From positions 3,824,501 to 3,888,500 of the forward strand of contig NZ_CP046703.1 in the NCBI RefSeq assembly GCF_009873495.1: DNA of 64,000 nucleotides, read 5' to 3'. Positions 1-64,000 of this stretch are shown here, in pieces; position 1 is the stretch's first letter, and every line of letters begins with the position of its first letter. Source of the stretch: Nostoc sp. ATCC 53789 (GTDB lineage: Bacteria; Cyanobacteriota; Cyanobacteriia; Cyanobacteriales; Nostocaceae). A program made the position numbers and the translations under genes. The notes under the pieces were generated by a model that worked only from the letters and a program-made list of their open reading frames with translations, had not been told where the DNA came from and did no database searches.

Positions 1-1839
1 TTGCGATTGAATTAGTTCTTCTTGGGTGGTTTGCAGTTGCTCAATCACTTGCTGGAACTCTTCAGTACGTTTTTTGACTTGAGCTTCTAAGGTGCGATTA
101 TATTCTGCTAATAAGTTTTCTGCTTGTTTGCGTTGGGTGATATCAAAAAAGGTAGCCATCGCAAAAGCCAAATTTCCTGATTCATCATAGATGGGCTTGC
201 CCAAAACTTCAATGGGAATAATCTTGTCAAAATGGCGAACTTCCATATCATCAATCCTGGTACTTTCCCCAAGCAATGCTCTCAAAATTGGTAGGCGATC
301 GCTGGGGTAAAGTTGATCTGTGCCGGCAAGGTAAGCTTGATATACCTCTGACAATTGTTCGCTGCTAACTTCTGCGATCGCTCCTTGACCAAGAATTTGC
401 TGCCCAATATGATTTGTGTAATAAGGTTCACCTTCAGCATCTATGATAAATACACCTACTGGCATAGCTTCTAAAAATTGAGTTAGCCGACTCTGACTTT
501 CAGATAGAGCTTCATTTAAAACTTGCATCTGAGCATTCTTTGCCTCCAAAACACTGAAGGATGCTTGCAGCTGCTTTGCCATAGTTTCAAATGACTTGGC
601 TAGTTCCCCCAACTCATCGGAGCGCTGAATTTCTGGTGTTTGCTCCCATTCACCTTGAGCAATTTTCTTAGCTGATGTGTTTAATTGTAAAATCGGCTTA
701 ATTACCCAGCGAGCAGTTAAAATCCCGATTCTTGTAGCCACTAAAAAAGCAACTATGCACAGCAAAACGGTGATGCGGGTGTTCTCATTAATTTGCTTCA
801 TAAATTCGCCTTCAGGAATCACCGCCACGATTAGCCAATCTAAACCCAGTTCATCCTTCCAACTTTTTACTTGTACAAAATAACGCATTCCATCGGCGCT
901 AAAAGTTAGCTGTTGCTTCCCCACCACAAACCCAAGACTACCAAAGCGTTTGATCAAAGACTGGGTTGTGAGCCTAATTAAAGAATTTCGACTTTCTAAT
1001 GCTGTTCGACGTTTTATTTGACCATTAATGATGCTATATGGTGGTTCGGTAGAAGAAGCCACTATTAACCCAGAACGCTCTAAAATAAAGGCTTTACCCG
1101 ATTGATCGGTGTTTAATTTGGTTAAAAAGTTGCTGATTTGTGACAAAATTAAATCAACACTAATCACCCCAACCAGCTTGCGGGTCTTATCGTAAACAGG
1201 ATAGCTGGAAGATATAGATAAAACTTCTGGTTTATCTTCCCATTGATAAATTTGACTCCAAACGGGTTTGCCTGCCTTGACTGCATCTGTATACCACGCT
1301 TCTGTCCGAGGATCGTAATCTTTAACTTGCTGAAGCTGGCGACGATTTCCCTTCAAGTCTGAATCATAAATATAAAGTTTCCCAATACCATGCTTTTGAC
1401 TAACTTCATTAATCAACAGCTTGCCATTATCTAAACGTTCAATACCGATAAATTCCCCTTTGGGGTTGGCAAAGCTGTTGTAGCCAACATTGAAAACCTG
1501 CATTTGTTTCCAAAAGTAATTTCCGGCAGTTTTAAAGTCAGAAAGGTTGAGCATACCTAGTTCAACCGCATCTAAGTTAATTTGATTTATTTGCTTCGGA
1601 GTTGTTAAATAGTTATTAAGATGCTGTTCAATGCGATCGCAGATTTCATTTTCTAATTGGCTAGCAAGCTCTCTTACCGCTTTTTGTCCGTTTTGATACG
1701 AAAGATAGCCCACAAGCCCCACCGCCCCGCAAATTTGCAATATAAAGGGGACAATCAGAACATACTTTAGGGGCATCCTGGCGTAAACTTTGCCAACTAA
1801 GCAATTAAGAGATTTGACGGACTGAAGTTTGGATAACAT
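1..1839 (-). CDS. Membrane sensor protein with Cache, HAMP and PAS domains (C-terminus outside window)
   Basis: The first 613 codons of a longer protein are present; the frame is open to the window edge. A membrane helix (about residues 24-46) is followed by a large periplasmic region with dCache-like motifs (SSYPVYDKT, GVISVDLIL), a second helix (about 350-372), a HAMP linker, a PAS domain (about 443-570) and a Q/E-rich coiled coil at the edge. In this family such a layout senses a small extracellular ligand and drives a histidine kinase, GGDEF/EAL or cyclase module; that output domain is not visible. The start is the first ATG of the frame (MLSKLQSVK). Ligand and output cannot be told from what is here. 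Confidence 0.85.
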   Translation of the reverse strand, partial: MLSKLQSVKSLNCLVGKVYARMPLKYVLIVPFILQICGAVGLVGYLSYQNGQKAVRELASQLENEICDRIEQHLNNYLTTPKQINQINLDAVELGMLNLSDFKTAGNYFWKQMQVFNVGYNSFANPKGEFIGIERLDNGKLLINEVSQKHGIGKLYIYDSDLKGNRRQLQQVKDYDPRTEAWYTDAVKAGKPVWSQIYQWEDKPEVLSISSSYPVYDKTRKLVGVISVDLILSQISNFLTKLNTDQSGKAFILERSGLIVASSTEPPYSIINGQIKRRTALESRNSLIRLTTQSLIKRFGSLGFVVGKQQLTFSADGMRYFVQVKSWKDELGLDWLIVAVIPEGEFMKQINENTRITVLLCIVAFLVATRIGILTARWVIKPILQLNTSAKKIAQGEWEQTPEIQRSDELGELAKSFETMAKQLQASFSVLEAKNAQMQVLNEALSESQSRLTQFLEAMPVGVFIIDAEGEPYYTNHIGQQILGQGAIAEVSSEQLSEVYQAYLAGTDQLYPSDRLPILRALLGESTRIDDMEVRHFDKIIPIEVLGKPIYDESGNLAFAMATFFDITQRKQAENLLAEYNRTLEAQVKKRTEEFQQVIEQLQTTQEELIQSQ

Positions 1840-2358
1840 TGTTGTTTAATTTTTCCCCAGCATATATTTGGGGCATTTTTGCTATGCCAGCTACATTTAA
1901 TACCAAAAAAATTACGGTATGTCATCACTTTGATCATGACATCTCTGAGAAAATTGAGTATAAAAAAAGCATTAAAAATTTTGTTTGGATACTTGTCTGA
2001 CTGGTTAAGTTTCTCCAACCTCCAATTTTCAAATTTTGCGTAGGCATAGCCGATTTGTAACTATTACGGCTTAATTTGCTCAGTTTTATCTGACAGCGTA
2101 TCAGTACATTTACTCAGAACAACTGAAATTTAACCGATAAGCTACAGTATGCCATTCTAAAATTCAGGTTGCCATTAGCACCTAATCCTAAATTTAATTT
2201 CTAATTGCTGAGGTCTTGATTTTCCAGTCTCGAAACCTCTGGACTTGCACAAAAACCTATATCTAACTACAACAATTTTAAAATTTTCATGCAAATACAT
2301 AGTAATAACAAAAAAAATCCAAGAAAATTTACTTAGTGTTTTTTATTGTAAATAAATG
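1840..2358. other. Intergenic region without a recognised gene
   Basis: AT-rich spacer upstream of the Cache sensor and downstream of the MOSC gene. It should contain the sensor promoter, but no clear box could be assigned. A short GCGTAGGCATAGCC fragment near 2038 resembles the dispersed repeats found elsewhere in the window. No convincing coding frame is seen. Confidence 0.5.
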
Positions 2359-3153
2359 TTAATTTTCATATAGAAGTATGTCAACTTTATCACCGATTTG
2401 TAAAATTTTTCCGGCTGAGGATATAGGCAATTGAGTATTAACACTCAATCTGTAAAAGTGATTAAAAGGCGATGAAGCAACCCAATTAGGCAGAGTTGCT
2501 TGCCTCTGGGTTGCAAATATTTTTTGAAAGCTTGGGTAAGCTTCCCCTGAGTAAGAATCGCGTGTTGGAACTATACAACGCTGGCATGGATTAACCCCAA
2601 AAAAATCTACATCTCCCACTCGAAAGGAGACTAAATCACCTTGTTCGCTAAATAGCCGATCTTCCCAAAATGCTGGTACACCATCAATCTCGATATTGGC
2701 ACGCATCCGACGGCGTATTTCATCTACACTTAAACCGGGAAACCAAGAAGCTACTTCTGTCAACGTTGCTGTACTAATTACCGTTGGGCCTGGCGAGTGG
2801 GTATCGTCAGGAAAGCCCATCAGAGAGTTTTGCCTTAATGTAACAGCAAACTCAAAATAATTACTCAAAGTTGCTTCTAGGGCTTGCCGTTCGTCATCCA
2901 GATGAAAAACTTGTTGTGAGTCGCCGCCTGGGATTTGTAGCGAAATAGTTCTATTGAAAAGTGCAAATTGCGCCCTTAGTAAATGGATTTTAGCATGACG
3001 CTTGCCATTGACAAATTTATCCCGCTCGTCAAAGATGGCAAACTCGCGGTCATGCTGTAGTGCGCCACTGGCAAGAACTCCAACCTTTTCAACTTCAACA
3101 CCATCCAGTGATTTTACTGGATACAGTAAAATCTTGGCTAGGTAAGGCATCAT
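2359..3153 (-). CDS. MOSC domain-containing protein
   Basis: 264 residues. The N-terminus (LAKILLYPVKSLDGVEVE) is the MOSC N-terminal beta-barrel signature. The C-terminal half has the MOSC core, including the conserved cysteine stretch FFGVNPCQRCIVPTRD at about residues 190-206. MOSC domains occur in molybdenum-cofactor sulfurases and in mARC/YiiM/YcbX-type molybdenum reductases, where they bind sulfurated Moco. Length fits the YcbX/mARC-like stand-alone type without a ferredoxin domain. The substrate is unknown. The gene stands alone, 114 bases from lepB on the same strand, so weak cotranscription is possible. Confidence 0.85.
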   Translation of the reverse strand: MMPYLAKILLYPVKSLDGVEVEKVGVLASGALQHDREFAIFDERDKFVNGKRHAKIHLLRAQFALFNRTISLQIPGGDSQQVFHLDDERQALEATLSNYFEFAVTLRQNSLMGFPDDTHSPGPTVISTATLTEVASWFPGLSVDEIRRRMRANIEIDGVPAFWEDRLFSEQGDLVSFRVGDVDFFGVNPCQRCIVPTRDSYSGEAYPSFQKIFATQRQATLPNWVASSPFNHFYRLSVNTQLPISSAGKILQIGDKVDILLYEN

Positions 3154-3267
3154 AGTAAGTTTTAGATTTTAGATTAGGGACTGCTAAATCACCAATCTAA
3201 AATTATTTTGTGATTTATCCACCTTACTAAATTCTTCTTGAGCAAAAGCATCAAGCTAAATTATCTG

Positions 3268-3921
3268 TTATCGGGTTGTTTGGGGATATGGTGGTACTTT
3301 ATCTATTCCTCCAACATGATTTAGAGGCCAAAAACGAACTACAGCCCGGCCAATAATATTCTGGCGAGGGACAACACCCCAGCAGCGTCCATCATAACTA
3401 TTGTTACGATTATCACCTAGTACTAAATATGAATCATCTGGTATAGTCTGGGGTTTTTCCAAAAAAGGTGGCTGTGGCCCTGATTGGCAAACATTAATAA
3501 CTGTGCTTTGACCAGAACTGAGATAATTAGTTTCTGGAAGGGGTTTGTTATTAATATAGACCTTGCCATCTCTGAGTTGTACTTGTTCTCCAGGTAAGCC
3601 AATTACTCTTTTAATAAAAGCATCCTGGTATTGTTCTTTTTGTAACTCTTTCGTGGGTGAAAATACTACGATATCTCCACGCTGCGGGTCAGCAAATTTA
3701 TATTTCAACTTATCGACAATGATTTTGTCTGCTTCCCACTGGTTTGGCGTACCATGCAGAGTGGGTTCCATTGACCCAGAAGGAATCCAGCGTGCTTCAG
3801 CAACAAAGGTACGAATTCCCAGAGCTAGAACAATACTCAATACAATTGTTCTACCTAGCTCTGCGATCCAGGAATTATCGGGTTGTTGACTAGAGTTGTT
3901 ATCAGACACTTGATTTTGCAT
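3268..3921 (-). CDS. lepB: Signal peptidase I
   Basis: 217 residues. This membrane serine protease removes signal peptides from exported preproteins at the periplasmic or thylakoid-lumen side. One N-terminal membrane helix (about 24-42) precedes the catalytic box PSGSMEPTLHG with nucleophile Ser50. The general-base lysine is Lys104 in AFIKRVIGLPGE, and the C-terminal box LGDNRNNSYDGRCWG is intact. Family members with one membrane segment and about 200 residues are usual in cyanobacteria. It is divergent from pyrC across a 270-base spacer. All active-site boxes are present, so the product should be active. Confidence 0.96.
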   Translation of the reverse strand: MQNQVSDNNSSQQPDNSWIAELGRTIVLSIVLALGIRTFVAEARWIPSGSMEPTLHGTPNQWEADKIIVDKLKYKFADPQRGDIVVFSPTKELQKEQYQDAFIKRVIGLPGEQVQLRDGKVYINNKPLPETNYLSSGQSTVINVCQSGPQPPFLEKPQTIPDDSYLVLGDNRNNSYDGRCWGVVPRQNIIGRAVVRFWPLNHVGGIDKVPPYPQTTR

Positions 3922-4191
3922 GAAATTACTTAACTGAAGGAAAGATGTAGGTAATTAACTCGCCTAGTGAGACTTTATCTGTTAATCTTAACGGGAAAAT
4001 TTTAATTTCCTGGTTATGTTCGCATCTTGACTACCAATTTTAGATTATTGATAAAGGGGGTTCTTCATAGATTAAAAATAAACTTTTTTTTAACGGTCAG
4101 CAAAAAAATTAACACTCAGAGCGCGACTAAGTTTAACCTAAAAGCATAGTTATCTGTAATATATAGCTCCCTGCCTAAAAAAGTTAGCCTT

Positions 4192-5511
4192 ATGTCATCT
4201 CCACAAATTTTACTGATCCGTCGCGCTCGCATAGTCCTACCCAATGGTGAAATGATGATTGGGGATGTGTTGACCCGCGATCGCCAAATAGTCGAAGTTG
4301 CGCCAGAAATCTCCCAAACAGCAGTAGTCACTGAAATTGACGCAGAAGGGTTAACTTTGTTGCCGGGAGTGATTGATCCGCAGGTACATTTCCGGGAACC
4401 TGGACTAGAACACAAGGAAGATTTATTCACTGCCAGTTGTGCTTGCGCTAAAGGTGGAGTCACTTCTTTTTTAGAAATGCCTAATACGCGCCCCCTAACA
4501 ACGACACAGCAAGCTTTAGACGACAAGCTAGAACGGGCCTCACAAAAGTCCTTGGTTAATTATGGCTTTTTTATTGGGGCAACAGCAGAGAATCTTCCAG
4601 ACTTGCTTTTGGCCAAACCCACACCGGGAATTAAGATTTTCATGGGGTCGATGCACGGTCAGTTGCTGGTTGATGGTGAAACAGCATTGGAGACGATATT
4701 TGCTAAAGGCGATCGCTTGATTGCCGTTCATGCCGAAGACCAAGCTAGAATCAACCAACGCCGCCAAGAATTTGCCAACATTCACGATCCAGCCGTTCAC
4801 TCACAAATTCAAGATAATCAAGCGGCTTTGTTGGCAACCCAACTGGCATTAAAACTTTCTCAAAAATATCACCGTCGTCTGCATATTCTCCATCTGTCAA
4901 CAGCCGAAGAAGCAGATTTGCTGCGTCAAGAGAAACCTAGTTGGGTGACAGCAGAGGTAACGCCACAGCATTTGGTGTTGAATACCAGTGCTTATGAAAA
5001 GATTGGTACTTTAGCACAGATGAATCCACCTTTGCGATCGCCCCACGATAACGAAGTCCTTTGGCAAGCTTTACGCGATGGCGTGATTGATTTCATCGCT
5101 ACAGATCACGCACCCCACACCTTAGAAGAAAAAGCTCAAGAATACCCCAATACTCCTTCAGGAATGCCTGGGGTGGAAACTTCCCTAGCTTTGATGTTAA
5201 CTGCGGCGATGGAGGGAAAGTGTACTGTTTCCCAAGTTGTCAACTGGATGTCTAAGAATGTAGCTGTGGCTTATGGTATTCCCAATAAAGGAGCGATCGC
5301 ACCTGGTTATGATGCTGATTTAGTGCTTGTAGATTTAAATACATACCGTCCAGTCCGGCGCGAAGAACTTTTAACCAAATGCCATTGGAGTCCATTTGAA
5401 GGCTGGAACCTCACCGGCTGGGCTACAACTACCATTGTCGGCGGTGAGATAGTTTACGAGAAAGGTCAAGTAAATACCCAAGTGCGGGGTCAAGCTTTAA
5501 CTTTCTTGTAG
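4192..5511 (+). CDS. pyrC: Dihydroorotase (amidohydrolase family)
   Basis: 439 residues. It would cyclise N-carbamoyl-aspartate to dihydroorotate in pyrimidine synthesis. Amidohydrolase features seen: the opening metal motif DPQVHFREPG (residues 62-71), carboxylated-lysine candidate Lys148 in GIKIFMGS, His180 in VHAED, a later metal His in LHILHLST and the catalytic Asp in ATDHAPHT. The usual first metal motif is HxH; here its first position is Gln64 with only His66 kept. I recall this variant in some functional dihydroorotases, but it also occurs in catalytically altered paralogues. Neighbours give no pathway context. Confidence 0.88.
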   Translation: MSSPQILLIRRARIVLPNGEMMIGDVLTRDRQIVEVAPEISQTAVVTEIDAEGLTLLPGVIDPQVHFREPGLEHKEDLFTASCACAKGGVTSFLEMPNTRPLTTTQQALDDKLERASQKSLVNYGFFIGATAENLPDLLLAKPTPGIKIFMGSMHGQLLVDGETALETIFAKGDRLIAVHAEDQARINQRRQEFANIHDPAVHSQIQDNQAALLATQLALKLSQKYHRRLHILHLSTAEEADLLRQEKPSWVTAEVTPQHLVLNTSAYEKIGTLAQMNPPLRSPHDNEVLWQALRDGVIDFIATDHAPHTLEEKAQEYPNTPSGMPGVETSLALMLTAAMEGKCTVSQVVNWMSKNVAVAYGIPNKGAIAPGYDADLVLVDLNTYRPVRREELLTKCHWSPFEGWNLTGWATTTIVGGEIVYEKGQVNTQVRGQALTFL

Positions 5512-6182
5512 CAAATGTTTATTTAAGCTTATGTAGTAGACAGATATTTATACATCAAAGCCATACTTGAATAGGCAAGATTTTCATCTATCCAGAGTTA
5601 AGACTAGACCAATGCGGTTTGGTTAAAGCTAAAAGACGAAAATCTTTGTTTTTCCTTCTTTACCCTTTTAACCAAAGGGTATTGACTTATTGCTGTATCA
5701 AAAATTGCAACATGAAACTCTGAATTTATTTATAAGTGTTTGAAGTCAAATCTTCAATAACTCCCTCCTTACGGCTATAAGATTAGCTATTTAATCTTCG
5801 TTTTCCCTACTTGGTGTCCTTCTCTAAGAGGTTGTTTGAAAAGTGTTTCGCTCTGACTTTAGGCACTTTTAGATCCCCCTAAATCCCCCTTAAAAAGGGG
5901 GACTTTGATTCCGGTTCCCCCATTTTTAAGGCTAGGGGGGATCTAGAACTTTCGATACCGATAAGGAGACTTTTAAAACATTATCTAACGAGACGTTGCG
6001 CCTACCTTTATGGGAAAGCAAGCTACGCGTAGCGTAGTGTCTCGTAGTGAAGGCGGTTCGTTAAATCCTACAGCTGGATAGGAGTAAACAAAATAAAACA
6101 TATATGACCTTCATCCAGGTCATGTATTTCTCAGAAACTATGCCCGAAAAGATAACCAGAGAAATAATCAAGGAGAATTGCT
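5512..6182. other. Intergenic region with several dispersed repeats
   Basis: No gene is seen. A small hairpin ACCCTTT-TAACC-AAAGGGT near 5662-5680 could end pyrC transcription. Further on there is an AGAGGTTGTTTGAAAAGT-like start at about 5826, a CCCCC/GGGGG palindromic block listed separately, and a GCTACGCGTAGCGTAG-type repeat at about 6023. The last 20 bases carry the ribosome binding site AAGGAGAA of the patatin gene. Confidence 0.55.
5871..5944. repeat. Palindromic C/G-tract repeat
   Basis: Outer arms AGATCCCCC and GGGGGATCT (9 bp, perfect) enclose a second hairpin with CCCCCTT and AAGGGGG arms. The structure looks like a dispersed palindromic repeat rather than a terminator, since no T-run follows. 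It begins about 45 bases after an AGAGGTTGTTTGAAAAGT sequence that closely matches the terminus of the small inverted-repeat element near 35.6 kb. Confidence 0.6.
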
Positions 6183-7358
6183 ATGTCCTTCAAAATTTTA
6201 GCTTTAGATGGTGGCGGTATTCGGGGAGTTATTGCAGCCCGAATGCTTAAACAAGTAGAACAAGAAATTAGAAACCAGGGTAAAGGGAACTTTTTACACG
6301 AATACTTTGACCTCATTGCTGGCACTTCTACTGGTTCAATATTGACAGGAGGGATTGCTGTAGGAAAGACAAGTGATGAACTTATTAAAATGTATATAGA
6401 TAAAGGTAAAGATATCTTTTCGCCGAATAGAAAAGAACTCTATAAAAATTTGCCGTCCGTCATCAAATCAATTCTTGATGTATTTTCAGCATCTAAATAT
6501 TCTCATGATGGAATTATTAGTGTCCTCAAAGATGCTTATAAATACACAAGAATAAAAGATGTTGAAAAACCTATTATCTTGATTTTGGCTTACGATACGC
6601 TATATCGCAATACAACCTTTTTTACAAACTGTCATCCCGATCTAGGAGACAGATGGTACGATGACTGTTATTTATGGGAGATATGTACCGCTTCTGCCTC
6701 TGCACCTACTTTTTTTCCGCCATATAAATTAGAACCTGTAGATAAAGAAAAGTTTGGCGATTGGGAATTTCCACACATTGATGGAGGAGTTTCTGCTAAC
6801 AATCCCTGTCTTGCAGCTTTGAGTTTAGTTATGAGGATCAGCCAGTCTTCAGTATCTCCAGAAATAAAGCAAAAATATAACCTAAATAATCTGCGATTGG
6901 AAGATATTTCTATCCTTTCTATTGGCACAGGTCAAACTGGTGAACCATACCAATATAAGCAAATAAGTAAATGGAAAGGCTTAGACTGGGTACAAAATCT
7001 GACTAATATCTTTATGGAACCTACATCGGAGATTGATAGCACAATTTGCCGACAAATCATGGGTGGATACGAGTCTAAACGTTACTTGCGTCTTCAGTTT
7101 GAATTAAATGAGACATTTAAACCCAAGCCAAAAGAAACTTATAAAGATCCTCGGATTGTATTACCTCCAGAAGAGCGAAAAAACCGATTTACAGGCAAAA
7201 AAGTTACTCAAGAAATAGATAATACTAGTCCAGAGATTATTCAGCAGTTAATAGATACTACCTCGGCATTTATCGATCAAGGCCTTACGTACTATACCAG
7301 GGATGACTCTGGCTTACCGATAAAAAAAGCGATCGCTTCTTTCATTAGAGAAAACTAG
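6183..7358 (+). CDS. Patatin-like phospholipase
   Basis: 391 residues. A predicted serine acyl hydrolase of the patatin/CapV fold that cleaves fatty acids from lipids. The oxyanion loop DGGGIRG (residues 9-15), nucleophile elbow GTSTG with Ser49, and catalytic Asp200 in HIDGGVSANNP are all present, so the Ser-Asp dyad is complete. There is no signal peptide or membrane segment, suggesting a cytoplasmic enzyme acting at membranes. A good ribosome site (AAGGAGAA, 6 bases before ATG) supports the start. Patatins serve as CBASS effectors in some genomes, but no cyclic-nucleotide synthase or Cap2/Cap3 gene lies nearby, so a stand-alone lipase is more likely. Confidence 0.9.
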   Translation: MSFKILALDGGGIRGVIAARMLKQVEQEIRNQGKGNFLHEYFDLIAGTSTGSILTGGIAVGKTSDELIKMYIDKGKDIFSPNRKELYKNLPSVIKSILDVFSASKYSHDGIISVLKDAYKYTRIKDVEKPIILILAYDTLYRNTTFFTNCHPDLGDRWYDDCYLWEICTASASAPTFFPPYKLEPVDKEKFGDWEFPHIDGGVSANNPCLAALSLVMRISQSSVSPEIKQKYNLNNLRLEDISILSIGTGQTGEPYQYKQISKWKGLDWVQNLTNIFMEPTSEIDSTICRQIMGGYESKRYLRLQFELNETFKPKPKETYKDPRIVLPPEERKNRFTGKKVTQEIDNTSPEIIQQLIDTTSAFIDQGLTYYTRDDSGLPIKKAIASFIREN

Positions 7359-7396
7359 TGCATCCACGTAGATATATTAATCTCAACTAACATAAG

Positions 7397-7449
7397 ATAA
7401 AACATCTCGTATTTCTACGATAGTTATGTAGAAATACGAGATGTTTTAT
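7397..7449 (+). terminator. Strong hairpin after the patatin gene
   Basis: A perfect 22-bp inverted repeat with a 9-base loop begins about 40 bases after the stop codon. The ends are A-rich on the left and T-rich on the right, so it can act as an intrinsic terminator in either direction. It is the longest perfect hairpin noticed in the window. Confidence 0.75.
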
Positions 7450-8005
7450 TTAAATCTGCTAAGAGTGATAATTACAGATGTCAATAGAAGAATTTATTGG
7501 TATTTACAATTACTTAAATTAATTTTTTAATTATTATATAAATCAGTATTATTGTGTATACATTGTGACTTTAGTTTGGGTATATTGAGTATAAGGAAAA
7601 GTTAGATAACTTTTAGATAGCTTGATGTTATTTAACTTTTTTCTACTAGCTTTGACTGCTAAATAATCCAGATTTGTTCTCTTAATGAGAGTAGAGAACC
7701 AATCAGATTAAATCAAGCTGACTAGGTGCTGCAAAACTCTCATTTAACCCAACAACAGTTTACCTTTTCTTAATTCATACACTATCTAAATCAGTTTTTT
7801 AACTGATTATTGCAGTAATAAAGCTGCTGTTACAAAAATTTTTCACTTATTTTGGGTTGAGATAACAATGTTAGTGATTTACAGTGGTGAGCGTGGTAGT
7901 GGCAGATAGAAGGAGTGTGAAGTTCTCCCTCAACTATTAGCAAAAATTTTTTAGTGTTGCGATCTAAAAAAGTGAAATCTCTTGTACTTCGGTCGGGATA
8001 TGAGC
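7450..8005. other. Intergenic region without a recognised gene
   Basis: AT-rich sequence between the patatin terminator and the convergent tsaE end. Short partial dyads are present, but no coding frame, tRNA or known RNA motif was recognised. It could hold an unrecognised small RNA. Confidence 0.4.
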
Positions 8006-8497
8006 TTAGATAGCAGCAATGGCTTCACTAAGGGCACAATTGAATGGTATAAGTTCGACTTGACGAGTACCCCCATCCCCATAAGTCAAACTCACACTTA
8101 GATAACTATCTGGTTTGTAGGGCAATCGTTCCGCCCATTCAACTGCCACAATTCCTGGTATGACCTCAATACCTTCCCAATAACTTTCTAAATTTAGGGC
8201 TGCAACTTCTTGTGGTTCTAAGCGATATAAATCTAGGTGGTAAAGGGGGAGCCGTCCTTCTGTGTACTCATTAATCAGGGTGAAAGTGGGACTGACAATA
8301 GATTCAGCAATTCCCAAACCCTTACCAATACCTTGAACTAAGGTAGTTTTACCAGCGCCTAAATCACCTTCTAGTAAAATTACACTGCCAGCAGTCAGGG
8401 ATTGACCGAGAGTAATACCTAAGTGTAGCGTCGCCTCTGTATCTGCAAGAAAAATTTTCATAACCGAGTCAAGACGTGATACTTCTCCTTTTTCCAT
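8006..8497 (-). CDS. tsaE: tRNA threonylcarbamoyladenosine biosynthesis ATPase TsaE
   Basis: 163 residues. A small P-loop ATPase that works with TsaB and TsaD in t6A37 modification of ANN-decoding tRNAs. Walker [10 protein letters not shown] is at residues 44-52 (Lys50). The later [19 protein letters not shown] and VEWAERLP motifs are family hallmarks. The chosen ATG overlaps the end of yvcK by 29 bases and has AGAGG five bases upstream. An internal ATG (at 8461; [12 protein letters not shown]) would remove the overlap and matches the usual family N-terminus, but has no ribosome site. The two genes are almost certainly cotranscribed. Confidence 0.95.
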
Positions 8498-9857
8498 AAT
8501 GACCTCTACCGTACCACCGCAACAACACTTGTGCTAGTTTCTGCGGATTGTGACGGACAAAACCCGTTTCATCTTCATATAAAACATTAGCTGCAACAAT
8601 CCTTCGCCCTAGTTGAGTTACGGCTTCTCTATCTAGGAAAACGGGATGGGAGTTTTGTTCGGCGTAGCGGATGAGTGATTGCTCTGAGGGAGATTTTTTG
8701 TGGATTAGCACAGCATCAAATAGCCGTCTTTCCCCACAAGCAGCATCAATAGCTCTAATGTGATCTGCAACAGTGTAACCTTCAGTTTCTCCCGGCTGAG
8801 TCATGATATTGCAGATATAAATACGAGGGGCATCTGTTTGAGCGATCGCATCGGCAATTTCTGGTACTAATAAATTAGGAATGAGACTTGTATAAAGACT
8901 ACCTGGCCCAATAATAATGTAATCAGCTTCTTTAATTGCCTTAATCGCTGCTGGCACTGCCGGCGGATTAGCTGGAATACAGCCAATTTTGACAATTTTC
9001 CCTCCAGCTTTAGGAATGCTAGACTCGCCCTCAATGCGGCGACCATCGGTTAATTCTGCCCAGAGGCGAACATCACTGAGAGTTGCCGGTAGTACTTGTC
9101 CCCGTACCGCTAGCACCTTAGAACTGGCTGCAACCGCTTGTTCTAAATCTCCAGTAATATCACTCATTGCCGTTAAAAACAAATTGCCAAAACTGTGACC
9201 CGTTAACCCATCTCCAGCTCGAAAACGGTATTGAAACAATTCTGTTAATAACTTTTCTTCATCTGCTAGTGCAGCCAAACAATTGCGAATATCCCCTGGT
9301 GGTAACACTCCAAATTCTTGACGCAACCGCCCAGAAGATCCACCATCATCGGCAACAGTGACAATAGCAGTAATATTAGCGCTGTAGGTTTTTAGTCCCC
9401 TCAACAACGTAGAAAGACCCGTACCACCACCAATTACTACTATTTTCGGGCCTCGGTACAATCGATGATGTGCCAGCAAGACATCGATGAGTTCTTCTCC
9501 GCCTTCTGCCCTTAGTACCTTAGTAATTGAGCCGACAGTGCGAGTTTGTCCCCAAAGCACTAACAGCAATCCCCCAAGCAGCACCAAAGGCCCACTGATA
9601 TAGTTGGGTAAGATGTTGGTGATTACTCCAAGGAAACCCCTAAACAACTCGATCATCCAAAAAATTGGGGTCAGCTTAACCCAAATAGCTAACCCCAAAC
9701 TCGCCAGCAGTACACCCCCAATACTTATCAACAACCAACGTTTTACCGATAGTCCAGGGGATAACCATTTGAACCACTGGTTAACCCGATAGGAAGTTCG
9801 AGAACGCGACTGCTTTTGCAGGGCGTTGAGGGCTTGTCTGAGAAAACCAATTGACAT
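8469..9857 (-). CDS. yvcK: YvcK/CofD-like gluconeogenesis factor, membrane-anchored
   Basis: 462 residues. The soluble part (from about residue 137) is the YvcK/CofD fold with [10 protein letters not shown] at 143-152, [12 protein letters not shown] and PPGDIRNCL. In Bacillus YvcK binds UDP-sugars and is needed for growth on gluconeogenic carbon and for cell shape. The N-terminal 110 residues carry two or three hydrophobic segments (about 41-60, 66-85 and 90-103) that Firmicute YvcK lacks; I believe this membrane anchor is usual in cyanobacterial members. It precedes tsaE in an overlapping pair. Confidence 0.9.
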
Positions 9858-10031
9858 ACCTGATTTACAGCAGTGCTACAAACAATAATTAACAGAAAAT
9901 GTACACCACTTGGTTTTTAACACTAGGCGTGAAACTATTATATTTGTCAATTCCATTAGACTAAGAGCGAGTGGTCAAGATTGCCAGTATTCCTAGTTAA
10001 ACAATACCCTGGTTTAGTAAAAGTGAATTGA

Positions 10032-10523
10032 ATGGAAAAACGAATTTTAGGATTAGATCCAGGACTGGCAACTTTAGGGTTTGGGGTAATTACCTGCACC
10101 CAAATTGCCAACAAGGTGCCAGAAACTACAGTCAATATGCTGGATTTCGGGGTAATTAAAACGTCAGCAGATGTAGAAATGGGACTGAGGCTATGTACCT
10201 TGTTTGATGATTTACACACCGTGATGGAGGAATTTCAACCAGATTTGGTTGCGATCGAGAAACTATTCTTCTATCGGATGTCAAGTACAATTTTGGTTGC
10301 ACAGGCGCGGGGTGTATTAATTTTGGTGTTGGGCCAACGTCGTCTTCCTTATGTAGAGTTTACTCCGGCTCAAATTAAGCAAGCTTTAACGGGATATGGC
10401 AATGCAGATAAGTTAGATGTGCAAGAGGCGGTAGCGCGGGAGTTAGATTTAGATGAAATTCCCAAGCCAGATGATGCTGCTGATGCTTTGGCGGTGGCTT
10501 TGACGGCTTCGTATCAGTTGTAA
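10032..10523 (+). CDS. ruvC: Holliday junction resolvase RuvC
   Basis: 163 residues. This endonuclease cuts Holliday junctions with RuvAB during recombination repair. The four acidic metal ligands of the RNase-H-like fold are visible: Asp9 (LGLDPG), Glu76 (VAIEKLFF), Asp148 and Asp151 (DDAADALA). Length matches the family. The start is the only Met giving the standard [11 protein letters not shown] opening. It is divergent from yvcK and followed 53 bases later by the ankyrin gene on the same strand. Confidence 0.96.
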
Positions 10524-10576
10524 GTGTGTACGCAAACAATAAACTTTTTTACTAACTCGTCAAGTCCTTTACAAAT

Positions 10577-11572
10577 ATGTTTTACTCTGAAGGAAAACCC
10601 TGTTCAGCTCTACTTATTGCTGCTTATCATGGACATAAAGATATTGTAGAATTATTGGTTGCTGCTGGTGCTAGCGTTCATGTTGTAGATGGTTCGGGTG
10701 AAACACCCTTACACAAGGCATCTTCCGAGGGACATAGGGATGTAGTCGAACTTCTGATTACTAATGGAGCGCAGATCGATGCTGAAGCAAAAGATGGCTG
10801 CACTTCTTTATACCTAGCTGCTTGGAATCAGCATAAGGAGATTGCTCAATTTCTGTTAGATTGTGGTGCGGTTATGCAGCCAGAGATCGCGGTAATGCTT
10901 GGAGATGTTGAACTAGTCAAGCACTATCTCGATTCGGGTTTAGATGTCAATTCTTCCCTTGTAAAAGGATTAAACAAAGAGGAGTCATGGTTAATTGCAG
11001 CTATCATGGGTAGAAATAAAAATCTTATTGAACTTCTCCTAAACTGTGGAGCAAACGTTAATCAGAAGATGAAATCTAAAAACGTTTCCCCACTACATCG
11101 TGCATCTGCTACAGGTTGCCTAGATATTTGTAAGCTTCTAATAGCTCATGGTGCAGATGTTAACGCTCTTGGTGAACATGGTAAGACTCCTCTACATTTG
11201 GCAACCCAGCTTGGACATCAAAATATCACAGAACTTTTGTTGGACTGTGGGGCTAATGTTAATGCCCTAGATGGATCAAAAAGTAGTCCACTCTTTGAAG
11301 CTGCCCGACATTACGATCTAAGTCTAGTGCAGTCTCTTTTAGATCGCGGTGCAGAAGTTAATGTAATAGACGATCAAAGTTGGACACCTCTGTTGCGTGC
11401 TTTTCAGCAGTCAGGTAATGATGAAATTATCAGAGTTCTTGTTATGTATGGTGCTGATGTTAATGTTCGAGCTTTGAGGGGAGAAAGTCCGCTTCATATA
11501 GCTGTTGCTCAGAGGAACAAAGATATGGTTGAGTTACTGTTAGCTCATGGTGCACGAGAAGGTTTAGAGTGA
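10577..11572 (+). CDS. Ankyrin-repeat protein
   Basis: 331 residues made almost wholly of about nine ankyrin repeats; clear ones carry TPLHKASSEGH, SPLHRASATG, TPLHLATQLGH and SPLHIAVAQRN. One central repeat near residues 105-130 is degenerate (MLGDVELVKHYL). No signal peptide, membrane segment or extra domain is visible, so it is probably a cytoplasmic protein-binding scaffold. The first repeat begins at residue 8, so the N-terminus has no separate cap. Partner and role are unknown. It may be read through from ruvC. Confidence 0.85.
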   Translation: MFYSEGKPCSALLIAAYHGHKDIVELLVAAGASVHVVDGSGETPLHKASSEGHRDVVELLITNGAQIDAEAKDGCTSLYLAAWNQHKEIAQFLLDCGAVMQPEIAVMLGDVELVKHYLDSGLDVNSSLVKGLNKEESWLIAAIMGRNKNLIELLLNCGANVNQKMKSKNVSPLHRASATGCLDICKLLIAHGADVNALGEHGKTPLHLATQLGHQNITELLLDCGANVNALDGSKSSPLFEAARHYDLSLVQSLLDRGAEVNVIDDQSWTPLLRAFQQSGNDEIIRVLVMYGADVNVRALRGESPLHIAVAQRNKDMVELLLAHGAREGLE

Positions 11573-11646
11573 GATAAGTTAAGTGGGTAAGAATAAATCA
11601 AACTATGTAAATCAATTAAATTGTTTTATATTAAAGGTTAAAGGCA

Positions 11647-12918
11647 TCAGCTCTCAATACAAACCTTTACACGGTATAACATCTCGCCAGCCTTCGGTAC
11701 AAGTAAGATACCTTCATCCTCACGGTTAGCCCATTCTGTGGGTCTAATGGTAGCTGGATCGCGATAGTTTAAATTATGAGCAGCACAGCGTTCAGCAGAA
11801 ATACCAGTGGCTAAAGTGACGCGAATCCGCGCTTGTTCCCCTTCTATAAAATCAAATGTACCCATACCTTTTAAGTGAGTGCTATGAGCCAGCACTCCAC
11901 CGGGATAGGCTTGAAATTTATCCCACTGCTTGAGGAAATAATCGCGTACATGGTAGCCAATTTGAGACAGAATTTCACTGTGTGTGTAGCTAAACTCAGT
12001 AATGTGAGGGGCATATATAATTACTTCGCCTCCGTCAGCCACTACTGGCTCTAGCTTGTACATTCCTTTTGCGGCCGTCCAAATGTCATCATACATTTCG
12101 GGCATTACTGAAAGCACTTGTTTAAAAGGCTGATTTACATAAGTAATATGCAGTTTGTCGGATAATTTTGCGGCGGCTTCCCAGGCTGACTCTGGTTTAT
12201 CTATGTAAAGTCCTGCTAGCTGATTTGTTTTGGGTGCAACCACCATCGCCAAGCAAAGTTTCGGTGTAGAAATTAGGTTAGCGGCTCGGTTAATCAAGCG
12301 CCGAACTGGTGTTATTCCCGATGTACCAATGATTTCGTAACTGGTTATTAAAGCACCTAACCAATGGGATATATCAATTACTTCCTGACCACCAATGCCA
12401 GGAAAAAAATATTTATTTCCACCAGAAAAACCGACAACTTCGTGGGGAAAGACAGGGCCGCAAATCATTATTAGATCGTACTGTGTTACAAGCTTGTTAA
12501 CCCTGACTTCAACGGACTGATGTAGCATTCCCCGGCTAATTTCTGCTATCTCATCTGCCGAAATTACTCCACAGGAAATAAAGGTATCTGGCTCATTCCA
12601 CAGGTGGTTAAATATGCGAACTTCTTTAAAGGTTGTCTCTCGCTCTTTTGGTGTCACCCCCACTAGGTGATTAATCTGTTCTTCACTCATAGGATTATGT
12701 GTACCCAGAGCGATCAAAAAATCTAGAGCCGGAACTCTTTTACCCAACTCCTGATGCAGCAATCGAAACATTTGCGGTATGGGAGCAGTGCGGGTACTAT
12801 CTGGAATTAATACTAAGATACGCTGTCCATCTAATTGACGATCTGCCAAAGCTTGATGAACTAGCCCAGAAATTTGCTCGTCGGAAAGTGTTCCGTTAGT
12901 TACAGCTAGTGAATACAT
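11647..12918 (-). CDS. LarA-family nickel-dependent racemase/epimerase (predicted D-mannonate/D-gluconate 2-epimerase)
   Basis: 423 residues, DUF2088/LarA superfamily. Residues matching the Lactobacillus lactate racemase centre are all visible: Asp40 and Arg43 (PDSTRTAP), His105 (FNHLW), His159 (FPHEVVGFSGG), Lys169 (GGNKYFFPG, the lysine that binds the nickel-pincer cofactor) and His185 (DISHWLG). The 159/169/185 spacing equals 174/184/200 of LarA. The family inverts the C2 carbon of 2-hydroxy acids, and gluconate 2-epimerases are known in it. The stop of the fructuronate-reductase-like gene is two bases upstream, so the two are translationally coupled; this makes mannonate the likely substrate (inference). 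The larB/larC/larE cofactor genes are not in the window. Confidence 0.8.
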   Translation of the reverse strand: MYSLAVTNGTLSDEQISGLVHQALADRQLDGQRILVLIPDSTRTAPIPQMFRLLHQELGKRVPALDFLIALGTHNPMSEEQINHLVGVTPKERETTFKEVRIFNHLWNEPDTFISCGVISADEIAEISRGMLHQSVEVRVNKLVTQYDLIMICGPVFPHEVVGFSGGNKYFFPGIGGQEVIDISHWLGALITSYEIIGTSGITPVRRLINRAANLISTPKLCLAMVVAPKTNQLAGLYIDKPESAWEAAAKLSDKLHITYVNQPFKQVLSVMPEMYDDIWTAAKGMYKLEPVVADGGEVIIYAPHITEFSYTHSEILSQIGYHVRDYFLKQWDKFQAYPGGVLAHSTHLKGMGTFDFIEGEQARIRVTLATGISAERCAAHNLNYRDPATIRPTEWANREDEGILLVPKAGEMLYRVKVCIES

Positions 12919-12920
12919 AA

Positions 12921-13757
12921 TTAAACTCCACTGTAGATACTAAATCCACCATCTACCGGCACGACTACCCCATTTACAAAACTAGAACCAGAACTGCATA
13001 ACCAAATCAAGGTACTGAGTAATTCGTCCGGTTTTCCGAAGCGTCCGGCGGGGGTATGCTCGATGATTTTCTGCCCGCGCACGGTCAAACTGCCATCTGG
13101 ATTTAGGAGTAAATCTCGATTTTGTTCTCCAATAAAGAAACCTGGGGCGATCGCATTTACTCGCATTCCATCCCCATACTTCTGGGCAAGTTCGACGGCT
13201 AACCAACGAGTAAAGTTATCTATCCCGGCTTTAGCGGCTGAGTAGCCAACCACTCGACTAATCACTCGGATAGCTGACATAGAAGAAATATTGACAATAC
13301 AACCGTGGGGCTGTTTTTTTTCAACCATTGCTTGACCAAAAACTTGGCTGGGGAGTAGAGTACCGAGTAAGTTTAGGCTAACTACTTCCTCAAAGGCTGC
13401 GTGTGGCATATCAAAAATAGTCGCATCAGGGGTAATTGTGGCAGCCGGAATATTACCGCCAGCCGAGTTTACCAAGATGTCTATTTGACCCCAACGCTGT
13501 ATGATTTTATCTCTGGCTATTTCTAATTGGGAGCGATCGCTAATATCTGCCAGTACAGCTATGCTTTCTCCACCGTTAGCAGTAATATCAGCTACTACCG
13601 CACTTGCCCGTGCTTCATTGCGGCCTAGAACGACTACTCGCGCTCCAGCAAGGGCTAAACCTCGCGCCATAGCTCCACCAAGTACGCCAGAACCGCCTGT
13701 GACTACTGCTACCTGCTCTTTTAGGCTAAAAAGTTTATTCAAAATTAAGTCTGGCAT
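12921..13757 (-). CDS. SDR-family D-fructuronate reductase / D-mannonate oxidoreductase (predicted)
   Basis: 278 residues. Classical short-chain dehydrogenase: cofactor motif TGGSGVLGGAM near residue 19, VNSAGG, catalytic Ser in ISSMSA, and YSAAK with catalytic Tyr and Lys. SDR enzymes of this subgroup (Bacillus YjmF-like) reduce D-fructuronate to D-mannonate, replacing the long-chain UxuB. The position directly after uxaC and before the LarA-like gene supports that reaction. A gluconate 5-dehydrogenase-like role is the main alternative, because sequence alone does not separate these subgroups. It belongs to the leftward operon headed by the LacI regulator. Confidence 0.8.
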   Translation of the reverse strand: MPDLILNKLFSLKEQVAVVTGGSGVLGGAMARGLALAGARVVVLGRNEARASAVVADITANGGESIAVLADISDRSQLEIARDKIIQRWGQIDILVNSAGGNIPAATITPDATIFDMPHAAFEEVVSLNLLGTLLPSQVFGQAMVEKKQPHGCIVNISSMSAIRVISRVVGYSAAKAGIDNFTRWLAVELAQKYGDGMRVNAIAPGFFIGEQNRDLLLNPDGSLTVRGQKIIEHTPAGRFGKPDELLSTLIWLCSSGSSFVNGVVVPVDGGFSIYSGV

Positions 13758-13889
13758 TAATTGATTGTCCTGGTTATTTCAATTGGGAGTTAAAAAAATT
13801 TAATATTTAAACGCAAAGGAGCGCAGAGGTAAGCGCAAAGGTACGCAGAGGGAAAAGAGAGATTTTAGGAGTGATTTTGGAGAATTGTA

Positions 13890-15308
13890 TTAGTCCAGTT
13901 TGTAAGCACTTTTAGCAAGGTCGTAAGCTAAGGCGCGGGCTATATCATACCCTTCCTCTTCGTCAACTAATCCCCGTGTTACTAATCCAGCTAACCAATT
14001 ACAAGCTACCCGCCGCCAAACATTATGACGGGCTGGAATAGAAACGAAAGCGCGAGTATCATCGTTAAACCCAGCAGTATTGTAAATTCCGGCTGTTTCC
14101 ATTACCTGATTGAAGTAGCGTTCCATGCCATTTACGCTGTCGTGAAACCACCAAGGCGGCCCGAGCAAAATAGTAGGATAATGACCAGCTAAAGGAGCCA
14201 TCTCTCGGCTGTAAGTGCTTTCATCCATACCAAAAATAATTAAACGGAAGCGCTGATCGTTCCCATAAGCTGACAATAATGGGTGTAGATTTCGAGTCCA
14301 TTCTATATTTAGCGGAATATCAGCACCTTTATCAGATCCAAATCTCTCAAACAGAGCCGGGTTATGGTTACGCATAACACCACAATGCATTTGCATCACC
14401 AAACCATCTTCTACACTCATCCGAGCCATTTCCATGAATATATGACCGGTAAACTGCTCCACATCTCCTGGATTCAGTTTGCCGATTAATGCTCTAGCAA
14501 AGATAGCTTCTGCTTCTTGGTCGGAAAGACGTGTGGTATAAGGTGTAGCTGCACCTTGATCGGTAGCTGTTGCACCCATTTTTTTAAAGAAAGTGCGACG
14601 TTCTTCTAGAGCTTGTACAAAAGTAGCGTAACTGCTAATTTCTCTACCGATACTGCTTTCCAATTTGGTCAGATTTTCCCGCCAACCAGGAGCATCTAGG
14701 TTAACTACTGCATCTGGTCGAAAAGTCGGTCTAATTTGAGTGAAACCTTCTTCGTGGAGCGATCGCAGATTCTCTAGGTTATCACTGGCTGCATCGGTAG
14801 TACAAAGCACTTCGATGTTAAAGCGTTTGAATAAAGCACGAGGGGAAAACTCAAGTAAGGCTAATAAACCTTCCAGATAATCATAGATACGTCCAGCATT
14901 GCGAGAATTTAATGGTTCATCCACCCCAAAGACATTAGTTAGTTCGTCTTTGAGCCACAACCCTGATGGAGTACCTTGGAATAAATAAAAATGTTCGGCG
15001 AACAATTGCCAGATTTTCCGGTGGTCGGTTTCTGCTGGTGCATCATGAGCAGGTATACCTAAAGCTTCCAGAGGAACGCCCCGACTATAAAGCATCCGTA
15101 AAATGTAGTGGTCAGGGATAATAAATAATTCAGTTGGTGAACCAAAACGGGCTGCTGGATTAGCTAACAGGGCTGGATCTACGTGCCCGTGTGGGCAGAC
15201 CAAAGGTAATGCAGATATGCTGTCAAAGAATTGATGGGCTAGTCGTCTTTGAACTGGTTCTGGAGAAAAACAGCGATCGTGAGATAAAACCGGTTTTTTG
15301 GTTAACAT
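13890..15308 (-). CDS. uxaC: Glucuronate isomerase
   Basis: 472 residues, close to the roughly 470 of E. coli UxaC. It converts D-glucuronate to D-fructuronate (and galacturonate to tagaturonate). Family motifs seen: CPHGHVDP with metal-site histidines near residue 40, FKRFNIEVLCTTDAASD, MQMHCGVMRNHN, and the C-terminal GFNDDTRAFVSIPARHNVWRR. Start is the first Met (MLTKKPVLSHDR). A 147-base gap separates it from the upstream regulator gene and 132 bases from the SDR. The spacer after it contains CGCAAAGG-type short repeats. Its substrate is presumably supplied by the myo-inositol oxygenase encoded nearby. Confidence 0.95.
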   Translation of the reverse strand: MLTKKPVLSHDRCFSPEPVQRRLAHQFFDSISALPLVCPHGHVDPALLANPAARFGSPTELFIIPDHYILRMLYSRGVPLEALGIPAHDAPAETDHRKIWQLFAEHFYLFQGTPSGLWLKDELTNVFGVDEPLNSRNAGRIYDYLEGLLALLEFSPRALFKRFNIEVLCTTDAASDNLENLRSLHEEGFTQIRPTFRPDAVVNLDAPGWRENLTKLESSIGREISSYATFVQALEERRTFFKKMGATATDQGAATPYTTRLSDQEAEAIFARALIGKLNPGDVEQFTGHIFMEMARMSVEDGLVMQMHCGVMRNHNPALFERFGSDKGADIPLNIEWTRNLHPLLSAYGNDQRFRLIIFGMDESTYSREMAPLAGHYPTILLGPPWWFHDSVNGMERYFNQVMETAGIYNTAGFNDDTRAFVSIPARHNVWRRVACNWLAGLVTRGLVDEEEGYDIARALAYDLAKSAYKLD

Positions 15309-15455
15309 ATTTTTTGTTTGGTCAAAATTTTTAGTTTTACTGAGTGTTAATAAGGATTTGTCTTACGCAGAGTTGTCCATTTTGAAACATTTTCTCTTGT
15401 AGGTTTAGTCTAATTACACAAAAACTACAGTTTTCAAGATAGACACGATTTCAAA

Positions 15456-16484
15456 TTACTTTATTAATCTTGCACTACTACCACGCTCTACTAGAAAAGG
15501 AGATAAAACGCGGTTTTCCACAGTTTTTTCTTCTAATAAATCAAGTAACATTTGCATGGCATAGCCACCAATTTCTAACATCGGCTGGCTGACTGTTGTA
15601 AGTGTCGGTGTAACATAACTACCTAAAGCAATACCATCAAATCCAACCAGGCTTAAATTTCGTGGTACTAAAATACCTAGTTCTTGGCAAGCTAAAAGAG
15701 CGCCAACTGCCACCATATCGTTGTAACAAAAGATGCCTGTTACCTCAGCAGTCAAAAGTTTAGATAGCATGTTTTGTCCAGTGGCGACATCGCTGATTCT
15801 GGTATCATATTCATCACTAATTGCAACCCAATCAGGATTTTGTGGTAGACCAGCTTCAGCAAGAGCCATTTGATATCCTTCTAGGCGCTGGCGGTTTGAC
15901 CTGCTGCGATCGCTTACACCCAAATAACCAATGCTGGTGTGTCCCAAACTTATTAAATGCTCTGTGGCTAATCTCGCACCTAAGCGATCGTCTATTGCCA
16001 CTGAGTGAAATATTTCCGATTGATCTTCGGTCTGGCTGTTAATTAAAACTGTTGGTACAGCAATTTGGGTTAGCTGCTTTACATGCTGTTTACTAATTCG
16101 TGAGTCGGCTATTAAGATTCCGTCTACTCTCCGGCGATGAAAGGTATCAATAGCTGCCATTTCCTGCTCAAAATCTCGGTGTGAAGCACTTAACAAAACA
16201 CTCAATCCGGCTGGTCTGGCTATCTGTTCAATGCCGTCTACTACTTCAGCAAAAAAGGGATCTGCAATGGAAGTTACTACTACACCAATGGTATTAGTAC
16301 GTTTATTTTGCAAACTTTGAGCTATAGCATTTGGCACATAGTTCATCTCCTGCGCCAGCTGCTTAATTTCTTCTCGCACTTTTGGGCTAATGAGAGCATT
16401 ATCTCGCAAAGCACGTGAAACTGTGGAATGAGAAACACCTGCTCTCCGAGCGATATCTTCAATTGAAATTCTTCGTTTATTCAT
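15456..16484 (-). CDS. LacI-family transcriptional regulator
   Basis: 342 residues. The N-terminal helix-turn-helix (SIEDIARRAGVSHSTVSRAL, residues 7-26) and hinge (YVPNAIAQSLQNKRT) are followed by a periplasmic-binding-like effector domain (FCYNDMVAVGAL, GFDGIALGSY). It should bind a palindromic operator and be released by a sugar or sugar acid. A perfect palindrome lies 23 bases upstream of its own start, implying autoregulation and control of the divergent gluconokinase. It heads the uronate operon. The Anabaena fructose regulator FrtR is also of this family, so the inducer could be fructose, glucuronate or inositol. Confidence 0.9.
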   Translation of the reverse strand: MNKRRISIEDIARRAGVSHSTVSRALRDNALISPKVREEIKQLAQEMNYVPNAIAQSLQNKRTNTIGVVVTSIADPFFAEVVDGIEQIARPAGLSVLLSASHRDFEQEMAAIDTFHRRRVDGILIADSRISKQHVKQLTQIAVPTVLINSQTEDQSEIFHSVAIDDRLGARLATEHLISLGHTSIGYLGVSDRSRSNRQRLEGYQMALAEAGLPQNPDWVAISDEYDTRISDVATGQNMLSKLLTAEVTGIFCYNDMVAVGALLACQELGILVPRNLSLVGFDGIALGSYVTPTLTTVSQPMLEIGGYAMQMLLDLLEEKTVENRVLSPFLVERGSSARLIK

Positions 16485-16506
16485 TTTTTAGTTTAGATTT
16501 TAAAAT

Positions 16507-16524
16507 AATGCACACGTGTGCATT
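16507..16524. promoter_or_regulatory. Predicted LacI-family operator in the divergent lacI-gntK promoter
   Basis: AATGCACACGTGTGCATT is a perfect 18-bp palindrome with the central CG typical of LacI-family operators. It lies 23 bases from the regulator start and 136 bases from the gluconokinase start. Its 14-bp core recurs exactly upstream of the myo-inositol oxygenase gene. Confidence 0.75.
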
Positions 16525-16659
16525 TGTATGTATTATAGAAAATAATGGTTATTTGTCAAGAGATTTTAATACAACTCATATTTTGCATACAAAAATTCAA
16601 TAGTCTTACTTCCTGCCTCCTGTCCCTTACCTCAATAACTTAACTTTTCTTCAAAAAAT

Positions 16660-17145
16660 ATGATTATTATCGTCATGGGTGTATCTGGTTCTGGTAAAAC
16701 CACTATAGGAAAACTGCTAGCAGACTCTTTAGGCTGGGAGTTTAGTGATGCTGATAGTTTCCACTCACCAGAGAATGTTGAGAAAATGCGGCGCGGTATC
16801 CCGTTGACTGAAGCTGACAGGATGCCTTGGTTGCAAGATTTGCAAGCAGCCATCAAACATTGGCTGCAAGAAAATAAAAATGTCGTGCTGGCGTGTTCGG
16901 CTTTAAAAGACAGCTATCGGCAATTTTTGGTATCGGATAGCGTTCGCACTAAGTTAGTTTACCTCAAAGGCTCTTATGAGTTGATTCAAATACGGTTAAA
17001 AGAACGTAGCAATCATTACATGAGCGAAAAACTTCTCAATAGCCAGTTTGATACTCTCGAAGAACCATTAGATACGATATCTATGGATGTTGCACAACCA
17101 CCCCAGATCATTGTCCAGAATATTAGAACGGCTTTGAGACTTTAG
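16660..17145 (+). CDS. gntK: Gluconokinase
   Basis: 161 residues. It phosphorylates D-gluconate to 6-phosphogluconate, entry point of the oxidative pentose phosphate pathway. P-loop GVSGSGKTTIG is at residues 7-17; the family signature FSDADSFHSPENVEKM and the GIPLTEADRMPWL stretch are present, as is LACSALKDSYR. Length is normal for the GntK/ThiJ-like short gluconokinases. It is divergent from the uronate operon and shares its operator, which ties gluconate formation to uronate breakdown. A truncated shikimate kinase was considered but the gluconokinase motifs are clear. Confidence 0.95.
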   Translation: MIIIVMGVSGSGKTTIGKLLADSLGWEFSDADSFHSPENVEKMRRGIPLTEADRMPWLQDLQAAIKHWLQENKNVVLACSALKDSYRQFLVSDSVRTKLVYLKGSYELIQIRLKERSNHYMSEKLLNSQFDTLEEPLDTISMDVAQPPQIIVQNIRTALRL

Positions 17146-17282
17146 CTGATTGGTTAAAACCGTAAGGTTAAGATTAATCACGTCTCTACGAAAACACGAA
17201 CTTTTGGCAACTAAATACGTCGGATGTAAGTCTAAAGAAGTTTTAAAAGCAACCACATAACTGTAGTGGTAGGAGAAAACTA

Positions 17283-17606
17283 GTGTTTCTAAGATTAGCG
17301 CAACAACATCAAGAATTCGTTCAAGACTTGGTAATGAACCTACAAGCCTTGACAATTATTCTTGAGCGGCGTGGGTATTCTGCCTCATGTTATACGTGCG
17401 GCGACCAAATGAAGAGTGCTTCATTTATGGTTAGCCTACGAGAAAAGCATCTGATTCGTTTTGTAGTGTCTGATTACGGAATTACTTGGATGGAATTATG
17501 GGACGATCGCGAATTAATGAAGTTGGAGGGTGCAGAAGCAATAAAACAATTGCAAGAGTTGGCTAATATTATCAAGTATTCGCACACCATACAATTGACA
17601 ACTTAA
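17283..17606 (+). CDS. Hypothetical protein
   Basis: Up to 107 residues from a GTG; an ATG 17 codons further (MNLQALTIILERRGYS) is an alternative. I do not recognise the family. It is a soluble alpha/beta-like small protein with CYTCGD (a CxxC pair) near residues 39-43 and no membrane segment. It lies between gluconokinase and the MIOX promoter, 137 bases after gntK on the same strand, so it could be cotranscribed. No function is proposed. Confidence 0.6.
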   Translation: MFLRLAQQHQEFVQDLVMNLQALTIILERRGYSASCYTCGDQMKSASFMVSLREKHLIRFVVSDYGITWMELWDDRELMKLEGAEAIKQLQELANIIKYSHTIQLTT

Positions 17607-17648
17607 CACTCCTCTAGGTAAAACCGACAAAAAACTTAATATAGATTT

Positions 17649-17662
17649 TACACAGGTGTGTA
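17649..17662. promoter_or_regulatory. Operator-like half palindrome upstream of MIOX
   Basis: TACACAGGTGTGTA has TACACA/TGTGTA arms like the LacI-type operator but a non-palindromic GG centre. It is 460 bases upstream of the MIOX start, so it could be an auxiliary looping site or lie in the hypothetical gene's downstream region by chance. Confidence 0.35.
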
Positions 17663-17881
17663 TAAAGCTATTTATTCAAAAATCTATCCAACAGATGAAT
17701 TATCTATTAGTATAAACTTATTCCTACACAGATCGCATAAGTACTTGATTTTAAGTCTGCGCTCTAAATTTCGTGTACTTTATCAATACTTTTGTCTAAT
17801 CCCGATTGGATTGTAAAAAACGCTTGACGAAGTGTGTTGTACACAGTTTTGCAGATGGAAAAGAAACTTAACACACGTCTC

Positions 17882-17895
17882 TGCACACGTGTGCA
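17882..17895. promoter_or_regulatory. Predicted LacI-family operator upstream of MIOX, copy 1
   Basis: TGCACACGTGTGCA, a perfect 14-bp palindrome identical to the core of the lacI-gntK operator. A 14-base perfect match in two promoter regions 1.4 kb apart is unlikely by chance and links both transcription units to one repressor. Confidence 0.72.
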
Positions 17896-17917
17896 AAAAT
17901 AAATCAATTACAGCTTT

Positions 17918-17931
17918 TGCACACCTGTGCA
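17918..17931. promoter_or_regulatory. Predicted LacI-family operator upstream of MIOX, copy 2
   Basis: TGCACACCTGTGCA differs from the perfect operator only at one central position. Its centre is 36 bases from the preceding site, near three to three and a half helical turns, which would allow cooperative or tandem binding. Confidence 0.55.
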
Positions 17932-18009
17932 TAAATGGATTCCCAAAGTCCGATTTAGAAAATCAATACCGACAAGTAACAAGATATGTCTCCAATACTT
18001 GTCGGAAAA

Positions 18010-18042
18010 GGGGAAAAGGGGAAAAGGGGAAAGGGGAAGGGG
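18010..18042 (+). other. Five G4 tracts in the MIOX leader
   Basis: Five runs of four G, separated by two to four A, lie 80 to 112 bases upstream of the MIOX start and would be on the mRNA strand. CCTTTTCCCC at 18067-18076 can pair with the tracts, so the leader could switch between a G-quadruplex and a hairpin. It may simply be a low-complexity dispersed repeat, as related GGGGAAAA repeats occur in other spacers. Confidence 0.5.
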
Positions 18043-18121
18043 AAAGAAAAAACCTTTATCCTTTAACCTTTTCCCCAAGCCCAATTCCGAGTTAAAAATC
18101 CTTAACCGAGCAGTATTGGAT

Positions 18122-19018
18122 ATGTCTCAGATTTTAAAGAATTCCATCGAACAAGCTCAAAACAACCCCTTACATTCGCTAGAAGAGTGGGAAGAAGACT
18201 TACTCAATCGCTATCCCAATCCAGACAGCATAGTTAAAGAAGGTAAAACCACCGAAGAGTATAGGAATTACCAAACGCCTACTAGAGATACGGTGAAAGA
18301 ATTTTATCGGTTAAATCATATTAATCAGACATATAATTTTGTACTTGAGAAAGAAAAGAATTTTCTCAAGTTTGATAAGAAAGAAATGTCTGTTTGGAAT
18401 GCGGTTGAATTTTTGAATCAATTAGTAGATGATTCAGATCCTGATACAGATATGGATCAGCTACAGCATTTATTGCAAACATCAGAAGCCATTCGCGCTG
18501 ATGGTCATCCTGATTGGATGGTACTTACTGGCTTCTTTCACGATCTGGGGAAGGTGCTTTGTCTATTTGGTGAGCCTCAATGGGCTACTGTAGGTGATAC
18601 TTATCCAGTGGGTTGTGCATTTTCTGATAAAATTGTTTTCTCGGAATTTTTCAAAGACAACCCTGATTACAATAATCCCAATTACAACACTAAATATGGT
18701 ATTTATGAGCCGAATTGTGGATTGAGTAATGTACATATTTCATGGGGGCATGATGAGTATTTATATCAAATAATGAAAAACTATTTGCCTGAATCGGCGT
18801 TGTATATGCTTCGCTATCACTCATTTTATCCTCAACACCGCGAAAACGCATATAACCATTTGATGGATAATCACGATCGAGAAATGTTTAAATGGGTGAA
18901 TTTATTCAATCCTTATGATTTGTATTCAAAAAACCCTACTCCTCCCGATTGGCAAAACTTAAGACCATACTATGAGGATTTAGTGGCTAAATATCTACCC
19001 ACGACGTTAAAGTTTTAA
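18122..19018 (+). CDS. Myo-inositol oxygenase
   Basis: 298 residues. The non-heme di-iron enzyme cleaves myo-inositol with O2 to D-glucuronate. All six iron ligands of animal MIOX can be placed: His116, His140 and Asp141 (FFHDLGKV), His210 (SWGHDEY), His233 (YHSFYPQH) and Asp266. Stretches such as [12 protein letters not shown] and [14 protein letters not shown] are strikingly like the eukaryotic enzymes. The frame extends 65 codons upstream through operator and G-tract sequence, but the internal ATG gives the normal family length and is preferred. It feeds UxaC in the divergent operon. The eukaryotic-like sequence suggests ancient transfer (inference). Confidence 0.95.
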
Positions 19019-19750
19019 ACTGCTGACACTCAATTACTAGCTATTGCTGTGCGCTAAAAAATCTCAATTTTTATAGGAGATGCTAGGAGCAGTTAATCAA
19101 TTTCAGGTTTGGGATTTTAGATTAACCTATATCTATAGATTGGTGCTGAAAACTAGTTTGAAGCTTAGAATTTGAAATCTTTCAACTGCATTATCTAAAA
19201 TCTAAAACTGTTTATCCTCCGAGCTGAATTATGATATTTCAATCTGAAAATGTTAAGTTTTTTGAATTTACTTAATCTTAAAAATACTTAACATTTTCCA
19301 GCAATAGAATTCCAAGAATTTTAACTAAAGATAGATTAAAAATCTTTCTTTGTTTTGTAACATTTAATAACTAAAACTCATTTTGGTACTAAGGAAGGAT
19401 AAACTCATAAAAAGACAAGCAGACGTTTTCAAGTCGAATAATATCCTTTTCTAAAAATTTTGCGGAAAAGGTAGTTTCAATCCAGGCACATTAAAAAAGC
19501 ATTTTCACCAAAAAATAGTGTGATTTCATGACGTTATGTAATCGTCATAAGTTTGCTTTAAAAATAAAATTTTTTAGTGAATTGGAATGAATAGCAGCAA
19601 CTCAAATCACATCAGTTTGCAAGATATTAAATAAGAGTTGAAAATGCCAAATCCTGTAGAAATATTAGGTAATGTCTGATTATTTTAGACATATTTAATA
19701 TTCTGCCGACCTTGATCAAATTTAAATTCGTTGTTAAAAATAAGACAAAG
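19019..19750. promoter_or_regulatory. Long leader region of the sugar ABC transporter operon
   Basis: 732 bases without a gene. Most is AT-rich. A dyad with ATGACG and CGTCAT arms, nine bases apart, at 19528-19548 could be an operator for a regulator other than the local LacI protein, whose TGCACA-type site is not seen here. The binding-protein start is preceded by AGACAAAG, a weak ribosome site. Confidence 0.4.
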
Positions 19751-20755
19751 ATGAAGACAATTGCGCTCATAGTTGGCATATTAGGTTTCACTTTTGTGAG
19801 CTGCACAAATAGCGCTCCAAATGATAACTCTGCTGCTAATGTTACTAATACTGCTACCAACACTAGTTTAGAGACTAAAGTTAATAGTCCAAATAGAAAA
19901 TTGCAAACAATTGGTGTTGCCTTGGGTGACTTGGGAAACCCTTTCTATAATGCAGTGCAGAAGGGTGCAGAGACAGAAGCTAAGAGAATTGGCGGTAATA
20001 TTAGAGTGAATGCGGTTTCTAGTGGTTTTGATTTGAACCAACAAAGCAACCAAATCGAAAATTTTACTGCTGCAAATACTGATTTAATTATCCTCAGCGC
20101 TGTTGATAAAAAAGGAGTTAAACCGGTAATTGACCAAGCAAGGCTGGCAGGTAAGGTTGTCATTGCAGTAGATTCAGCCGTTGATGCAGACGTAGATGCA
20201 ATGATTAGCTCCAACAATACGCAAGCTGGTGAGATTGCTTGTCAATATATTGCCGATCGCATCAAAGGTCAAGGTAGTGTAGTCATCCTCAACGGTACGC
20301 CGATGGATTCAATCAATCAGCGAGTCAGTGGTTGTGAAAAGTCATTATCCAAATATCCTGATATCAAACTCATCTCTAAAGACCAAAACGCCGAAGGGAC
20401 AAGGGATGGAGGTTTGAGAGTAATGAGTGATTTACTTACAACCTTTCCCAAAATAGATGCCGTTTTTGCCACGAACGATCAAAGCGGTGTGGGTGCAGAC
20501 TTAGCCGCAAGACAAGCAAAACGCAAAGAATTTTTTATTGTTGGGGTTGACGGTTCGCCAGATGCAACCAAAGCAATGGAAGACAAAGATGGTGTATTTG
20601 CTGCAACTGCGGCGCAAAATCCCGCAGGGATGGCTGAAAAAGCGGTTCAGATTGGCAACGATATCATCCAGGGTAACAAACCTGAGTCACCTGACATTCT
20701 GATTCCAGTCAACTTGGTTACTAGAGATAACCTCAGCAGCTACAAAGGCTGGTAA
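19751..20755 (+). CDS. Sugar ABC transporter substrate-binding lipoprotein, copy 1
   Basis: 334 residues. Lipoprotein signal with lipobox FVSC about residue 17, then an Asn/Thr-rich linker and an RbsB-type periplasmic-binding domain (GVALGDLGNPFYNAVQKG near residue 60; ATNDQSGVGADLAAR). An upstream in-frame TTG exists, but the ATG used here gives a proper signal peptide. It is a tandem duplicate of the following gene, about two-thirds identical by eye. The family carries ribose, fructose or inositol. From memory, Nostoc fructose transporters (frtA) also have two adjacent binding proteins; the ligand remains undecided. Confidence 0.88.
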   Translation: MKTIALIVGILGFTFVSCTNSAPNDNSAANVTNTATNTSLETKVNSPNRKLQTIGVALGDLGNPFYNAVQKGAETEAKRIGGNIRVNAVSSGFDLNQQSNQIENFTAANTDLIILSAVDKKGVKPVIDQARLAGKVVIAVDSAVDADVDAMISSNNTQAGEIACQYIADRIKGQGSVVILNGTPMDSINQRVSGCEKSLSKYPDIKLISKDQNAEGTRDGGLRVMSDLLTTFPKIDAVFATNDQSGVGADLAARQAKRKEFFIVGVDGSPDATKAMEDKDGVFAATAAQNPAGMAEKAVQIGNDIIQGNKPESPDILIPVNLVTRDNLSSYKGW

Positions 20756-20793
20756 GTAAGAAAAATTTAATTAACTTTAGGAAATAGATAAAT

Positions 20794-21816
20794 ATGAAAA
20801 GGATTGCGATCGCAGCTAGCATACTAGGTATCATCAGTGGTGGGGTTGTCGGCTGTACAAATGCTTCTCCCGATAACAACAGTGCTACTAACCCTGAGAC
20901 AAAACCTGCTACAAATACTAGTGCCGAGACTAAAACTGCCACTGGGAATTCCAAATTACGATCAGTTGCCTTCACCGTTGGCGATTTAAGTAACCCTTTC
21001 TTTGTCCTCATGGGACAAGCAACTGAGGCAGAAGCCAAGAAAATTGGCGGTAAAGATGTCAATGTAACTGTAGTTTCCAGCGCTTACGATCTGAATCAAC
21101 AATCCAATCAAATTGAAAATTTCACTGCTTCCAATACTGACATTATTATCGTCAATGCTGCTGATAAAAGTGGCATTAAACCAGCAATTGAAAAAGCGAA
21201 ACAAGCTGGTAGAATTGTCATTGCGGTAGATACTGGTGCTGAAGGAGGCGTGGATGCCACCATCACTACTAATAATGTTCAAGCTGGAGAAGTTAGTTGT
21301 AAATATATTGCCGATCGCCTCAAAGGTAAAGGCAATGTAGTAATAGTTAATGGCCCGCCAGTAGACTCGGTGATTCAGCGAGTTAGTGGCTGCGAGAATG
21401 TACTGTCTAAATATCCCGATATCAAAATCCTCTCCAAAAACCAGAATGCAGAAGGGAGTCGGGATGGAGGACTAAGAGTTATGACTGATTTGCTGACAAC
21501 CTTCCCGAAAATTGATGCGGTTTTTGCCATCAACGATCCGAGTGGAGTTGGTGCAGAACTAGCAGCAAACCAAGCACAACGTAAAGATTTCTTTATTGTC
21601 GGGGTTGATGGTGCGCCAGAAGCAATCACTGCGATCGCAGCTAAAGATAGTATATATGCTGCTACCGCTACTCAAAATCCGCGAGGGATGGCTGAAAAAG
21701 CAGTTCAGGTTGGAAACGACATTTTAAATGGGAAAAAACCTACTAATCCCACCATTTTGATTCCAGTTAAGCTGATCACAAAAGATAATGTCAGCACAGA
21801 AAAAGGCTGGAAATAA
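20794..21816 (+). CDS. Sugar ABC transporter substrate-binding lipoprotein, copy 2
   Basis: 340 residues, paralogue of the preceding gene and 38 bases after it. Lipobox VVGC at about residues 18-21. The binding domain keeps DLSNPFFVLMG, the SAYDLNQQSNQIENFT stretch shared with copy 1, and AINDPSGVGAELAAN. Differences cluster in the N-terminal linker and near the first ligand loop (NPFF instead of NPFY), so the two may bind different sugars or anomers. It is separated from the ATPase gene by a strong hairpin, which could let binding proteins be made in excess. Confidence 0.88.
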   Translation: MKRIAIAASILGIISGGVVGCTNASPDNNSATNPETKPATNTSAETKTATGNSKLRSVAFTVGDLSNPFFVLMGQATEAEAKKIGGKDVNVTVVSSAYDLNQQSNQIENFTASNTDIIIVNAADKSGIKPAIEKAKQAGRIVIAVDTGAEGGVDATITTNNVQAGEVSCKYIADRLKGKGNVVIVNGPPVDSVIQRVSGCENVLSKYPDIKILSKNQNAEGSRDGGLRVMTDLLTTFPKIDAVFAINDPSGVGAELAANQAQRKDFFIVGVDGAPEAITAIAAKDSIYAATATQNPRGMAEKAVQVGNDILNGKKPTNPTILIPVKLITKDNVSTEKGWK

Positions 21817-21889
21817 TAACAATTGTAAATTCGCAATTAAGAGTTATGTCTAAGCTGAATTGAGTCTTTTGATACATTGACATAGTTTT

Positions 21890-21918
21890 TGCACATACCC
21901 ATGATGTATATATGTGCA
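21890..21918. promoter_or_regulatory. TGCACATA/TATGTGCA inverted repeat
   Basis: Eight-base perfect arms separated by 13 bases. The TGCACA/TGTGCA half-sites match those of the local LacI-type operator but are spread apart, so direct repressor binding is uncertain; it could also be part of an RNA stem. Confidence 0.4.
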
Positions 21919-21924
21919 TTTGTA

Positions 21925-21963
21925 GAAAGTTCTGAATATTGCCTTTCAATATTCAGAACTTTC
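21925..21963 (+). terminator. Hairpin between binding-protein genes and ATPase gene
   Basis: A perfect 17-bp stem with a 5-base loop (arms starting GAAAGTTCTGAATATTG). No T-run follows on the right, so it may act as an mRNA-stabilising stem or partial terminator that sets a high binding-protein to membrane-component ratio. Confidence 0.65.
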
Positions 21964-22076
21964 CAAAATAGCAATCGCTTTTTAAAACATGATTTTGTGA
22001 TAATTTTAATTTCACATCAGCGATGAATTTATAACTTTCAATTGCGAATTTTAAATTCTTTTTACAGGAGATGTTC

Positions 22077-23633
22077 ATGACAACAAATATTGAAACCTCA
22101 TTTCCTGATGCACCAACCACCACCCCTGTATTAGAAATGCAAGGGATTACCAAACGATTTCATGGTGTATCTGCGCTCCAAAATGTTAATCTCACGATTT
22201 ATCCAGGAGAAGTTCACGCCCTCATGGGTGAAAACGGAGCAGGCAAAAGCACATTGATGAAAATCCTGGCAGGCGCTTACATTGCCGATGAAGGAGAAAT
22301 TCGCATCAATGGTCAACCCCTGAAAATTACCGATCCGGCAACAGCACGTAAGGCGGGAATTAATCTTATTTATCAAGAATTGAACGTTGCGCCTAATTTA
22401 ACCGTTACCGAAAATATGTTTATGGGTAGCGAGTTGCGGCGAGGTCAATTTTTAGACCGCAAAGCGATGCAACTGGAAGCAGAGCAAGTGTTAGATAGCT
22501 TGGGAGCGAATTTTACCGCCCAGACTATAGTTGGTACTTTATCCATCGCAGAACAGCAACAAGTCGAAATTGCCAGGGCGCTGAAAGATAAAAGCCGCGT
22601 TTTGGTGATGGATGAGCCAACAGCAGCCCTATCTGACCGCGAGAGCGACCATTTATTCGAAGTAATTCGCAAACTACGGAGTGATGGCATTGCGATTATT
22701 TACATCAGTCATCGTATGGAAGAAATCTATGCTTTAGCTGACCGGATTAGCGTACTGCGCGATGGTCAATATATTGGTAGTCTCACACGCAGCGAAATTT
22801 CTCCACAGCGATTGGTGCGGATGATGGTTGGTCGCTCCATGCAAGACTTTTACGAACATCAACGGCAAATGAATCCTGGGCCGGTGGTGCTAGAAGTCAG
22901 AAATATGAGCGATGCTCGCAAGAAGATTGAGCCGGCTAGCTTTGAACTTCATGCAGGGGAAATTCTCGGTTTAGCGGGGTTAGTTGGTGCAGGACGCACA
23001 GAACTATCGCGGCTGATTTTTGGTGCTGACCGCAAAGCCAGTGGTGAAGTATTTTTAAATGGCAAAAAACTAGAAATTAATACGCCCAGTGATGCGATCG
23101 CTGCGGGAATTGGCTACGTCCCAGAAGACCGCAAAGACCAAGGTTTATTTCTAGAGATGAGCGCCCGCAAGAATATTGCTATCAACACACTCAAGCAGGA
23201 TGCAAGGGGTGGAATTGTTAACTGGCCTTCAGTGAATCGGTTGTCAACAGAGGCAGTAGAAAACTTTAATATTCGTCTAGCCAATTTGGAAATTAGAGCG
23301 TTGGATCTTTCTGGTGGAAATCAACAAAAGCTACTGCTAGCGCGTTGGTTAGCCATTAAACCGAGAGTACTGATGTTAGATGAGCCGACACGCGGCGTAG
23401 ATATCGGTGCTAAAAGCGAAATTTACCGAATTATGAGCGAATTGGCAGCACAAGGTGTTGCTATTTTAATGGTTTCCAGCGAACTATCAGAGATTGTCGG
23501 TATGAGCGATCGCGTCTTGGTGATGCGAGAGGGACAACTGGTAGGTGAACTGGACGGCAGCCTTGGCAAAGAAATCACCCAAGAAAAGATTATGCACTAC
23601 GCAACTGGAGCATCGGAGGTATCAGCATTATGA
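22077..23633 (+). CDS. Sugar ABC transporter ATP-binding protein (RbsA/FrtB-like)
   Basis: 518 residues with two nucleotide-binding domains. Domain 1: Walker [10 protein letters not shown], signature [10 protein letters not shown], Walker [12 protein letters not shown]. Domain 2: degenerate Walker [11 protein letters not shown], signature [20 protein letters not shown]. This asymmetry is normal for RbsA/XylG/MglA-type importers. An ATG six bases earlier abuts AGGAG directly; the ATG used here is spaced six bases from it and is preferred. It overlaps the permease gene by four bases (ATGA), showing tight coupling. With the two lipoproteins it forms one importer for a monosaccharide or inositol. 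Confidence 0.93.
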
Positions 23634-24628
23634 GTCAGACAGTCAGACCGCCTATCAATAAATCAGCCAACAATCCCGCAGCTCGCAACCGGAAATCAAT
23701 CAGCACTCTGCTGGAAGTTGCGGGTATTCTGCCAATTCTAGTAATTATCTGCATCTTATTTGCATTTCTTTCTCCCAACTTTCTCACCGGCGGTAATATC
23801 GTCAATATCTTGCGTCAGGCATCAATCAATATTGTGCTGGCGACAGGAATGACCTTTGTAATTCTCACCGGTGGTATTGACCTATCAGTTGGGTCAATAT
23901 TGGCCGTTTCTGCCGTAGTTGGACTGCTGGTATCGCTACTGCCAGCTTTAAGTTGGGCGGCTGTACCTGCTGCATTGCTGGCAGGATTGCTTTTAGGCTT
24001 AGTCAACGGCGCTCTCATTACCTTCTTAGATGTGCCACCTTTTATTGTGACGTTGGGTTCACTTACAGCCTTGCGGGGTGTGGCATTTTTGATTGCCAAA
24101 GGGACAACGCTGATTAACCGGGACATCAATTTTGCTTGGGTGGGTAATAGTTACGTCGGGCCTCTGCCGTGGTTAGTAATCATTGCACTACTGACTGTAA
24201 TCGCTAGCTGGTTTGTGCTGCGGCAAACAGTTTTAGGAGTGCAGATATATGCCGTAGGTGGTAACGAACGGGCAGCCAGATTAACTGGGATTAAAGTTAA
24301 TCGTGTCTTGCTATTTGTCTATGGTATTAGCGGATTACTGGCAGGTTTAGGAGGAGTCATGAGCGCCAGCCGTCTATATAGTGCCAGTGGCATATTGGGT
24401 CAAGGTTACGAATTAGATGCGATCGCTGCTGTTATTCTAGGTGGAACCAGCTTCACAGGTGGTATTGGTACCATTGGCGGCACACTTCTCGGTGCATTAA
24501 TTATTGCTATTCTCAACAACGGTTTAACTCTGTTGAACCTATCTTACTTCTGGCAACTAGTCGTCAAAGGACTAGTAATTATTTTGGCAGTCATGATTGA
24601 CCGACTCCGCAGACGTTCTAGACGTTGA
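23630..24628 (+). CDS. Sugar ABC transporter permease (RbsC/FrtC-like)
   Basis: 332 residues with about eight to ten hydrophobic segments starting near residue 27. Family motifs [17 protein letters not shown] and the conserved [14 protein letters not shown] loop ([12 protein letters not shown]) are present, as is [15 protein letters not shown]. It provides the transmembrane channel of the RbsA-type importer. The basic C-terminus RLRRRSRR is cytoplasmic. Expected to form a homodimer with the fused ATPase. After it lies a repeat-rich 132-base spacer before the symporter gene. Confidence 0.93.
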
Positions 24629-24760
24629 AAAAGAGGCAAGGGAGCAGGGGAGGCAGGAGAAGCATAACTATTGGTTATTAAGTAATTCCCCATACTTCGA
24701 CTTCGACTGCGCTCAGTACAAGTTCCCCATTCCCAATTCCCAATTCCCAATATATAAACT

Positions 24761-26161
24761 ATGACATCTACTACTACTCGTCGTAAATCCAGCACATTTT
24801 ATGTGATTTTGATTGCTGGTGCTGCTGCCCTCGGCGGTTTTCTATTCGGTTTTGACACTGCTGTAATCAACGGTGCGGTTGGCGCTCTTGCCAAAGCCTT
24901 TAACGCCAACAGTGTGTTAACGGGTCTTGCCGTGTCCCTAGCATTGTTAGGGTCTGCGTTAGGAGCTTTCTATGCAGGGAAAATCGCAGACCGATATGGT
25001 CGAGTCAAAGCAATGGTAGCAGCTTCGGTGTTGTTTACCATCAGTGCTATTGGCTCTGGGATTGCCTTTGGAATCTGGGATTTCATCTTTTGGCGGGTAT
25101 TGGGTGGCATTGCAGTTGGTGTTGCTAGTGTCATCGCGCCAGCTTATATCGCCGAATGTTCTCCCAGCCATTTGCGAGGAAGATTAGGATCTCTGCAACA
25201 ATTAGCGATCGTAGTTGGAATTTTCATTGCACTGCTATGCGACTACTTTATTGCTGTATCAGCAGGTTCAGCCGAGTCGCCGTTTTTGTTTGGTATAGCC
25301 GCTTGGCGCTGGATGTTTTGGACAGAAATTCCTCCCGCCGTGCTGTATGGAATGTCTGCTTTGATGATTCCCGAATCTCCCCGGTACTTAGTTGCTCAAG
25401 GACGAGAGCCAGAAGCTGCTAACGTTCTGACTAAGATTTTGGGGGGTGATGTGCTGGCAAAAATCGAAGAAATTCGGCAGACAGTGCTTCGAGAACGCGA
25501 ACCGAGATTTTCTGATCTCTTAAGCAGAAATGGTGGACTCCTTCGCATTGTTTGGATAGGAATCGGCTTATCTGTATTCCAGCAATTCGTTGGGATTAAT
25601 GTAATCTTCTACTACAGCAGCGTTTTGTGGCGTGCTGTCGGATTTTCCGAACAAAGTTCCCTAACAATCACGGTGATTACAGGAGCCGTCAACATTATTA
25701 CAACACTGATTGCGATCGCCTTTGTGGATAAATTTGGTCGCAAGCCCTTGCTGATAATAGGTTCAATTGGCATGACCTTGACCTTGGGGACGATGGCTTA
25801 TGTTTTTGGCAATGCTCCCCTAGATGCTGCTGGAAACCCTGCCCTCACCGGAAGCGCCGGGACTGTGGCTCTTATCGCAGCTAACCTCTACGTCTTTTGC
25901 TTCGGTTTCTCCTGGGGGCCAGTGGTTTGGGTGCTATTGGGAGAAATGTTTAATAACAAGATTCGAGCGGCTGCACTTTCAGTTGCTGCTGCAATTCAAT
26001 GGGTCGCGAATTTCCTTATTTCCACAACATTTCCTCCCATACTCCAATATTTCGGTCTAGGTTCTGCCTATGGACTTTATACAATTGCGGCGGCTACCTC
26101 ATTCTTTTTCATTCTCTTTTTTATTAAAGAAACCAAAGGAATTGAGTTGGAAGATATGTAA
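24761..26161 (+). CDS. Sugar:proton symporter, GlcP-like MFS
   Basis: 466 residues, twelve predicted membrane helices. Sugar-porter signatures: GFLFGFDTAVINGA in helix 1, DRYGRVKAM loop, PESPRYL, QQFVGINVIFYYSS in helix 7, DKFGRKPLL and the C-terminal ETKGIELEDM. Length equals that of cyanobacterial GlcP glucose permeases, and in Nostoc I recall glcP beside a fructose ABC cluster, as here. Inositol symporters belong to the same family, so inositol is a real alternative in this context. Spacing suggests its own promoter or weak read-through from the permease. Confidence 0.88.
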   Translation: MTSTTTRRKSSTFYVILIAGAAALGGFLFGFDTAVINGAVGALAKAFNANSVLTGLAVSLALLGSALGAFYAGKIADRYGRVKAMVAASVLFTISAIGSGIAFGIWDFIFWRVLGGIAVGVASVIAPAYIAECSPSHLRGRLGSLQQLAIVVGIFIALLCDYFIAVSAGSAESPFLFGIAAWRWMFWTEIPPAVLYGMSALMIPESPRYLVAQGREPEAANVLTKILGGDVLAKIEEIRQTVLREREPRFSDLLSRNGGLLRIVWIGIGLSVFQQFVGINVIFYYSSVLWRAVGFSEQSSLTITVITGAVNIITTLIAIAFVDKFGRKPLLIIGSIGMTLTLGTMAYVFGNAPLDAAGNPALTGSAGTVALIAANLYVFCFGFSWGPVVWVLLGEMFNNKIRAAALSVAAAIQWVANFLISTTFPPILQYFGLGSAYGLYTIAAATSFFFILFFIKETKGIELEDM

Positions 26162-26472
26162 TTCGCATCTACCTAATGCCTCTACTGCCTAATTTGTAAT
26201 TCTGAACTCAATCATTCGTAAAAAACTTTATTTTCGACTTTTCAAATCAAATTCAGTAGCATCTGAATGATTAAAGAACCGCAGAGACGCTGAGGGCGCT
26301 GAGAAGAGGAAAGAAGAATAATTCCGATACAAATGGATTTGGTATCAAATCAAAAAAGATTGCTGTAAATTTTGTGGGGTGGGCATCTTGCCCGCCCTGA
26401 TGCTGCAAACTTTCTCTGGAACATCTAACAACAACTAAATACAAGCTTTCGCTTCAGTCAATCAGTAAAAAG
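26162..26472. other. Intergenic region with short repeats
   Basis: 311 bases. It holds a CGCAGAGACGCTGAGGGCG-like tandem heptamer-type repeat and a GGGTGGGCATCTTGCCCGCC repeat near 26380, both of dispersed type. No gene seen; the end should contain the oxidoreductase promoter. Confidence 0.45.
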
Positions 26473-27519
26473 ATGGAAACTCTCAATACGGCTCTTTGTT
26501 CTTATGGTTTGTCTGGTAGGGTATTTCATGCGCCGTTCATTGATTTGCATCCCGGTTTTCAATTAGCAGGCTCTTGGGAAAGAAGCAAAAAGCTGATACA
26601 GGAAGATTATCCGAAACTAAAAAGCTATCCTTCTTTGGAAGCATTACTAGCCGACAATCGAGTAATATTGGTGGTGGTAAATACACCAACTTATACACAT
26701 TACGATTATACGAAACAGGCTTTGCTGGCAGACAAGCATGTAGTGGTAGAAAAAGCATTTACCACAACAGTGAGAGAAGCAGAACAACTGAATGAATTGG
26801 CATTAAAACAGGGAAAGAAATTATCTGTATATCAAAACCGCAGGTGGGATAGTGATTTTAAAACAGTAAAAAAAGTGATACAGGAAGGTTTGCTGGGTGA
26901 TATTATTGAAGCAGAATTTCAATTTCAAAAATATAAACCAGCACTCAGCCATAAACAACACGTAGAAATTCCCAGTCCAGGTGCAGGAATATTAAACAAT
27001 TTAGGCCCGCACCTAATAGACCAGGCTGTGCATTTATTTGGGATGCCTGATGCTATTTTTGCAGACATCCGAATCACGAGAGTGCGATCGCAGGTAGATG
27101 ATTATTTCGAGTTGATACTATACTACGACAAGCTGCGCGTTAAGTTAAAAGCAGGTTTCCTTGTGCGTGAACCCGCACCTGCCTACATCATACATGGCAC
27201 TAAGGGTTCTTTTCTCAAAAGCAGAGCCGATGCCCAAGAACAGTATTTAGTCGCGGGTATCAAGCCTAATACACTTGATTGGTATACAGAGCCAGAAAGT
27301 GAATATGGCTTGCTGCATACAGAAAAAGACACAAAAGTAATTCGGGAAAAAGTAAAAAGCTCACAGGGCAGTTATTTAGGCTATTACGACGCAGTATATA
27401 AATCTATTGTTGATAATCAGCCAGTTGCTGTTACTGCCGAAGACGGAATTAATGTAATGCGGATTATAGAAGCAGCTATTAAAAGCAGTAATGAGCAAAA
27501 AGTTATAGCGTTGCTTTAA
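26473..27519 (+). CDS. Gfo/Idh/MocA oxidoreductase, scyllo-inositol dehydrogenase-like
   Basis: 348 residues. N-terminal Rossmann domain begins at residue 5 (LCSYGLSGRVFHAPFI), followed by VVVEKAFTTT and the catalytic-site stretch NRRWDSDF that is also found in E. coli YdgJ and Bacillus IolW, which interconvert scyllo-inositol and its ketose. The nearby LGPHLIDQAVHLFG motif carries the expected catalytic Asp/His. Placement next to inositol oxygenase supports an inositol role. Parts of the sequence read like Bacteroidetes homologues, so lateral transfer is possible. The exact substrate (scyllo-inositol, or another cyclitol or sugar) is not proven. Confidence 0.82.
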   Translation: METLNTALCSYGLSGRVFHAPFIDLHPGFQLAGSWERSKKLIQEDYPKLKSYPSLEALLADNRVILVVVNTPTYTHYDYTKQALLADKHVVVEKAFTTTVREAEQLNELALKQGKKLSVYQNRRWDSDFKTVKKVIQEGLLGDIIEAEFQFQKYKPALSHKQHVEIPSPGAGILNNLGPHLIDQAVHLFGMPDAIFADIRITRVRSQVDDYFELILYYDKLRVKLKAGFLVREPAPAYIIHGTKGSFLKSRADAQEQYLVAGIKPNTLDWYTEPESEYGLLHTEKDTKVIREKVKSSQGSYLGYYDAVYKSIVDNQPVAVTAEDGINVMRIIEAAIKSSNEQKVIALL

Positions 27520-27648
27520 GTAATCTAAAATTTCAACTCAAAATATCTAACTTTAATGCTGGCTAGCTTATAAGCCAGAAGCTTTTGTTCGACTGTAATT
27601 TCTTTCTTTACAAAGTCAGAATTCAACCATTTTCACATAAATAAGTCC

Positions 27649-29241
27649 ATGATTAAAATTCTTCTACATAGCTTTTTTATCCTACTTTTCGCAGTTCCAG
27701 CAGTTTGGGCAGCACCTCCAGAAGATGATAGAAATTTGCAGGGACAAGTCAATTCTGTTTCCCAACTTTCCGACATTAAACCGAGCGATTGGGCATTTCA
27801 GGCACTGCAATCACTAGTCGAACGCTATGGCTGTATTGCAGGTTATCCTGATGCAACCTATCGCGGTAATCGTGCCTTGAGTCGTTATGAATTTGCAGCT
27901 GGTTTAAATGCTTGTTTAGACCGGGTGAATGAATTAATTGCTGTGGGTACTAATGATTTAGTCAAAAAAGAAGATTTGACAGTGCTGCAAAATTTGCAGA
28001 CAGAGTTTGCGTCAGAATTGGCAACTCTGCGTGGCCGGGTGGATACCCTGGAAGCACATACAGCAATGCTGGAGGAGCAGCAATTTTCCACCACTACCAA
28101 GCTGAATGCTCAAATTATTACCGCCATTAGTGATACCTTTGGTAATAGGGTGGGTGGAGACAGCGATGACTCCCGTCCCTATTTTGCAAACCGAGGTCGT
28201 CTCAACTTAGAGAGTAGCTTCACCGGTAAAGATTTATTGCGAGTCCGGCTGGAGTTTGGCAACTTTACAAATTCTAATGGTGCAAGTCAAATTGCCGCAG
28301 CCACAGGCACAGGCATGACACGACTGAATTTCGATAATGACAGCAACAATACACTAATAATTCCCCACATCCGTTACTACTTCCCCGTTGGTGACTCCCT
28401 TTCTTTCGTTGTTGGCCCCACAGGTATTGGTTACAACGACATCACAAATAACATCACTCCTGCCACGATCGCTGATGATGGTAATGGGATTCCCTCACTC
28501 TTTGGTAAAAACAGTCCCCTCTTCGAGCGGGGTGGTGGTGGTGCAGCCGCTAATTGGAGTATCAGTAAAAACTTGATTCTCACCTTGGGCTATTTAGCAA
28601 ATAGTCCGAACGTTCCATCAGCGCAAAATGGCTTATTTGATGGCGGCTACAATGCTCTAGCCCACCTAGCATATTACGGCGAACAAGGAGCTATTGGTGT
28701 CGCTTACTCTCATGGTTATAACCCTGCTGGCACTGTAGATATCAACGCCGGCAGAGGTAGCGCCCTATCAAATGCTCCCTTCGGAAATAACGTTGCCACT
28801 TCCAATAGCATTGTTGGCGTACAGGGATACTATCGCTTTTCCCCAAATTTTCAGGTTCACTCTTGGGGTGGATATGTTTGGGCAAATGCGAAAAACTCTG
28901 GTTTCAGCGATATTTCTAATGGTAGGGGTGGAACAGATTCTCTCTTCGTGAACAATGGTGATAATGCCAATGCTTGGTTTGGAGCGATTGGTATGTCGTT
29001 TCCCGATGTGGGCGGTAAAGGCAACCTGCCAGGAATTCTCTTTGGGATACCACCGCGTGTCTCTAACAGTGATATCCGTCAAGATCGAGACACCGCTTAC
29101 CATATTGAAGCATTCTATCGCTACCGCCTGAACGATAATATCTCAGTAACTCCTGGTTTTTGGGTGATTCTCAACCCGGAAAATGATAGTAGAAATGATA
29201 CGCAGTATGTGGGCGTGCTTCGTACAACTTTCGATTTTTAA
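27649..29241 (+). CDS. Outer-membrane porin with SLH domain (OprB/SomB type)
   Basis: 530 residues. Signal peptide 1-21 (cleavage after VWA-A), then an S-layer-homology domain (about 35-100; DIKPSDWAFQALQSL, GYPDATYRGNRALSRYE), a coiled-coil segment (about 110-150) and a C-terminal beta-barrel of the OprB family ending in Phe (TTFDF). In cyanobacteria such proteins fix to peptidoglycan by the SLH domain and form outer-membrane channels for sugars and ions. Being last in the sugar island it likely brings hexoses or inositol into the periplasm. A clear terminator follows. Confidence 0.9.
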   Translation: MIKILLHSFFILLFAVPAVWAAPPEDDRNLQGQVNSVSQLSDIKPSDWAFQALQSLVERYGCIAGYPDATYRGNRALSRYEFAAGLNACLDRVNELIAVGTNDLVKKEDLTVLQNLQTEFASELATLRGRVDTLEAHTAMLEEQQFSTTTKLNAQIITAISDTFGNRVGGDSDDSRPYFANRGRLNLESSFTGKDLLRVRLEFGNFTNSNGASQIAAATGTGMTRLNFDNDSNNTLIIPHIRYYFPVGDSLSFVVGPTGIGYNDITNNITPATIADDGNGIPSLFGKNSPLFERGGGGAAANWSISKNLILTLGYLANSPNVPSAQNGLFDGGYNALAHLAYYGEQGAIGVAYSHGYNPAGTVDINAGRGSALSNAPFGNNVATSNSIVGVQGYYRFSPNFQVHSWGGYVWANAKNSGFSDISNGRGGTDSLFVNNGDNANAWFGAIGMSFPDVGGKGNLPGILFGIPPRVSNSDIRQDRDTAYHIEAFYRYRLNDNISVTPGFWVILNPENDSRNDTQYVGVLRTTFDF

Positions 29242-29247
29242 TGGTTT

Positions 29248-29276
29248 AGTTGGCTAACAGACTCTGTTAGCCAACT
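29248..29276 (+). terminator. Terminator after the porin gene
   Basis: Perfect 13-bp stem AGTTGGCTAACAG / CTGTTAGCCAACT with a 3-base loop, six bases after the porin stop codon. It ends the sugar island transcript. Confidence 0.8.
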
Positions 29277-30175
29277 CGCAATCAATCGAAAATACTCGAA
29301 TATTTAAACTGATACAATAAGTCTCTTTAATAAGGGGATTTTAGCCAAGTCTTGTTCACTGAGCTATTAGCTAAATTCCGCCGTAATCTAGTAGCATCTT
29401 CACCACTTTATTTCATCACTCTGTATAAAGATTAATCAAAGCTAAATATCAGTATTTGCTACGACTTGCTTTATCTCTAGGGAGTGAGGAAGTCAAAACT
29501 TCAGATATTGTAAATTCTTTACTTATGCGGATTACGATTCCGTTTGTCCATGCTGATACTAATAGGCTGAAAATCTTTTAATTTGCATTCGTAAAAAATA
29601 AATTACTTGTGAGGTGGGCAACATGAGCGCCAAATTTGTGCAGATTAAAAGTTCTACAGCTTGCTTTAAATATCTTTATGACTGTTTAAGATTGAGCATT
29701 TATATCTTAAAACAAACTTAGGGGCAAAGTAACGAGAATTATTCTTAGGAAATAGGCATACAGACTGCCCGTAAAGACAAAGATGGGCATCTTGTCCATC
29801 CCGCAAATATGCAATACCAAAAATAGCTTTGGTAAATATATTCTGAAGCAGAGCCTAAACAACTTAAGTAGTTAAGAAATGAATTAAGGAGGCAAGAGGT
29901 AATCCCCATAAATAAATTTAGGGAATTTATAATGGACGCTGTATTTTTTGCGCTGCGCGTCTCAAAATCCATTTTTTATCTTTATTCATAAATAAATTTA
30001 GGGGCTTTAAACCCGTTTGGCAGAGAACAAAAAATATAAAAATATATTTTCTTCCTCCTGCCTTCTCTTCGAGACGCTACGCGAACTGCCTCCTGCCCTC
30101 TGCCTTTATTCGGTAATTAAGACGAATATAAATCCTTGAAAAAACCCCAATTCTAAACCATTTGGTAAACCTGTT
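29277..30175. other. Intergenic region without a gene
   Basis: About 900 bases of AT-rich sequence. GATGGGCATCTTGTCCATCCCGC near 29782 and GAGACGCTACGCGAACTGCC near 30070 are dispersed repeats; the direct repeat ATAAATAAATTTAGGG occurs near 29909 and 29990. No coding frame with support. Confidence 0.45.
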
Positions 30176-30736
30176 ATGAATTCTGAAAACATCGGTCAAG
30201 AGAGACAAAGCTTAGGATGGTTAATCGTTCTAGGCATTCTAATGATTGTGCTAGGCATGGCAGCGATCGCAGAACCATTCGTTGCCACGATTGCCATTAC
30301 AATCGTCATCTCTTGGTTTTTATTGATCGCTGGTATTGTCCGAATTGTCCACGCATTGCAATCACGACGACAAAAAGGCTTCTGGCTAAAGCTAGTGGTT
30401 GGTATTCTATATACACTTGCTGGGATTATGTTGATTGGCAACATCTTTGGTGCTGCGCTATCTATCACATTCGCCTTGGGAATTGTCTTTTTGGCTGAGG
30501 GTGTATTTGAGGTAATTACAGCATTTCAAATACGTCCAGAGCCAAATTGGGGTTGGACACTGTTTAGTGGCATGATGGCCATTATTTTGGGAATTTTAAT
30601 TTTGTATAAATGGCCTTTCAGTGCAGCTTGGGTGCTGGGATTATTTGCAGGGATTAATTTTTTGTTGACAGGTGTTTGGATGATCGCGCTCTCACTGCCT
30701 AGTCGTCGCATTCCTAACCAGAGAACAGGAATTTGA
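30176..30736 (+). CDS. HdeD-family membrane protein (DUF308)
   Basis: 186 residues, six hydrophobic helices in three similar pairs, the typical HdeD/DUF308 layout (VLGILMIVLGMAAI, LYTLAGIMLIG, GMMAIILGILILYKWP). In enterics HdeD is tied to acid resistance; the cyanobacterial role is unknown. The start ATG follows a repeat-rich spacer. The downstream gene is convergent, so it is a single-gene unit. Confidence 0.88.
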   Translation: MNSENIGQERQSLGWLIVLGILMIVLGMAAIAEPFVATIAITIVISWFLLIAGIVRIVHALQSRRQKGFWLKLVVGILYTLAGIMLIGNIFGAALSITFALGIVFLAEGVFEVITAFQIRPEPNWGWTLFSGMMAIILGILILYKWPFSAAWVLGLFAGINFLLTGVWMIALSLPSRRIPNQRTGI

Positions 30737-30869
30737 ATTGGGTATAGGGGAGAGGTAACAGGTAATAAAGAATAATTTGTACCCTGTAACCTATACCCTA
30801 TCGCTAAAGCCTAACATCACAGTTATGGAGCAGACTGGTAATAACTACAGCAAGCTTTCAGTGAGTAAA

Positions 30870-31559
30870 CTACTGATTTGCAGGAGGTGCTGACCGATCG
30901 CCACCTGGAGGATGAGGCGGAACACCCAACGCATCTTTTAACTGTTGTTCGCTAACTCCTAACTTGGTCGCTGCCGCCTTAAAATCAGGGCGGGGTGGGC
31001 GCTGACTGCGTAGGCGTAGCCCGTCGTAGACATCGCCTGTGGGAGGATTGGCAGGGACACCCAACGCATCTTTTAACTGCTGCTCACTAACTCCTAACTT
31101 GGTTGCAGCAGCTTTAAAATCAGGACGAGGTGGGCGTTGATTGCGTAGGCGTAGCCCGTCGTAGACATCGCCACCTGGAGGATTGGCAGGGACACCCAAC
31201 GCATCTTTTAACTGCTGCTCACTAACTCCTAACTTGGTTGCAGCAGCTTTAAAATCAGGACGAGGTGGGCGTTGATTGCGTAGGCGTAGCCCGTCGTAGA
31301 CATCGCCACCTGGAGGATTGACAGGGACACCCAACGCATCTTTTAACTGCTGTTCGCTAACTCCTAACTTGGTGGCAGCTGCTGCAAAATCAGGTCGAGG
31401 ATACCGCCGTTCTCCTTCTGGTGGTTGGTTGGGTGGTTGTTGCGCCTGTGCAATTTGAGAGAATTTATTAGCGGCATCAGCCTGATTGAGTGAAATCAAA
31501 CCAAATGTGCCAACCAGAACGGGAATCGCTGTTACAACTAGTATTCTACGAATATTCAT
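30870..31559 (-). CDS. Secreted protein built from 45-residue tandem repeats
   Basis: 229 residues from the ATG giving a good signal peptide (MNIRRILVVTAIPVLVGTFG, Ala-rich end DAANKF). An ATG 17 codons upstream is less likely. The mature part has four copies of a unit around AAATKLGVSEQQLKDALGVP, three of them followed by DVYDGLRLRNQRPPR. Units repeat every 135 bases and are nearly identical in DNA. The helical LGVSEQQLKDAL motif resembles small periplasmic helical repeats, but I recognise no function. The signal peptide matches that of the next gene, so the two are related. Probably controlled by the divergent two-component system. Confidence 0.8.
   Translation of the reverse strand: MNIRRILVVTAIPVLVGTFGLISLNQADAANKFSQIAQAQQPPNQPPEGERRYPRPDFAAAATKLGVSEQQLKDALGVPVNPPGGDVYDGLRLRNQRPPRPDFKAAATKLGVSEQQLKDALGVPANPPGGDVYDGLRLRNQRPPRPDFKAAATKLGVSEQQLKDALGVPANPPTGDVYDGLRLRSQRPPRPDFKAAATKLGVSEQQLKDALGVPPHPPGGDRSAPPANQ
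30895..31400. repeat. 135-bp tandem repeat array containing a dispersed repeat
   Basis: Copies of TGCGTAGGCGTAGCCCGTCG begin at about 31007, 31142 and 31277, exactly 135 bases apart, embedded in near-identical coding units. The same 30-base sequence in reverse sense, with one base changed, lies in the response-regulator gene near 32457. The repeat looks inserted once and then amplified together with its host unit (inference). Confidence 0.85.
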
Positions 31560-31674
31560 GATCATTTTTCCAAAAATAGCTCGTTTACATTTCTGATTTA
31601 ACTGAACCAAAATTACAGTTTGCCCTGCTTGTAAATTACAATTTTGTAATTTTGAGGAAGAAAGGGTGCTGCAA

Positions 31675-31944
31675 TTAACGGTTATTGTGTTCTACACGAT
31701 TTTGAACCGCACCATGATGATGATTTTGGGGATGTTGGGGAGGACGCTTTTTCTGATTTAGAAGGGGTTTAGAATTTCTAATCTGTGGTTTCTTATCAGA
31801 TATTTGTGGTGTTTGAGGCTGTTGGGAAATTTGGGCATTTCGATTGGATGGATTAGCAGCATTTGCCTGATTTTGTAGGCTAAAACCGAATGTACCAATC
31901 AAAAAGGGAATCGTTGCTACGGCTAAGACTCGACGAATATTCAT
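31675..31944 (-). CDS. Small secreted protein, paralogue of the repeat protein
   Basis: 89 residues from ATG (MNIRRVLAVATIPFLIGTFG), whose signal peptide is clearly related to that of the repeat protein. The mature part is polar, with Gln/Pro/Lys runs and a His cluster (HPQNHHHGAVQ) that could bind metal. An upstream extension of 43 codons is possible but lacks support. It faces the response regulator across 150 bases. The His-rich tail and the neighbouring copper/heavy-metal-type two-component pair suggest a role in metal or envelope stress, as an inference only. Confidence 0.65.
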   Translation of the reverse strand: MNIRRVLAVATIPFLIGTFGFSLQNQANAANPSNRNAQISQQPQTPQISDKKPQIRNSKPLLNQKKRPPQHPQNHHHGAVQNRVEHNNR

Positions 31945-32094
31945 ATAAATCAACCTGCAAAAGGTAAGGTGTTCATATTTCTGATTAAGCCACCTCAAAA
32001 TTACAGTCCACCTGCTTTCTAAATTACAGTTTTGTAATTTAAGTAGAAAGGTAATGAATCTAGAATGGAACAATATATAAACTAATAAATACTT

Positions 32095-32799
32095 GTGAAC
32101 GTTCTATTTGTCGAAGATGAAGCGAAAATTGCTAACTTCGTCCGAGCTGGACTGAAGGAGCAGGGATTTGTTGTAGACTACTGCGACAATGGTGATGAAG
32201 GATATCTGCGGGCATTAGAAAATGAATATGATGTTCTTATCCTTGACATTATGGTGCCGGGAAAGGATGGACTATCGATCTTAAAACTCTTGCGGCGGCA
32301 AGGTCGGAATGCGCCGGTAATTTTGTTAACGGCTCGAAATGAACTAGACGATCGCTTGGCAGGGCTAAATTTAGGAGCCGATGATTACATTGCTAAACCG
32401 TTTTTTGTAGAAGAGTTAGCGGCTCGAATTCATGCCGTTGTTCGCCGGAGTGTGAGCGATGTCTCCGACGGGCTACGCCTACGCCAAAATATCCTTAGTG
32501 TTGGGCCTATCAAACTCGATCGCATCACCAGGGAAGTTACTTGCGATCGCCAGGCGATAGAACTCACCAGCCGCGAGTTTAATCTTCTGGAGTATCTGAT
32601 GCGTTCTCCTGGAAGGGTTTTCACCCGTACCCAAATTCTGGAGCATGTTTGGGGCTACGACTTTAACCCCAACACCAACGTCGTAGATGTTTGTATCCAG
32701 CGAATTCGTAAAAAAATTGACCACATTGATGAATTAGTCTGGATTGAAAGCATTCGAGGGGTTGGATATCGGTTTCGCAAACCAGAGTCTAGCTCATGA
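32095..32799 (+). CDS. OmpR-family response regulator
   Basis: 234 residues from a GTG start (MNVLFVEDEAKIANFV). Receiver domain 1-118 with phosphoacceptor Asp51 (LILDIMVPG) and Lys in IAKPFFVEEL; winged-helix DNA-binding domain about 138-230 (RTQILEHVWGYDF, VDVCIQRIRKKI). The linker at residues 121-131 holds DVSDGLRLRQN, encoded by a dispersed repeat also seen in the neighbouring secreted protein. Closest families are CusR/CopR-like and RppA-like regulators. It overlaps the kinase gene by four bases and is divergent from the two secreted proteins, its probable targets. Confidence 0.93.
   Translation: MNVLFVEDEAKIANFVRAGLKEQGFVVDYCDNGDEGYLRALENEYDVLILDIMVPGKDGLSILKLLRRQGRNAPVILLTARNELDDRLAGLNLGADDYIAKPFFVEELAARIHAVVRRSVSDVSDGLRLRQNILSVGPIKLDRITREVTCDRQAIELTSREFNLLEYLMRSPGRVFTRTQILEHVWGYDFNPNTNVVDVCIQRIRKKIDHIDELVWIESIRGVGYRFRKPESSS
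32457..32486 (+). repeat. Dispersed repeat inside the response-regulator linker
   Basis: The 30 bases from GCGATGTCTCCGACGGGC onward match, with one substitution, the reverse complement of the element in the 135-bp array. In frame it adds about ten residues between the receiver and the DNA-binding domain without breaking either. Confidence 0.75.
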
Positions 32800-34325
32800 A
32801 ACTCCCTTCCTTTCGCCTCCGAATTGCCCTATTATCTGCGACTCTAGCAGGAACCACATTAGTCGGTTTTGGTGCAGTCTCCTGGTTTCAGATTTACAAT
32901 GCTAAAATCAGCCGTCTTGATGCAGAACTGTTAAATCACTTGATGCGGGCAACTCCGAATTTGCCACCACGCGGGGAACCTCCTGAAAATCAGGGCAAAG
33001 AAAGCCGACCCTCACGATGGCAATTTTACGAAGACTCATTAGCTGATGCCTTTGGAAGTAATACAAAAACCCCCATTGCCCTACTGGTGCTTGATGCAAA
33101 CGGCAACATACTTTATCAATCTAACTCCCTACCTGCCGACGTTGAGGTGAATCGCCTGCTGCTTAAGCGTCTTCAGTTGATACCTTTACCATCACCTCCG
33201 CAGAGAGAACCACCGCCACCCTCAAATAGAAATGTTGGGCCGCCACCCTTTCTTCGTCCACGTCCACCTAAATTTGTCACTGAAAAGACAGCAAAAGCAG
33301 CTTGGCGAATTGGAGCAACTAAATTTCCCAATGCTCAGGTTGGCATTGCTGTGAATCTGCAAGCTGTCGATCAAGAAATGGCTACCATTCGGAATATTTT
33401 CCTGGTTTCAATTCCGGGATCGCTACTGCTAGTTGCAGTTGGTGCATGGTTAGTTTCTGGTGGTGCTTTGCGTCCTATCCATCAATTAACAGGTGTTATT
33501 CAACAAGTAACTGTTAAAGGACTAGATCAACGAATTCCCATTGGAACAACTGATGTTGAATTTGTCGAGTTGATTCAGGTATTTAACTTGATGTTGGAAC
33601 GGTTGGAACGCAGTTTTACCCAAGCTTCCCGCTTTAGTGGTGATGCGGCTCATGAACTGAAAACCCCACTGACGATTTTGCAAGGCGAACTAGAACGAAC
33701 GCTGCAACAGGTTGATCCTGGAAGTGAAGTACAACAGCGCTTAAGTAACCTATTAGATGAGGTGCGCCGTCTGAGTGGAATTATGCGGAAACTCTTGCTG
33801 CTATCTCTAGCCGATGCCGGAAAAATGAGCTTGTATTTGGTTGAGGTGGATATGTCTGAGTTGCTGATGGAGATGCTAGAAGATGTGGAAATGCTGGCTC
33901 CCCACTTGACTGTGCAAACTGACTTTACTGATGGACTACACTTAAAGGGCGATCGCGATCTTCTGATTCAAGTTTTGCAAAACCTGTTCAGTAATGCTAT
34001 AAAATACAATCTCGCCAACGGCTGGATAAAAATTCGCACTCATCAAACTCAAACAACTCTCCACGTCATCATTGCCAATGCATCCAAAGATATTCCAGTG
34101 AGCGATCGTCTACGCATTTTTGACCGCTTCTATCGTGGCGATCCGGCTCGAACCCGCAAAATAGAAGGCATCGGACTAGGACTCAGCCTAGCCCGTGAAA
34201 TTGCCAGGGCACATCATGGCGACCTCACCCTTGACTCAACAGTTTTTGGTCAAACAGCTTTCACCCTCACTTTACCGATGAAGGAGGCAGGAGGAGAGCG
34301 ACGCGAAAAAATGAGATTATTGTGA
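32796..34325 (+). CDS. Sensor histidine kinase
   Basis: 509 residues. Two membrane helices (about 8-30 and 200-225) enclose a periplasmic domain containing a striking proline-rich stretch (SPPQREPPPPSNR to RPRPPKF, about 130-165). HAMP, then HisKA with phosphoacceptor His286 (AAHELKTPL) and HATPase_c motifs NLFSNAIKYN, FYRGDPAR and GIGLGLSLA. The C-terminal tail (GGERREKMRLL) is made by a GGAGGCAGGAGG-type spacer repeat. The pair resembles CusS/CopS-type metal or envelope sensors, but no ligand residues can be assigned. Translationally coupled to the regulator. Confidence 0.93.
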   Translation: MKLPSFRLRIALLSATLAGTTLVGFGAVSWFQIYNAKISRLDAELLNHLMRATPNLPPRGEPPENQGKESRPSRWQFYEDSLADAFGSNTKTPIALLVLDANGNILYQSNSLPADVEVNRLLLKRLQLIPLPSPPQREPPPPSNRNVGPPPFLRPRPPKFVTEKTAKAAWRIGATKFPNAQVGIAVNLQAVDQEMATIRNIFLVSIPGSLLLVAVGAWLVSGGALRPIHQLTGVIQQVTVKGLDQRIPIGTTDVEFVELIQVFNLMLERLERSFTQASRFSGDAAHELKTPLTILQGELERTLQQVDPGSEVQQRLSNLLDEVRRLSGIMRKLLLLSLADAGKMSLYLVEVDMSELLMEMLEDVEMLAPHLTVQTDFTDGLHLKGDRDLLIQVLQNLFSNAIKYNLANGWIKIRTHQTQTTLHVIIANASKDIPVSDRLRIFDRFYRGDPARTRKIEGIGLGLSLAREIARAHHGDLTLDSTVFGQTAFTLTLPMKEAGGERREKMRLL

Positions 34326-34471
34326 AAAGAGCAGGGGAGGCAGGGGAGAAAAACTGACCTCTGCAACAACTCCCTTCTTTGATGAAGTGACAAAATTTAG
34401 ATAAGTTCGGTTTTGAGTTGCAATTCTCACAAATCAAATAGGATTGCTATATATGAAAGAGTAATTTTCAA

Positions 34472-34942
34472 ATGACCATTTACTTTTATAAGGTTTGGCA
34501 GCCTTATGGCTGTTTTTCTAACTTTTCTCCCCACGGAATCCATATCCAGGACACTTACTGGGCAACTGTTGAGCATTATTATCAAGCACAAAAGTTTGTT
34601 GGCAGCAAAGATGCGGCAATTATACCCCTCATCCATGCCGCCGCCACTCCAGAAGAAGCTGCCGCTTTGGGAAGATGTAGCACTCGCCAACTCCGTCGAG
34701 ACTGGGATTTGGTCAAAACGCAAATTATGCGAGAAGCTGTACTCAAAAAGTTTCTCACTCATGTTGATATTAGAGAAGTTCTGCTGAAGACAGGCGATGA
34801 GCTTTTGGTTGAAAACTCCCCAACCGATTCTTTTTGGGGCTGTGGTGCTAATAAAGCAGGTCAAAACCATCTCGGTAAAACTCTCATGAGTGTGCGTGAA
34901 GAAATTCGTAACTTACTATCTTTAACAAGAATTTACGAATAA
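34472..34942 (+). CDS. NADAR-family protein (YbiA-like)
   Basis: 156 residues. NADAR/YbiA fold signatures: GCFSNFSPHGI, TVEHYYQAQKF and the C-terminal FWGCGANKAGQNHLGKTLM. YbiA-type enzymes are N-glycosidases; they remove damaged riboflavin intermediates, and other NADAR proteins reverse ADP-ribosylation of guanine in DNA. The catalytic-region residues EHYYQAQK and WG.G are kept. No toxin DarT or riboflavin gene is adjacent, so which activity applies is open. Stands alone. Confidence 0.9.
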   Translation: MTIYFYKVWQPYGCFSNFSPHGIHIQDTYWATVEHYYQAQKFVGSKDAAIIPLIHAAATPEEAAALGRCSTRQLRRDWDLVKTQIMREAVLKKFLTHVDIREVLLKTGDELLVENSPTDSFWGCGANKAGQNHLGKTLMSVREEIRNLLSLTRIYE

Positions 34943-35898
34943 TTTCATCAAAATATAGGAATCCGGTTTGATTGCTGTTCGCGCAGCATGGCGTAGCCAT
35001 ATTTACTTGTGTGGGCAGGGAATAGGGAATAGGAAAGAAGGGATAGATCCGTACTGAGTCTTTTTGAAAAATCAAATAGGAGTTCTATAGTTACATTTAA
35101 TATAAATCAGTATTTAAACGGGAAATATTAAAATTCTCCAGTCATTTTTTTTTGAAAAATTGCCAATAATTAAATCAAGTTCATTTAAAGCTTAAATCTC
35201 CCTAAAGCTACTTAATAAAGAGCAAGTTCAAGACCATTTAATTTATTATTGACATTTTGTATTAGCAATATTCAAACCATTGTTTTACATTGCTTACAAT
35301 GCTTGAATTTTCTTGCTAAATTGGCAAAATAGTCATTATTTCTGCTAAAAAAGCTTATTGCTATTGAGAATATACAATGTAGTTTAAGGCTTTGGGACTT
35401 GTAGGAGCGATCGCTCTTACAAATATTAAGGAATATCTGGCTAATGGATAGCTTTTTAAGGGGAGCTACTACCACCTTTGGGCAGCTTATAGGGCAAAAA
35501 TGTTAAAAGAGTAATGCAATGATGAAGATATTATTTAAGTAAAATCACTGAAATAATTTAATGATTGAGAATATAAAATCAATAGTGTCAATGATTAAAA
35601 TTTTCTGAACTTTAGGCTTGAGAGGATGTTTGAAAAGTCCCTAATGATACACCAAGTTGTTTGATATCTCCCTAAATTAATTTTCTTAGGACTACGGGAA
35701 TTAAGCAAAATATCCAATACTTTTCAAATATCCTCTAATCCATTTCTAAAAAAACTTCAACAGATGTACTGCCCTCGCAATGCCTTTGTCGCAGAAATGT
35801 ATTGAAATGGAATAAAAATTAAGCCATTGTAAATTTAAATTTCTCATTAGAGACAACTTATAAAAAAAACTATACTTCAGTCATGGTGTACATAAGCA
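34943..35898. other. Long AT-rich spacer with an inverted-repeat element
   Basis: No supported gene in about 950 bases. A TTCGCGCAGCATGGCGTAGC-type repeat lies near 34979, a single GCGATCGC site near 35405, and the small inverted-repeat element is listed separately. The final part should carry the promoter of the bilin-binding kinase. Confidence 0.5.
35621..35736. mobile_element. MITE-like 116-bp inverted-repeat element
   Basis: Terminal repeats AGAGGATGTTTGAAAAGT and ACTTTTCAAATATCCTCT match at 17 of 18 positions when inverted. The interior is AT-rich and noncoding. A near-identical end (AGAGGTTGTTTGAAAAGT) occurs near 5826, so this is a family. No obvious target duplication was found. It is a non-autonomous element if it moves; no matching transposase is in the window. 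Confidence 0.55.
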
Positions 35899-38670
35899 AT
35901 GACATCTATCGATAAACCAAACGGCTTGCAGAAAAGCTTAGAGCAAGAAAGCTTACTGCACCGGATGATCAAACAAATTAGGCGATCGCTCGATCTTCAA
36001 GAAATATTAACAACTACCGTTACTGAAGTACGGTTATTTTTACGTGCAGATCGAGTCAAGGTATATCGTTTTGATACTAGTGGTAGTGGTGAAGTCATTG
36101 CTGAATCTATTTATAACGAGCGTCTGCCATCCTTGTTAGGGTTGCGCTTCCCAGTTCATGATATCCCCGAAGCAGCCAGAGAGATGTTTGTGTTGGCGGG
36201 GCAACGTTCGATTGTCGATGTAGCAAACGAGAAAATCGGGTTATCACCTCTACAATCAACAGAAACTGGCAAACGCCTACAAACTAATATCTACTATCGG
36301 CAAGTAGACCCGTGCCATATTCAATACTTAAAGGCAATGGGTGTGCAATCTTCTTTAGTAGTGCCAATTTTAGATCGCGATCCACAAGAACAATCGGCAA
36401 AGCCTAAATTGTGGGGATTATTGGTATCTCACCAGAGTGAACCGCGAAAGATTTTGAAGCGGGAAATCAAAGTATTGCAGCAAGTTGCCGATCAGGTTGC
36501 GATCGCGATCGCTCAAAGTAATCTACTCACCGCAGCGCTTACCCAGCAAAAGCAAGAAGCTACTATTAACCGAGTCACCAGACTATTGCATAAATTACCA
36601 ACAATCCAGTTGCAAGGAGCTATTCAAGAAGTTATTACCGCATTCAGTGCAGTAGGTGGCAGGCTTTACATTGAAGAGAGTCGGGAACTATACACCTGGG
36701 GCGATCAACCCACACTACCCTACGAATTAGATAGCAGAATTATTGAACAGCATCCTACATGGCAAAACTGGATGACTGAGTGTAAACCAGGTAATATTTG
36801 GGCAACCTCTGACCTCTATAAAGAACCGCATTTGCGAGTTTTAGCTTTAGCATTTCGTTCTACTCAAATTCGCGGACTGATGGTGATTCCCCTGCATTAC
36901 CGGGAACAATTTATCGGTGTATTAAGCATTTTTCGCGCTGAATTTGAAACGGAAATCTTGTGGGCGGGACGATGCGAACAAAATCGGCGGCAACTTCTAC
37001 CCCAGCTTTCCTTTGAGGTTTGGCGAGAGCAAAAAAAGGGGCAAGCGCCTGAGTGGAAACCGGAAGACATGACATTGGCACAAGCCTTGTACGATCACTT
37101 TTCAATGGCAATTCAGCAGCAAAAGATATATAAAGAAGTACAAGCCCTGAATGCCAACTTGGAACTGCGGGTGCAAGAACAAACTGCTGAACTAGAACAA
37201 TCATTACTTCTCACCAAGGTAATCAAGCAAATCACAGAGCAGATCCGCAGTACATTGGACTTGCAGACAACCCTGCAAACTATTGTCTCCGAAGTCCGCT
37301 CACTGCTAAATTCAGACCGGGTAGTAATTTTCCAACTGAACAGTAAATCGGTGATTGTGGAAGAGATTAATGGTAATTGGCAGTCAGTTTTGGGAGTGAA
37401 TGCACCACTAGAATGCTTTCCTGATGAGCATACGTATTTATACGCTCAGGGTAGGGTACGAGCAATTAACGACGTTTCAACTAATTCTTTAAGTGATTGT
37501 CATCGAGAGTTTTTGCAAAGTCTACAAATTCAAGCAAACTTAATAGTTCCAATTAATATAGGTATAGAACTATGGGGTTTACTAATTGCCCATGAATGTA
37601 GCGCTCCCAGAAATTGGCAGGATACAGAAATTGATTTATTGCAACAGCTAGGAGATCAGGCTGCGATCGCCATTCAACAAGCACAACTCTACGAACAAAC
37701 CTGTAAAGCTGAAACTGAAGCCAGAAATAAAGCAGAACAGTTAGGAAAGACTTTACATAAACTCCAAGAAACACAGACAAGATTAATTCAAACCGAAAAA
37801 ATGTCCGGCTTAGGACAGTTGGTGGCGGGTATCGCTCACGAAATCAACAACCCCGTTAACTTTATCTACGGTAATCTGTGCCACGCCAGTGACTACATCG
37901 AACAACTGCTAGAAATTTTACGCCTCTACCAGCTACACTATCCCGATCCTCATAATGAAATTAGCGCTGCGATCGAAGCAGTGGATTTTGAATTTTTGAT
38001 AGAAGACCTCCCAAAAATCATCACCTCAATGCAAGTAGGAAGCGATCGCATCCGTTCAATAGTGCTGTCGTTACGCAATTTTTCTCGCTTGGATGAGGCT
38101 GAAAACAAGCGTGTTGACTTGCATGAAGGCATTGACAGCACTTTGTTAATTTTACAACATCAGCTGAAAGGAAATGATGAATTCCCAGGCATTCAGGTAA
38201 TCAAAGACTATGGCAACATCCCAACGATAGAATGCTATGCCGGCCAAATGAATCAGGTATTCATGAATATTTTCAGCAATGCCATAGATGCTTTAGAAAC
38301 GGGGAATGGAGAATGGGGAATGGGGAACTGGGAAATGGGGACTGGGGAGGAGGACAAAGAGGATAAGCCATCTTCAGTGCCTACTATCCACATTTCCACT
38401 AGAATCTCAGCAGATAACTCTCGTCTATTGATTCGTATTAGTGACAATGGGCCGGGTATGACTCCAGAGATAAAAAAGCGAATTTTTGACCCATTTTATA
38501 CTACCAAACCTGTAGGTAGGGGTACAGGATTAGGATTGGCAATCAGTTATCAGATTATTGCCGAAAAACATGGCGGAATAATGGAGTGCATTTCCGAACC
38601 TGGGAAAGGTACAGAGTTCTGGATTGAAATTCCCGTCAAGCCTCCAGCTAAAATAGTTCACTCAAGGTAG
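35899..38670 (+). CDS. Multi-GAF histidine kinase with bilin-binding GAF (cyanobacteriochrome/phytochrome-like)
   Basis: 923 residues, soluble. GAF 1 (about 20-215) has the Cys139-His140 pair in DPCHIQYLKAMG that binds a bilin in phytochromes and cyanobacteriochromes. A second sensory region (about 230-415; WRE..KGQAPEWKPEDMTLAQAL) resembles PHY-linked GAF segments; a third GAF (about 440-600) lacks the Cys. A coiled coil leads to HisKA with His647 (GIAHEINNPVNF) and HATPase_c (NIFSNAIDAL, ISDNGPGM, GTGLGLAIS). Between the N-box and the next strand, residues about 801-826 (GNGEWGMGNWEMGTGEE) are encoded by a spacer-type GGGGAAT repeat. No response regulator is adjacent. Predicted light sensor; the colour response cannot be told. 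Confidence 0.9.
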   Translation: MTSIDKPNGLQKSLEQESLLHRMIKQIRRSLDLQEILTTTVTEVRLFLRADRVKVYRFDTSGSGEVIAESIYNERLPSLLGLRFPVHDIPEAAREMFVLAGQRSIVDVANEKIGLSPLQSTETGKRLQTNIYYRQVDPCHIQYLKAMGVQSSLVVPILDRDPQEQSAKPKLWGLLVSHQSEPRKILKREIKVLQQVADQVAIAIAQSNLLTAALTQQKQEATINRVTRLLHKLPTIQLQGAIQEVITAFSAVGGRLYIEESRELYTWGDQPTLPYELDSRIIEQHPTWQNWMTECKPGNIWATSDLYKEPHLRVLALAFRSTQIRGLMVIPLHYREQFIGVLSIFRAEFETEILWAGRCEQNRRQLLPQLSFEVWREQKKGQAPEWKPEDMTLAQALYDHFSMAIQQQKIYKEVQALNANLELRVQEQTAELEQSLLLTKVIKQITEQIRSTLDLQTTLQTIVSEVRSLLNSDRVVIFQLNSKSVIVEEINGNWQSVLGVNAPLECFPDEHTYLYAQGRVRAINDVSTNSLSDCHREFLQSLQIQANLIVPINIGIELWGLLIAHECSAPRNWQDTEIDLLQQLGDQAAIAIQQAQLYEQTCKAETEARNKAEQLGKTLHKLQETQTRLIQTEKMSGLGQLVAGIAHEINNPVNFIYGNLCHASDYIEQLLEILRLYQLHYPDPHNEISAAIEAVDFEFLIEDLPKIITSMQVGSDRIRSIVLSLRNFSRLDEAENKRVDLHEGIDSTLLILQHQLKGNDEFPGIQVIKDYGNIPTIECYAGQMNQVFMNIFSNAIDALETGNGEWGMGNWEMGTGEEDKEDKPSSVPTIHISTRISADNSRLLIRISDNGPGMTPEIKKRIFDPFYTTKPVGRGTGLGLAISYQIIAEKHGGIMECISEPGKGTEFWIEIPVKPPAKIVHSR
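38299..38352 (+). repeat. GGGGAAT-type heptamer repeat inside the kinase ATPase domain
   Basis: Tandem variants of GGGGAATGG, the same family that fills intergenic spacers near 24.72 and 47.70 kb, continue the reading frame here. The insertion falls in a loop after the N-box of HATPase_c, so the fold may tolerate it. Confidence 0.75.
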
Positions 38671-39398
38671 AGAAATAGATTTTCTTCCTTATTTTCAGAA
38701 TGTTTGTTTCAAAACTTAAAATTTGAATTAGTAATTACTTTATTCATCCAAAAGGTTGATGATATTTTTTAAAAATAGGCTAATAAAAAAATTTAGAAGT
38801 TATCCCATTACTGCAATAAGCTGTTACGCATATAAGAAAGCATATCAACTGGTGAGGTTGTCATTTGTCCTTTGTCCTTGGTAACACACAAATGACTAAT
38901 GACTAATGACGGTCTACACGGAAAATAGTGCAATATGTAGGCGCGTTAGCTTATATTGACTTTGATTACACAATACTTTAAAAGTAAAGTTTCGTTGCAA
39001 AAAAACTCCCTTCCATCTATGAGTGATAATCTAATAATTGAAGCTGATAAAGAAGCTTCCCTGGCAGATATAACAGCTGCATTTGGAGTCGTGAGTAAGA
39101 GGTAAAAGACGCTGTTTAACTTACATCTGTCTCGTCAAAACACAGCAACACCCAACGCGAAAACTGCTATTTCCTCAAATGTGGAAGATTAGGGGGCGCT
39201 GTTACTAGATTTCATAACTTGTTTAACACAAGCGATGAAAATTAGTACATCCCTGCATCTGATAAACAACGAGAGAAGATAGTTCAGCGAGTAGATGCTT
39301 GGGTGTTGTTGTGTTTAAAGAGAAGTCTAAGATATAGACTCCTCTTGGTGTAAGATTATACTAAGGTAAATAGTGAAAAATAATTTAAATAGCGCCTT
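38671..39398. other. Intergenic region, possibly with gene remnants
   Basis: Contains AATGACTAATGACTAATGAC tandem repeats near 38892. From about 39019 a short frame reads MSDNLIIEADKEASLADI and stops after 28 codons; the following sequence looks coding-like but has many stops, so it may be a decayed gene. No family recognised. Confidence 0.35.
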
Positions 39399-40169
39399 AT
39401 GTCAATTATTGCGCTCAGAGCGTGGTATCTACAGGATTACGAGCCGATTCCAGAACTAGAAAAACGTCCCCCAGACATTCGCTTAAGCAAAAAAAGCCTG
39501 CTGAGATCGGCATTGCGAGCAGATTTTTTAGAAGAGAGTGACGAAGTTAAGAAATCAACTTGGTTTGGGCGCTATCTAGAAGGGGAAAATATTGAATTTT
39601 ATATTGAAGGAAGTGGTGGCTATTGCGTCGCCAACATTGACTTAATTAGTCATGAAATTTATTTTACCAAACAGGCACTGTTGGCTCAGTTAGAACCAAC
39701 AATTTTTTTATCCTATCAAACTGAGTATGTCGCTGCGACGAATGCTCTCAGAGAAGAACTGCGAAAAAGTTTAGAAAGTTTAAACTTGCGATCGCGCCTT
39801 CCTCTAACATTAGTAGAATCCTCTCGCCCCAGTGGTGCTACTCTACGGATTAACCGCACGATCATGCGAAAAATCCGTAAGAGTTTGTTATTTATCGCTG
39901 ACACCACACCCATCGCTAGTGTTGACGGTAAAGAAACCCCCCAACTAATTCCTAGTCCCAATGTCTGTATTGAGATTGGCTATGCTATCCAAAGTAAGCG
40001 ATCTGAACAGATTGTACTAGCACAAATGCAACGTCCAGATATTGAAGGACAATTTCCCTTCGACTTACCCACACAGCAAATTTTGCAATTTCAAGACACT
40101 ACAGAACTAAATAAAATCCTGACAGGAACAATTCAAAACCAGCTAGCACGATTCAAATTGTTTTTTTGA
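39399..40169 (+). CDS. Hypothetical protein with C-terminal TIR-like/nucleotide-binding domain
   Basis: 256 residues. I do not recognise the N-terminal 100 residues. The C-terminal part begins with IFLSYQTEY (a TIR-like first strand, about residue 103), followed by a helix, an Arg/Ser-rich loop (SSRPSGATLRINRTI), LLFIADTTP and PSPNVCIEIGYA, which is the pattern of TIR-like NAD-binding or predicted nucleotide-binding domains seen in signalling and defence proteins. The conserved Glu in NVCIEIGYA is the candidate catalytic residue. It has its own promoter region; neighbours are unrelated. Confidence 0.6.
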   Translation: MSIIALRAWYLQDYEPIPELEKRPPDIRLSKKSLLRSALRADFLEESDEVKKSTWFGRYLEGENIEFYIEGSGGYCVANIDLISHEIYFTKQALLAQLEPTIFLSYQTEYVAATNALREELRKSLESLNLRSRLPLTLVESSRPSGATLRINRTIMRKIRKSLLFIADTTPIASVDGKETPQLIPSPNVCIEIGYAIQSKRSEQIVLAQMQRPDIEGQFPFDLPTQQILQFQDTTELNKILTGTIQNQLARFKLFF

Positions 40170-40368
40170 GCAATCAGTAAAAAGTAAAAAGTTAATAATC
40201 ATAAGGGACTTCCAAATAAAAAAATACCCAAACAACTGACAAAAAACTCTCTTCTCCTCATTCCTCTGTGTTCTCTGTGTTCTCTGTGGTTCGTTTCATT
40301 TTGGTAATTTATTTCTTGAAAGTCCCTAAATAAATTCCTTTTGCCTTTTACCTTATCGCTGATGTAAA

Positions 40369-41226
40369 TCAAAATAATTGGACAGGTTTCTTTTGCAGCT
40401 TAGAAGTAATTGAGCTTACCCGATCGACCACAGAAATCATGTATTTGTAATCTGGTACTTGTCCATTGGGTACATACCCCACTTCTTGAGCTAAACCAGA
40501 AGGCGCATCACTCATCACTTTGCGGATAAACTCTTGACGGTTACGTTCTACATTCGGGCCAATCAAGACCACGCCTAATGGTACATAGTGAGGGTCTTTA
40601 AATAGTATACGGAATTCCGTGGGGGCGGACTGTGAACCGTAGAGAGCCAATTCCGCCTCTGAAACAGCACAGGCGATCGCTTTTCCTTGAGCCACCAATT
40701 CCAGCGCGGCTTTAGGTGTGGGTGCAAATAGGATCTCAGCTAGTGTTGTACCATAAAGATTGTAAAGAGGAAAATAATATCCTGTTGCTGAACCTAACTG
40801 ACCTAAAGCCAGTGTTTGACCTTGTAACTGTTTCAATTCGGTAATTGGACTCTCTTTGCGAACAACGAAAATTGAGCGCAAATTATTAATACCTATTAAA
40901 GGAAATAGGGGAGCATATTGGTGACGTGCGATCGCAATAGCCGCTAAACCCGGTGGAGCAAATACCAATGACCAAGCACGAGCTTCTAGGCGCTCAACCG
41001 CTCTATTTTCATTAAAAACTGGCTCTAGCTGAATATATGAGTTTGTTTTTTCACCCAAATAACTATTAAATTTAGCATATTGATTAATTATCTGTTCGCC
41101 TCCACCATAGTTGAGAACACCAACAGTTAACGTACCATTAATATCATTTGGTGATTGACAAGCAGCAAATGTCAAACCTAGCAGATTAAACAGAAATAAA
41201 CGTCGGGGAAGTCGCAAAAACATCAC
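40369..41226 (-). CDS. PhnD-like substrate-binding lipoprotein
   Basis: 285 residues. Lipoprotein signal with lipobox TFAAC at residues 19-23. The domain (TVGVLNYGGGEQIINQY, SLVFAPPGLAAIA, GQTLALGQLGSATGYYFPLYNL) is the PhnD/phosphonate-phosphite binding type. No ABC ATPase or permease gene lies beside it. In cyanobacteria, such orphan PhnD-like proteins often accompany sensor kinases; the next gene upstream is a divergent heme-sensor gene, so the two may form a sensing pair. Ligand unknown. Confidence 0.85.
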   Translation of the reverse strand: MMFLRLPRRLFLFNLLGLTFAACQSPNDINGTLTVGVLNYGGGEQIINQYAKFNSYLGEKTNSYIQLEPVFNENRAVERLEARAWSLVFAPPGLAAIAIARHQYAPLFPLIGINNLRSIFVVRKESPITELKQLQGQTLALGQLGSATGYYFPLYNLYGTTLAEILFAPTPKAALELVAQGKAIACAVSEAELALYGSQSAPTEFRILFKDPHYVPLGVVLIGPNVERNRQEFIRKVMSDAPSGLAQEVGYVPNGQVPDYKYMISVVDRVSSITSKLQKKPVQLF

Positions 41227-41405
41227 TAATTATTGGTTAAGGAAGTAACTTGGTTTTCAGAACTAATTTAGATAAGTTTGACTGCTGCCTAAATAGGTTA
41301 TATTGCGGCAAAAAGTTAATATTTATTTAAATATTGTTGAGATTCTTTCTAACAGGTATAAATAAATATTAGACAAACTCAGATACCACCTTCATTGGTT
41401 AGGTT

Positions 41406-42113
41406 ATGTTAAACAACATTACATTAAAAAACTTAAAAATCGGTGCTAAATTTAACTTACTTTTAATATTAGTTTTCATAGTCAGTATTGTGGGAAGTGG
41501 GATTGCCTTATCCAGTGTACTTCAGGGGAGAGCGCAAAATGAAGTAACTTCTCAAGCGCAGATTCTCATTCAAATGGTGAACGCAGTTAGAGATTATACA
41601 CAAAATCGGATAGATCCTCTATTAGCACCTAGACTAGATACTAACCCAACGTTCATGCCTGAAATTGTACCAACTTTTTCTTCTAAAGAAGTCTTTGAGA
41701 ATTTTCGTAAAAAGCCTGAATATAAAAACTTTTTTCATAAAGATGCAACACTTAATCCAACAAATTTAGCGGATAAAGCTGATAATTTTGAAACTCAACT
41801 TGTAGAACGTTTTCGCAATGAATCCAAAACTCAAGAAATTACAGGCTTTCGTAAATTATCAGAAGGCGAAGTATTTTACATAGCGCAACCATTAAAGATT
41901 ACACAACAGAAATGTCTGCGATGTCATTCTACACCAGATCAGGCTCCTAAGAGTCAGTTGGCAACTTATGGTTCGGAAAATGGTTTTGGCTGGCAACTTA
42001 ATCAGATTGTTTCTGCTCAAATAATCTCTGTTCCTTCCCAAGAGATTTTTGCCAATGCCAAACGGACTTGGGTATTAATCATGGGGCTTTTAATAACTAT
42101 CTTTGCGATCGTA
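41406..42113 (+). pseudogene. Heme-type membrane sensor (DUF3365, Tll0287-like), 5' part, interrupted by insertion sequence
   Basis: 236 codons. A membrane helix (about 16-36) is followed by a DUF3365 periplasmic domain with a c-type heme motif CLRCH at residues 170-174, then a second membrane helix (WVLIMGLLITIFAIV) that is cut by the IS630-type element after GTA. Joining this to the sequence past the element through a single TA restores an open frame of 304 residues ending with a HAMP domain. The intact protein would sense redox, NO or a similar ligand. As it stands the reading stops in the element after two more codons. Confidence 0.85.
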
Positions 42114-43235
42114 AGTAGCTAGGCACAATTAAATATAAGACGCTCAAGGGCATATTCCCCCTTTACGCTTCTAGCTTCCATGCCATCAATAATTGCCATA
42201 GCCAAATCGTAGTTATTGTCAAACATTTGTCCAGCAATTTCATGAGTTTTTAGTTGATGCCACTCTTCCTCTATCCGATTCATTTCGGAACAATAAGGTG
42301 GTAAAAAGAAAACGAATAATCCTTTTTCCTGCCACTCAAGCCATTTTTGTTTTGCTTTCTTACTGGTATGTAAGGAACCATTATCGTGAACAATAACACT
42401 GATGCGACCAGTTTCAACTAAAGTGTTTTGTGCCTTAGCTGCAACCCAATCCATAACCTCGATGTAGCGTTTTGTTTTGAACCCACCTTGAACCAAGGCA
42501 TATTCAAAACTGACTTGGGGTTGCCATAAACCCAAAATACTAATGCGACCACCACGGCTACCAACTTGTGCCATTTGTTTTTGGCTACCGATACGACTGT
42601 AACTATAGCTAACGGGACTCCAACGACAACACCCAGACTCATCAAGATACTTAAGCTCGACATAACCCTCTACTGCCGCTTGCTTTAAGGTATCTAGGTC
42701 TGCTTGCTTAATTCGTCGTTTTTCTGGGTCTTGTTTTCTCTTATGAGTATGGCGGGTGCGTTTCCATTTCCACTTTTTTTTGAGCAAACGTCGCAAACGA
42801 GACGGACTCAATTGCACATTTCTATCTTGAGCCAATTTTTCTGATAACTGCAAACTGTTATAAGTACGGGGCTCTACCTCTAAGCAATCCTCTAAATATG
42901 CTAAGTCTGCCTCAAGCCATTTGCACTTTGCTCCTCGCCCGGAAGTTTCCCACAGTCCTCCCAAACCCTTATTTTCCCAACGCCTCAGTGTTGCTCGTAC
43001 CGTATGTTCGTGACACTCAAAAATTTTAGCTATCGCTGGTACATTCCATCCTTGGGCATTTAATCGAATTATGTGGGCACGCTCTCGTGTCCGTTGAGGA
43101 ACTGTTGTCGCTGACCGTAACTCCAAAAGCGTCAAATCTTCTAAATCTGTTAATCTAACTCGCAATGGAGCAGACATCTCGTAGAACCTATTTTTTAGAC
43201 CTTCTCTATCTTATATTTAATTGTAACCACCTACT
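42114..43235. mobile_element. IS630-family insertion sequence, complete
   Basis: 1122 bases. Terminal inverted repeats of 27 bases (AGTAGCTAGGCACAATTAAA at left, and AGTAGGTGGTTACAATTAAA read inward at right) match at 23 positions. A TA dinucleotide flanks each side (42112-42113 and 43236-43237), as expected for the IS630/Tc1-mariner group. One intact transposase gene fills the element. The clean target duplication and restorable host frame indicate a recent insertion. Confidence 0.9.
42119..43177 (-). CDS. IS630-family transposase
   Basis: 352 residues, apparently intact. N-terminal helix-turn-helix region (AHIIRLNAQGWNVPAIAKIF) and a DDE catalytic domain with LKYLDESG (first Asp), VIVHDNGSLH (second Asp) and the C-terminal PPYCSEMNRIEEEW (final Glu). 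The stop codon falls within the left terminal repeat. It cuts and pastes the element at TA sites. The usual PPYSPDLNPIE motif is altered to PPYCSEMNRIE, but the catalytic acid remains. Confidence 0.93.
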   Translation of the reverse strand: MSAPLRVRLTDLEDLTLLELRSATTVPQRTRERAHIIRLNAQGWNVPAIAKIFECHEHTVRATLRRWENKGLGGLWETSGRGAKCKWLEADLAYLEDCLEVEPRTYNSLQLSEKLAQDRNVQLSPSRLRRLLKKKWKWKRTRHTHKRKQDPEKRRIKQADLDTLKQAAVEGYVELKYLDESGCCRWSPVSYSYSRIGSQKQMAQVGSRGGRISILGLWQPQVSFEYALVQGGFKTKRYIEVMDWVAAKAQNTLVETGRISVIVHDNGSLHTSKKAKQKWLEWQEKGLFVFFLPPYCSEMNRIEEEWHQLKTHEIAGQMFDNNYDLAMAIIDGMEARSVKGEYALERLIFNCA

Positions 43236-43237
43236 TA

Positions 43238-43444
43238 GTTTTCTTAATTAACTTCTTAATCAAAAAATATGTGATTCAGCGCATCAGAAGAATTGAAAAA
43301 ATAGCCCAAAAAGTTAGTGTTGGTGATATGAGCGCTGATTTTGAAGAAAGCTCTAATGATGAGATTGGCGGGTTAGCAGAAGCATTTAATCGCATGAAAT
43401 CAAGCTTAAAAATAGCTATGGAGATGTTGAATAACCAAAGCTAA
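43238..43444 (+). pseudogene. Heme-type membrane sensor, 3' part after the insertion sequence
   Basis: 69 codons including the stop, in frame with the 5' part across the TA target. It completes the second membrane helix (VVFLINFLIKKYV) and encodes a HAMP domain (RIEKIAQKVSVGDM, NDEIGGLAEAFNRMK). No kinase domain follows, so the ancestral protein was a short membrane sensor of 304 residues. Confidence 0.85.
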
Positions 43445-43596
43445 CACAATTCTGGATTTTAGATTATGAATCTGTTAAAGCCAAAACCATACGCTTCCAT
43501 TAAGGATTTCTTTATTCTCTCTGTGTCCTCTGCGCCTCTGCGGTTCATAAAAAAACTGACTTGGATAAAGTACGAGAAATAAAGAACGAACTGCCA

Positions 43597-43639
43597 TCTC
43601 TACGAGAGGCTTCCGCCAACGCGAAGCGTCTCGTAGAGA
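43597..43639. repeat. Dispersed palindromic repeat
   Basis: Arms TCTCTACGAGA and TCTCGTAGAGA (11 bp, perfect) enclose a GGCTTCCGCCAACGCGAAGC-type core. It is the same repeat family as the GCTACGCG sequences near 6.02 and 30.07 kb. Confidence 0.6.
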
Positions 43640-43720
43640 AGAAATAATAAATTAATAGATTTGGCCCAGCTTCACAAAGAAACGGTATAATTGAAGAAGA
43701 TTGCGCTATGAATGAAAAAT

Positions 43721-45100
43721 TTAAGAAAGTAAGCGCTGCCGAAATTTCAAAGCTTTTTCACTATCGGGAATTTGTGATGCTAAAAGTTGCACAAATTCTG
43801 CACGAGAAATTTGCCCAGATGACTTAACAGCTTTTTGGACTAGAAACTTAGCTATTGGGCCTATTAAATCAGCCAATTCCCGCTCACACTGATGCACAAA
43901 GCTATCGCTGATTACTTGAGATTCTTGGCTTGGTAAATTATTGGACTGAATTTCAGATTTAACAGTAAATTCCTGTAGTAGAGTAGGCTTCTCTAGTAGA
44001 AATATTGTTTTCTTCTTAAAATCAATTTGTTGATTTACTCGAAGATGAAGGGCTAATTGATTAATTAATTCTTCGCAGTTGGGTGCTAATGCCGCAACTT
44101 GTTGGAGTAATCTTGAGGCAACGGGGCCGACAAATTCCAAAAGAATTTTTTCTAAGCGGCTATAATTTTCCGTAGACAGGATGGAAGCAGGCGGATATCC
44201 AATTGAGTTTTGTTGAGAAAGCGAAGCTTGAGATAATTGTCTAAAAGATGCTGATTGAAGTGATTGCACTGCTACTTTACTATCAAGATGGTTAAGTACC
44301 TGTAAAACTTCAGCCGCAGATTGATAGCGCTGTTTAAAGTGATGTAGCACCATTTTAGATAGCACAGATGCCAACTCAGAACTGACATTAGCCTGATGTT
44401 GCCAAGAAATTTCACCAGTATCTGGATCTTCCTCAAAGTTGATAGGATGTAACCCCGTCAGCGATTGGATACCAATAATACCCAAAGAATAAATATCGCT
44501 GTTAGAACGGGGCTTACCTTGACCCTGTTCTGTAGACATATATCCTGGGGTGCCAATGATAATAGTAGCCCCCGTGCCCCCTGAAACTGTAAGCAGTTGA
44601 GTTTGGACTTGTTTAACTGCACCAAAGTCAATCAGCACTAACTTACCGTCTTTTTGCCGCCTGATTATATTGTCTGGTTTGATATCTCGATGGATAACGT
44701 TGTGGCTGTGAATAAATTGCAGAATACCCAACATCTGTTGCAGAAGTTGAATTACTTGATCTTCTGTCCAAAGTTGATTCGGTAAAAGTTCTGCTTTTAG
44801 AGTATGCCCCTCAATAAACTCTTGCACCAAAAAGAACTCTTGGTTATCTTCAAAATAAGCTAAAAGCCGAGGGATTTGGTCATGGTTGCCCAGTTGTTCT
44901 AGTGTTTCTGCCTCACTGGTAAATAGCCGTCTAGCAGTTTCGAGAAATTCGGGGCTACGAGTAACAGGCTTAAGGTGTTTGACAACGCATTTCGGGAAAC
45001 CTGGCCGATGGGTATCTTGAGCTATATAGGTTTGACCGAATCCACCTCCCCCTAAGACTTGGAGGACTTGGTAACGTCCGTCTAATAATTGTCCTAACAT
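43721..45100 (-). CDS. Serine/threonine protein kinase
   Basis: 459 residues. Pkn2/Hanks-type kinase: glycine loop LGGGGFGQTYIAQD (16-29), ATP lysine in CVVKHLKP, catalytic HRDIKPDN near 138-145, metal motif LIDFGAVK, APE-like GTPGYMSTEQ. After residue 290 a non-kinase C-terminus contains two related segments (LVGPVASRLLQQVAALAP..., LIGPIAKFLVQKAVKS) that look like repeats of a small helical domain with unknown role. No membrane segment. Its targets are unknown. Located 159 bases after the DUF4278 gene on the same strand. Confidence 0.92.
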   Translation of the reverse strand: MLGQLLDGRYQVLQVLGGGGFGQTYIAQDTHRPGFPKCVVKHLKPVTRSPEFLETARRLFTSEAETLEQLGNHDQIPRLLAYFEDNQEFFLVQEFIEGHTLKAELLPNQLWTEDQVIQLLQQMLGILQFIHSHNVIHRDIKPDNIIRRQKDGKLVLIDFGAVKQVQTQLLTVSGGTGATIIIGTPGYMSTEQGQGKPRSNSDIYSLGIIGIQSLTGLHPINFEEDPDTGEISWQHQANVSSELASVLSKMVLHHFKQRYQSAAEVLQVLNHLDSKVAVQSLQSASFRQLSQASLSQQNSIGYPPASILSTENYSRLEKILLEFVGPVASRLLQQVAALAPNCEELINQLALHLRVNQQIDFKKKTIFLLEKPTLLQEFTVKSEIQSNNLPSQESQVISDSFVHQCERELADLIGPIAKFLVQKAVKSSGQISRAEFVQLLASQIPDSEKALKFRQRLLS

Positions 45101-45123
45101 TGTCTCACTTGCCTTAAGTCCTA

Positions 45124-45166
45124 AAATTCATCTTGGCACAACTACCAATATTGGCAAGATGAATTT
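45124..45166 (-). terminator. Hairpin between DUF4278 gene and kinase gene
   Basis: AAATTCATCTTG and CAAGATGAATTT arms (12 bp, perfect) with a 19-base loop, 24 bases upstream of the kinase start. It can terminate the DUF4278 transcript or form a leader stem for the kinase. Confidence 0.45.
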
Positions 45167-45259
45167 GAGGTAGATAATGCTGAAATTCAAAGGTTTTTTG
45201 AGGATTGTACTACACACAAGTTCATGACTCCCTAGACTCCAGATGAGCTTGTAACTATA

Positions 45260-45583
45260 TTATTCTTGAAGTTTTAATTGTTTAGAAATCGGCAGTGCCA
45301 CAACTTTTGAATTTATTGCTGGTTGAGAGACTACAGTCACGTCTCCCTGTGCAGTTTTATTTACAAAGTAGGTAATTCCCCTAAAGCTTAATTTATAAGC
45401 TACTGGTGATAGAGGAACTTCTGTCGATTTTGAATTTGGATCAACACAATAATTAACCCCACGGTACATTAAATTATAAGCTGGGCCGAGTTGAGGAACT
45501 GGTTGAAAGGGCTGTTCTGTTTTTTTGCTGGCAGCTTTGCTTGGGTTGTATTCGTAGCTCAGACCACGATAGTAAAGTTTCAT
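45260..45583 (-). CDS. DUF4278 repeat protein
   Basis: 107 residues with three copies of the DUF4278 motif (YYRGLSYEYNPSK, MYRGVNYCVDPNSK, SFRGITYFVN). These small cyanobacterial proteins have Leu-x-(Tyr/Phe)-Arg-Gly-x-x-Tyr strands; function unknown. There is no signal peptide or membrane segment. The start is preceded by GAGGCAAAATTT, a good ribosome site. Confidence 0.85.
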   Translation of the reverse strand: MKLYYRGLSYEYNPSKAASKKTEQPFQPVPQLGPAYNLMYRGVNYCVDPNSKSTEVPLSPVAYKLSFRGITYFVNKTAQGDVTVVSQPAINSKVVALPISKQLKLQE

Positions 45584-45736
45584 AAATTTTGCCTCCTGAA
45601 TAACTAACTGTTGTTCAACAATGCCAATGACTTATCAGAAGTTGATTGGAGAGTTATGCAGGAGCTAATGTAAACTTACACTTTTGAAGGAACTGATTAA
45701 AGGATTAGCCGTCTAAAGTGAGGAGTCATTGGGCAT

Positions 45737-45897
45737 TGGTAATTGGGCATTAGCCTGGATTTCTCACTTGTGAGAAATCCAAGGGGTGTGGGAGGATGGG
45801 GAAGTGTGGGAGGATAGGGAAGAAGTCTTACCCCCCACACTCCCCACACTCCCCACACTCCTCTTCTCCCTCTGCTTCCCCTGCCTCCCCTGCCCCC
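45737..45897. repeat. Left arm of long inverted repeat around the mltA unit
   Basis: About 160 bases whose reverse complement, with gaps and small changes, recurs after mltA. It includes GGATTTCTCACTTGTGAGAAATCC-like palindrome core, GGGTGTGGGAGGATGGGGAA and a run of CCCCACACT units, then CTGCTTCCCCTGCCTCCCC. Confidence 0.75.
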
Positions 45898-45998
45898 TTA
45901 CTTCTTCCCTCATCCCCACCTCCCGTATGCTTACCCTTTTCATTCAGGGGTTACGTGGTTAACAATGGGTTGAATGTTTTTTTAAATGGTTCAATCTT

Positions 45999-46253
45999 AT
46001 GGCTAGAACTCCAAATGAATATGCTGTATACCTCCTACTGGAAAGCGGCCACCGGGAAGAAGTACGTTTTCCTACTATTCAAGAGTTTCAGAAGTGGTAT
46101 AGCGGCGAACTTGTGCCAAAATCTGCTTCCAATGACTTTATTAGTGTGCCGATCAAAAATATTCAAGGGGAATATATGGTAGTAAGACCTTCTCGGGTTG
46201 TGGCAATCCGGGTAGAACCTATTTTTAGTTCCAGTGTTGAAAGATTCAACTAA
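45999..46253 (+). CDS. Small hypothetical protein upstream of mltA
   Basis: 84 residues. Conserved-looking soluble protein (NEYAVYLLLESGHREEVRFP, ISVPIKNIQGEYMVVRPSRV) without recognised domain. The gene directly abuts mltA (TAA then ATG), so the two are translationally coupled and probably act together or are regulated together. A longer upstream frame through the repeats is not credible. Confidence 0.75.
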   Translation: MARTPNEYAVYLLLESGHREEVRFPTIQEFQKWYSGELVPKSASNDFISVPIKNIQGEYMVVRPSRVVAIRVEPIFSSSVERFN

Positions 46254-47516
46254 ATGATGAGAAAAACCCTTGCTTTACTTTCCTTCAGTCTGGGAGTTGT
46301 CCTTGTAAACCCTCTTTGGTCAGCTGTTGCTCAGGTTCCTAACTTACTGCCCTTGCCAATACCGACTACTCCCGATCTCTCTCCGGTGCCAATACCAATC
46401 ACTCCAGAGATAACACCGCCGCTAAAACCGATCGCCATAGGAAGCGATTGTACGCTCCAGCAGAGGTGCTTGGGTTGGGATGATCAAATTTGGGGTCAAA
46501 CAGGTAAAACAGGTGATCGTAATGCGTTGTTGGCTTCCATTGATAACAGTTTGATCTACCTAACAAAGGGTGAAGCGATCGCAGCATATCAAAATTATCC
46601 AATCAAGGAGATTACCCTCGATCGCGTCCGCCGGAGTTTGTTACGTTTCCGTCAACTGGTTGTAAGTTCTAAGTCACCAGCCCAATTACAATCTGCTGTC
46701 CGCCGTGAGTTTGTCTTTTACCAGTCTGTAGGCAACGATGGCAAGGGTACTGTTAAATTCACTGCTTACTACGAACCTGTTTACACCGCTAGCCGTGTCA
46801 AAACTGCAATATATAAGTATCCTCTTTATCGGCTACCAACTGATTTCAGCCAATGGCCGAAACCCCACCCAAAACGAATTGATTTGGAAGGGAAAGATGG
46901 TTTACAAGGGAATAAGAGCAAATTGCGCGGTTTAGAACTGCTTTGGTTCCGCGATCGCCTCGACGCATACATGGTACATATCCAAGGTTCTGCTCAAATT
47001 AAGTTAACTAATGGCAAAACAACGTCAGTTGGCTATGCAGGTGGAACAGATTACCCCTGGACTAGTATCGGCAAAGAACTAGCCAAAGATGGCAAACTGC
47101 CACTAAATGGATTGACAATGCCACGTCTAATTAGTTATTTCCGGCAAAAACCCCAGGAGTTGAACAATTATCTGCCCCGATGGGAACGATTTATTTTCTT
47201 CCAAGAAACAAGTGGTAGACCAGCAACTGGTAGTATTCATGTGCCAGTGACAGCAGAACGTTCCATTGCTACAGATAAGTCTCTCATGCCACCGGGAGCG
47301 CTAGCTCTGATTTACAATTCATTTCCCTATCCCGCCAGTCGGGGCAAACTAGAGAGGCGTACTGTCAGCCGCTTTGTGCTTGATCAGGATACAGGAAGCG
47401 CCATCAAAGGCCCGGGTCGGGTGGATTATTTCATGGGATCTGGTAAACTAGCAGGCGATCGCGCTGGCATCACAGGCGGCAATGGTTCACTATATTATTT
47501 GCTGCTCAAAGAATAA
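46254..47516 (+). CDS. mltA: Membrane-bound lytic murein transglycosylase A
   Basis: 420 residues (a second ATG one codon later is equally possible). Signal peptide to about residue 27 (SAVAQ), a proline-rich spacer (PIPTTPDLSPVPIPITPEI), the MltA barrel domain (SVGNDGKGTVKFTAYYEPV, DAYMVHIQGSAQI) and the 3D domain with catalytic Asp in GRVDYFMGSGKLAGDRAG. It cleaves peptidoglycan glycan strands to anhydro-muropeptides in cell wall turnover. No lipobox is seen, so it may be periplasmic rather than lipid-anchored. Confidence 0.93.
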   Translation: MMRKTLALLSFSLGVVLVNPLWSAVAQVPNLLPLPIPTTPDLSPVPIPITPEITPPLKPIAIGSDCTLQQRCLGWDDQIWGQTGKTGDRNALLASIDNSLIYLTKGEAIAAYQNYPIKEITLDRVRRSLLRFRQLVVSSKSPAQLQSAVRREFVFYQSVGNDGKGTVKFTAYYEPVYTASRVKTAIYKYPLYRLPTDFSQWPKPHPKRIDLEGKDGLQGNKSKLRGLELLWFRDRLDAYMVHIQGSAQIKLTNGKTTSVGYAGGTDYPWTSIGKELAKDGKLPLNGLTMPRLISYFRQKPQELNNYLPRWERFIFFQETSGRPATGSIHVPVTAERSIATDKSLMPPGALALIYNSFPYPASRGKLERRTVSRFVLDQDTGSAIKGPGRVDYFMGSGKLAGDRAGITGGNGSLYYLLLKE

Positions 47517-47535
47517 GTATTGGGCAGAAGAGGCA

Positions 47536-47698
47536 GAGGGGCAGGGGGCAGGGAGCAGGGGAGCAGGGGAAGCAGAGGGAGAAGAGGAGTGTGGGGAGTG
47601 TGGGGAGTGTGGGGGGTAAGACTTCTTCCCCATCCTCCCACACCCCTTGGATTTATTTCTCACTTGTGAGAAATCCAGGCTAATGCCCAATTACCAAT
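47536..47698. repeat. Right arm of long inverted repeat around the mltA unit
   Basis: Reverse-complement copy of the left arm: GAGTGTGGGGAGTGTGGGGA, TTCCCCATCCTCCCACACCC, then the palindromic GAAATCCAGGCTAATGCCC end. It differs from the left arm by small indels in the heptamer-type runs. Confidence 0.75.
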
Positions 47699-47739
47699 TC
47701 CCCATTCCCCATTCCCCATTTCCCATTCCCCATTCCCAC

Positions 47740-48609
47740 TTAATACGGCGGATAAGCAAAATCATCTTCATCGGCATAAACATAAGAGTTAGAAACTCCT
47801 GCCATTGCCAATTTAGGCGTTTCTGATTTTACAGGTTCCTTCCCAAAATCTTTGTATTCTTCAAAAGTCTTGCAAATCATTGCAGACTCTAGAGAATCCG
47901 AAGCAATTAAATATTGTGTTAAAGTCCCTACCGTGGGATGTTTGTAGTCTACAGTTGAAGCGACTAAAACAGTATTTGGTTCAATACCTCTTTCTTCACA
48001 CTCAATTATCGGGCAAAAAATCCCGTGAGCATGGAACAAAGGGCCTTTTGGCGTTAAAGGTTGCTTGCGGTAAACAGCATAAGCTTTTTCTAGTTCAGCC
48101 ACGAATCCACTAACTACTTTACCTTGTTGATATTCGCAGTAGGTTTTGCTGAAACTCGCTCCGGCAGCACCATTAAGAGTTAGTTGTAGTGGTGATTCGT
48201 GTAAAAACTTTTTATTCTCACCCACTATAAAAATTAGATAGCGAGTAAAGGTTTTAAATTTAAGTTTATCTGCTAAAAAGGCATCATAATTTTCTTTGAG
48301 CGTACCCAGTTTTAGACCACTTTCCCGGTCTTTGACAGACAATGGCCCTCGACGCACTAAAACCAAGTTTGGAGTAGTGCTAATAAAGACTGTTTCGACT
48401 CCAGAGCTAAATTCATGCTCTACCTGCTGCCAATTATCATCTGGCACAAAGCCGACAGCATTGGCGTTATCTAGCTTAATCGCCAAACCGTGGGATTGCA
48501 TACCATCTGTGCCATACCGAGGATTAATCATCTGACACCAAGGGATGACTTGAGAAGGCGGTGCATTAAATTTCTCGTCTTCAAAGTCGAAATTAGCAGA
48601 TGCTTTCAT
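47740..48609 (-). CDS. Conserved cyanobacterial hypothetical protein (possibly DUF5895)
   Basis: 289 residues, soluble. I believe this is the DUF5895 family, known mainly from filamentous cyanobacteria, often on plasmids or near mobile DNA; its function is unknown. Features seen: N-terminal acidic FDFEDEKFNAPPSQVIPWCQ, LVLVRRGPLSVKDRESG, a central alpha/beta part and an acidic aromatic C-terminus VYADEDDFAYPPY that could be a recognition tail. It is bordered by the mltA inverted repeat. Confidence 0.6.
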   Translation of the reverse strand: MKASANFDFEDEKFNAPPSQVIPWCQMINPRYGTDGMQSHGLAIKLDNANAVGFVPDDNWQQVEHEFSSGVETVFISTTPNLVLVRRGPLSVKDRESGLKLGTLKENYDAFLADKLKFKTFTRYLIFIVGENKKFLHESPLQLTLNGAAGASFSKTYCEYQQGKVVSGFVAELEKAYAVYRKQPLTPKGPLFHAHGIFCPIIECEERGIEPNTVLVASTVDYKHPTVGTLTQYLIASDSLESAMICKTFEEYKDFGKEPVKSETPKLAMAGVSNSYVYADEDDFAYPPY

Positions 48610-48740
48610 CGTTTTAGGCTATCAAAGTGTTTTATTGAACAAGTTTATCGGCAGAGCGCTGAGGAAAGGAGAGCCAGAAAGAGAGCGTTGCTACGAGATT
48701 TACTCGTGCCTTGCGTGTCGCCCTCAAAAGGAGGTCGAAC

Positions 48741-48926
48741 ATGCCGTCAAACTGGTGTAGTAATTTTTCCAGGGTAAAGCAAAATCAATCTATGTTGCAA
48801 TCCCTGTTTCGTTTTTTGACTACTCCTTGGCGTGAAAGCTCTTCGAGTTCTAATCATTACAGATACAGATCCCCATCGAAACAGTGCTGGGTACTCAGCA
48901 CTTATTGCTCAGTATCATTTCTATGA
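48741..48926 (+). CDS. Possible small protein with strong ribosome site
   Basis: 61 codons. The ATG follows AAAGGAGGTCGAAC, a near-perfect Shine-Dalgarno sequence with 6-base spacing. The predicted protein is basic with a serine cluster (TTPWRESSSSSNHYRYR) and a hydrophobic C-terminus. It overlaps the convergent HAD gene by six bases. No family recognised; it could be a chance frame. Confidence 0.35.
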   Translation: MPSNWCSNFSRVKQNQSMLQSLFRFLTTPWRESSSSSNHYRYRSPSKQCWVLSTYCSVSFL

Positions 48927-49613
48927 ACTCAAAGCAGCAAGAGTCTTTAAATCAGGCACTTCTAAGTCAGGTTGACTTAATGCTGATTCTGTGGTTTCTG
49001 ATCCTTTTTTCTCTGCTCGACGGTTTACCCAGACTGTTGATAGTCCCAGAGATTTGGCTGTAACGATATCGTGATATACACTAGCAGCAACATGTAATAT
49101 CTGCTCTAGCGGCAAATCAATTCTCTCAATAGCCAGTCTGAAGTTGTTTAAGGAGGGTTTGTAACTTTTTGCTTGTTCTGCTGTGATTATTTGGTCAAAT
49201 TCTACCTCCAAGTATTTTGCAGAAAAAGCAAATAGATCGTCATCTACATTGGAGATAATTACCAGTTGAAACTTTTGCTTGAGGGTTTTAAGTGCCTCAA
49301 CTGTATCGGGGAAAGGTAGCCAATGCTGAATCGAATCAGCAATTGAATTTAGTTCCTTGACAGTTGGCTCAAAGCCAAATTGTTCACCAAATTTCTCGAC
49401 TACTCTCTTCAAAACTTCTCGATATTTGATATAATCACCTTTTTCCAGTTCTGCTTCAAATTCAGCAAAAAGTTCCAGAATTCGATCGTCATCTAAATCA
49501 GTGTTGTGTGCTAGCAAAAGTGGCTTGAGCGCTCCTAAGATGCCGTTCTCCCAATCAATCAGGGTTCCATAACAATCGAAAGTTAAAGCTTTATACTGAT
49601 TGAAGTTAATCAC
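48921..49613 (-). CDS. HAD-superfamily hydrolase, haloacid-dehalogenase-like
   Basis: 230 residues. Motif I FDCYGTLIDWE has nucleophile Asp13; motif II ISNVDD, motif III Lys in YKPSLNNF and the acidic VYHDIVTAKSLG give a full HAD set. The cap helix DRILELFAEFEAELEKG is like type II haloacid dehalogenases; the substrate is likely a small phosphate or halo-acid. Divergent from the ThDP operon. Confidence 0.88.
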   Translation of the reverse strand: MINFNQYKALTFDCYGTLIDWENGILGALKPLLLAHNTDLDDDRILELFAEFEAELEKGDYIKYREVLKRVVEKFGEQFGFEPTVKELNSIADSIQHWLPFPDTVEALKTLKQKFQLVIISNVDDDLFAFSAKYLEVEFDQIITAEQAKSYKPSLNNFRLAIERIDLPLEQILHVAASVYHDIVTAKSLGLSTVWVNRRAEKKGSETTESALSQPDLEVPDLKTLAALSS

Positions 49614-49948
49614 CTTTTTATACTCCAGAGCTTGATTCTATAGTGTTCAGTTCTCATAAACTGGAAAACAGGTTAACCTATCTGCGTTGGCGCAACCCGC
49701 CACAGGCATCGCTACATCCACATAATAATGTTGAATTCTCTAGACATTCCTTGTATCAGATTTTCAACTGCTAAAAGATTGGCAAGGCAAAGTGTGAGGG
49801 TCGTTTTAAGGTTTCTAAGTAACTGCTTTTGTAAAGCAGTACTAAAAAATTTGTATGGTAGTTATCTAAAAAAAGTAATATTGCTGAGTTTAGCGTGTGG
49901 GATAATGTTACTTCACAGGGGAAATTATTCCTAATAAGTATAGTTTGT
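49614..49948. other. Divergent promoter region between HAD gene and ThDP operon
   Basis: 335 bases. A short TTGGCGCAACCCGCCACAGG repeat lies near 49685. It should carry both promoters. Hydrophobic short frames are present but unsupported. No known motif recognised. Confidence 0.4.
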
Positions 49949-51706
49949 ATGCATCTTAAATTTCAGGACACACAAGCGAATACCACTGAACAATTAAACT
50001 CCACTGAACAGCAATCTCACAGTAAGCCATCTAGACCTTCTTCGGTAGCAGAGGCAGTGGTTAAAATGCTAGGAGATATGGGAGTAGAGTATGCCTTTGG
50101 TGTTTCGGGAGGTGCGATCGCCCCAGTGTGGGCTGCATTACATCAAAGTTCCCTCCAGGTGCTGCACTTTCGCCACGAAGCTGGAGCAGCTTTTGCGGCC
50201 ATTGAGGCGCACTTTGCTAGCGATCGCCCAGTTGTGGTATTCACTACTACCGGGCCAGGGATCACCAATGCTTTGACAGGGCTGTTGGCTGCCCGTTGGG
50301 AGTGTGCTAAGGTGATTTTCGTGTCAGCTTCAACCTCAGCATCACAGCGTGGCCGGTGGGCTTGCCAAGAAACTAGCACCTACACAATGCCCAGTGCAGA
50401 TATTTTTACTTCGGGGACAATATTCCATTATGCGACAACCCTCGAATCCAGCGATGAACTTCCAGAGGTTGCTCGAAAGCTTGCTCTCGGTCTAGCACAA
50501 CCGGGAGGATTTGTAGCTCATATCAGTATTCCGACAAACATCCAGACAAGTTCAGTAAAAACATCTTTGCCACAAGTAACTCTGTCTCAGGCTGTGGCAA
50601 CAACAAGCGAGGAGACAATCGCAAAATGTGTCCGGTTACTATCTGACGGGCCGTTTGCAATCTGGGTGGGCTTTGGGGCACGGGGTGCTGCAAAAGAGAT
50701 TCGCCAGCTTGCTGAGAGAACAGGGGCTGCGGTAATGTGTTCACCACGGGCCAAAGGTATTTTTCCTGAAGATCATCCTCAGTTTGTAGGCGTTACCGGC
50801 TTCGGTGGGCATGAGTCGGTTTTAACGTACATGAGGGAGCAACGTCCAAAACGTGTGCTGGTGCTGGGAACACGTCTTGGTGAGTTTACCTCATTCTGGA
50901 ACCCTGAGATGATTCCCAGACACGGCTTTTTGCATGTTGACATCGACCCAAAGGTTCCAGGAACTGCATATCCATCTGCCGAGACTTTTGCCATCCAGTC
51001 CGACGTAGCAATATTCCTAAAGAACCTGCTGAAGAACTTCCTAGAAAGTACTGGTCGCTCAAGGACAATAATGCTGCCTCGATTTAAATGCGATCTCATC
51101 AAGCCACGTGTGGACGGTCTAGTACGACCGGAACTGCTTATGAATGTAATTCAACAAGTGATTGTTGATGGAAGCGATGCATTAGTAATGGCAGAGTCAG
51201 GTAACTCGTTTGCTTGGGTAATTCATCTGCTGCGATTTACCACACCAAGTCGTTATCGAATTAGCAACGGATTTGGTTCTATGGGGCATTTTGTCACAGG
51301 TGTAGTAGGTGGTGCTTTAGCACGGAATGGCAAAGCTGTTGCTATTGTCGGAGATGGTGCCATGCTGATGAACAGCGAAGTAAACACGGCTGTAAAATAT
51401 CAAGTTCCTGCGGTCTGGATTATACTCAACGATGGGCGCTACAACATCTGCGAACAGGGAATAGCATATCTAGGATTCAAGAACGTAGATGCAACAATTC
51501 CGCAGGCAGATTTCGTAAAGATTGCTCAGGGGATGGGAGCAGATGGTATTCGGGTAGAAAGGGAAGCTGACGTTCAAGTAGCACTAGAAAAAGCGATCGC
51601 GGCGAAGGGCCCATTTGTGGTTGACGTAATCATCGACCCCACCCAAATAGCACCCACTCAAAGTCGTAATCTAAGCCTGATTTTACAGGGCGCTACGAAT
51701 TATTAA
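49949..51706 (+). CDS. Thiamine-diphosphate-dependent enzyme (acetolactate-synthase-like)
   Basis: 585 residues from the ATG; a longer GTG start adds 18 unlikely residues. The pyrimidine domain has the activating Glu in FRHEAGAAFAAIEA; the central domain lacks a clear FAD-binding signature; the pyrophosphate domain carries GDGAMLMNSEVNTA with IILNDGRYN. Related proteins include biosynthetic acetolactate synthases and the scytonemin enzyme ScyA, which joins two alpha-keto acids. It is followed after 13 bases by a KASIII-like gene and then a GDSL esterase, so a specialised-metabolite acyloin or C-C coupling step is more likely than valine synthesis. Substrates unknown. Confidence 0.8.
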   Translation: MHLKFQDTQANTTEQLNSTEQQSHSKPSRPSSVAEAVVKMLGDMGVEYAFGVSGGAIAPVWAALHQSSLQVLHFRHEAGAAFAAIEAHFASDRPVVVFTTTGPGITNALTGLLAARWECAKVIFVSASTSASQRGRWACQETSTYTMPSADIFTSGTIFHYATTLESSDELPEVARKLALGLAQPGGFVAHISIPTNIQTSSVKTSLPQVTLSQAVATTSEETIAKCVRLLSDGPFAIWVGFGARGAAKEIRQLAERTGAAVMCSPRAKGIFPEDHPQFVGVTGFGGHESVLTYMREQRPKRVLVLGTRLGEFTSFWNPEMIPRHGFLHVDIDPKVPGTAYPSAETFAIQSDVAIFLKNLLKNFLESTGRSRTIMLPRFKCDLIKPRVDGLVRPELLMNVIQQVIVDGSDALVMAESGNSFAWVIHLLRFTTPSRYRISNGFGSMGHFVTGVVGGALARNGKAVAIVGDGAMLMNSEVNTAVKYQVPAVWIILNDGRYNICEQGIAYLGFKNVDATIPQADFVKIAQGMGADGIRVEREADVQVALEKAIAAKGPFVVDVIIDPTQIAPTQSRNLSLILQGATNY

Positions 51707-51719
51707 AAGGTGATTAGAT

Positions 51720-52856
51720 ATGACGCATCTTCCAGTCGGTATTCGTTCGCTTGCTTTGAGCCTTCCAAGTATCAGACGCACAAATGATTATTACATAGAA
51801 AAATATCCTGAGTTAGTCGCTCAAGCCGAGCAAAAAGGTTTTGCAAAGTTATTTTCGCTTAGTGAGTCTATTTCCAGTAACGAGTTTGACCAAGAAATGT
51901 TGCGCTATCTGTCAGATCCATTTCGTGGCACTGTTGAGCGATGGATGCTTGGATCTGGTGAGTCTTCTTTAACGCTGGAGTATCAGGCTGCAATAGATGC
52001 TCTCCATGCCGCAAAGCTCTCTCCTGACGACGTTGAATTGATGATTGTTGCCTCAGTGTGGCCTGAACAAATTGGATTTGGCAATGCTGCTTTCCTAGCC
52101 AGTCAACTAGGTCTCCAGGGTGCTGCTTGGAATCTTGATGCGACCTGTGGAAGTACTCCGGTTGCCCTTCAAACTGCCTGTGCCTTAGTTAAAGCAGGAG
52201 AGTACCGCAATGTACTGGTGGTTATTTCATGTACCTACTCTCGCTTTTTCGATGAGGATGATACATTTCCCTGGTTTACTAGCGACGGTGCTGGAGCTTT
52301 CGTAATTGGCTCATTAGAACCGAACCAGGGAATCCTTGGTACAAAGACTGTTCATACTGCTGCATTAAATGAAGTTCTCTTTGCTCAAATTATCAAGGAC
52401 AAGCAAAATAATCCGCAAGTCCGTATGCAAGTGGGCAAGGGTGGGAATGCTCTTGGTGAAACAGCTGGGGAGTTTCTGCGTAAATGTTGTAAGGGTGCTG
52501 TTGCTGCTGCTGGTGTAACTCTTGAGCAAATTGACTTTTTTCTTTTCAATACACCTACAGCTTGGGTTGCAAGTTTCTGCACGCGCATATTAGGTATAGA
52601 TCCAGAATGTACACTCAACCTCTATCCGCAGTATGCAAACCTTGGACCAGTACTCACTGTGGCAAATTTGTACCACGCTGCACAGTTGGGCAAAATTCGC
52701 GAAAATGACCTAGTTCTAATTTATGGTTCCGGCTGTTCGGGTGCTGCTGCTGCAAATGTAATGCGTTGGGGCAATGTGGCACTAGGTTCTGACCCTATCA
52801 AGCAATCTAACTCAATAGGAAAAGATGCCGGAGATAGAAACCTAGTTTCTTGTTAA
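51720..52856 (+). CDS. 3-oxoacyl-ACP synthase III-like enzyme with altered active site
   Basis: 378 residues, thiolase fold. Nucleophile Cys143 is in LDATCGSTPVAL. The position of the usual catalytic His (motif FxPHQAN) reads LFNTPTAW, so the His is replaced; Asn307 in QYANLGPVL is kept. KASIII paralogues lacking His are often acyltransferases or condensing enzymes in secondary metabolism. AAAGGTGA precedes the start at good spacing. Middle gene of the three-gene unit; its acyl donor could be the product of the ThDP enzyme. Confidence 0.82.
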   Translation: MTHLPVGIRSLALSLPSIRRTNDYYIEKYPELVAQAEQKGFAKLFSLSESISSNEFDQEMLRYLSDPFRGTVERWMLGSGESSLTLEYQAAIDALHAAKLSPDDVELMIVASVWPEQIGFGNAAFLASQLGLQGAAWNLDATCGSTPVALQTACALVKAGEYRNVLVVISCTYSRFFDEDDTFPWFTSDGAGAFVIGSLEPNQGILGTKTVHTAALNEVLFAQIIKDKQNNPQVRMQVGKGGNALGETAGEFLRKCCKGAVAAAGVTLEQIDFFLFNTPTAWVASFCTRILGIDPECTLNLYPQYANLGPVLTVANLYHAAQLGKIRENDLVLIYGSGCSGAAAANVMRWGNVALGSDPIKQSNSIGKDAGDRNLVSC

Positions 52857-52879
52857 GGTCATATAGAAAGATTGAAATT

Positions 52880-53893
52880 ATGTCTCAAAAGTCGACAGTG
52901 CAAAGTAAAATTCTTACAGTAGGAATTTTTTTGTTGTCTATCATATTTCCACTCAAAGTCTCGGCACAAAATTATGACGAGATTTATATTTTTGGTGATA
53001 GTCTTTCTGATACAGGTAATGTATTCAATATAACGAAAGGAGCTATACCTCCAAGTCAAACGTACTATAATGGACGTTTTTCTAATGGTCCAGTCTGGGT
53101 AGAATATCTCGCCTCTGATTTAGGGTTAACATTCAATCCGAAAACTAATTTTGCCTATGGTGGTGCAACCACAGGATCTAAGAATATCGGTATTAGTGGT
53201 TTACCAGGATTGCAGCAACAGATTAATAGCTTTACATCGGCAAATCCGTCTGTAAACCCGAATGCTCTTTATATAATTTGGGCTGGTCTGAATGATTATG
53301 TAGATAACTTTTTTGTGAATATTCCCGATTCTACCCCATCAGTCACCCAAGTAATTAACCAAGCAGTCTACAACTTATCAGCATCATTGACATCGCTTGC
53401 TGCTGTTGGTGCTAAAAATATTATGGTGGTTAACCTGCCAGATTTAGGAAAGTTTCCAGTTGCAGGCAACAATAATCAAGTTACCGCATTACTTAGTACT
53501 TCTATCAATATACACAACTCCAGCTTGGCCACAAATCTTAACTTTTTAAGTCACCAACTCAGTCCTGATATCAATATTATTCCTCTTGATGTTAATTCTC
53601 TTGTTAATAGAATCATTGCAGATCCTGGAGAATTCAGTTTTACAAATGTGACCGAATCTTGCATTGGAAACTTATCGGTAATCCCTATAAATATTTCTCC
53701 GCAGCCAGTTGTCTGTACTCCTGATAAGTTTCTATTCTGGGATCAAGTTCATCCAACGACGGCGACTCATCAGATCATTGGAGAATTAGCATTTTCATCA
53801 CTTAAACCAGCGTCTGTACCTGAACCTTCTGTTCTATTTGGGCTATTGACATTTGCTGACTTAGGTGCAGTTCTGCTACTGAAACGGAGATAG
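52880..53893 (+). CDS. GDSL/SGNH-type esterase with PEP-CTERM tail
   Basis: 337 residues from the ATG giving a signal peptide (about 1-29, KVSAQ). GDSL block IYIFGDSLSDTGNVF has nucleophile Ser41; IWAGLNDYVDN supplies the oxyanion Asn; DQVHPT supplies Asp and His, so the SGNH set is complete. The C-terminus (VPEPSVLFG, hydrophobic stretch, KRR) is a PEP-CTERM-like surface-sorting signal. An upstream start inside the KASIII stop region adds ten unlikely residues. It might hydrolyse or transfer acyl groups of the product made by the two upstream enzymes. Confidence 0.85.
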   Translation: MSQKSTVQSKILTVGIFLLSIIFPLKVSAQNYDEIYIFGDSLSDTGNVFNITKGAIPPSQTYYNGRFSNGPVWVEYLASDLGLTFNPKTNFAYGGATTGSKNIGISGLPGLQQQINSFTSANPSVNPNALYIIWAGLNDYVDNFFVNIPDSTPSVTQVINQAVYNLSASLTSLAAVGAKNIMVVNLPDLGKFPVAGNNNQVTALLSTSINIHNSSLATNLNFLSHQLSPDINIIPLDVNSLVNRIIADPGEFSFTNVTESCIGNLSVIPINISPQPVVCTPDKFLFWDQVHPTTATHQIIGELAFSSLKPASVPEPSVLFGLLTFADLGAVLLLKRR

Positions 53894-53958
53894 CAATATA
53901 AAAATAGCAGATAAGCTGTTCCACATTTCAAATTGCTGCTGAATTTTGATTTTTTAAT

Positions 53959-56900
53959 TTATAACTCCACAGCGCCTAAAGTTTTCAGAGTGGAAATAGT
54001 CGCCTCAGTCATTCCTGCAACGCCAGTAATATTCATACCTTCATAAAGTCTAGGGTTCAGAATAGTTTTTAGGCAATCACCAGTCAAGGTATCCCAAAGC
54101 TTAATTGTCCCACCTTCACAAGCACTGCTCAGAGTTTGTCCGTCGCGACTAAAAGCGACCGACCATACTAAATTGCTATGTCCCAACAAAGTTCTGACAC
54201 AGCTACCTGTATTAACATCCCACAACTTGACAGTTTGGTCACTGCTACCACTGGCTAGCGTGTTACCATCCATAAAAGCTATAGAGTATACGGAACTAGT
54301 ATGTCCCTGCCAAGTTGAGATACATTGAGTAGTTTTAACATCCCACAACTTAACAGTTTGGTCGCTACTACAACTAGCTAGCGTTCTACCATCCGGACTA
54401 AAAGTGACCGACCATATAAAACCACTATGACCATGCAGAGTCTGAAGGCATTTACCAGTGTTGATATCCCACAACTTGATTGTTTGGTCTTGACCAGTAC
54501 TGGCTAGAGTTTGACCATCCGGGCTGAAAGCAACTGACCATACCACCAAAGCGTGTTCTTGCAAACTATTGAGACACTTCCCAGTGTTAACATCCCACAA
54601 CTTCACTGTTTTGTCTTCACTGCCACTTGCAAGGATACGACCATCGGGACTAAAAGTTACTGATGTTACTCTACTAGTATGTCCTTGCAAACTATTGAGA
54701 CACTTTCCAGTGTTAGTATCCCACAACTTCACTGTTTTGTCTTCACTACCACTTGCAATGATACAACCATCGGGACTAAAAGTTACTGATGTTACTCTAT
54801 TACTATGTCCTCTTAAGATTTTGAGACACTTTCCAGTGTTAACATCCCACAACTTTACCATTTGGTCGCCACTACCACTTGCAAGCATATTACCTTCATG
54901 GCTGAAGATAACTGACCATATTCCATAACAATAACCCTGCAAAGTCTTGAAGCATAAACCAGTGCTGACATCCCACAACCTCACTGTTTGATCGCTGCTA
55001 CCACTTGCGATCGTTTGCCTATCTGGAGTAAAAGCAACTGACCATATCCTAGTACTATGTCCAGATAGAGTTGTAAGGCAACGAGTAGTACTAACATCCC
55101 ATAACTTCACAGTTTGGTCATGTGAACCAGTTATAAGTGTATGGCCATCTAAATTGAAGGCTACTGAAGTTACCCAGTCAGTATGACCCTGTAAAGTCTG
55201 AATGCAGCGACCAGTACTAACATCCCATAGCCTCACAGTTTTATCACGGCAACCACTTGCTAGTGTTTGACCATCGGGGCTAAAAGCGACTGAACAGATA
55301 CCGATATTGGGATGTAGAAGGATTTGAAAAGTTTTACCAGTGCTGACATTCCATAGCCTTACTATTTGGTCATCATCGCCACTAGCAAGAGTGCTACCAT
55401 CGGGACTGAAGGCAACTGATGTAACCCGATTACGGTGCCCTGAAAGTGTTTTGAGGTATTGTCTGGTACTAGTATCCCAGAGCTTGACTTTCTGGTCTTG
55501 ACCACCACTGGCAAGTATGTGACCGTTAGGACAGAAGGCAACTGACCAAATCCCACCCTCATGAGCATAAAGGGTGGTCAAGCATTCCCCAGTTTTAGTA
55601 TCCCATAATTTTAGTGTTTGATCTTGACTGCCACTGGCAAGAATGTGACCATCGGAACTAAAGGCAACTGACCAAAGCCAATCTGTGTGCCCGACACAAA
55701 CAAGCAATTGTTGTCCATCCGCAACTCGGTATAAGCGAATCTGATTATTAGTATCCCCAGTGGCTAAAAGTTTTCCATCTGGGCTGAATGTAACAGAATG
55801 GATGCCTCCTAATGTTTCAGCAAAAACACACTTACCTAATTCAGCCTGAGCAAAATTTGCATTATGCAAATTAACTGAACGCATATCTGCTTGCCAAACA
55901 GTTAGCTCGGAAAAATCATAGCTACTTAGATCGGTTTCTAGATAACAAAGCAGATTAAAAATATTGCCCGCCGTATATCCTGGTTCTAGCGGAGATTCTT
56001 CTCGCTGCTTTGCTAAAGTTTGAGTTAATAGATTTCTAATGTTTCTTTTACTTTTTAAAACATTCAGCAACCCATCGATAACTGGTTTGATGATGAGACG
56101 AACTTGAGTATCTTTAACATAATCTTTACCCGTTGCTTTCATCAGAGCATGACATCTCAATAAATCAATATCCTGAGTGACAATCTCTTCACAGACACTT
56201 TCTATCAAGCTACTAGTCACATACTCCATAACTACAGGCTGGAGGGTAAAAAGTGATCCAGTTTTTTCAATGAGCTTAGGCGTAGCTTTCTCGATTAGCG
56301 ATCGCCTGCCTAAAGATTCTAGAGCCTCTAGTAATTTTGCTTGTGGTACTGGTGATACAATATCTTCTCGCAATTCTGAGAGTGTAATCGACTCGCGATT
56401 AATCGCTAGCCAGTACATAATATCCTTTTCTAAATCTGACAAGCGCTCAAACTGCTGCTCTAGAATATCGCGAATGTCGCCAAAAACAGCCGTGTTCTGT
56501 TGCAAAAATTCTGTGACATTACCATTAAAAATATCTTGAATAGTTGTGGCAACTATCTTCAAGGCTAGTGGATTACCTGCATAGCGCTCAATCATTACTT
56601 TCCATTCATCCTCTGCCGCAGATAGCCCTTTGAATTTTAAGATTTCTTGTCCTTCTGCTACCTTCAAGCCACTCAGTGGTAGCGAACGAACAGATAACGC
56701 TTCTCCTTCCAGTAATGCCACTTCTTTCGGTTTTTCACGGCTAGTCAGCACTAAGCAGCTTTGGTGAGTTGCTTCTCCTATCCGTCTTAAAAGCTCACCG
56801 TATTCTTCATATCCTTCTCGATAAAGTCCGGCGCGGCTACCACTGCGGAGAATTGACTCTGCATTATCAAGGACCAGCAAACAGCGATGATTTTGCAAAT

Positions 56901-57498
56901 AGTAGAGGAGTCTTGATACCCGATCGCTAAAGCTTTCTGGTAAGTTACCTTCTGTTTCCTGCTCGTCAGATAAAAATTGGAGCAGGTTACTGAGAATAAT
57001 TTTAACAGGTGGGGCTTCTCGTAGCGATCGCCAGATCACATACTCAAAGTTTTCCTGAATCTGTTGAGCAAGCTTTATAGACAGCGTAGTTTTCCCAATA
57101 CCTCCTATCCCTAATAGTGCAATCAATCGGCAGTGTTCATTGAGAATCCATTGCTCTAGGGTAGTAAGTTCTTCTGTACGTCCATAAAAAACTGAGTTAA
57201 AGATAGCTTCTCCCCAATCTAGACGATTAGTTGACCTTAAATAGTCACTTTTATCTATTTTTAAATTGAAAGCTGAAAAAAGCTTTTCAATAGTCTGTTT
57301 ATCAACTCCTCCTTCTCGATTCAAGACTTTCGAGATGGTAGCAGAATATAACCCGGAGCGGGCACTCATTTCTTCGAGAGTATATCTGTTTCCAAAATTT
57401 TCTTTTGCTTCCGACTGATGCTTGGCTTCCTTAATTTTTTGTAAACCCTTGGTAGTAAGTGCAACGCCACGCTTTCGTCTCCAATTCTGTAAAGTCAT
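53959..57498 (-). CDS. NB-ARC STAND ATPase with 14 WD40 repeats
   Basis: 1179 residues. N-terminal region (about 1-85) looks like a helix-turn-helix with RYTLEEMSARSGLYSATISK and KQTIEKLFSAF. NB-ARC ATPase about 95-420 with Walker A GIGGIGKTTLS, Walker B CLLVLDNAES and LVLTSREKP. A helical arm and a short TPR-free linker with a pentapeptide-like NLHNANFAQAELG follow, then 14 WD40 repeats (about 590-1160), enough for two seven-bladed propellers. STAND proteins switch by ATP binding after ligand recognition by the propellers. In cyanobacteria these are signal-transduction or possibly defence proteins; the target is unknown. Confidence 0.92.
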   Translation of the reverse strand: MTLQNWRRKRGVALTTKGLQKIKEAKHQSEAKENFGNRYTLEEMSARSGLYSATISKVLNREGGVDKQTIEKLFSAFNLKIDKSDYLRSTNRLDWGEAIFNSVFYGRTEELTTLEQWILNEHCRLIALLGIGGIGKTTLSIKLAQQIQENFEYVIWRSLREAPPVKIILSNLLQFLSDEQETEGNLPESFSDRVSRLLYYLQNHRCLLVLDNAESILRSGSRAGLYREGYEEYGELLRRIGEATHQSCLVLTSREKPKEVALLEGEALSVRSLPLSGLKVAEGQEILKFKGLSAAEDEWKVMIERYAGNPLALKIVATTIQDIFNGNVTEFLQQNTAVFGDIRDILEQQFERLSDLEKDIMYWLAINRESITLSELREDIVSPVPQAKLLEALESLGRRSLIEKATPKLIEKTGSLFTLQPVVMEYVTSSLIESVCEEIVTQDIDLLRCHALMKATGKDYVKDTQVRLIIKPVIDGLLNVLKSKRNIRNLLTQTLAKQREESPLEPGYTAGNIFNLLCYLETDLSSYDFSELTVWQADMRSVNLHNANFAQAELGKCVFAETLGGIHSVTFSPDGKLLATGDTNNQIRLYRVADGQQLLVCVGHTDWLWSVAFSSDGHILASGSQDQTLKLWDTKTGECLTTLYAHEGGIWSVAFCPNGHILASGGQDQKVKLWDTSTRQYLKTLSGHRNRVTSVAFSPDGSTLASGDDDQIVRLWNVSTGKTFQILLHPNIGICSVAFSPDGQTLASGCRDKTVRLWDVSTGRCIQTLQGHTDWVTSVAFNLDGHTLITGSHDQTVKLWDVSTTRCLTTLSGHSTRIWSVAFTPDRQTIASGSSDQTVRLWDVSTGLCFKTLQGYCYGIWSVIFSHEGNMLASGSGDQMVKLWDVNTGKCLKILRGHSNRVTSVTFSPDGCIIASGSEDKTVKLWDTNTGKCLNSLQGHTSRVTSVTFSPDGRILASGSEDKTVKLWDVNTGKCLNSLQEHALVVWSVAFSPDGQTLASTGQDQTIKLWDINTGKCLQTLHGHSGFIWSVTFSPDGRTLASCSSDQTVKLWDVKTTQCISTWQGHTSSVYSIAFMDGNTLASGSSDQTVKLWDVNTGSCVRTLLGHSNLVWSVAFSRDGQTLSSACEGGTIKLWDTLTGDCLKTILNPRLYEGMNITGVAGMTEATISTLKTLGAVEL

Positions 57499-57938
57499 TT
57501 ATTAACTCACGTTTGGGTAATCGCCTTTAACTAAAAGGATTATCTACTAGGTTGCTATAGATATGAGGTGATAGCTATCACAAAGGAACAATTTTATCTT
57601 GCAGAAAATTTCAAATAGTTGTATGTCCAAAATGCTTACTAATGTCAGCCATCTTTAGCAATCTAATCGTTTCGGTAATTTAACATAACTTATTTAACAT
57701 AAAATCTGGACTGTGGATCGTTGCTGATACAAGGTCTTCAGCCAAAAGCTTCTTGCACCAACCGCAATAGTTGATTTATTCCGTATGATACTAATAATTT
57801 AATACCTTGTGTTTTCAGTAATGTGTTTGGGGCTTAACGCTTAAGTTCAATCTCAAAATCTTGATTTTCACTGGTAAAGACATTTCAAAATTGGCAAGCT
57901 TGATAAGGAAAGTTTGTATATATCTAGCCTATCAATCA
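57499..57938. other. Intergenic region without a recognised gene
   Basis: About 440 bases between the NB-ARC gene and the small ribbon-helix-helix gene. AT-rich, no repeat or coding frame recognised. It should contain both divergent promoters. Confidence 0.4.
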
Positions 57939-58118
57939 ATGAATAAAACTGCTGCACTTAAATTTCCCCATTTGGCAACCTCCAGCAAGAAAAAGGCGCT
58001 TAAGCGAATTACCTTAAACTTGACATTAGATGAAGCTCAGAACCTTGAAAAGTATTGTGAACAAACAGGCAAACCAGCAATAGACGTGATTCGTGAACTG
58101 ATTAAAGCCTTACCTTGA
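57939..58118 (+). CDS. Small ribbon-helix-helix-like protein, copy 1
   Basis: 59 residues from the ATG nearest the conserved part; a longer form adds 26 unlikely residues. The core KRITLNLTLDEAQNLEKYCE fits a strand followed by helices of the RHH/CopG type, ending VIRELIKAL. Such proteins bind DNA as dimers and are often antitoxins or plasmid regulators, but no toxin is beside it. A close paralogue lies 440 bases away in the opposite direction. Confidence 0.65.
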   Translation: MNKTAALKFPHLATSSKKKALKRITLNLTLDEAQNLEKYCEQTGKPAIDVIRELIKALP

Positions 58119-58552
58119 GCTGTCAAGTCCCAGTCCAGAAAAATCATGACTATAGTAGAAGGTGTTGTAGATTTGGACAAAGGTTTTCAGTTTACTCTGA
58201 CAAGAGTAATTCAAGAGCGGTAATCATAAAATTAAATACTTCCAACTGGATATTTGCTACTTTCTTTACTGTTGTTTGTTGCGAAAATACTAAAAAACAA
58301 GGATTAAAAATTATTCTTTGATGGAAGTGACAACAGACTAAAATAGTCGCCGAACCGTATAAACAGTTTCTCAGCCCTCATTTTGTAACTAAATATAGTA
58401 ATCACGTCATCTTGTTTTCGGCGTGCTGCGATCGTTTACGGCGAGCGTAGCACGCCTTTACTCAGTTTTTACCTGCCTCTCCAAAAATTACCCAAATTCT
58501 AATATTTATATCTTGAGAATCAACCAAAGTGAAATGGTTCGCAAATCTACTT
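58119..58552. other. Intergenic region between the two RHH paralogues
   Basis: Includes a 25-codon frame (MTIVEGVVDLDKGFQFTLTR) that looks like a remnant, and a repeat with GGCGTGCT/AGCACGCC arms near 58421-58457. No complete gene seen. Confidence 0.4.
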
Positions 58553-58726
58553 TTATTTCGTCTGTGGCAAGGCTCGAATGAGTTCTCTAATCACATCCGT
58601 CGCTGGTCTGCCTGTCTGTTCACAATATTTTTCGAGGTTCTTGGCTTCATTTGATGCCAGGTTTATAGTGATTCGCTTGACCGCCCATTTTTTGTTCATG
58701 CTAAAACAGATAAATCGTGTACTCAT
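58553..58726 (-). CDS. Small ribbon-helix-helix-like protein, copy 2
   Basis: 57 residues from an ATG with AGGGG upstream; an internal ATG (MNKKWAVKRITINL) gives 48. Core KRITINLASNEAKNLEKYCE and VIRELIRALPQTK are about 75 percent identical to copy 1. Faces copy 1 in convergent orientation, so the pair is an inverted duplication. Function as for copy 1. Confidence 0.65.
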   Translation of the reverse strand: MSTRFICFSMNKKWAVKRITINLASNEAKNLEKYCEQTGRPATDVIRELIRALPQTK

Positions 58727-58956
58727 AGCTTCAACCCCTGATTTTACCTTTCCAGATGGAAAGTAACCTAAATTTGGGATGTGCTGGGATACCTTTTTAA
58801 GGATGTAGGACTTACGCAAAACTACATATTGTAGGGGCAATTCATGAATTGCCTCTACCTGGAAATCTTTCTGTTTGCGTAAGTTCTAGGATAGTTAGGG
58901 AAGATTAAGCTTTAACCCAAACCTATTGGAATATATGCCCTTACTACTTTTGTAGT

Positions 58957-61926
58957 TTAATCTGCACCTTCAATTGGTGCAAAACCTTGGCGCTGAATAT
59001 TTTCTGTTACCGCGCGTGGTTCTAGGAATTGCAGTAGGTAATCAGGACCGCCTGCTTTAGAACCGACTCCAGAAAGTTTGAATCCACCAAAGGGTTGCCG
59101 CCCAACGATCGCTCCGGTAATATTGCGGTTAATGTACAAATTCCCAACTTCAAATTCTGTCTGCGCCTGCTGAATGTGCGAAGGTGTTCGAGAATAAAGT
59201 CCGCCAGTTAAGGCGTAGTTTGTCCCGTTGGCGACTGCTAACGCTTCCTGGAAATCTTTTACCCGAATTACCGCCAGCACAGGGCCAAAAATTTCCTGCT
59301 GAGAAATTACCGCATTTGGCGATACTTCACTAAAAATCACAGGGCCGATAAAATATCCTTGTTCGGGTGCTGGTAATTCTAAGGCTAATTGTGCTTCTGC
59401 CTTACCCTTCTCAATATACTCGCGGATGCGATCGCGGGCATTAGCATCAATCACAGGCCCAACTTGGGTACTAGGTAAATCTGCTTCCCCAATGTTCAAG
59501 GATTTTGTGGCTTCTACCAATCGTTGCACAAAGGCTTCATAAATCGGTTCCAGCACAATCACCCTGGAAGCCGCAGAACATTTTTGTCCACTGTAACCAA
59601 ATGCCGATTGCACTACTCCTACAACTGCTTGGTCTAAATCAGCACTTTCATCAACAATGATGGCATTTTTGCCACCCATTTCCGCAATCACCCGTTTCAT
59701 GTGCTTTTGCCCAGGTTTTAATATTGCGGCTTCTGCGTAAATTCGACAGCCAACTTCTTGAGAACCCGTAAAAGCAATTACATGAGTATCAGGATGATTT
59801 ACCAAGTAAGCACCGACTTGCGAACCTTTCCCTGGTACGTATTGAAAGACACCTTTGGGAAAACCAGCCTCTATTAAAATTTCGGTGAGTTTTGCGGTAA
59901 TTACAGAAGATGTTTCCGCAGGTTTAAGAAGAGTACAATTCCCTGAAACCAAGGCTGCAACAGTCATTCCACATGCGATCGCTAGGGGAAAATTCCAGGG
60001 AGAAATTACTACAACAATCCCCCGTGGATGGTAGATATAACGGTTAGTTTCCCCAGCAAGGTCATAATTAACACCTTTGTCTAGCCGTTCTATCTCATCA
60101 GCGTAGTACCGACAAAAGTCTATCGCTTCCGAAACCTCTCCATCAGCTTCCTTAACTGGTTTTCCAACTTCCAAAACTATCCAAGCTGAAAGTTCGGCGC
60201 GGCGGAGTTCCATCAAATCACCCGCTTTCCGCAAAATATCAGCGCGTTGTTTCGCAGGTGTTTTTCTCCACCCAGGAAATGCTGCTTTGGCTGCTTGCAT
60301 AGCTTGTTCAGCCTGTTCAACGCTGATTAAGCCTACTTTACCAACTACTTCACTGAAATTAGAAGGGTTGAGAGAATCAACAAATTCCGGCGTATTAACA
60401 TATTCCCCATTAATCAACGGCAAATAAGTTTTACCCAATTGTTGACGAACGCTTTGGAAAGCTTGCGCCGCTTTCGTTCTGATCTCTTCCACCGCATAAT
60501 CGGTATCAGCTGCACCGAGGAAATGAGAGTTAGGAGTTAAAGATTTTTCTTCTTTGACAATTGGCGGCGCTAATAACTCTTCAATTGGTCTATTTTCGAG
60601 ATTTTGGCGTAAAAATGAACTATTAGCTGTATTTTCTAACAATCGGCGAATTAAATACGCCATCCCCGGCAATAATTCACCGTAGGGACAGTAAACTCTA
60701 ACTCGATAACCCCTGTCAACCAATGCCTTGGCAACTTTATCACCCATGCCGTAGAGGACTTGTAATTCAAAGCGACGACGGGGGACATTTAAACTTTCAG
60801 CGATGGCAATGGCGCGAGAGTGCGATCGCACATTATGGCTACCAATGGCAGAATACACATATTGATGATTTTCTAGCAATAACTGAGTGATGGTTTCAAA
60901 GTTAGCATCAGTTGCCGCCTTATCGTTGTAAACTGGCTGTTTCCAATGCTTTTGGGATGCTTTGATAGTTTCTTGATCCCAATATGCGCCTTTCACCAAA
61001 CGGATTGTCAGGGGATAACCGCGTTCTTTTAACCAAGAAATTACGTTTTTGGCATCTTGCTCGCTATCACGCAGATATGCTTGAATTGTCATACCAATAT
61101 CTGTGCGTTGCCGAAATTCTTCTTCTAGTAAGAGTTTTTTCAAGATGCTGAGAGTTATGTCTTTATAAGCATACTGTTCCATATCAAAATGGACAGCTGC
61201 GCCCAACTCTTTAGCACGACGTAAGAGAATCCGAATGCGATCGCTAACTCGCTCCTCACTACCCTTAGCATCTAAAGGGTCAAATTGAGAATAAAACGCC
61301 GTTAATTTAACAGAAACCTGAACTTTGGGTATCGGTTCACCATCAGCCTCATCAATAGCCGGGATAGCTGCCCAATTCTTTGATGCTTCTACCAATTGTT
61401 GCATTAATTCTAGATAGCGTTCTAGATAAGACTGCGCTTCGGCTTCGGTAATCACCGCTTCACCAAGTAAATCAATGGTGAAAGCCATTTTTTCTTTTCG
61501 CAGTCGTTCAACTGTTTTGATGACTTGTTTAATATTTTCCCCAGAAATATATTTATGGGCAAGAGTCTCAACGGCTGTACCAACGGTTGTCGCAGCAACT
61601 TGTCCTGGCATCGAGTCAGGGTTAGCAAAATTTAGCATTCCCTTCAAAGCTGCCGGTAATTCTACAGATTCATCTCCTAAATATTCTTGTAAATGTGAAG
61701 CAATTTCTGATTTACTGTGTAAAGCAGGTAGCGTGTCTATAAAGCGAAATAGTTGCACCCGTAATCCAGGATTACTCATCGCCCAAGCTAATAATTTATC
61801 ATCCCAGCGCATTTGATCCCGCAGGGAAGAAAAAAACGAACGATTTTCCTGCGTTGCGGCTAGAAGTTGTTTAGCAATTTCTTGGGTTTTAGCTTCGTAG
61901 GTGCTTGTTTGTACTTGTAATACCAC
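58957..61926 (-). CDS. putA: Bifunctional proline dehydrogenase / pyrroline-5-carboxylate dehydrogenase
   Basis: 989 residues. The proline dehydrogenase barrel (about 70-450) has KLTAFYSQFDPLD, RLVKGAYWDQE and the FAD-site RRRFELQVLYGMGD. The aldehyde dehydrogenase part (about 500-975) has SPWNFPLAIACGM, FTGSQEVG, the Glu of AEMGGKNAI and catalytic Cys in SGQKCSAASR. It oxidises proline to glutamate in two steps. No DNA-binding RHH domain is present, so it is the short non-regulatory PutA. Stands alone. Confidence 0.96.
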   Translation of the reverse strand: MVLQVQTSTYEAKTQEIAKQLLAATQENRSFFSSLRDQMRWDDKLLAWAMSNPGLRVQLFRFIDTLPALHSKSEIASHLQEYLGDESVELPAALKGMLNFANPDSMPGQVAATTVGTAVETLAHKYISGENIKQVIKTVERLRKEKMAFTIDLLGEAVITEAEAQSYLERYLELMQQLVEASKNWAAIPAIDEADGEPIPKVQVSVKLTAFYSQFDPLDAKGSEERVSDRIRILLRRAKELGAAVHFDMEQYAYKDITLSILKKLLLEEEFRQRTDIGMTIQAYLRDSEQDAKNVISWLKERGYPLTIRLVKGAYWDQETIKASQKHWKQPVYNDKAATDANFETITQLLLENHQYVYSAIGSHNVRSHSRAIAIAESLNVPRRRFELQVLYGMGDKVAKALVDRGYRVRVYCPYGELLPGMAYLIRRLLENTANSSFLRQNLENRPIEELLAPPIVKEEKSLTPNSHFLGAADTDYAVEEIRTKAAQAFQSVRQQLGKTYLPLINGEYVNTPEFVDSLNPSNFSEVVGKVGLISVEQAEQAMQAAKAAFPGWRKTPAKQRADILRKAGDLMELRRAELSAWIVLEVGKPVKEADGEVSEAIDFCRYYADEIERLDKGVNYDLAGETNRYIYHPRGIVVVISPWNFPLAIACGMTVAALVSGNCTLLKPAETSSVITAKLTEILIEAGFPKGVFQYVPGKGSQVGAYLVNHPDTHVIAFTGSQEVGCRIYAEAAILKPGQKHMKRVIAEMGGKNAIIVDESADLDQAVVGVVQSAFGYSGQKCSAASRVIVLEPIYEAFVQRLVEATKSLNIGEADLPSTQVGPVIDANARDRIREYIEKGKAEAQLALELPAPEQGYFIGPVIFSEVSPNAVISQQEIFGPVLAVIRVKDFQEALAVANGTNYALTGGLYSRTPSHIQQAQTEFEVGNLYINRNITGAIVGRQPFGGFKLSGVGSKAGGPDYLLQFLEPRAVTENIQRQGFAPIEGAD

Positions 61927-62217
61927 TGATAATAAACTCCGTTAATCAAGGCAAGGCTTTTTGTACAAAGCCTGTGTCTTCTATTTTGACGCTTTCATTT
62001 AGCTGTCACCATATCTAATGGTTTGCCAAGTTGCAATTTAAGTCTGACAGCAAGAGAATTCTAAGTAGTGGCTTTTAACAAGCAGAATTTTGAATAACAT
62101 CGATAATTGGGCAGAAGGGAAGGATTTTCCAGCTTTTTCTCTTATTGCATCTTCCCACTGTGGTTTGAACAGGATGTACTTGTTTTTTCCAATACTAAGA
62201 ATGGGTATACTCACTCT

Positions 62218-62868
62218 ATGCCTACAGAAAACTTTATGGATATTTTATTTTCTAACTGGCAACATACACTCCAATCTTTTGGTGTTGACCAGGTAGCGGC
62301 TGAAAAAGCCTTTAATTCGTTGGTTGCAGCTTACTCTACCCCTAGTCGCTATTACCATACACTAAAACACATCGATCGCGTTCTCAGCACAATTCAGATA
62401 TTACAAGGCTACACCAATAATCTAGCTGCTGTTCAACTAGCTGCCTGGTTTCACGATGTAGTATATGACACTGAAGCTAAAGATAATGAAGAACGAAGCG
62501 CAGACTATGCTTTTGAGTTGCTGAATACTTTAGATATTCCAGAAAGTACTATAACTACTGTTACGCGTCTTATTTTGAATACTAAAGACCACGAAGCTGC
62601 GGTGAATGACTGTGATAGCCAAGTTCTAATTGATGCAGATTTAGCGATTTTAGCGGCTCACTCAGTGGAATATGAAGAATATGCCCATGCTATTCGCCAG
62701 GAATATGGCTGGCTTCCAGAGAAGGACTATATCACAGGTCGTCAGAAAGTTTTAGAACGATTTTTACAGCGATCGCATATCTATTTTACGCCTTTAATGT
62801 TAGAGTTCGCCGAACCCTCTGCCCGTGGCAATATCCAGGCAGAAATTCAGTCTTTATTGTCTGATTAA
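62218..62868 (+). CDS. HD-domain protein (predicted metal-dependent phosphohydrolase)
   Basis: 216 residues from ATG (MPTENFMDILFSNWQ); a longer TTG-started frame is rejected. HD features: YHTLKHIDRVL, AAWFHDVVYDT (His-Asp pair), DADLAILAAHS. The PtmB/YpgQ-like small HD proteins hydrolyse nucleotides. The short RSADYAFELLNTLDIPES helix is typical of this subgroup. Substrate unknown. Convergent with the HEAT gene. Confidence 0.88.
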   Translation: MPTENFMDILFSNWQHTLQSFGVDQVAAEKAFNSLVAAYSTPSRYYHTLKHIDRVLSTIQILQGYTNNLAAVQLAAWFHDVVYDTEAKDNEERSADYAFELLNTLDIPESTITTVTRLILNTKDHEAAVNDCDSQVLIDADLAILAAHSVEYEEYAHAIRQEYGWLPEKDYITGRQKVLERFLQRSHIYFTPLMLEFAEPSARGNIQAEIQSLLSD

Positions 62869-62989
62869 TTTTACAGCACGGTCGCAGTGAATGGAATGAT
62901 GCCTCCGGTAAAACAAGGGCGAACGTGGCTACAAAAAAAAGACCAGCTACTTGAGCTAAGAAAAAATTAGCAAAGAGTTAAACCCTTTA

Positions 62990-63034
62990 TTTTTAGCCCG
63001 TATAAACGGGTAAAACCTCGTCTACACGAGGTTT
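62990..63034. terminator. Paired hairpins between convergent genes
   Basis: CCCGTATAAACGGG is followed by AAACCTCG-TCTACA-CGAGGTTT. Together they sit between the HD gene and the HEAT gene ends and can terminate both. Confidence 0.55.
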
Positions 63035-63080
63035 ATAACCACCAAGTCGAATTTTCCGGCTGCTAGAAATTTTGAATTGT

Positions 63081-63806
63081 TTAACGTCTGCCGCCGCCAC
63101 GATGAGGCACTTCAACTTCAGTGTCTTGTAACTTTCTTTTCGGGGCAAATACTTCTTGATGTTGTTGCTGCTGAATTTTTTGCTCTGCAAACTTGGCACG
63201 GGTGCGAACTCCAAGATCGGCATCGGTATCGAGCATTTGCTGAAGTTGATTTGTAATCCGCGACGCTTGATCGGGTAAAGTAACTGCTATTGCAATGGCT
63301 AATGTTTCTAAACTCGTCACTGCTGCATAACGGACTACCCATTCTGGATCTTGAGAAATTAATAATAGCGCCTCTAATACCTCAGTATGAACAGATTCTA
63401 CTTTCTCCGGCGGTACTTGATGCCAGCGCAAAGTACCTAATCCTCTAGCAGCTGCTCGCCTCACACTTAAAGAAAAATCGGTTTTTGCTGCCTCCAACAA
63501 GGTATCTAGTGCCCGAACATCGCCAATTCCCGCTAAGGCACGAAGTGCCCAGGCTCTAGCACCATAGTTATAGTCATCAATTAGTTCCAATAGTGGCGAT
63601 ACTGCGGCTTCTCCGATCGCAATCAATCCATCTACCGCCGCCACCGCCGCCCCTGGATTGTTGTAGCCCAAAGCTGCAATTAGAGTAGGAACAGATTCCT
63701 CTATACCGGCTGCTGCTAACTCTTGAACTGCATCTACTAAGCGCTCTGACGAATCTGCTTCTTGTACAGCACGGATCAATATTTGGGCAAGATCGCTGTT
63801 ATTCAT
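63081..63806 (-). CDS. HEAT-repeat protein, phycobilin-lyase type (CpcF/PecF/IaiH-like)
   Basis: 241 residues of about six HEAT/PBS-lyase repeats (AAGIEESVPTLIAALGY, VAAVDGLIAIGEAAVSPLLE, ARAWALRALAGIGD, VRRAAARGLGTL). Such proteins act in bilin attachment (CpcE/F, PecE/F) or as non-catalytic relatives such as IaiH and NblB. No E-type partner or phycobiliprotein gene is in the window, so the exact subtype is open. The C-terminal tail is Gln/basic rich (QQQQHQ, HRGGGRR). Confidence 0.8.
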   Translation of the reverse strand: MNNSDLAQILIRAVQEADSSERLVDAVQELAAAGIEESVPTLIAALGYNNPGAAVAAVDGLIAIGEAAVSPLLELIDDYNYGARAWALRALAGIGDVRALDTLLEAAKTDFSLSVRRAAARGLGTLRWHQVPPEKVESVHTEVLEALLLISQDPEWVVRYAAVTSLETLAIAIAVTLPDQASRITNQLQQMLDTDADLGVRTRAKFAEQKIQQQQHQEVFAPKRKLQDTEVEVPHRGGGRR

Positions 63807-63874
63807 AACAATTTTTCATGAGTAATTAGCCGTCAGCCAATTGTAGCTTAAGTTATCCGTATTTGACATCATAC

Positions 63875-63918
63875 ATAAACCCCCTAACCCTGATTTTGCA
63901 GTTGGGTTGGGGGTTTAT
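63875..63918. repeat. Hairpin upstream of the HEAT gene
   Basis: ATAAACCCCCTAACCC and GGGTTGGGGGTTTAT arms (one bulge) with a 13-base loop, between the HEAT gene start and the next start codon. Looks like a dispersed palindrome or a leader stem. Confidence 0.5.
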
Positions 63919-63972
63919 CACAGATAAACATTTTTGTGTAACGTATTAATAACAACTTACTCTCTACAATTT

Positions 63973-64000
63973 ATGACTACAATAGCGAGTCCATCAAATT
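63973..64000 (+). CDS. Possible start of a next gene (cut by window end)
   Basis: ATG followed by eight sense codons (MTTIASPSN) up to the edge. Too short to identify; only the position after a divergent promoter region supports it. Confidence 0.25.

Follow-up and report, generated by a model that had tools for sequence, protein, structure and literature searches.

HrmA of the hrm locus in Nostoc sp. ATCC 53789 is a likely nickel-pincer-dependent hexonate 2-epimerase

The 64,000-nt stretch of Nostoc sp. ATCC 53789 DNA analyzed here (the window) holds the hrm (hormogonium-regulating) locus, and the LarA-like protein encoded within it, HrmA, is likely a nickel-pincer (NPN)-dependent hexonate 2-epimerase of the GntE kind. 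Judged from its sequence, HrmA appears to supply the link that lets myo-inositol or glucuronate feed into the pentose phosphate pathway. We would put the chance at roughly three in four that the whole reading is correct, i.e., the hrm locus, HrmA as an NPN epimerase, a mannonate-to-gluconate bypass and control by HrmR via the palindrome TGCACACNTGTGCA. Earlier work reported in 1997 that hrmU and hrmA are switched on by the host plant and block motile hormogonia in Nostoc (PMC6702271, PMC10095879). In an excerpt of a 2018 study HrmA is listed as unknown (PMC5987646), and an excerpt of a 2021 review terms it without homology. What is new here is the proposed enzymatic reading of HrmA, within the known locus. 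If HrmA is a hexonate 2-epimerase, the old question of which compound the hrm genes produce or take away when they halt hormogonia becomes a simple assay, and with enzyme, substrate, cofactor and product proposed, the hormogonium-repression model could be tested using mannonate plus a commercial kit for gluconate. This reading would also give nickel, and with it a rare cofactor, a part in the symbiosis of plants with cyanobacteria and provide one likely client for the cyanobacterial NPN cofactor.

Gene content of the locus

The open reading frame list of the window was checked, and families were assigned by Pfam and NCBIfam profiles with their cut-offs. Open reading frames were present at the coordinates at which a sequence-only reading of this DNA had placed the genes, and the enzyme identities it had proposed were borne out by the profile scores (Lar_N, NF006132, PRK02925, TIGR01313, PF05153). 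The following features were assigned:

11647..12918, minus strand: hrmA, LarA-like (Lar_N, 77.9 bits), predicted NPN-dependent D-mannonate/D-gluconate 2-epimerase, GntE-like
12921..13757, minus strand: hrmU, SDR fructuronate reductase / D-mannonate oxidoreductase (NF006132, 390.1 bits, cut-off 281)
13890..15308, minus strand: hrmI, uronate isomerase UxaC (PF02614, 265.1 bits)
15456..16484, minus strand: hrmR, LacI-family repressor (PF00356 and periplasmic-binding-like domains)
16509..16522, no strand: putative palindromic operator TGCACACGTGTGCA between hrmR and hrmK, one of three exact sites in the genome
16660..17145, plus strand: hrmK, GntK-type gluconokinase (TIGR01313, 158.9 bits, cut-off 113.75)
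17283..17606, plus strand: DUF1815 protein (PF08844, 169.5 bits)
17882..17895, no strand: putative operator upstream of hrmE, exact match
17918..17931, no strand: second putative operator upstream of hrmE, exact match
18122..19018, plus strand: hrmE, myo-inositol oxygenase, MIOX (PF05153, 371.2 bits, scored on 18116-19018)
19712..24628, plus strand: frtA1-frtA2-frtB-frtC, CUT2-type sugar ABC transporter with two binding proteins (families; published names)
24761-26161, plus strand: glcP, sugar porter (family; glucose system by published name)
26473-27519, plus strand: mviM, Gfo/Idh (family; published name)
27649-29241, plus strand: oprB, porin (family; published name)

HrmI also scored 480.8 bits against PRK02925 (cut-off 387) and matched the uronate isomerase 2q01 in the PDB (E 3e-132), while HrmE matched the inositol oxygenase 2huo (E 4e-81). 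By eye, the iron-ligand motifs of HrmE are retained in the alignment to 2huo. The hrmE gene likely starts at ATG 18122, giving a product of 298 aa, the same length as a relative, and the listed start, GTG 17927, is probably too early. The DUF1815 gene is possibly the 'unk' of the published locus. MviM remained under the cut-offs of all three NCBIfam models listed for it (286.2 bits against 330 for PRK11579, 220.4 against 352 for a second and 77 against 355 for inositol 2-dehydrogenase). An Rfam scan of window positions 11000-30000 matched no family.

A full chain from myo-inositol to 6-phosphogluconate had been proposed for these genes. Its enzymes were recovered, but inositol import was not, as the linked transporters bear fructose and glucose names. 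The view that the adjoining ABC and MFS genes can be taken as inositol importers was rejected, since gene order and names are those of frt, by published name a fructose system, and glcP, no operator was found upstream of frtA1, and MviM scores below the inositol 2-dehydrogenase cut-off.

Sequence, residues and fold of HrmA

By sequence, the best PDB match of HrmA is 4NAR (211.8 bits; 36.1% identity across 379 positions), which is GntE2 of T. maritima, a D-mannonate/D-gluconate epimerase assayed on free D-mannonate (PMC7583248). The same structure is the best fold match of the HrmA model (TM 0.76), heading 19 matches with E < 0.001 that are all LarA-type chains; the model itself is of moderate quality (pLDDT 78.6, pTM 0.81, residues 312-347 below 50). 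The NPN-binding residues R75, K184 and H200 of LarA are kept as R43, K169 and H185, which are invariant among 21 aligned sequences, and the catalytic residues D72, H174 and K298 are kept as D40, H159 and K284, their GntE2 numbers being deduced from adjacent residues numbered in the paper. LarA H108 corresponds to H105 in the HMMER alignment to 4NAR, and H105 is likewise invariant among the 21 sequences; MAFFT left this patch of HrmA unaligned. LarA groups 18, 19 and 20 are marked by E-V/S in a loop, W in helix 11 and A/V in helix 14 (PMC7583248). HrmA has E160-V161 directly after the catalytic histidine and W280, which in our own reading of that paper is the helix 11 mark, and its helix 14 position reads G341-V342-L343-A344, within the low-confidence part of the model. 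Mannonate-epimerase chemistry is well supported for HrmA by its nearest solved structure and by the gene neighborhoods described below, from which we infer its activity and substrate. As HrmA scored 199.7 bits against NF052594, the NCBIfam hexonate-epimerase equivalog named for group 18, for which the cut-off is 500, it is filed only as GntE-like and not as that equivalog.

The sequence-only reading had named larB, larC, larE and uxuA as genes to look for in the genome. The first three are all encoded, unlinked to the hrm locus and each above its cut-off (LarC 486.4, LarE 325.6, LarB 288.3 bits), and NPN has been made in E. coli by LarB, LarC and LarE of Synechocystis (PMC11796402). The mannonate dehydratase UxuA (PF03786) was found in 0/29 genomes by a search that was positive in 5/14 control genomes, supporting the view that a LarA-type epimerase takes the usual place of this enzyme. 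An enolase-superfamily mannonate dehydratase was rejected for two of the three MR_MLE_C matches in the genome, neither of which scores as one: the first is MenC and the second is nearest to N-acetyl-Glu racemase and Ala-Glu epimerase models, below their cut-offs. The third match is a 438-aa frame. Without a mannonate dehydratase, kdgK and eda are irrelevant to the mannonate branch.

In a tree, HrmA falls within sequences that belong to Chloroflexota or are unassigned; the branch of Thermotoga GntE2 amounts to 6.8 changes per column, so that its placement carries no confidence, and one 29%-identity match (L109) is likewise an outlier. This position of HrmA, together with the linked transporters and porin, would suit a plain catabolic cassette for plant uronates, derived from Chloroflexota-like soil bacteria and devoid of a developmental role. 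We consider this improbable, since reports credit hrmU and hrmA with suppressing hormogonia and describe induction of hrmA by compounds from the host (PMC6702271, PMC10095879). The reported suppression opposes only a purely catabolic reading and leaves the enzyme assignment of HrmA untouched.

Predicted route, gene neighborhoods and order of steps

In the proposed route, HrmE would convert myo-inositol to D-glucuronate, HrmI D-glucuronate to D-fructuronate and HrmU D-fructuronate to D-mannonate, which HrmA would epimerize at C2 to D-gluconate in an NPN-dependent reaction; HrmK would then form 6-phosphogluconate, the entry to the oxidative pentose phosphate route. Uronate carbon would thereby reach that route with no need for a mannonate dehydratase. 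This order of steps, as originally proposed, is likely, and the spacing of two bases between hrmU and hrmA that had been noted was confirmed.

The order gntK-lacI-uxaC-SDR-larA recurred in 14/14 other genomes of the genus examined, which argues against a chance arrangement; the exceptions are one genome with larA in two frames and one with larA cut by the contig end. UxaC was present in 16/26 genomes, exactly the 16 with HrmA, a co-occurrence that represents few independent events because the genomes are related and the genes linked. Among the LarA-like genes, larA lies in two frames in G002, a weak Lar_N match (26 bits) in G028 belongs to a frame that extends past the stretch examined, and the matches with a stop codon in G005 and G013 terminate at the natural stop. 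The sequence-only reading had included MIOX in the chain. It is indeed encoded together with the other enzymes but is separable from the rest of the cassette: 2/386 sampled cyanobacterial genomes have MIOX but neither UxaC nor a whole LarA-like gene. These two Nostoc genomes also retain gntK. In three of the 14 genomes, the MIOX part lies on a separate contig or about 36 kb away.

Outside Nostoc, 67 loci of HrmA relatives were compared, 13 Nostoc-type loci having first been removed from 80; the contigs were mostly from metagenome-assembled genomes with script-made gene calls, and neighbors were counted by best match (E up to 1e-6) anywhere in each locus. An HrmU-like SDR occurred in 41 loci (one at 34% identity), 6-phosphogluconate dehydrogenase (6PGD) in 32, UxaE in 18 (two at only 25% and 32%) and UxaC in 14 (two at 29%). 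At least one of the four was present in 51/67 loci, and none was seen in 16/67, some of which are short. A KDG-kinase-like PfkB gene was close by in 11/67, where a KDG route could operate. In a scan of 92 unassigned neighbors, UxuA was absent from the 25 commonest families listed, a further 64 families lying beyond that listing.

HrmA might instead work on another C2 pair, e.g., altronate/allonate or an aldarate. HrmR is said, in an excerpt of PMC5987646, to respond to a galacturonate-like compound, and UxaC accepts galacturonate too. GntE1 of Corynebacterium has a KM of 120 mM for D-mannonate, and its authors doubt that substrate and suspect another hexonate or an aldarate (PMC7583248). However, UxaE, the galacturonate-fructuronate link that is close by in 18/67 outside loci, is not among the genes assigned at the locus in the window, and the gluconokinase next to the operator as well as 6PGD in the outside loci point to gluconate, rendering another substrate pair unlikely. 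Equally unlikely is a reversed order, in which HrmK phosphorylates D-mannonate and HrmA then epimerizes 6-phosphomannonate, an order that extracts of Lactobacillus suebicus have been described to follow (PMC6978723) and that leads to the identical end product, 6-phosphogluconate, since GntE2, the nearest assayed relative by structure, takes free D-mannonate, HrmK scores as a gluconokinase and the L. suebicus epimerase has no gene assigned.

Operator, developmental model and known systems

The palindrome TGCACACNTGTGCA occurs in three exact copies in the 8.65-Mb genome, all within the window: at 16509 between lacI (hrmR) and gntK (hrmK), in agreement with the operator earlier proposed to be shared with gntK, and at 17882 and 17918 upstream of MIOX (hrmE). 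It was found upstream of hrmR in 28/28 loci (at most one mismatch) and upstream of hrmE as at least one exact site in 27/27 loci, with two or more sites (at most one mismatch) in 26/27; none was found upstream of hrmI (0/28 loci) or frtA1 (0/25). These positions match the two promoters, of hrmR and hrmE, on which HrmR is reported to act in an excerpt of PMC5987646, and HrmR may bind the conserved palindrome there. HrmR would repress hrmR-I-U-A, hrmE and probably hrmK through this site.

A plant factor would induce hrm, and hormogonium formation might then be stopped either by flux through the route or because a uronate-like inducer is lost. HrmE would yield glucuronate, which differs from galacturonate as its C4 epimer. 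Since HrmR is said to be released by a compound resembling galacturonate, the inducer may be made by the cell itself. HrmI, HrmU, HrmA and HrmK would drain glucuronate into 6-phosphogluconate, and a product of this flux (gluconate, 6-phosphogluconate or NADPH) might revert hormogonia to vegetative and nitrogen-fixing filaments. That plant-induced hormogonium arrest in symbiotic Nostoc runs via a nickel-pincer enzyme, a self-made inducer and HrmI-U-A-K flux is a tentative proposal, which we regard as somewhat doubtful. If true, symbiosis would be gated by nickel supply and larB/C/E, and HrmA would be an NPN user in a phylum whose members mostly make NPN with no known LarA.

The chain had been thought undescribed, which does not hold, as these genes make up the hrm locus already in the literature (PMC5987646), known since 1997, and Thermotoga provides a precedent. 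According to the Figure 6 legend of PMC5987646, the Nostoc punctiforme locus shares gene content, names and the linkage to frtA1A2BC, glcP, mviM and oprB; this likeness to strain ATCC 29133 was judged from the legend's names and gene content. There is no difference in kind, and the locus in the window is a member. A further likeness may lie in the conserved palindrome, found here at the two promoters on which HrmR is reported to act.

For Thermotoga, a bypass from mannonate via gluconate to 6-phosphogluconate was proposed in 2012, and the epimerase was assayed in 2020 (PMC6978723, PMC7583248, PMC3750489). The T. maritima UxaR regulon includes gnd, uxaE, uxaD, gntE and gntK (PMC3750489), and here also a LarA-type GntE and a gluconokinase take hexonates towards 6-phosphogluconate (PMC3750489, PMC7583248). 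However, the Thermotoga route begins at galacturonate/pectin, uses UxaE and is accompanied by a kdgA-kdgK-uxuB-uxuA operon, whereas that of Nostoc would begin with MIOX, no UxuA was detected, and its cassette has a connection to cell development. The L. suebicus galacturonate route is likewise an isomerase route to 6-phosphogluconate that omits UxuA, KdgK and KdgA, but phosphorylation precedes epimerization (PMC6978723). The GntE enzymes LarAH19 (C. glutamicum), LarAH20 (T. maritima) and LarAH15 (Phytophthora) form the comparison set for HrmA; LarAH20, the only one compared, shares with it the LarA fold, the catalytic and NPN residues, the E-V/S loop and the W, at about 36% identity.

The hrm locus and its operator

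The genes for MIOX, UxaC, an SDR, a LarA-like protein and a gluconokinase, which the sequence-only reading had placed in the window, were all located at the positions assigned to them. The families Lar_N, UxaC, LacI and MIOX were upheld by family profile search, and window proteins scored above the curated cut-offs of the models for D-mannonate oxidoreductase, glucuronate isomerase and GntK-type gluconokinase. For the MIOX frame the most likely start is the ATG at 18122, giving 298 aa as in a relative's protein; its iron-ligand and substrate residues were read by eye from an alignment to 2huo. The spacing of the genes is as follows.

SDR to LarA-like gene: gap of 2 bases
UxaC to SDR gene: gap of 132 bases
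LacI to UxaC gene: gap of 147 bases
LacI to gluconokinase gene: gap of 175 bases

As the window holds the gene kinds of the published hormogonium-regulating locus, namely hrmE (MIOX), hrmK (gluconokinase), hrmR (LacI), hrmI (UxaC), hrmU (SDR) and hrmA (PMC5987646), the LarA-like protein is HrmA. The earlier framing of the chain as undescribed in a cyanobacterium was thus mistaken, and the better finding in its place is a probable enzyme identity for HrmA. The genes hrmU and hrmA are reported to suppress hormogonia, the expression of both appearing host-controlled (PMC6702271), and Azolla compounds are reported to induce hrmA (PMC10095879). In some public protein records the automatically assigned name 'lactate racemase domain-containing protein' is already in use. 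Within the accessible text of the open-access literature no link of HrmA to LarA or GntE was found, and such a statement may exist elsewhere.

The operator TGCACACNTGTGCA occurred as three exact sites in 8,653,730 bases, all inside the hrm locus. When up to two mismatches were allowed, matches numbered 34 forward and 49 reverse, against 10 and 11 for a reversed control pattern. Among Nostoc loci, in which some genomes were entered twice, by handle and by name, it was present upstream of hrmR in 28/28 (22 exact, six with one mismatch) and, with at least one exact site, upstream of hrmE in 27/27, and was found neither upstream of hrmI (0/28) nor upstream of frtA1, the first gene of the linked sugar transporter (0/25). 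This distribution is as expected if hrmR-I-U-A form a single operon, with hrmK divergent from it, hrmE on its own and the sugar transporter outside. Elsewhere in the window, at 30870-31610, the ORF listing contains a small predicted protein in which a nearly identical repeat, with the ending ...KLGVSEQQLKDALGVP, recurs about four times.

Cofactor and hrm genes across cyanobacteria

LarC and LarE were each detected in 29/29 cyanobacterial genomes and LarB in 26/26, the strain's own genome being among them each time; absence of these cofactor genes would have spoken against the proposed route. A uxuA/kdgK pair co-regulated with uxaC elsewhere would likewise have done so; UxuA was found in none of the 29 genomes, with 5 of 14 control genomes positive, and neither check refuted the route. 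In PMC11796402, LarB/C/E of Synechocystis are reported to produce the nickel-pincer cofactor in E. coli, LarA to be missing from most cyanobacteria, and the cofactor to be without a known client there. A Lar_N protein was present in at most 16/29 genomes (15 without the weak match in genome G028), though LarC and LarE occurred in all 29, leaving the cofactor without known client in the genomes lacking it.

The LarA-like protein was detected in 15/29 relatives, all within Nostoc (15/17 of the genus), and MIOX in the same 15. The larA gene lay in two frames in one genome (G002) and was split over contigs in another (G016); in two matches flagged with a stop codon the stop was the natural gene end. 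A search with HrmA among 386 cyanobacterial genomes gave matches in four: the strain's own, a second genome of its species, a third with a remnant and a fourth with a distant protein of 26% identity. MIOX exceeded its cut-off in four. UxaC occurred in 16/26 genomes, exactly those carrying HrmA; the ten without it include G148, which has an hrmA remnant, and G039, a far relative, with the distant LarA-type protein. The latter (L171:4976-6268) was nearest to malate racemase models, below their cut-offs (218.2 of 500). As the genomes are related and the genes linked, these co-occurrence counts do not represent independent events.

In the Nostoc genome G148 (L163:9492-11742) hrmR is whole and hrmI, hrmU and hrmA are fragments, with hrmE and hrmK 1.4 Mb away. 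Genome G189 still has MIOX, gluconokinase and transporters and gave no match to hrmI, hrmU or hrmA. Therefore, hrmI-U-A are kept or decay jointly, and hrmE and hrmK can outlast them. In the Nostoc genome G012 the hrmA-hrmK block (from C1:437312) and the hrmE-frt block (hrmE at C1:473657) are about 36 kb apart, and both keep the operator.

GntE-like genes outside Nostoc

A genome-contig scan using an alignment with a Roseiflexaceae protein as its first sequence returned at least 80 loci; removal of 13 Nostoc-type loci from 80 left 67, from Chloroflexota, Acidobacteriota, Planctomycetota and others. Among these outside loci listed, an HrmU-like SDR accompanied the gene in 41 (40 at 42-56% identity), and 6-phosphogluconate dehydrogenase (6PGD) in 32. 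UxaE, the tagaturonate epimerase, was near in 18 and UxaC in 14, each count including two weak matches; 12 of the UxaC genes lay within 7 kb. At least one of the four was present in 51 and none in 16. Of all the hints that gluconate, bound for 6-phosphogluconate, is the product, the 6PGD partner is the strongest. A KDG-kinase-like PfkB was present in 11/67, which might mark a KDG route; as it stands alongside 6PGD in nine of these (L100, L102, L108, L113, L115, L116, L124, L131 and L144), it may instead be an unrecognised gluconokinase. An unassigned HAD-like protein lies near the GntE-like gene in 16/67 outside loci listed, e.g., L137:9037-9936 (299 aa), which had no Pfam match at 1e-5 and a HAD-like motif seen by eye.

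In a tree of 83 proteins, the seven cyanobacterial proteins cluster (100/100) inside a group of Chloroflexota and unassigned sequences. This nesting suggests that the cyanobacterial gene was taken up from bacteria of this kind.

HrmA as a putative hexonate epimerase

The sequence-only reading had proposed that a LarA-type epimerase replaces mannonate dehydratase on the way from myo-inositol to 6-phosphogluconate. Its genes stand and its chemistry is probable; its claim to novelty was wrongly framed. The sequence itself shows the gene set and order, residues, operators, cofactor genes, partner genes elsewhere and the lack of a UxuA match. On the proposed reading, HrmA would epimerise D-mannonate to D-gluconate, with phosphorylation following; glucuronate or galacturonate would be the inducer, and flux to 6-phosphogluconate might end the hormogonium state.

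Membership in the NCBIfam hexonate-epimerase equivalog was ruled out, since HrmA scored 199.7, far below the cut-off of 500, as did the Chloroflexota relatives P0065 (194.5) and P0108 (178.3). We file HrmA as GntE-like. An AlphaFold2 model built on 21 sequences (pLDDT 78.6, pTM 0.81) matched 4NAR first (TM 0.76), followed by Mar2 and LarA structures, and all 19 structure matches with E < 0.001 were LarA-type.

4NAR is also the best solved relative of HrmA (36.1% identity over 379 aligned positions). It is GntE2 of Thermotoga maritima, for which conversion of D-mannonate to D-gluconate has been demonstrated (PMC7583248). The cofactor-binding and catalytic residues named there, three of whose GntE2 numbers were deduced from neighbouring residues, are kept in HrmA. 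It also has the E-V pair of the loop, together with a W that we read as the mark of groups 18-20.
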